A stretch of DNA of 14,081 nucleotides from Candidatus Omnitrophota bacterium (lineage in GTDB: Bacteria; Omnitrophota; Gorgyraeia; Gorgyraeales; Gorgyraeaceae), in the NCBI GenBank assembly GCA_020057645.1, contig JAGVFL010000142.1:1-14081 (forward strand). The letters run 5' to 3'. Under the pieces are notes generated by a model. That model had not been told where the DNA came from. It did no database searches and saw only the letters and a program-made list of their open reading frames with translations. This document shows positions 1 through 14,081 of the stretch, in pieces (positions within the stretch are counted from its first letter, which is position 1; every line of letters begins with the position of its first letter). A program made the translations under genes and the position numbers.

Positions 1-2
1 GC

Positions 3-452
3 ATCCTGAAGGCTGTCAGAAAAGTCAACGAACACCAGAGGCAGATTTTTCTTAAGAAGATAGAAAAAGAAATCTGGATTATAAAGAATAAAACCATCGG
101 CGTTCTGGGACTCGCGTTTAAGCCGAATACAGATGACATGCGTTTTGCCCCTAGTGTGGATATAATAAATTCTTTGATTCACGCGGGCGCCAGGGTCAAG
201 GCCTATGACCCTCAGGCAATGGAAAAGGCAAAGGGCATTTTAAAAGACGTAACTTTTTGCAAAGACTCTTACGAAGCAGCTAATGCTAGCGACGCTCTTT
301 TAATACTTACGGAATGGAATGAGTTTAAGACCGTGAAACTTAGCCGCATAAAAAAGCTATTAAAGCATCCTCTCATAATAGACGGCAGAAATATATTTGA
401 CCCGGTAAAAATGCAAAAACTCGGCTTTAAATACATCTCCATCGGCCGCTAA
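3..452 (+). CDS. ugd: UDP-glucose 6-dehydrogenase, C-terminal part (5' truncated by window edge)
   Basis: The frame is open from base 3, so the gene begins upstream of the window; the ATG at 138 is internal. About 149 C-terminal residues are present. They contain the UDP-binding domain typical of the UDP-glucose/GDP-mannose dehydrogenase family: GVLGLAFKPNTDDMR, then a Rossmann-like stretch with AYDPQA, then LILTEWNEF and IIDGRNIFDP near the end. The family oxidises UDP-glucose to UDP-glucuronate with two NAD+ in the cytoplasm. The catalytic Cys and the NAD-binding domain lie outside the window. LTEWNEF and the NTDDMR form favour UDP-glucose dehydrogenase over the UDP-HexNAc type, which is present separately at 2806. 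A decarboxylase at 6157 could use its product to make UDP-xylose. The stop codon opens palindromic repeat A1. Confidence 0.9.
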   Translation: MLKAVRKVNEHQRQIFLKKIEKEIWIIKNKTIGVLGLAFKPNTDDMRFAPSVDIINSLIHAGARVKAYDPQAMEKAKGILKDVTFCKDSYEAANASDALLILTEWNEFKTVKLSRIKKLLKHPLIIDGRNIFDPVKMQKLGFKYISIGR

Positions 453-486
453 TGTTACACTCTGACAATGTCAAAGTGTAAACTTA
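450..486. repeat. Palindromic repeat A1
   Basis: This is an 18-nt inverted repeat around a single central base (468): arms 450-467 and 469-486, with three mismatched pairs. The inner arm TTACACTCTGACA (455-467) faces TGTCAAAGTGTAA (469-481) with one mismatch. The left arm begins exactly at the ugd stop codon TAA. It is the most degenerate of the three A copies (others at 960 and 2763) and fills most of the gap before the RmlC-like gene. Confidence 0.85.
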
Positions 487-505
487 CGTTACATAGAAAA
501 GGCAT

Positions 506-952
506 ATGATAAAAGACGTAGAGATTAAAAAACTTAAGATAATCCCTGACGATCGCGGCAGGCTCATGGAAATCCTCAGGTCTGACGAGCCTATTTTCGA
601 GAAATTCGGACAGGTCTACATGACTACCGCGTTTCCGGGCGTAGCCAAGGCGTGGCATTATCATAAATTGCAGGACGATCATTTTACGTGCATATCAGGC
701 GTGATGCGCCTGGCTTTATACGACAGCCGCGAGGATTCGCCTACGTATAAAGAAGTCAATGATTTTACAGTTTCTCTCGATAATCCTATACTCGTTAAAA
801 TACCAAAACTTGTATATCATGGTTTTAAATGCACTAGCGATAAAGAGGCCATGGTCATTAACGTCCCGACAATGCCTTATAATTACAAGACTCCGGACGA
901 ATACCGCTTGGACGCGTTTGACAATGATATACCGTATGATTGGAGCAAGTAA
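506..952 (+). CDS. rfbC: dTDP-4-dehydrorhamnose 3,5-epimerase-like cupin protein
   Basis: This 148-residue protein of the RmlC/dTDP-sugar epimerase cupin family probably epimerises C3 and/or C5 of a dTDP-4-keto-6-deoxyhexose. Visible family marks are DDRGRL (15-20), AKAWHYHKLQDDHF (47-60, the His-rich strand that holds the catalytic base region), IPKLVYHGF (99-107), and a C-terminal segment with YNYKTPDEYRLD and PYDW, like the E-x-x-I-x-W end of RmlC. It is shorter than classical RmlC (about 180 residues) and has WHYH where RmlC has RGLHYQ. Exact specificity (3,5- versus 3-epimerase, or an isomerase such as FdtA) is therefore open. The ATG at 506 follows a weak AAGG only 3 nt upstream. Its place directly before rmlA and rmlB supports a dTDP-sugar role. 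Confidence 0.78.
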   Translation: MIKDVEIKKLKIIPDDRGRLMEILRSDEPIFEKFGQVYMTTAFPGVAKAWHYHKLQDDHFTCISGVMRLALYDSREDSPTYKEVNDFTVSLDNPILVKIPKLVYHGFKCTSDKEAMVINVPTMPYNYKTPDEYRLDAFDNDIPYDWSK

Positions 953-959
953 TAATTCG

Positions 960-996
960 TTAGTTGACACTCTGACAATGTCAGAGTGTCAACTAA
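960..996. repeat. Palindromic repeat A2
   Basis: This is a perfect 18-bp inverted repeat around base 978: arms TTAGTTGACACTCTGACA (960-977) and its exact reverse complement (979-996). It shares the ACACTCTGACA core with A1 and A3. Compared with A3, its outer arm differs at three positions and all three changes are matched in the opposite arm. It lies between the RmlC-like gene and the rmlA ribosome binding site. Confidence 0.92.
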
Positions 997-1007
997 GCTG
1001 CGATAAT

Positions 1008-1014
1008 GAGGTGA
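1008..1014 (+). promoter_or_regulatory. Ribosome binding site of rfbA
   Basis: GAGGTGA lies 3 nt before the ATG at 1018 and fixes that start. It is one of the clearer Shine-Dalgarno sites in the operon and sits 11 nt after the A2 hairpin. Confidence 0.7.
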
Positions 1015-1017
1015 GAC

Positions 1018-1770
1018 ATGAAAGGTGTTATTTTAGCTGGAGGATTAGGTAAGCGTCTTGAGCCGCTTACGCGTATAACCAATAAGCATCTTTTGCCCGT
1101 ATACGGCAAACCCATGATATATTATCCGATCCAGGCCTTGGTGGACGCGGGTATAAAAGACATTCTCATAGTTACAGGCGGTAACCACGCGGGCGAGTTT
1201 TTACGCCTCCTGGGCAATGGCGCGGAATTCGGGCTCAAGGCCATAAATTATACCTACCAGAAGGGCGAAGGCGGCATTGCTGAAGCGCTCAAGCTAGCGG
1301 AACATTTTAGCGATAATGATAAAACTGTGGTCATCCTGGGAGATAACCTCATTGAAAAATCAATAAAGCGTTATGTCCGGGATTTTGCCAAACAGCCTAA
1401 AGGCGCGAAAATTTTACTAAAAAAAGTAGATGACCCTGAGAGATTCGGCGTGGCTGAAGTAAAAGGTAACCGCATAATTAAGATAGTGGAAAAACCAAAA
1501 CTTCCAAAATCAAATTACGCTGTTACGGGCATTTACATGTATGATAAAAAGGTCTTTGATATAGCCAAGGCCTTAAAACCTTCTAACAGGGGCGAACTTG
1601 AAATTACAGACGTGAATAACGAATATATAAAGCGCGGGGAAATGACATTCTCGATCCTTGACGGCTGGTGGTCTGATTGCGGGACGCACGAGGCTCTATT
1701 ACGCGCGAACAACCTGGTAGCAAAAGCAGAGACGTCATTGCGAGGCCGTAGGCCGAAGCAATCTCTATAG
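1018..1770 (+). CDS. rfbA: Glucose-1-phosphate thymidylyltransferase RmlA
   Basis: It makes dTDP-glucose from dTTP and glucose-1-phosphate, the entry step of dTDP-rhamnose and related 6-deoxy-sugars. Evidence from sequence: the nucleotidyltransferase signature GGLGKRLEPLT (8-18), LLPVYGKPMIYYP (25-37), QKGEGGIAEAL (81-91), LGDN (107-110, metal-binding Asp), EKP (158-160), GELEITDVN (192-200) and GWWSDCGT (216-223). At 250 residues it is of the shorter RmlA type and lacks the roughly 40-residue C-terminal extension of enterobacterial RmlA. The last 11 residues (240-250) and the stop codon are encoded by palindromic repeat D1; the native domain ends near residue 238. It lies between an RmlC-like gene and rmlB. 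Confidence 0.93.
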   Translation: MKGVILAGGLGKRLEPLTRITNKHLLPVYGKPMIYYPIQALVDAGIKDILIVTGGNHAGEFLRLLGNGAEFGLKAINYTYQKGEGGIAEALKLAEHFSDNDKTVVILGDNLIEKSIKRYVRDFAKQPKGAKILLKKVDDPERFGVAEVKGNRIIKIVEKPKLPKSNYAVTGIYMYDKKVFDIAKALKPSNRGELEITDVNNEYIKRGEMTFSILDGWWSDCGTHEALLRANNLVAKAETSLRGRRPKQSL

Positions 1771-1795
1771 ATTGCTTCGCTTCGCTCGCAATGAC
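1734..1795. repeat. Palindromic repeat D1, overlapping the 3' end of rfbA
   Basis: Outer arms GTCATTGCGAG (1734-1744) and CTCGCAATGAC (1785-1795) are exact reverse complements. Inner arms CGAAGCAATCT (1754-1764) and AGATTGCTTCG (1769-1779) close on a CTAT loop. The left half also carries GGCCGTAGGCC (1744-1754), which the right half lacks. The GTCATTGCGAG...CAATCT pattern resembles widespread bacterial palindromic elements, including the Rickettsia palindromic element type known to sit inside genes. Here it provides the last codons and stop of rfbA. Confidence 0.88.
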
Positions 1796-1799
1796 ATAT

Positions 1800-1805
1800 T
1801 ATAAT
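1800..1805 (+). promoter_or_regulatory. Possible -10 box for a leaderless rfbB transcript
   Basis: TATAAT lies 6 nt before the rfbB ATG, the same spacing as in the stronger promoter at 8702. No Shine-Dalgarno precedes this ATG. A convincing -35 is missing: 17 nt upstream is TCGCTT, inside repeat D1. The box may be a chance match in AT-rich sequence. Confidence 0.3.
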
Positions 1806-1811
1806 TAAATT

Positions 1812-2765
1812 ATGAAACTTTTAGTAACAGGCGGATGTGGGTTTATAGGCTCTAATTTTATAAAGCGCATGTTTAAAACACACCCTGCCTATAAAATTGT
1901 AAACCTGGATAAACTCACATACTGCGGGAATCCCGAGAATCTTAGAGATATTGAAAGAGATTTGCGCTACACTTTTATAAAAGGCGACATCTGCGATAGA
2001 AAGATTGTGGATAAGGCGATAAATGGTTGCGATGCAGTTATCAATTTCGCGGCAGAATCGCACGTGGACCGTTCCATAGAAGACGCGTCAGCTTTTATCC
2101 GCACAAATATCCATGGCGTGTACACGCTTTTGGAATCTGCCAAAAAACATAATATTAAGAGATTCATTCAAATCTCGACTGATGAGACCTACGGCAGTAT
2201 CAGAAAAGGTTCTTTTAAGGAAACCAGCCTTCTCCATCCTAATAGCCCGTATTCAGCTGCAAAGGCAGGAGGGGATCATCTGGCACTAGCATATTATACG
2301 ACATTTAAACTGCCTGTTATCGTGACTCGGAGCAGCAATAACTTCGGGCCATACCAGTATCCGGAAAAGGTCATCCCGCTTTTTATCACGAATCTATTGG
2401 CAAATAAAAAGGTCCCGCTTTACGGCGATGGCATGAATGTCCGGGACTGGCTGTATGTCTTTGATAATTGCTCGGCCATTGACCTTATTCTTCATAAAGG
2501 CAAGATAGGAGAGATATATAATATAGGCGGCAGTTTTGAAATCCCGAATATAGAACTTACAAAGATTATATTGAAATTTTTAGGCAAAACAGATAAAATG
2601 ATAAACTATGTTTCTGACAGGATGGGCCACGACAGGCGGTATTCCCTTGATTCCACTAAGGTCAGGAAGCTGGGCTGGAAACCGTCCAAAAGCTTTGATA
2701 CAGCCATAAAAGAAACAATAAACTGGTATAAGGCCAACACCACCTGGTGGCAAAAACTAAAATAA
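1812..2765 (+). CDS. rfbB: dTDP-glucose 4,6-dehydratase RmlB
   Basis: This short-chain dehydrogenase/reductase family enzyme converts dTDP-glucose to dTDP-4-keto-6-deoxyglucose using bound NAD+. Its 317 residues carry the NAD motif GGCGFIG (7-13), AAESHVDRSI (80-89), the catalytic STDETYG segment (122-128, T123-D124-E125), the YxxxK pair Y147/K151 in SPYSAAKAGGDH, RSSNNFGPYQYPEKVIP (173-189) and the substrate segment DRMGHDRRY (269-277). All expected residues are present. The usual DEVYG reads DETYG here. No Shine-Dalgarno is visible before the ATG; the region between repeat D1 and the start is very AT-rich. The stop codon TAA is the first three bases of repeat A3. Confidence 0.94.
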   Translation: MKLLVTGGCGFIGSNFIKRMFKTHPAYKIVNLDKLTYCGNPENLRDIERDLRYTFIKGDICDRKIVDKAINGCDAVINFAAESHVDRSIEDASAFIRTNIHGVYTLLESAKKHNIKRFIQISTDETYGSIRKGSFKETSLLHPNSPYSAAKAGGDHLALAYYTTFKLPVIVTRSSNNFGPYQYPEKVIPLFITNLLANKKVPLYGDGMNVRDWLYVFDNCSAIDLILHKGKIGEIYNIGGSFEIPNIELTKIILKFLGKTDKMINYVSDRMGHDRRYSLDSTKVRKLGWKPSKSFDTAIKETINWYKANTTWWQKLK

Positions 2766-2799
2766 GGTTACACTCTGACATTGTCAGAGTGTAACCTTA
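2763..2799. repeat. Palindromic repeat A3
   Basis: This is a perfect 18-bp inverted repeat around base 2781: arms TAAGGTTACACTCTGACA (2763-2780) and its exact reverse complement (2782-2799). The rfbB stop TAA is the first codon of the left arm, as in A1. It ends 6 nt before the ATG of the next gene, which has no visible Shine-Dalgarno of its own. Confidence 0.93.
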
Positions 2800-2805
2800 C
2801 AACAT

Positions 2806-4113
2806 ATGTTTAATGAGCTGAAGGCGAAAATTGAGAATAAAAAGGCGAATATCGGCATTATAGGCCAGGGTTATGTCGGCCTGCCACTGGCAGTGGAGTT
2901 CGCTAAGGCCGGCTTTAAGGTCACGGGCTTTGACACCGACGATAAAAAGGTCTCGAGCATCAATAAAGGTGTTTCTTATATCCTGGATGTGCCCGCGAAA
3001 GACGTAAAAGACCTTATAAATTCCGGCAAATTAAAAGCTACCACAGATACTAAGCTTCTTAATAAAATGGACGCTATCATTATCTGCGTTCCTACGCCTC
3101 TTCGTAAGACCAAAGAACCTGATATTTCTTATATACTTTCAGCGAGCGAGGCAATAGCCGATAATATTAGAAAAGGCCAGCTCATTATCTTAGAAAGCAC
3201 CACTTATCCCGGCACAACCGAAGAAATCATACTTCCTAAGTTAGAAAGCAGTTCTTTTAAAGTCGGCAAAGACTTCTTCCTGGCATTTTCTCCTGAGAGG
3301 GTGGACCCGGGCAATCTTAAGTATAAAACAAAAGATATTACTAAAATCGTGGGCGGCGTTACGCCTGAATGCACTGAGCTATCCAGGCTTTTATATTTCC
3401 AGGCGATAAAAGAGGTTGTCTCGGTTTCTTCCACCCGCTCGGCTGAGATGGTGAAGCTTCTTGAAAACACATTCCGCAGCGTCAATATAGCCATGGTCAA
3501 TGAACTCGCTCTCATGTGCCATAAAATGAACCTTGATGTCTGGGAGATCATCAATGCCGCGAAGACCAAACCATTCGGCTTCATGCCTTTTTACCCCGGC
3601 CCGGGAATAGGCGGGCACTGCATTCCTCTCGACCCATTATATTTATCCTGGAAAGCGAGACAGCATGGATTTGAGGCGAGGTTTATCGAGCTCGCGGATG
3701 AGATAAATTCTTCCATGCCGCATTATGTGGTGGATAAAATAACTTCTATTTTAAACGAGAAGAAAAAGCCCCTGAAGGGATCGAATATTTTAGTAATAGG
3801 CATAACATATAAAAAAGACATAAATGACGTCAGGGAATCGCCTGGCCTTGAAATCGTGGATTCCCTGATTAAAAAAGACGCTCATGTTCATTGTCATGAC
3901 CCGCTTGTATCCGGATTTGAACTGGACGGAGGGAAAAAGATTACCACTGTTAAACTTACAAAAGAAAGCATCTCTTCAAGCGATCTCGTTGTAATTATCA
4001 CTGACCACTCTGATATTGATTATAAATTTATCGTCGATAATGCGAAGCTGATTTTCGACACTCGTAACGCGTTGAAAAATTTTAAGACCGCGAAAAATAT
4101 AGTTAGATTATAA
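2806..4113 (+). CDS. wbpA: UDP-N-acetyl-hexosamine 6-dehydrogenase (WbpA/TviB type)
   Basis: This is a 435-residue nucleotide-sugar dehydrogenase of the WbpA/WecC/TviB branch, expected to oxidise UDP-GlcNAc (or UDP-ManNAc/GalNAc) to the uronic acid with NAD+. Evidence: NAD-binding GQGYVGLPLA (20-29), CVPTPL (94-99), the conserved FSPERVDPGN stretch, KLLENTFRSVNIAMVNELA (central helix), FYPGPGIGGHCIPLDP with catalytic C272, and a C-terminal UDP-binding domain starting with VIGITYKKDINDVRESP. FYPGPGIGGHCIPLDPLYLSW is the form seen in WbpA and TviB. The adjacent downstream epimerase repeats the tviB-tviC / wbpA-wbpP style pairing. The ATG at 2806 lacks a Shine-Dalgarno and lies 6 nt after the A3 hairpin. 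WecC-type ManNAc specificity is less likely but not excluded. Confidence 0.86.
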   Translation: MFNELKAKIENKKANIGIIGQGYVGLPLAVEFAKAGFKVTGFDTDDKKVSSINKGVSYILDVPAKDVKDLINSGKLKATTDTKLLNKMDAIIICVPTPLRKTKEPDISYILSASEAIADNIRKGQLIILESTTYPGTTEEIILPKLESSSFKVGKDFFLAFSPERVDPGNLKYKTKDITKIVGGVTPECTELSRLLYFQAIKEVVSVSSTRSAEMVKLLENTFRSVNIAMVNELALMCHKMNLDVWEIINAAKTKPFGFMPFYPGPGIGGHCIPLDPLYLSWKARQHGFEARFIELADEINSSMPHYVVDKITSILNEKKKPLKGSNILVIGITYKKDINDVRESPGLEIVDSLIKKDAHVHCHDPLVSGFELDGGKKITTVKLTKESISSSDLVVIITDHSDIDYKFIVDNAKLIFDTRNALKNFKTAKNIVRL

Positions 4114-4114
4114 T

Positions 4115-4139
4115 GGAGTAGCGAAGCGAAGCTTCGCGC
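4115..4139. repeat. Palindromic repeat C1
   Basis: Stem GCGAAGC (4121-4127), loop GAA, GCTTCGC (4131-4137), preceded by GGAGTA. It starts directly after the upstream stop, so the junction reads TAATGGAGTAGCG. The stem differs from C2 and C3 (GCGGAGC/GCTCCGC) by a compensated G-C to A-T change. There is no U tract after it, so it is not a classical intrinsic terminator. Confidence 0.85.
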
Positions 4140-4159
4140 AAAATTAAACAGGAGTTATC

Positions 4160-5089
4160 ATGAAATTTTTAGTAACCGGCGGAGCCGGCTTTATAGGCTC
4201 GCACATAGTGGATGCTTTAGTCGGAAACGGCGATAAGGTAAAAGTAATCGATGATTTTAGCTCCGGACAGATGGAAAACCTGTCAGGTGTTTTAAATAAA
4301 ATAGAGCTCATAAAAGGCGACATAAGAAATAAAGACATTGTCCGGCCTGCGATGGAAGGCGTAGATTATGTGCTTCACCAGGCAGCTTTAAGAAGCGTTC
4401 CAAAATCTCTCGCGAACCCGGAACTTTATAATGATGTCAATATTAACGGCACCTTGAATATTCTTACGCTAGCCAGAGACGCCAAGGTCAAAAGAGTAGT
4501 CATAGCTTCTTCAAGCTCTATCTATGGAGATATAGATAAGTTTCCGGAAAGGGAAGACTTTTTACCCCAGCTTATATCCCCATATGGCCTTACTAAGCTC
4601 GCGGCTGAGTATTATTCCAGGATTTTTTCCAAAATCTACGGTCTTGAGACAGTAAACCTCAGGTATTTCAATGTATTTGGCCCGCGCCAATCTCTTGAGA
4701 ATGAATACGCGGTAGTAATCCCTAAGTTTGTAACATGCATGCTCAGAGACCAGCAGCCGCCTATCCATGGCGACGGCAAGCAAACGCGCGATTTTACATA
4801 CGTAAGTAATATTGTCCATGCCAATATAAAATCAGCTATCACGCCCGGTATAAAATGCGAAGTTTTTAATATTGCCTGCGGCAAGGCTTACAGCGTCCTG
4901 GATATAGTTAAATATGTAAATAAAATTCTTGGTAAAAGCATTTTGCCAAAGTTCGGCCCAATAAGGCTAGGCGACGCCAAACATACGCTTGCGGATATCT
5001 CCCGGGCTAAAAAACTCATCGGCTTTAAACCTGAAATCGGCTTTGAAGAAGGGTTGAAGAAAACCATAGACTACTTTAAAACAAAATAA
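4160..5089 (+). CDS. UDP-HexNAc(A) 4-epimerase-like SDR protein (WbpP/TviC type)
   Basis: This 309-residue extended short-chain dehydrogenase/reductase has an N-terminal NAD motif GGAGFIG (7-13), DDFSSG (31-36), GDIRN (53-57), LHQAALRSVPKS (72-83), SSSSIYGD (117-124), the catalytic Y142/K146 in SPYGLTK, NLRYFNVFGPRQ (166-177) and GDGKQTRDFTYV (204-215). LHQAALxSVP and GDGxQxRDFTYV are typical of UDP-GlcNAc/UDP-GlcNAcA 4-epimerases such as WbpP and TviC. Position directly after the WbpA-type dehydrogenase suggests UDP-GalNAcA production, as in Vi antigen synthesis (inference). It is slightly shorter than WbpP (about 340 residues), so a UDP-glucose/galactose 4-epimerase role remains possible. 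AGGAG (4150-4154) 5 nt before the ATG supports the start. Confidence 0.78.
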   Translation: MKFLVTGGAGFIGSHIVDALVGNGDKVKVIDDFSSGQMENLSGVLNKIELIKGDIRNKDIVRPAMEGVDYVLHQAALRSVPKSLANPELYNDVNINGTLNILTLARDAKVKRVVIASSSSIYGDIDKFPEREDFLPQLISPYGLTKLAAEYYSRIFSKIYGLETVNLRYFNVFGPRQSLENEYAVVIPKFVTCMLRDQQPPIHGDGKQTRDFTYVSNIVHANIKSAITPGIKCEVFNIACGKAYSVLDIVKYVNKILGKSILPKFGPIRLGDAKHTLADISRAKKLIGFKPEIGFEEGLKKTIDYFKTK

Positions 5090-5091
5090 TA

Positions 5092-5126
5092 CACCTACGG
5101 GGTGGCCGCAGGCCTCCCCGTAGGTG
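5092..5126. repeat. Palindromic repeat B1
   Basis: Outer stem CACCTACGGGG (5092-5102) with CCCCGTAGGTG (5116-5126); inner stem GGCC-GCA-GGCC (5104-5114). It is followed by GTGAGGTTCA, shared with B2, which supplies the ribosome binding site of gmd. It begins 2 nt after the preceding stop codon. Confidence 0.92.
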
Positions 5127-5132
5127 GTGAGG
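5126..5132 (+). promoter_or_regulatory. Ribosome binding site of gmd carried by repeat B1
   Basis: GGTGAGG, with its first base in the right arm of B1, lies 5 nt before ATG 5138. It decides the start: the in-frame GTG at 5102 lies in the repeat's left arm and would add 12 residues that no dehydratase has. Confidence 0.7.
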
Positions 5133-5137
5133 TTCAT

Positions 5138-6142
5138 ATGAAAAAAGCTTTAATCACAGGTATCACTGGCCAGGATGGGGCGTATTTATCCAAACTGTTA
5201 GTAGATAAAGGCTATCAGGTCCACGGCATAGTGCGGCGCGTTGCATTGGAAGACCCTGACCACAGGCTTTGGAGGTTGAAACCTTTATTAAAGAAGATAA
5301 AACTTCACGCAGGCTCTTTAGAAAGCTACGCCAGCCTATTTAATATCGTCCAGAAGGTAAAACCTGACGAATGCTACCACCTGGCAGCGCAGAGCTTTGT
5401 GAGTTATTCATTTGAAGATGAGTTCTCTACGATCAATACCAATATCAACGGCACCCTCTTTATGCTTTCAGCCATAAAACACAGGGCTCCTAAATGTAAA
5501 TTTTATTTTGCCGCAAGTTCTGAAATGTTCGGGCATGTAAGGGAAATTCCGCAGACAGAAAATACACCATTCCATCCTCGCTCGCCGTATGGTATTTCTA
5601 AGGTAGCTGGTTTTGAGCTTACGCGCAATTACCGCGAGGCATATAACCTATTTGCTTGTAATGGCATACTTTTTAACCACGAATCTCCCATGAGAGGCTA
5701 TGAGTTTGTAACACGTAAGATCACTCTGGGCGCGGCGCGTATCAAGGCAGGCCTTGCTAATGAATTAAAACTTGGTAATCTGGATGCTAAGCGGGACTGG
5801 GGATTTGCCGGAGATTTTGTTGAGGCCATGTATCTTATGCTGCAGGAGAAAAAGCCCGATGACTATGTAATAGCTACAGGCGAAACCCATACAGTTAAAA
5901 AATTTGTCGAGTTAGCATTCGGTTACGCGGGGCTCGATTGGAAAAAATACGTGAAACAGGATAAAGAGCTTTTCAGGCCTGCTGAAGTAAATCAGCTCAT
6001 AGGAGACTACTCAAAAGCAAAACGCATTTTGGGCTGGAAGCCGAAAGTAAAATTCGAAGAGCTTGTAAAGATGATGGTAGAAGAAGATTTTAAGAGATTA
6101 AAAATCACTGCACCTACGGGGTGGCCGCAGGTCTCCCCGTAG
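5138..6142 (+). CDS. gmd: GDP-mannose 4,6-dehydratase
   Basis: It converts GDP-D-mannose to GDP-4-keto-6-deoxy-D-mannose, precursor of GDP-fucose, GDP-rhamnose or GDP-perosamine. Its 334 residues include [14 protein letters not shown] (4-17; NAD motif GITGQDG), VHGIVRR (28-34), [12 protein letters not shown] (81-92), AASSEMFG (125-132), the catalytic Y151/K155 in [24 protein letters not shown] (179-195), [19 protein letters not shown] (213-231) and a C-terminal [11 protein letters not shown] segment. GxTGQDG and FNHESPRRG are hallmarks of the family; Pro-Met-Arg replaces Pro-Arg-Arg here. Residues 325-334 and the stop codon are encoded by repeat B2; the native end is near residue 323. No Fcl or Rmd reductase is present in the window. 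Confidence 0.93.
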
Positions 6143-6145
6143 GTG
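6111..6145. repeat. Palindromic repeat B2, overlapping the 3' end of gmd
   Basis: Outer stem CACCTACGGGG (6111-6121) with CCCCGTAGGTG (6135-6145), identical to B1; inner GGCC-GCA-GGTC (6123-6133), which keeps pairing as RNA through a G-U. The last ten codons and the TAG stop of gmd (6140-6142) are inside it. It is followed by the same GTGAGGTTCA extension, which gives uxs its ribosome binding site. Confidence 0.92.
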
Positions 6146-6151
6146 GTGAGG
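6145..6151 (+). promoter_or_regulatory. Ribosome binding site of uxs carried by repeat B2
   Basis: GGTGAGG is 5 nt before ATG 6157, with the same geometry as at gmd. It sets the uxs start at 6157 instead of the in-frame GTG at 6121 inside the repeat. Confidence 0.7.
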
Positions 6152-6156
6152 TTCAC

Positions 6157-7083
6157 ATGAAAACAGTTTTAATCACCGGCGGAGCAGGATTTCTCGGCTC
6201 CCACCTATGCGATAGATTTTTGAAAGAAGGCTATAAGGTTATTTGTATGGACAACCTTATAACCGGAAGCCTTGCCAATATTGCTCATCTTGAATCCAAT
6301 CCAAACTTTAAATTCATAAAGCATAATGTATCTGAACATATAGATTTAAAAGACGAGGTTGATCTTGTCTTGCACTTCGCCTCGCCTGCGAGCCCTATTG
6401 ATTATCTGATGCATCCTATACCTACGCTGAAAGTCGGCTCTCTGGGTACGCATAATACGCTTGGCGTGGCAAAGGCTAAAAAGGCAAAATACCTCTTGGC
6501 CTCCACTTCCGAAGTGTACGGCGACCCTAAGGTCAATCCTCAGCCGGAATCTTATTATGGCAATGTAAACTGCGTCGGCCCGCGCGGAGTCTATGACGAG
6601 GCCAAGCGCTTTGCTGAGGCTATTACCATGGCTTACCATAAAGCTCATAGCCTTGATACCAGGATTGTCCGTATTTTTAATACCTACGGCCCCAGAATGC
6701 GTAAAAACGACGGCCGCGTCATACCGAATTTCATAACCCAGGCATTAAAGAATGAGCCTATCACTGTTTACGGCAAAGGCGATCAGACAAGAAGCCTTTG
6801 TTTTGTAACTGACCTTATAGAGGGCATTTTCCGCTTAAGCCAGTCTGATATCCATGATCCTGTAAACATTGGTAATCCGCATGAACTAAAAATCATAGGC
6901 CTGGCAAAGCTTATTATTAAACTTACTGGAAGTAAAAGTAAGATTATTTACAATCCTCTTCCCATAGATGATCCAAAGGTCCGTCAGCCTGATATCTCCA
7001 GGGCCGGGAAACTTCTAAACTGGTCGCCAAAAGTTGAATTGGAAAAAGGTTTAAAAGAAACTATCGAATGGTTCAAAAAATAA
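6157..7083 (+). CDS. uxs: UDP-glucuronate decarboxylase (UDP-xylose synthase)
   Basis: This 308-residue extended SDR is expected to oxidise and decarboxylate UDP-glucuronate to UDP-xylose. Sequence marks: NAD motif GGAGFLG (8-14), DNLITGS (32-38), [11 protein letters not shown] (73-83), STSEVYGDP (116-124), the catalytic Y146/K150 in the UXS signature [11 protein letters not shown] (141-151), [10 protein letters not shown] (172-181), DGRVIPNFI (185-193), [14 protein letters not shown] (208-221) and RQPDISRA (276-283). These follow the plant, animal and bacterial Uxs pattern closely. Ugd at the start of the window would provide its substrate. The stop overlaps the next start as TAATG (7081-7085), suggesting translational coupling to the Wzi-like gene. 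Confidence 0.9.
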
Positions 7084-8666
7084 TGTCATGGAGTAGCGGA
7101 GCGCAGCTCCGCGCCCTTATATTAATTTTATTTTTCGTTCTTTTATCTCCTTGCATTTTGGAAGCATCCCCTTCAGTCGATGTCCCTTTGCGCCACTGGA
7201 GCTACGACGCTATTGAAAAACTCGCGATTATCGGTCTTTGCGACATAGCCGATATAGGCATTCGTCCGGTCTCCCGCATAAAAATGGCTTACATTGTTAA
7301 AACCGCCATTGATAAAGCCCGCGACTACGACAAGGAGTTTGACTGGAACGAGCAGGAATATTTAGAGACTTTATTAAATAAACTTATAGGCGAATTTAGA
7401 GTAGAGCTTGTAGCTATTGGCGTTGAGGTTGCGAGCACCTTTGACCAGCCGCTTCCAAAGAATACAATAAAACTTTTAAGCGGCCTGAAGATCGAAAAGG
7501 TTTATACTAAGCTTGATAAAAATCGCTTGCTCTTTGAAAATAAAGACGGCTGGATCCTGAAAGACGGATTTAACGCCAGAGTCAAGGCTACGGCATGGGC
7601 TAAGTTATCTAATATATGCGCGGTATCTGTAACGCCTGGCATAAGATATTCCAGTGAAGATACAGACGTTAATATAGAAGACGCTCATGTAAGGCTTAAT
7701 CCCACAGGCTGGAATACCGAATACGCTATAGGACGATCTTCCATGTGGTGGGGCCCGGGTTTCCATGGCTCAGTCCTTATGACTGACAATGCATTTCCCA
7801 TGGATACCCTGAGGATTAATAATATCTGGCCTTTCAGGCTTCCATGGGTATTTAAAAAGATGGGAAGATGGAGCGGGACATGGTTTATATCGAGGTTAGA
7901 GAAAAAATTTAACCCTTCTCATCCTATATTTACAGGGTGGAAACTGGACTATATACCGGCGGAATTTTTAAAGTTTGGGGTAGGCCATATCCTTATGTTC
8001 GGCGGCAAAGGCGTTAATATGTATAGCATTCATGATTTTGTAGGCAATAGCTCTCTTTTCTTCAGCTCAGGCGGAGGAGCGGACGATCCTGAAAACCACA
8101 TCATGTCATGGGATGCCCAGCTTTTTTTAAGGCGTATAGACAGATTTTTACCTATTGCCACAGGCGCCAAGCTTTATACAGAATGGGGCGCAGAAGACGA
8201 ATCCAAGAGTATTCCCGTGGATTTTGCGTCTATAACCGGCGCGTATTTTACAGATGTTTTTAAAATCCCTGGTTTTGACGTAAAAGCTGAAATCGCCAGG
8301 TTTCATAAGGTTTTTTATACGCATTTTAAGTATATATCTGGTTTTACCCATAGAGGTAACTTTATAGGCCATCACGCAGGCGGGGATTCGGAGGATATGG
8401 CGCTTAGCGCTATATTTAATTTTCCGGATGAATATAAATTCAGCGCCACTTTTAGCCGTATGCGTAGAGGCCTTACCAAGGCCCTTATAGAAACCACCAA
8501 TCAAATAAGATTAGAATTTAGTTTAACTAATGCCTTAAATATGTATAATATAAAAGATGTAGAAGTAACGCTATTCTACGAGCTTGACGATATTACAAAC
8601 TTTGAAAACACCGGCTCCACAGCCAATAACCACATCATCGGCGCAGAAATCACCAGGAAGTTTTAA
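7083..8666 (+). CDS. wzi: Wzi-like capsule assembly outer-membrane protein
   Basis: This 527-residue predicted outer-membrane beta-barrel resembles the Wzi / capsule assembly family, which helps attach or organise capsule at the cell surface. A signal peptide covers residues 1-28 (hydrophobic core 12-24, likely cleavage after ILEA). Next comes an SLH-like N-terminal segment, PLRHWSYDAIEKLAIIGLCD, with PVSRIKMAY. The Wzi signature is GRSSMWWGPGFHGSVLMTDN (217-236), followed by alternating-strand sequence and a terminal Phe, as in barrel proteins. The start at 7083 overlaps the uxs stop; an in-frame ATG at 7068 inside uxs is the alternative. There is no Shine-Dalgarno. Residues 3-11, the signal-peptide n-region with its only Arg, are encoded by repeat C2. 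Confidence 0.84.
   Translation: MSWSSGAQLRALILILFFVLLSPCILEASPSVDVPLRHWSYDAIEKLAIIGLCDIADIGIRPVSRIKMAYIVKTAIDKARDYDKEFDWNEQEYLETLLNKLIGEFRVELVAIGVEVASTFDQPLPKNTIKLLSGLKIEKVYTKLDKNRLLFENKDGWILKDGFNARVKATAWAKLSNICAVSVTPGIRYSSEDTDVNIEDAHVRLNPTGWNTEYAIGRSSMWWGPGFHGSVLMTDNAFPMDTLRINNIWPFRLPWVFKKMGRWSGTWFISRLEKKFNPSHPIFTGWKLDYIPAEFLKFGVGHILMFGGKGVNMYSIHDFVGNSSLFFSSGGGADDPENHIMSWDAQLFLRRIDRFLPIATGAKLYTEWGAEDESKSIPVDFASITGAYFTDVFKIPGFDVKAEIARFHKVFYTHFKYISGFTHRGNFIGHHAGGDSEDMALSAIFNFPDEYKFSATFSRMRRGLTKALIETTNQIRLEFSLTNALNMYNIKDVEVTLFYELDDITNFENTGSTANNHIIGAEITRKF
7090..7115. repeat. Palindromic repeat C2 inside the wzi signal-peptide coding region
   Basis: GGAGTA followed by stem GCGGAGC (7096-7102), loop GCA, GCTCCGC (7106-7112), then GCC. 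It is translated as residues 3-11 of the Wzi-like protein. It is the only C copy read as protein; the others follow stop codons directly. Confidence 0.85.
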
Positions 8667-8678
8667 AAGATCTCCACC

Positions 8679-8707
8679 TTGTATTTTCCATATATTTGAT
8701 ATATAAT
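8679..8707 (+). promoter_or_regulatory. Sigma70-type promoter of the toxin-antitoxin-like pair
   Basis: -35 TTGTAT (8679-8684), 17-nt spacer, -10 TATAAT (8702-8707). Transcription would start at about 8714, the A of the ATG, implying a leaderless mRNA. No Shine-Dalgarno is present upstream of that ATG, in agreement. Confidence 0.65.
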
Positions 8708-8713
8708 TTATTT

Positions 8714-8974
8714 ATGAAAAATATTATACTGCCTAAGGAATTTAAAGAATATTTCTGGGATTGCGATTTTAAGGCATTAAAATTTGCTGAATATCATGAA
8801 TTTATTCTCGGCCGCCTGCTGAAACTTGGCGGGATAAAAGCTATTATCTGGATATACAGGCATTTTTCCAGGAAAGACATACATGGTTATTTAAAGGAAA
8901 GAGGCCGAAAGGATCTTGATGCCAGAAGCTATTTGTTTTGGTCTAAGGTATTAAACTACAAAGAGTTATGGTAA
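8714..8974 (+). CDS. DUF6922-like putative antitoxin
   Basis: This 86-residue protein resembles the small DUF6922-type proteins encoded directly upstream of AbiEii-family nucleotidyltransferases. The supporting features are an aromatic N-terminal FKEYFWDCDFKAL, a central EFILGRLLKLGGIKAIIWIYRHF, and a C-terminal RKDLDARSYLFWSKVLN. It is probably the antitoxin or regulator of the pair; there is no recognisable helix-turn-helix that I would defend. The ATG at 8714 is preferred over the in-frame TTG at 8696, which falls inside the promoter. Its stop overlaps the next gene's start by 7 nt, so the two are co-translated. Family recall is from sequence pattern only. Confidence 0.7.
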   Translation: MKNIILPKEFKEYFWDCDFKALKFAEYHEFILGRLLKLGGIKAIIWIYRHFSRKDIHGYLKERGRKDLDARSYLFWSKVLNYKELW

Positions 8975-9615
8975 AAGCCCTTCATTATGAAATATTAGAT
9001 CGAAAAAGAAAAAAAATACTCCCAAAACTTATTTTTCTAAAGGATAGGTTTTATCTGGCAGGAGGCACGGCATTAGCCCTCCAGATAGGCCACAGGACTT
9101 CTATAGATTTTGATTATTTTACAAATAAGCCATTTGATAACGCTCGCGTATTTCAGGAATTTGAGTCGATCTTTCCTGACAGCCGCATAGAAAAAACCCA
9201 GGACATAAAGGATACATTGAGTTTTATCCTGGAGCCGGGCATTAAATTTTCTTTGTTCAATATTAAAGATAGGCCCGTATGTCCTATAGCGAGGGCTGAG
9301 TATTTTAATTTGCTTGGCGAATTAGACATAGCGGCAATGAAAATTATCGCTTTGACGCGTGCGGCATACCGCGATTATGTGGACATGTATTTTATCTTAA
9401 AAAACCATGATTTAAATGATATAATCTCTCTGGCAAAGAAGAAATACAAAAACTTTGACGAAGGCATATACCTTAAATGCCTGCTGTCATATACTGATGT
9501 GGAAATAGCGCCTATAAAATTTATGCCGGGCTTTAAAAAGGATAAAAAAGAAATATTCTCCCATATCGAAAACCATGTAAAAACCTACATTAAGAATAAA
9601 CTCCCTGCCCCTTGA
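8968..9615 (+). CDS. AbiEii/AbiGii-type nucleotidyltransferase (putative toxin)
   Basis: This 215-residue nucleotidyltransferase-fold protein of the AbiEii / DUF1814 family is the toxin component of type IV-like toxin-antitoxin and phage-abortive systems. Family members transfer nucleotides to RNA such as tRNA. The catalytic motif is FYLAGGTALALQIGHRTSIDFDYF (28-51): GGTAL, the HR pair (42-43), and D47/D49 as metal ligands. The second family motif, AAMKIIALTRAAYRDYVDMYFI (122-143), has K125, R135-D136 and D139. All key residues are intact, so an active enzyme is likely. It overlaps the upstream antitoxin-like gene by 7 nt. It is shorter than lactococcal AbiEii (about 300 residues), so its target and antiviral role are unproven. 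Confidence 0.86.
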   Translation: MVKALHYEILDRKRKKILPKLIFLKDRFYLAGGTALALQIGHRTSIDFDYFTNKPFDNARVFQEFESIFPDSRIEKTQDIKDTLSFILEPGIKFSLFNIKDRPVCPIARAEYFNLLGELDIAAMKIIALTRAAYRDYVDMYFILKNHDLNDIISLAKKKYKNFDEGIYLKCLLSYTDVEIAPIKFMPGFKKDKKEIFSHIENHVKTYIKNKLPAP

Positions 9616-9633
9616 CAACCTCCAAAATTCCTA

Positions 9634-9662
9634 TTGCATTTATTTTTCCCATACGCTATAAT
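9634..9662 (+). promoter_or_regulatory. Sigma70-type promoter of the SLBB export gene
   Basis: -35 TTGCAT (9634-9639), 17-nt spacer, -10 TATAAT (9657-9662) within CGCTATAATCA. Predicted transcription starts near 9669, leaving a 5' leader of about 190 nt that holds repeats B3 and D2. Confidence 0.65.
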
Positions 9663-9684
9663 CATTTTAATCATATTTAAAATA

Positions 9685-9743
9685 CACCTGCGAGGTGGCC
9701 GACCTGTCCCGAGCGAAACCGAGGGAAGGCCTCCTCGCAGGTG
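9685..9743. repeat. Palindromic repeat B3 with enlarged loop
   Basis: Outer stem CACCTGCGAGG (9685-9695) with CCTCGCAGGTG (9733-9743); inner GGCC (9697-9700) with GGCC (9728-9731). Relative to B1 and B2 the stem has two base-pair exchanges, both compensated. The 3-nt loop of B1 is replaced by about 27 nt containing its own TCCC...GGGA pairing. The typical GTGAGGTT extension follows, here not near a start codon. Confidence 0.88.
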
Positions 9744-9760
9744 GTGAGGTTTAAAGCATA

Positions 9761-9846
9761 TGTCATTGCGAGTCCGTCTAAGGCACCGAAGCGACCGAGG
9801 ACGAAATGTCCGAGGAAGTGCCGAGTCCTCCGGACGAGGCCAATCT
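9761..9846. repeat. Palindromic repeat D2, long imperfect hairpin
   Basis: It begins TGTCATTGCGAG and ends CAATCT, the ends of the left half of D1, but has a different interior. Nested pairings: ATTG (9765-9768) with CAAT (9841-9844), GTCCG (9772-9776) with CGGAC (9831-9835), GGCAC (9782-9786) with GTGCC (9818-9822), GGAC (9799-9802) with GTCC (9808-9811) over a GAAAT loop. It ends 4 nt before the Shine-Dalgarno of the SLBB gene. Confidence 0.75.
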
Positions 9847-9849
9847 AAC

Positions 9850-9855
9850 AGGAGG
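9850..9855 (+). promoter_or_regulatory. Strong ribosome binding site of the SLBB gene
   Basis: A perfect AGGAGG lies 6 nt before ATG 9862, the best Shine-Dalgarno in the window. Two upstream segments can pair with it: CCTCCT (9730-9735) in B3 and CCTCC (9827-9831) in D2. Confidence 0.85.
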
Positions 9856-9861
9856 TTTTAA

Positions 9862-12717
9862 ATGTCCAAAAGATTTTCTTTAATCAATCTTTCTATTGCC
9901 ATAATATTTCTACTAACCACTATCTTCCCCTCCGGCGCATTTTCATATTCTAATGCCGGAGATACTTTGGAACGCGACTTCGTAGACGAGTCTAAGGGTT
10001 CTGATATAGTATCTTTCAAAAAGATCCGCTGCCCAAACTGCCTTATGGAATTTTTCTACATCCCTGGTAAGGACAGCCCCCATTCGCATTGGGTCAAGTA
10101 TGAGGTCAAGGAAGAATTAAATGCAAATAAAGAAGAAGGCCTGAATATCGAAGACAGCTTAAAAGATAATCAGGATAAGATAAAAGAATTAAAGAAACAA
10201 GACAAACTTTTTGGACTTTTTAAGCTTGGGAGCGAAACCAAAGATAAAAATGTTAAAAAAGAAGAAGCTGTTAAAACAGCTTTAACTACCCAGAAATTAG
10301 AAGGCCAGGTTGGATATAAGCTTCGCCAACAGCTTACCTGCCCTTACGATGGTTTTGTGTTTTTCCCTGAAGGAGATTTATTAGATCAGGCTAAATTTAA
10401 ACCCAGCCTGGCTTTATTCCAGGAACCATCCAATATAGAATCCAGTTTTTCTAAGTCTATTTCTTTTGGGGCATCGAAGGATTTGAAACAATTTGGTTAT
10501 GAGTTGTTTCTAGTTGATGAGAAGTCTGAAAAAGAAGAAGAAAAAAAGGAAGCCTCAACCAATAAGTCTTTAGAGTCACTTGCAACGCTAGGTATGTTAA
10601 AGTCTGCTCTTGGCCCAGCAGCTCAAGGCTCTATGCTTTCTTTCCAGGGTACAGGTTCACAGGATACGGCAGTTGTTCCTGTAAGCTCTGATTATATTGT
10701 TGGCCCGGGAGATACACTTCTTATTAATATCTGGGGTAGCGTCCAGGAAAGCTTCCCTGTAGAAGTTGACAGGGAAGGTAAAATCATGCTCCCTAAGTCA
10801 GGGCCTCTTTATATTTGGGGCATGAAGCTTAAAGAAGCCGAGACCCGTATTACCCAGCGCCTCAATGAGTTCTATACTAATTTCAATGTAGATGTTTCTA
10901 TGGGTAAACTTAGAAATATTCGTGTTTTTATAATGGGTGAGACTAAAAAACCGGGAGCATATTTAATAAGTTCTCAGTCTAATATATTCCAGGCGCTATA
11001 CATAGCAGGCGGGCCTACTAAAGTAGGTTCCATGCGTAGAATTAAGGTAATTAGTTCTGACAGCAAAACAAGAGAAGTAGATCTTTATCAGTTTTTGTTA
11101 AAAGGTGAGACAGGAGATAATTCCGTTATCCAGTCAGGCGATACCATATTTATTCCACCTATAGGAGATGTAGTAGCTATTTCTGGTAACGTCAAACGTC
11201 CTGGAATATATGAAACCAAAGGCGACATTTCTTTAAGTGACCTTATAGAATTTGCAGGCGGCATTACTCCTACAGGAAATCTCCAGCATCTTCAGGTAGA
11301 GCGCATTAAAGATAATGAACGCCGTGTAATAGTGGATATAGAATTTAAAAATAATAGTTTTAAAGATATAAATCTTCGTAACGGCGATATGGTTATAGTT
11401 TCTCCCATAGTCAGGCTTAAACATAATTTTGTAACCATACTCGGTAACGTAGAAAACCCTGGCGATTATGGCCTTAAAGAAGATATGTCTATTAAAGATA
11501 TTATGCAGATGGCCAAGGGCCTTATGCCTGGCACTTATCTATCCAGAGCTGAGATTGCGCGTGTCTCCAAAGATCGTTCTCGCGAAATCATTCCTATAAA
11601 CCTGGATAAGATGATGATGGGCGGTAAAGACGAAGATATCTCTTTAAAAGAATGGGATATACTTTTAGTTTACTCAGAAGCAGAGGCCTCAGCTCCGAGT
11701 TTTGTAGAAATAGACGGCTCTGTCAATAAGCCCGGTAAATACGAGCTCACGCCGAATATGAAAATTTCCGACCTTATTTTCAGGGCAGGAGGCGTTACTT
11801 CAAAAGATTTTATTAGAGGCGCTGAGTTATTTCATATTGTTCCGGGAGAACAGCCTGTCGTGAGAGAGATCGGCGTTAAAAGGATTTTCGGCTCAAATAT
11901 TCAAATAGATAAAGATATCATTCTCCAGGCCGGAGATACACTTTTTGTGAAGCGTGAACCCAAGCTTACTGAGAAAAAGATGATTACTGTGAGGGGCGAA
12001 GTAAGGTTCCCGGGCATCTATCCGATAATCGAAGGTGAAAGGCTCAGCGATTTAATAGTTCGCGCCGGCGGATACACCAGTGACGCGTTTTTACCCGGAG
12101 CCGTATTCACAAGAAAATCCATCAAAGAAGTCCAGGAAAAGATGAGAGCGCGTTTTATGGAGAAGGAACAACGCACTATCATGGAAGAACAGCAGGCAAT
12201 GTTATTAAGGGCAGGGAGTTCTGCAAGCGCAGATGCTATAACCCAATCTCTGAGGGCCAGAATGGACATGATGGAGATAATTTCAGGCGCTGATATAGAA
12301 GGCCGCATGGTTATATCGCTTTTACCGCTGGAGCAGTTAAAACACTCTAAATACAATATCCCCCTTGAAGACGGAGATTCTATTACTATACCGGAGTCGC
12401 CTTCAGCAGTTACAGTAATAGGCAGTGTCAATAATCCTACATCAGTTCCTTTTGAAATAGGTAAGGGTATAGACTATTACATCCGGAGAACAGGCGGCCT
12501 TACGAAGCACGCTGATAAAACCGGCATATACGTTATGCGCGCCAACGGCGAAGCTATTAATAAATTCATGATGACGAAGTTTGTAGAGCAAGGCGATACT
12601 ATAGTCATACCCCAGGAATTTAAATACTGGACTCCTCCCGGACAACTTCTTAAAGATACGGTCGAAGTCTTATCCCGCATAGCAATCGGAGTCGGCATCA
12701 TCGCCGCCCTTAACTAA
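9862..12717 (+). CDS. SLBB-domain polysaccharide export protein (Wza-like) with N-terminal zinc-ribbon-like insert
   Basis: This 951-residue protein carries an N-terminal signal peptide (1-28, cleavage after GAFS) and probably acts as the periplasmic/outer-membrane export channel for polysaccharide. Residues 57-60 (CPNC) and 160-163 (CPYD) form a split zinc-knuckle-like pair separated by a charged, Lys/Glu-rich linker. The polysaccharide export domain begins at DYIVGPGDTLLINIWG (277-292). Six SLBB-like repeats follow, starting near 354, 437, 523, 614, 707 and 849, each with the pattern GxVxxPGxY...L..AGG. A charged coiled segment (about 755-800) interrupts the last two. The C-terminus, LLKDTVEVLSRIAIGVGIIAALN, is a hydrophobic helix that may insert in the outer membrane as in Wza. 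It is far longer than Wza (about 380 residues) and resembles the multi-SLBB proteins of exopolysaccharide loci. It has its own promoter and a strong ribosome binding site. Confidence 0.93.
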   Translation: MSKRFSLINLSIAIIFLLTTIFPSGAFSYSNAGDTLERDFVDESKGSDIVSFKKIRCPNCLMEFFYIPGKDSPHSHWVKYEVKEELNANKEEGLNIEDSLKDNQDKIKELKKQDKLFGLFKLGSETKDKNVKKEEAVKTALTTQKLEGQVGYKLRQQLTCPYDGFVFFPEGDLLDQAKFKPSLALFQEPSNIESSFSKSISFGASKDLKQFGYELFLVDEKSEKEEEKKEASTNKSLESLATLGMLKSALGPAAQGSMLSFQGTGSQDTAVVPVSSDYIVGPGDTLLINIWGSVQESFPVEVDREGKIMLPKSGPLYIWGMKLKEAETRITQRLNEFYTNFNVDVSMGKLRNIRVFIMGETKKPGAYLISSQSNIFQALYIAGGPTKVGSMRRIKVISSDSKTREVDLYQFLLKGETGDNSVIQSGDTIFIPPIGDVVAISGNVKRPGIYETKGDISLSDLIEFAGGITPTGNLQHLQVERIKDNERRVIVDIEFKNNSFKDINLRNGDMVIVSPIVRLKHNFVTILGNVENPGDYGLKEDMSIKDIMQMAKGLMPGTYLSRAEIARVSKDRSREIIPINLDKMMMGGKDEDISLKEWDILLVYSEAEASAPSFVEIDGSVNKPGKYELTPNMKISDLIFRAGGVTSKDFIRGAELFHIVPGEQPVVREIGVKRIFGSNIQIDKDIILQAGDTLFVKREPKLTEKKMITVRGEVRFPGIYPIIEGERLSDLIVRAGGYTSDAFLPGAVFTRKSIKEVQEKMRARFMEKEQRTIMEEQQAMLLRAGSSASADAITQSLRARMDMMEIISGADIEGRMVISLLPLEQLKHSKYNIPLEDGDSITIPESPSAVTVIGSVNNPTSVPFEIGKGIDYYIRRTGGLTKHADKTGIYVMRANGEAINKFMMTKFVEQGDTIVIPQEFKYWTPPGQLLKDTVEVLSRIAIGVGIIAALN

Positions 12718-12718
12718 T

Positions 12719-12744
12719 GGAGTAGCGGAGCGAAGCTCCGCGCC
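12719..12744. repeat. Palindromic repeat C3
   Basis: GGAGTA, then stem GCGGAGC (12725-12731), loop GAA, GCTCCGC (12735-12741), then GCC. It starts one base after the SLBB stop, again as TAATGGAGTAGCG. It may end or stabilise the transcript, but no U tract follows. Confidence 0.88.
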
Positions 12745-12749
12745 TATTT

Positions 12750-12770
12750 GGAGTAGCGAAGCTCCGCGCC
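12750..12770. repeat. Palindromic repeat C4, shortened copy
   Basis: It matches C3 except for loss of GGAGC from the left arm, which removes most of the stem and leaves GGAG...CTCC. It lies 5 nt after C3 in the same orientation, forming a tandem pair, probably a decayed duplicate. Confidence 0.8.
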
Positions 12771-12800
12771 TATGATGTTATCGTGAGGGGTTAGCTGAGA

Positions 12801-12835
12801 CTCCTACGGGGTGGCCGTAGGCCTCCCCGTAGGTG
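12801..12835. repeat. Palindromic repeat B4
   Basis: Outer stem CTCCTACGGGG (12801-12811) with CCCCGTAGGTG (12825-12835), one mismatch; inner GGCCGTAGGCC (12813-12823). It lacks the GTGAGGTT extension of B1-B3 and does not precede a start codon. With C3 and C4 it makes up the first half of the gap after the SLBB gene. Confidence 0.88.
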
Positions 12836-12868
12836 GCTTGATTGTTGTGATCTCCCCTAAATTTTCCC

Positions 12869-12897
12869 TTGCGTCTATCCTTAAAATCCGCTATAAT
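12869..12897 (+). promoter_or_regulatory. Candidate sigma70-type promoter upstream of the ATPase gene
   Basis: -35 TTGCGT (12869-12874), 17-nt spacer, -10 TATAAT (12892-12897), again inside CGCTATAATCA as at 9654. It would start transcription near 12904 and give a leader of about 90 nt. Confidence 0.5.
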
Positions 12898-12910
12898 CAA
12901 GTTTATTATT

Positions 12911-12929
12911 CATAATGATAAGCATTATG
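12911..12929. promoter_or_regulatory. Possible operator: inverted repeat upstream of the ATPase promoter
   Basis: CATAATG (12911-12917) and CATTATG (12923-12929) are exact reverse complements with a 5-nt spacer. The site lies between the two candidate promoters, 10 nt upstream of the second -35, where a repressor could bind. Its binding protein is unknown and chance occurrence in AT-rich DNA is possible. Confidence 0.35.
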
Positions 12930-12938
12930 TAAAACAAT

Positions 12939-12966
12939 TTGACAGAATGTATATTTGTGATATACT
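12939..12966 (+). promoter_or_regulatory. Sigma70-type promoter of the ATPase gene
   Basis: -35 TTGACA (12939-12944), 16-nt spacer, -10 TATACT (12961-12966). Predicted start is near 12973, giving a leader of about 22 nt with AAAGGA (12983-12988) 6 nt before the ATG at 12995. Confidence 0.6.
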
Positions 12967-12994
12967 TGTAACAGCAAAACATAAAGGATAAGAT

Positions 12995-14081
12995 ATGAAC
13001 ATCAATCAATTACTTGAATTTGATCGTATGGCCAGAGAGGATGGTCAGAAATACGATAAAAGGCGCGAGCTCTATGATGACATTGCCAGAGACACCGGAG
13101 CCCATTTCATTGGAATCGTTGGGCCGCGCGGCGCAGGCAAGACAATCATACTTAAACAATTGGCTTTGGCAAATGAAAGGTCTTTTTATGTATCTCTGGA
13201 TGCTATGGATGGTGATCTTTTTGATCTTATCAAGACTTTGCATGAAACCATGCAGATCAGGTTGTTTCTGTTAGACGAGGTACATGTTTATCATCGCTTT
13301 GAGGCTGATCTCAAAAAAATCTACGATCTTTTTGATATAAGGGTGATCTTCACCAGTTCCACAGCGTTAGGGATGTATGAGTCGGGTTATGATTTATCGC
13401 GGCGTGTCTTACTCAGGGCCCTTTATCCTTTTTCGTTGCGGGAGTACGCGCGGTTTAAATATGGCCAGGAATTTGACGCCTTAACTCTTATGGATATCGT
13501 GGAGAAAAAGCTCCCCACTGATATTCTTAGAGCGGGGGAGCATTTTTCATCGTATATTCAGGGTGGGCTTATGCCATTCGCTTTACGGGAGCCCCAGCCT
13601 CTGATGCTTTTAGAGAACATTCTTAAAACAATTATTCATAAAGACATTCCTCATATCGCGAAGCTCTTGACCGATGAGTTGGATAAAGTTGAACAGCTTA
13701 TCCGTTTTATCGGGCTTTCCGGGATAGACGGGATTAACTATTCCTCAGCGGCGCGGAATGTCCATATTACGAAGTATAAAGCTGAACAGTATATTACGCT
13801 TTTGGAACGGGCATTTGTTTTACATCGGGTTTTTCCAATGGGGAGTAATGTGATGAAGGAGCCGAAGGTTGTCATGACTTTGCCATACCGACTTTTGTAT
13901 AAACCGTTCAATGAGGCTATCGGCGGCTTGCGGGAGGATTTTTTTGTAGGAGCGATTAGAGCTTTAGGCAAAGAAGTTTTTTATCTTAAGTCCATGCGCG
14001 GCCAAAAAACGCCGGATTACTTTATCCGCGATTCGCAAGATATCGTCTTTGAAGTTGGCGGTAAGGGTAAAGGGAGAAGCC
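12995..14081 (+). CDS. AAA-type ATPase with DUF4143-like C-terminus (3' truncated by window edge)
   Basis: The frame is open from ATG 12995 to the window end (362 codons), so the gene continues beyond it. Walker A is GPRGAGKT (43-50, K49/T50), Walker B LFLLDEVH (90-97, D94/E95), and a sensor-like IFTSSTA lies near 118-124. The stretch RRVLLRALYPFSLREYARF (136-154) is typical of the ATPase/DUF4143 family. The C-terminal part, with LREDFFVGAIRAL, TPDYFIRD (D341) and VFEVGGKGK (E353, K357), looks like the PD-(D/E)xK-type core of DUF4143. The function of these ATPases is poorly defined; they are common in archaea and bacteria and often occur as isolated or mobile genes. It has its own promoter and AAAGGA ribosome binding site and no evident link to polysaccharide export. 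Confidence 0.85.
   Translation, partial: MNINQLLEFDRMAREDGQKYDKRRELYDDIARDTGAHFIGIVGPRGAGKTIILKQLALANERSFYVSLDAMDGDLFDLIKTLHETMQIRLFLLDEVHVYHRFEADLKKIYDLFDIRVIFTSSTALGMYESGYDLSRRVLLRALYPFSLREYARFKYGQEFDALTLMDIVEKKLPTDILRAGEHFSSYIQGGLMPFALREPQPLMLLENILKTIIHKDIPHIAKLLTDELDKVEQLIRFIGLSGIDGINYSSAARNVHITKYKAEQYITLLERAFVLHRVFPMGSNVMKEPKVVMTLPYRLLYKPFNEAIGGLREDFFVGAIRALGKEVFYLKSMRGQKTPDYFIRDSQDIVFEVGGKGKGRS

Follow-up and report, generated by a model that had tools for sequence, protein, structure and literature searches.

Palindromic repeats at every gene junction of an Omnitrophota sugar operon are probably tolerated mobile elements of the REP/REPIN type

REPs lie just past stop codons in many bacteria, and it may be asked whether this placement reflects target choice, tolerance or use. 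The question is raised sharply by the ugd-to-wzi sugar operon in the window analysed herein, a stretch of 14,081 nucleotides from a genome of Omnitrophota, where each of the eight gene junctions carries one palindromic repeat, in the family order A, A, D, A, C, B, B, C, as noted in a preliminary description of this DNA. The same description placed every element at a stop codon or before a start, which is incorrect for the last, C2, located within the first wzi codons. A1 (450..487) is an imperfect A-family palindrome whose first three bases, TAA at 450-452, are the ugd stop codon, A2 (960..996), with 18-bp arms, begins 7 nt past the stop of a dTDP-sugar-isomerase-like gene, and A3 (2763..2799) is a perfect A palindrome in which TAA at 2763-2765 is the stop of an rmlB-like gene. 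D1 (1734..1795) consists of two D halves in inverted arrangement, GTCATTGCGAG..GAAGCAATCT and its reverse complement, and the rmlA-like ORF terminates within it, at 1770, with a C-terminal extension relative to L023, the same operon in a relative. The remaining four elements are on the + strand. C1 (4111..4139), a C element (GGAGTAGCGAAGCGAAGCTTCGCGC), is immediately 3' of the TAA of a UDP-sugar dehydrogenase gene. B1 (5092..5134) is a B palindrome whose tail, GGTGAGGTT, appears to occupy the expected ribosome-binding site position of the next gene, and B2 (6111..6153) carries the same tail ahead of ATG 6157; family B may provide the downstream gene with a ribosome-binding site. The dehydratase-like ORF upstream of B2 terminates within the element, at 6142, again with a C-terminal extension relative to L023. 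C2 (7086..7114) is not intergenic, because the wzi start, ATG 7083, overlaps the stop of the preceding gene (TAATG), and the element codes for part of the Wzi N-terminus. Genes were obtained using a home-made caller, and some of its starts were wrong (5102 for 5138, and 7158 for wzi).

The relatives of this genome provide a natural experiment, i.e. one operon, approximately 90% alike in its proteins among the species compared, whose junctions range from fully through partly occupied to nearly all empty, the occupants being unrelated families. In a junction table read by eye, with some genes placed from tblastn pieces and wzi located by means of a query translated in the wrong frame, six of the eight junctions are empty in L023 (UBA10183), with gaps of at most 14 nt, whereas all eight are filled in L025 (CG1_02_40_15), five by family E; in L024, family A is present at three of five junctions. 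The ugd junction (J1, the A1 site) is empty in L023, L030 and L031, the A2 junction in L023 and L024, and the B1 junction (J6) in L023, L029, L030 and L031, while L023 and L030 lack an element at the B2 junction; J1 and J6 are thus among the empty junctions of both L030 and L031. The D1 junction (J3) is empty in L023, L024 and L074 and has a D copy in L025 too. The C1 junction (J5) is empty in L023, L031 and L074, and is filled by A in L024 and by E in L025 and L027. L074 covers one further operon junction, which contains a gene. Shared occupancy is observed at the A3 junction, with A-superfamily copies likewise in L023, L024 and L025, and at the C2 junction, where L023 also has the first bases of a C element. 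Moreover, two clean insertion pairs were found, namely a 33-nt C element after TAA in G010, where G006 reads TAA-TC-ATG, and, in G003, an F element whose site is empty in the genome of the window. No clear target-site duplication was seen by eye at the operon junctions of the relatives or in the empty/filled pairs. These results demonstrate that orthologous junctions have gained or lost elements of different families.

The preliminary description had called for a count of junctions with and without a repeat. Using an inverted-repeat scoring that overlooks weak elements, 60 of the 180 co-directional junctions on 39 other contigs of this genome were occupied (33%) and 120 were empty, compared with 7 of 176 control stretches within genes. 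Occupancy was 40% in G003, 33% in G010 and 16% in G006, with within-gene controls of 3-6%. A run of eight filled junctions had a probability of 0.006 upon shuffling in a 40-contig sample including the window, which had itself been singled out for the run; without the window contig, the longest filled run was five (P = 0.19). The eight-of-eight run seems to be the upper tail of an occupancy of roughly one in three, the operon being apparently receptive to insertion. The window's genome and L025 both fill eight of eight, above the 16-40% of the sampled genomes, which counts against this reading and points to some further feature of the operon. Beyond the operon, the pattern of one element per junction breaks down: the next junctions of the window, read on the sequence, contain no element (8666/8714), none (8974/8968, overlapping), two (9615-9862) and three (12717-12995). 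The two are another B element, its loop enlarged (9685..9751, + strand), in the gap ahead of a polysaccharide-export gene, and a D-like repeat identified by eye that follows it (9762-9848); the three, two of family C and one of family B (12715..12835, + strand), are 3' of the polysaccharide-export gene. Doubled elements are rare in short gaps and present in long ones. In a comparison with known RNA families, the one match, to RF01089 on the minus strand (9622-9742, E 0.21), was below its cut-off and was taken as chance.

The family A element is a 37-nt palindrome with a 1-nt centre, present at 75 places in this genome at no more than 3 mismatches (reversed-pattern control, 1-2), and its distribution is patchy, with 87 places in G010 and none in three genomes of the genus (G001, G002 and G004). 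Of 131 pattern matches, 105 are intergenic, 14 are at the ends of genes, 6 are internal to coding sequence and 6 are at contig edges; 20 contigs of the own-genome sample had been chosen for A. The element is placed at stop codons, since 99 of 114 co-directional copies start within 20 nt of one, partly owing to short gaps. Whichever way it is read, all three of its frames contain a stop (TAA/TGA), its ends are mostly TAA/TTA (35 and 33 of 54), and the upstream stop falls within the element in 22 of the 54 co-directional copies of this genome, a set that includes a few weak matches distant from any stop. Because A is found at stop codons and carries stops in all frames, it often provides the upstream gene's own stop, and such element-borne stops would explain its tolerance at gene ends.

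Family A is also linked to one subfamily of RAYT (Y1_Tnp) genes, herein RAYT-A. A-type palindromes flank seven of seven RAYT-A loci (six by pattern, L190 by inverted-repeat scan only) versus none of 26 other Y1_Tnp loci; these are 33 of the 36 Y1_Tnp matches of 13 genomes, the three left out being in G002, G006 and G009, and several have little sequence on one side, with L002, from the window's own genome, readable on one side only. The Y1_Tnp domain was confirmed by Pfam for L175 and L002. The four RAYT-A proteins recovered, L175, L185, L191 and L002, contain NHIH/NHFH and AxYFNKKYxRRGHVF, which we take to be the HUH motif and the catalytic-tyrosine region, respectively. The number of RAYTs showed no relation to repeat load: five Y1_Tnp matches were found in G006, which has the lowest junction occupancy, versus two in the window's genome (62% complete). 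Likewise, no RAYT-A was found in G005 (34 A-superfamily copies) or G012 (10), and G002 has a RAYT-A with no A copies with 5-nt inner arms and six with 6-nt inner arms. Judged from these flanks and motifs, family A is a REP/REPIN-like element linked to RAYT-A, and RAYTs presumably move the palindromes.

Other palindromes are present on both sides of the Y1_Tnp loci L171, L179, L180, L186, L192 and L195. F-type palindromes flank Y1_Tnp on both sides in L179 and L180, and, counting both strands, 49 of 58 family F matches have GTA ahead of the GGG arm, giving a GTAG head. L192 has palindromes with the ending ATGGAGTAGC on either side, and a C-like palindrome adjoins L187; these observations are at most suggestive of a link of family C to a RAYT. 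For family B, a tail-like AACCACCTCAACC is on one side of L196, a single weak similarity, and no RAYT flanked by D or E repeats was seen by eye among the examined Y1_Tnp loci. Orientation relative to transcription was 6:2 for B, 4:0 for C, 12:15 and 12:3 for the left and right ends of E, and 10:7 for D; a bias in orientation was rejected, as the counts are too few or inconsistent.

Herein, we propose, with good though incomplete confidence, that the repeats are non-autonomous mobile palindromes of the REP/REPIN type, independently inserted in each lineage and tolerated at co-directional junctions. There are several such families, unrelated to one another, and a RAYT-type (Y1, IS200-like) transposase of its own has probably spread each of them. 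The elements would land within the final codons of the preceding gene, or else between its stop codon and the next ribosome-binding site, and would persist because inserts are least harmful at gene ends. Since A has stops in every frame in either orientation, it would close the upstream ORF within a few codons whichever way it is inserted, and the downstream gene would retain or receive a ribosome-binding site. Most copies may be near-neutral. An insertion process ending at stop/start regions, one of two possibilities raised in the preliminary description, is supported by the clean empty/filled pairs, the family swaps between species and the link between A and its RAYT.

It is conceivable, although rather unlikely, that stop codons or translated gene ends are the actual targets of the insertion machinery, with no sorting by selection. 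For elements scoring at least 13, occupancy was 0.14 per junction in each of three gap classes, as such targeting would have it, but at a score of at least 11 it increased with the gap (0.17, 0.24 and 0.28). In gaps of at least 100 nt, 10 of 22 A elements were within 20 nt of the stop versus 4.2 expected under uniform placement (p = 0.0035); this excess is gone when the last 70 nt before the start are barred (9.3 expected, p = 0.44), although that of F persists (4/7, p = 0.015). In gaps with at least 80 nt left over, generic inverted repeats showed no stop proximity (6 of 38 cases, versus 4.2 expected if uniform and 12.1 with the last 70 nt barred). Of the family E matches near a stop, 13 of 20 under a relaxed pattern and 8 of 15 under a strict one adjoin a TAG at offset 0, several of these matches being the operon junctions of L025, L027 and L031. 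Element density (score at least 13) is 23 per residual kb in tight junctions versus 0.7 in long gaps, steeper than plain free space predicts, and thus insertion preference or benefit may add to tolerance; however, purifying selection yields much of the same picture. True stop-codon targeting is therefore hinted at, not proven. As a speculation that we consider doubtful, the RAYT-type systems of Omnitrophota might insert palindromes at translation-termination sites, several families having converged on this habit and the all-frame stops being an adaptation to it. Each operon stop codon would then be a reused landing pad, and intercistronic hairpins would turn over between species.

The other possibility, that a hairpin of whatever family is kept at each junction by selection for transcript processing, stability or uncoupling, we regard as improbable. 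In its favour, the window's genome and L025 fill the same junctions with unrelated families, seven of the eight elements, folded as RNA with short flanks, have z scores of -2.6 to -8.4 versus shuffles (C1 is weak, z -1.95, with 8 of 200 shuffles folding equally well), the eight elements contain no terminator-like site on the transcribed strand, and an effect on translation has been reported for E. coli REPs lying within 15 nt of a stop (PMC12306157). However, the six empty junctions of L023, the 120 empty junctions elsewhere in the genome, and the neighbouring junctions with 0, 0, 2 and 3 elements argue against such selection, and a pairwise comparison of 195 orthologous junctions sampled from four genomes revealed no significant co-occupancy (odds ratio 1.55, p = 0.17). 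Hairpins directly 3' of stop codons might also point to the host's own intrinsic terminators or attenuators, a reading rejected as highly improbable, since terminator-like sites in 400-13000 match shuffles (12 versus a mean of 11.6), none is at the eight elements on the + strand and two are on the - strand (A3 and B1), and the elements belong to repeat families and have empty orthologous counterparts. The case also cautions against taking hairpins at all junctions of an operon as a sign of regulation.

REP-RAYT is a known kind of system, of which family A as a mobile, tolerated palindrome would be an unusually clear case; in the REP-related literature searched for the phylum name, no mention of Omnitrophota was found. 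Consistent with the REPs and RAYTs outlined in PMC2817692, the palindromes are short, number tens of copies per genome and are mostly extragenic, and a Y1_Tnp gene is flanked by its own palindromes, with different RAYTs having different palindromes. In contrast to that account, family A has no GTAG (or GTGG) head of classical REPs, which F possesses as GTAG, and a small genome houses several coexisting families. As in the REPINs of PMC3116915, the unit is a hairpin from two inverted REP halves (A, and D1 as an inverted pair), but A is a compact unit, whereas the two REPs of the REPINs described there are separated by about 71 or 110 bp. A subset of E. coli REPs is likewise within 15 nt of the upstream stop, 446 of 4,072 by the tool of PMC12306157, unlike the large majority of co-directional A copies, which start near a stop as given above. 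RAYT-like genes with other flanking repeats recall the TIRYTs and TIRtrons of PMC3733652. Unlike the GTAG/CGTC REPs described therein, family A supplies TAA/TGA stops in all frames, and, unlike for those REPs and TIRtrons, orthologous junctions have here been compared across species, revealing the same places filled by unrelated families.

A palindromic repeat is found at each of the eight junctions between ugd and wzi (J1-J8), in the order A1, A2, D1, A3, C1, B1, B2 and C2, the letters denoting repeat families; A-D follow the preliminary description, and E, F and G were named in this analysis. This 8/8 pattern, claimed in the preliminary description as one repeat per junction, is real and the places are correct, but C2 lies within the coding sequence of wzi, which starts at 7083, so that the element encodes part of the Wzi N-terminus. 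D1 is an inverted pair, the start of B2 falls within the upstream ORF, and the four junctions following wzi, read on the sequence, hold 0, 0, 2 and 3 elements. The reading as a sugar operon is supported by Pfam domains, including two UDP-sugar dehydrogenases (the first gene partial), one dTDP-sugar-isomerase-like protein, one nucleotidyl transferase, four GDP-mannose-dehydratase/epimerase-type proteins, Wzi and a polysaccharide export protein. The window is one entire contig of an assembly that is 62% complete and comprises 184 contigs with 916,614 bases in total. Its assignment to the phylum Omnitrophota follows named relatives that share the operon.

The proposed count of filled and empty junctions was performed in this genome and its relatives. 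In contigs C1-C40 of this genome, taken in number order (248,847 bases), inverted repeats with a score of at least 12 occurred at 0.034/kb in coding versus 3.36/kb in non-coding sequence. Using a sensitive rule (score of at least 9 or a known family), with equal-length stretches within genes as controls, co-directional junctions were occupied in 60/180 cases in this genome with the window contig excluded (controls 7/176), and in 57/141 (8/140), 104/319 (15/316) and 41/256 (9/253) cases in the relatives G003, G010 and G006, respectively. A run of eight filled junctions had P = 0.006 in a sample including the window, which had been picked for this run; the longest run without the window was five (P = 0.19).

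The same operon was then compared among relatives, in the closest of which (L023-L028 and L074) the protein encoded by the query gene is 88-95% identical; the sequence of each junction was retrieved and its content judged by eye. The suggestion that a hairpin is selected at each junction was not borne out, as the operon of L023 (UBA10183) lacks elements at J1, J2, J3, J5, J6 and J7, with gaps of at most 14 nt. Its filled junctions carry an A type at J4 and, judged from the first bases, a C type at J8. In L024, A occurs at J1, J4 and J5, and J2 and J3 hold no element; L030 is empty at J1, J4, J6 and J7, and L031 at J1, J5 and J6. All eight junctions of L025 (CG1_02_40_15) are filled, by E, E, D, A, E, E, E and a B-like element; in L027, six junctions hold E and J6 a RelB/ParE-type toxin-antitoxin pair, and J3 shows no clear element. 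The simplest history would be that tight junctions were repeatedly filled by the family active in each lineage, and D at J3 and A at J4 may reflect common descent between this genome and L025.

Other inserts were also observed in these operons. The RelB/ParE-type pair at J6 of L027 (10934-11590; B1 in the window) perhaps adjoins a family E remnant, and J6 of L028 holds a two-ORF cassette similar in appearance. At J4 (A3 in the window), L031 (7379-8685) and L074 carry longer inserts, apparently with their own coding sequence as judged by eye; the beginning of the L031 insert resembles, by eye, an AAA-type ATPase-like ORF (named by eye) at 12995-14080 of the window, which has the operon orientation and runs off the contig end. 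An in-frame intein (PF14890) interrupts the UDP-sugar dehydrogenase gene in L025 (3902-6661), there with an additional LAGLIDADG-like domain, and in L024 (5336-7219); tblastn spacing indicates an insert at this position in L028 and L074, and no intein was seen by Pfam in the window's copy.

Among 195 pairwise conserved co-directional junctions from samples of four genomes, 31 were filled in both genomes, 82 in one and 82 in neither, without significant co-occupancy between genomes (odds ratio 1.55, p = 0.17). Clean filled/empty pairs included a C element in G010 versus G006 and an F element in G003 versus this genome. By eye, some double-filled pairs hold the same family, perhaps reflecting descent, and others unrelated families. 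When each pair was taken in both directions and any insert type counted, the partner of an empty gap was at least 22 nt longer in 15/49 (gaps of 0-7 nt), 12/32 (8-15), 10/26 (16-29) and 6/25 (30-59) cases, and in 25/119 overlapping pairs, indicating that overlapping genes are also separated.

Whether the elements are targeted to gene ends or tolerated there was considered next. Elements with a score of at least 13 numbered 82 in 572 tight junctions, 21 in 149 middle junctions and 27 in 187 junctions with at least 80 nt left over, or 0.14 per junction in every class, at 23, 2.8 and 0.7 per residual kb; at a score of at least 11, the values were 0.17, 0.24 and 0.28 per junction and 26, 4.9 and 1.3 per residual kb. 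Element number thus follows the junction more than the free length, a pattern that does not separate targeting from tolerance. The family A element, TAAGGTTACACTCTGACA-W-TGTCAGAGTGTAACCTTA, is palindromic and 37 nt long; its arms show a G/C variant, and it contains a stop in every frame in both orientations. Its ends are TAA in 35/54 and TTA in 33/54 copies, and this near-equality suggests that they are probably part of the element. Distances to the upstream stop cluster at discrete values, and the stop lies inside the element in 22/54 copies (offsets -28, -12, -4 and +1); by symmetry, offset +1 would be the element's own TAA. In gaps of at least 100 nt, A was stop-proximal in 10/22 cases, an excess that disappeared once the promoter-side 70 nt was barred; for F (4/7), the excess remained under this restriction. 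Generic inverted repeats in long gaps showed no stop-proximity (6/38). The best hint of stop-codon targeting comes from family E, directly at TAG (offset 0) in 13/20 relaxed and 8/15 strict matches near a stop, although many of the 125 matches to the relaxed pattern are due to chance, and several of the 13 come from the operon junctions that had already attracted attention. Two further observations concern other repeats: in family D of this genome and relatives, the outer arms, set by the search pattern as GTCATTGCGAG and GAAGCAATCT, enclose a widely varying inner hairpin that appears paired in most copies, and the G010 samples (L125-L144) contain a recurrent junction element starting TTCCTTAGCCAATTT (16 pattern matches) with varied inner hairpins.

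A candidate for mobilizing the palindromes was sought among genes matching Y1_Tnp, the transposase domain of RAYTs. Sixteen entries, representing 13 distinct genomes after identical coordinates were merged, gave 1 to 5 matches each, and 33 of the 36 distinct matches were examined. In a subfamily of approximately 295 aa (RAYT-A: L002 of this genome, L175, L184, L185, L189, L190 and L191), A-type palindromes lie within approximately 30 nt on every readable side, detected by pattern except at L190 and for the near palindrome on the left of L175, where an inverted-repeat scan revealed them. None of the 26 other loci had an A-type palindrome within 450 nt (L188 being judged in a separate search), giving Fisher p = 6e-6 with 6/7 and 2e-7 with 7/7 loci; these figures exclude a two-mismatch match at the L001 gene edge and another lying 980 nt from L196. 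Other Y1_Tnp loci adjoin other palindromes, including C-like ones at L192 and F-type ones at L179 and L180. A-superfamily copies with 5-nt inner arms numbered 51 in this genome, 47 in G003, 34 in G005, 56 in G006, 50 in G007, 99 in G010, 10 in G012, 9 in G011, 4 in G008 and 2 in G014, with none in the remaining 29 of 39 genomes or in the controls; for inner arms of 6 nt, the counts among 13 genomes were 164 in G007, 30 in G010, 22 in G006 and 6 in G002. RAYT-A was not detected by the Y1_Tnp search in G005 and G012 despite their A copies, and G002 has RAYT-A with few A copies; these three genomes count against a strict rule linking the two.

Passages of published reports describe RAYT genes with inverted REPs on their flanks (PMC2817692), REPs near 3' ends, including GTAG REPs that provide TAG stops (PMC3733652), the definition of REPINs (PMC3116915) and counts of E. 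coli REPs near stops (PMC12306157). Among the matches listed for Omnitrophota and palindromic repeats or REP, no account of such elements was found. We regard the elements as mobile palindromes that are either tolerated at gene ends or targeted to them, ordinary in kind and unusually clear in degree. The REP/RAYT kind is already established; within the literature searched, what appears to be new is the group of hosts, the repeat families and the comparison of junctions across species.
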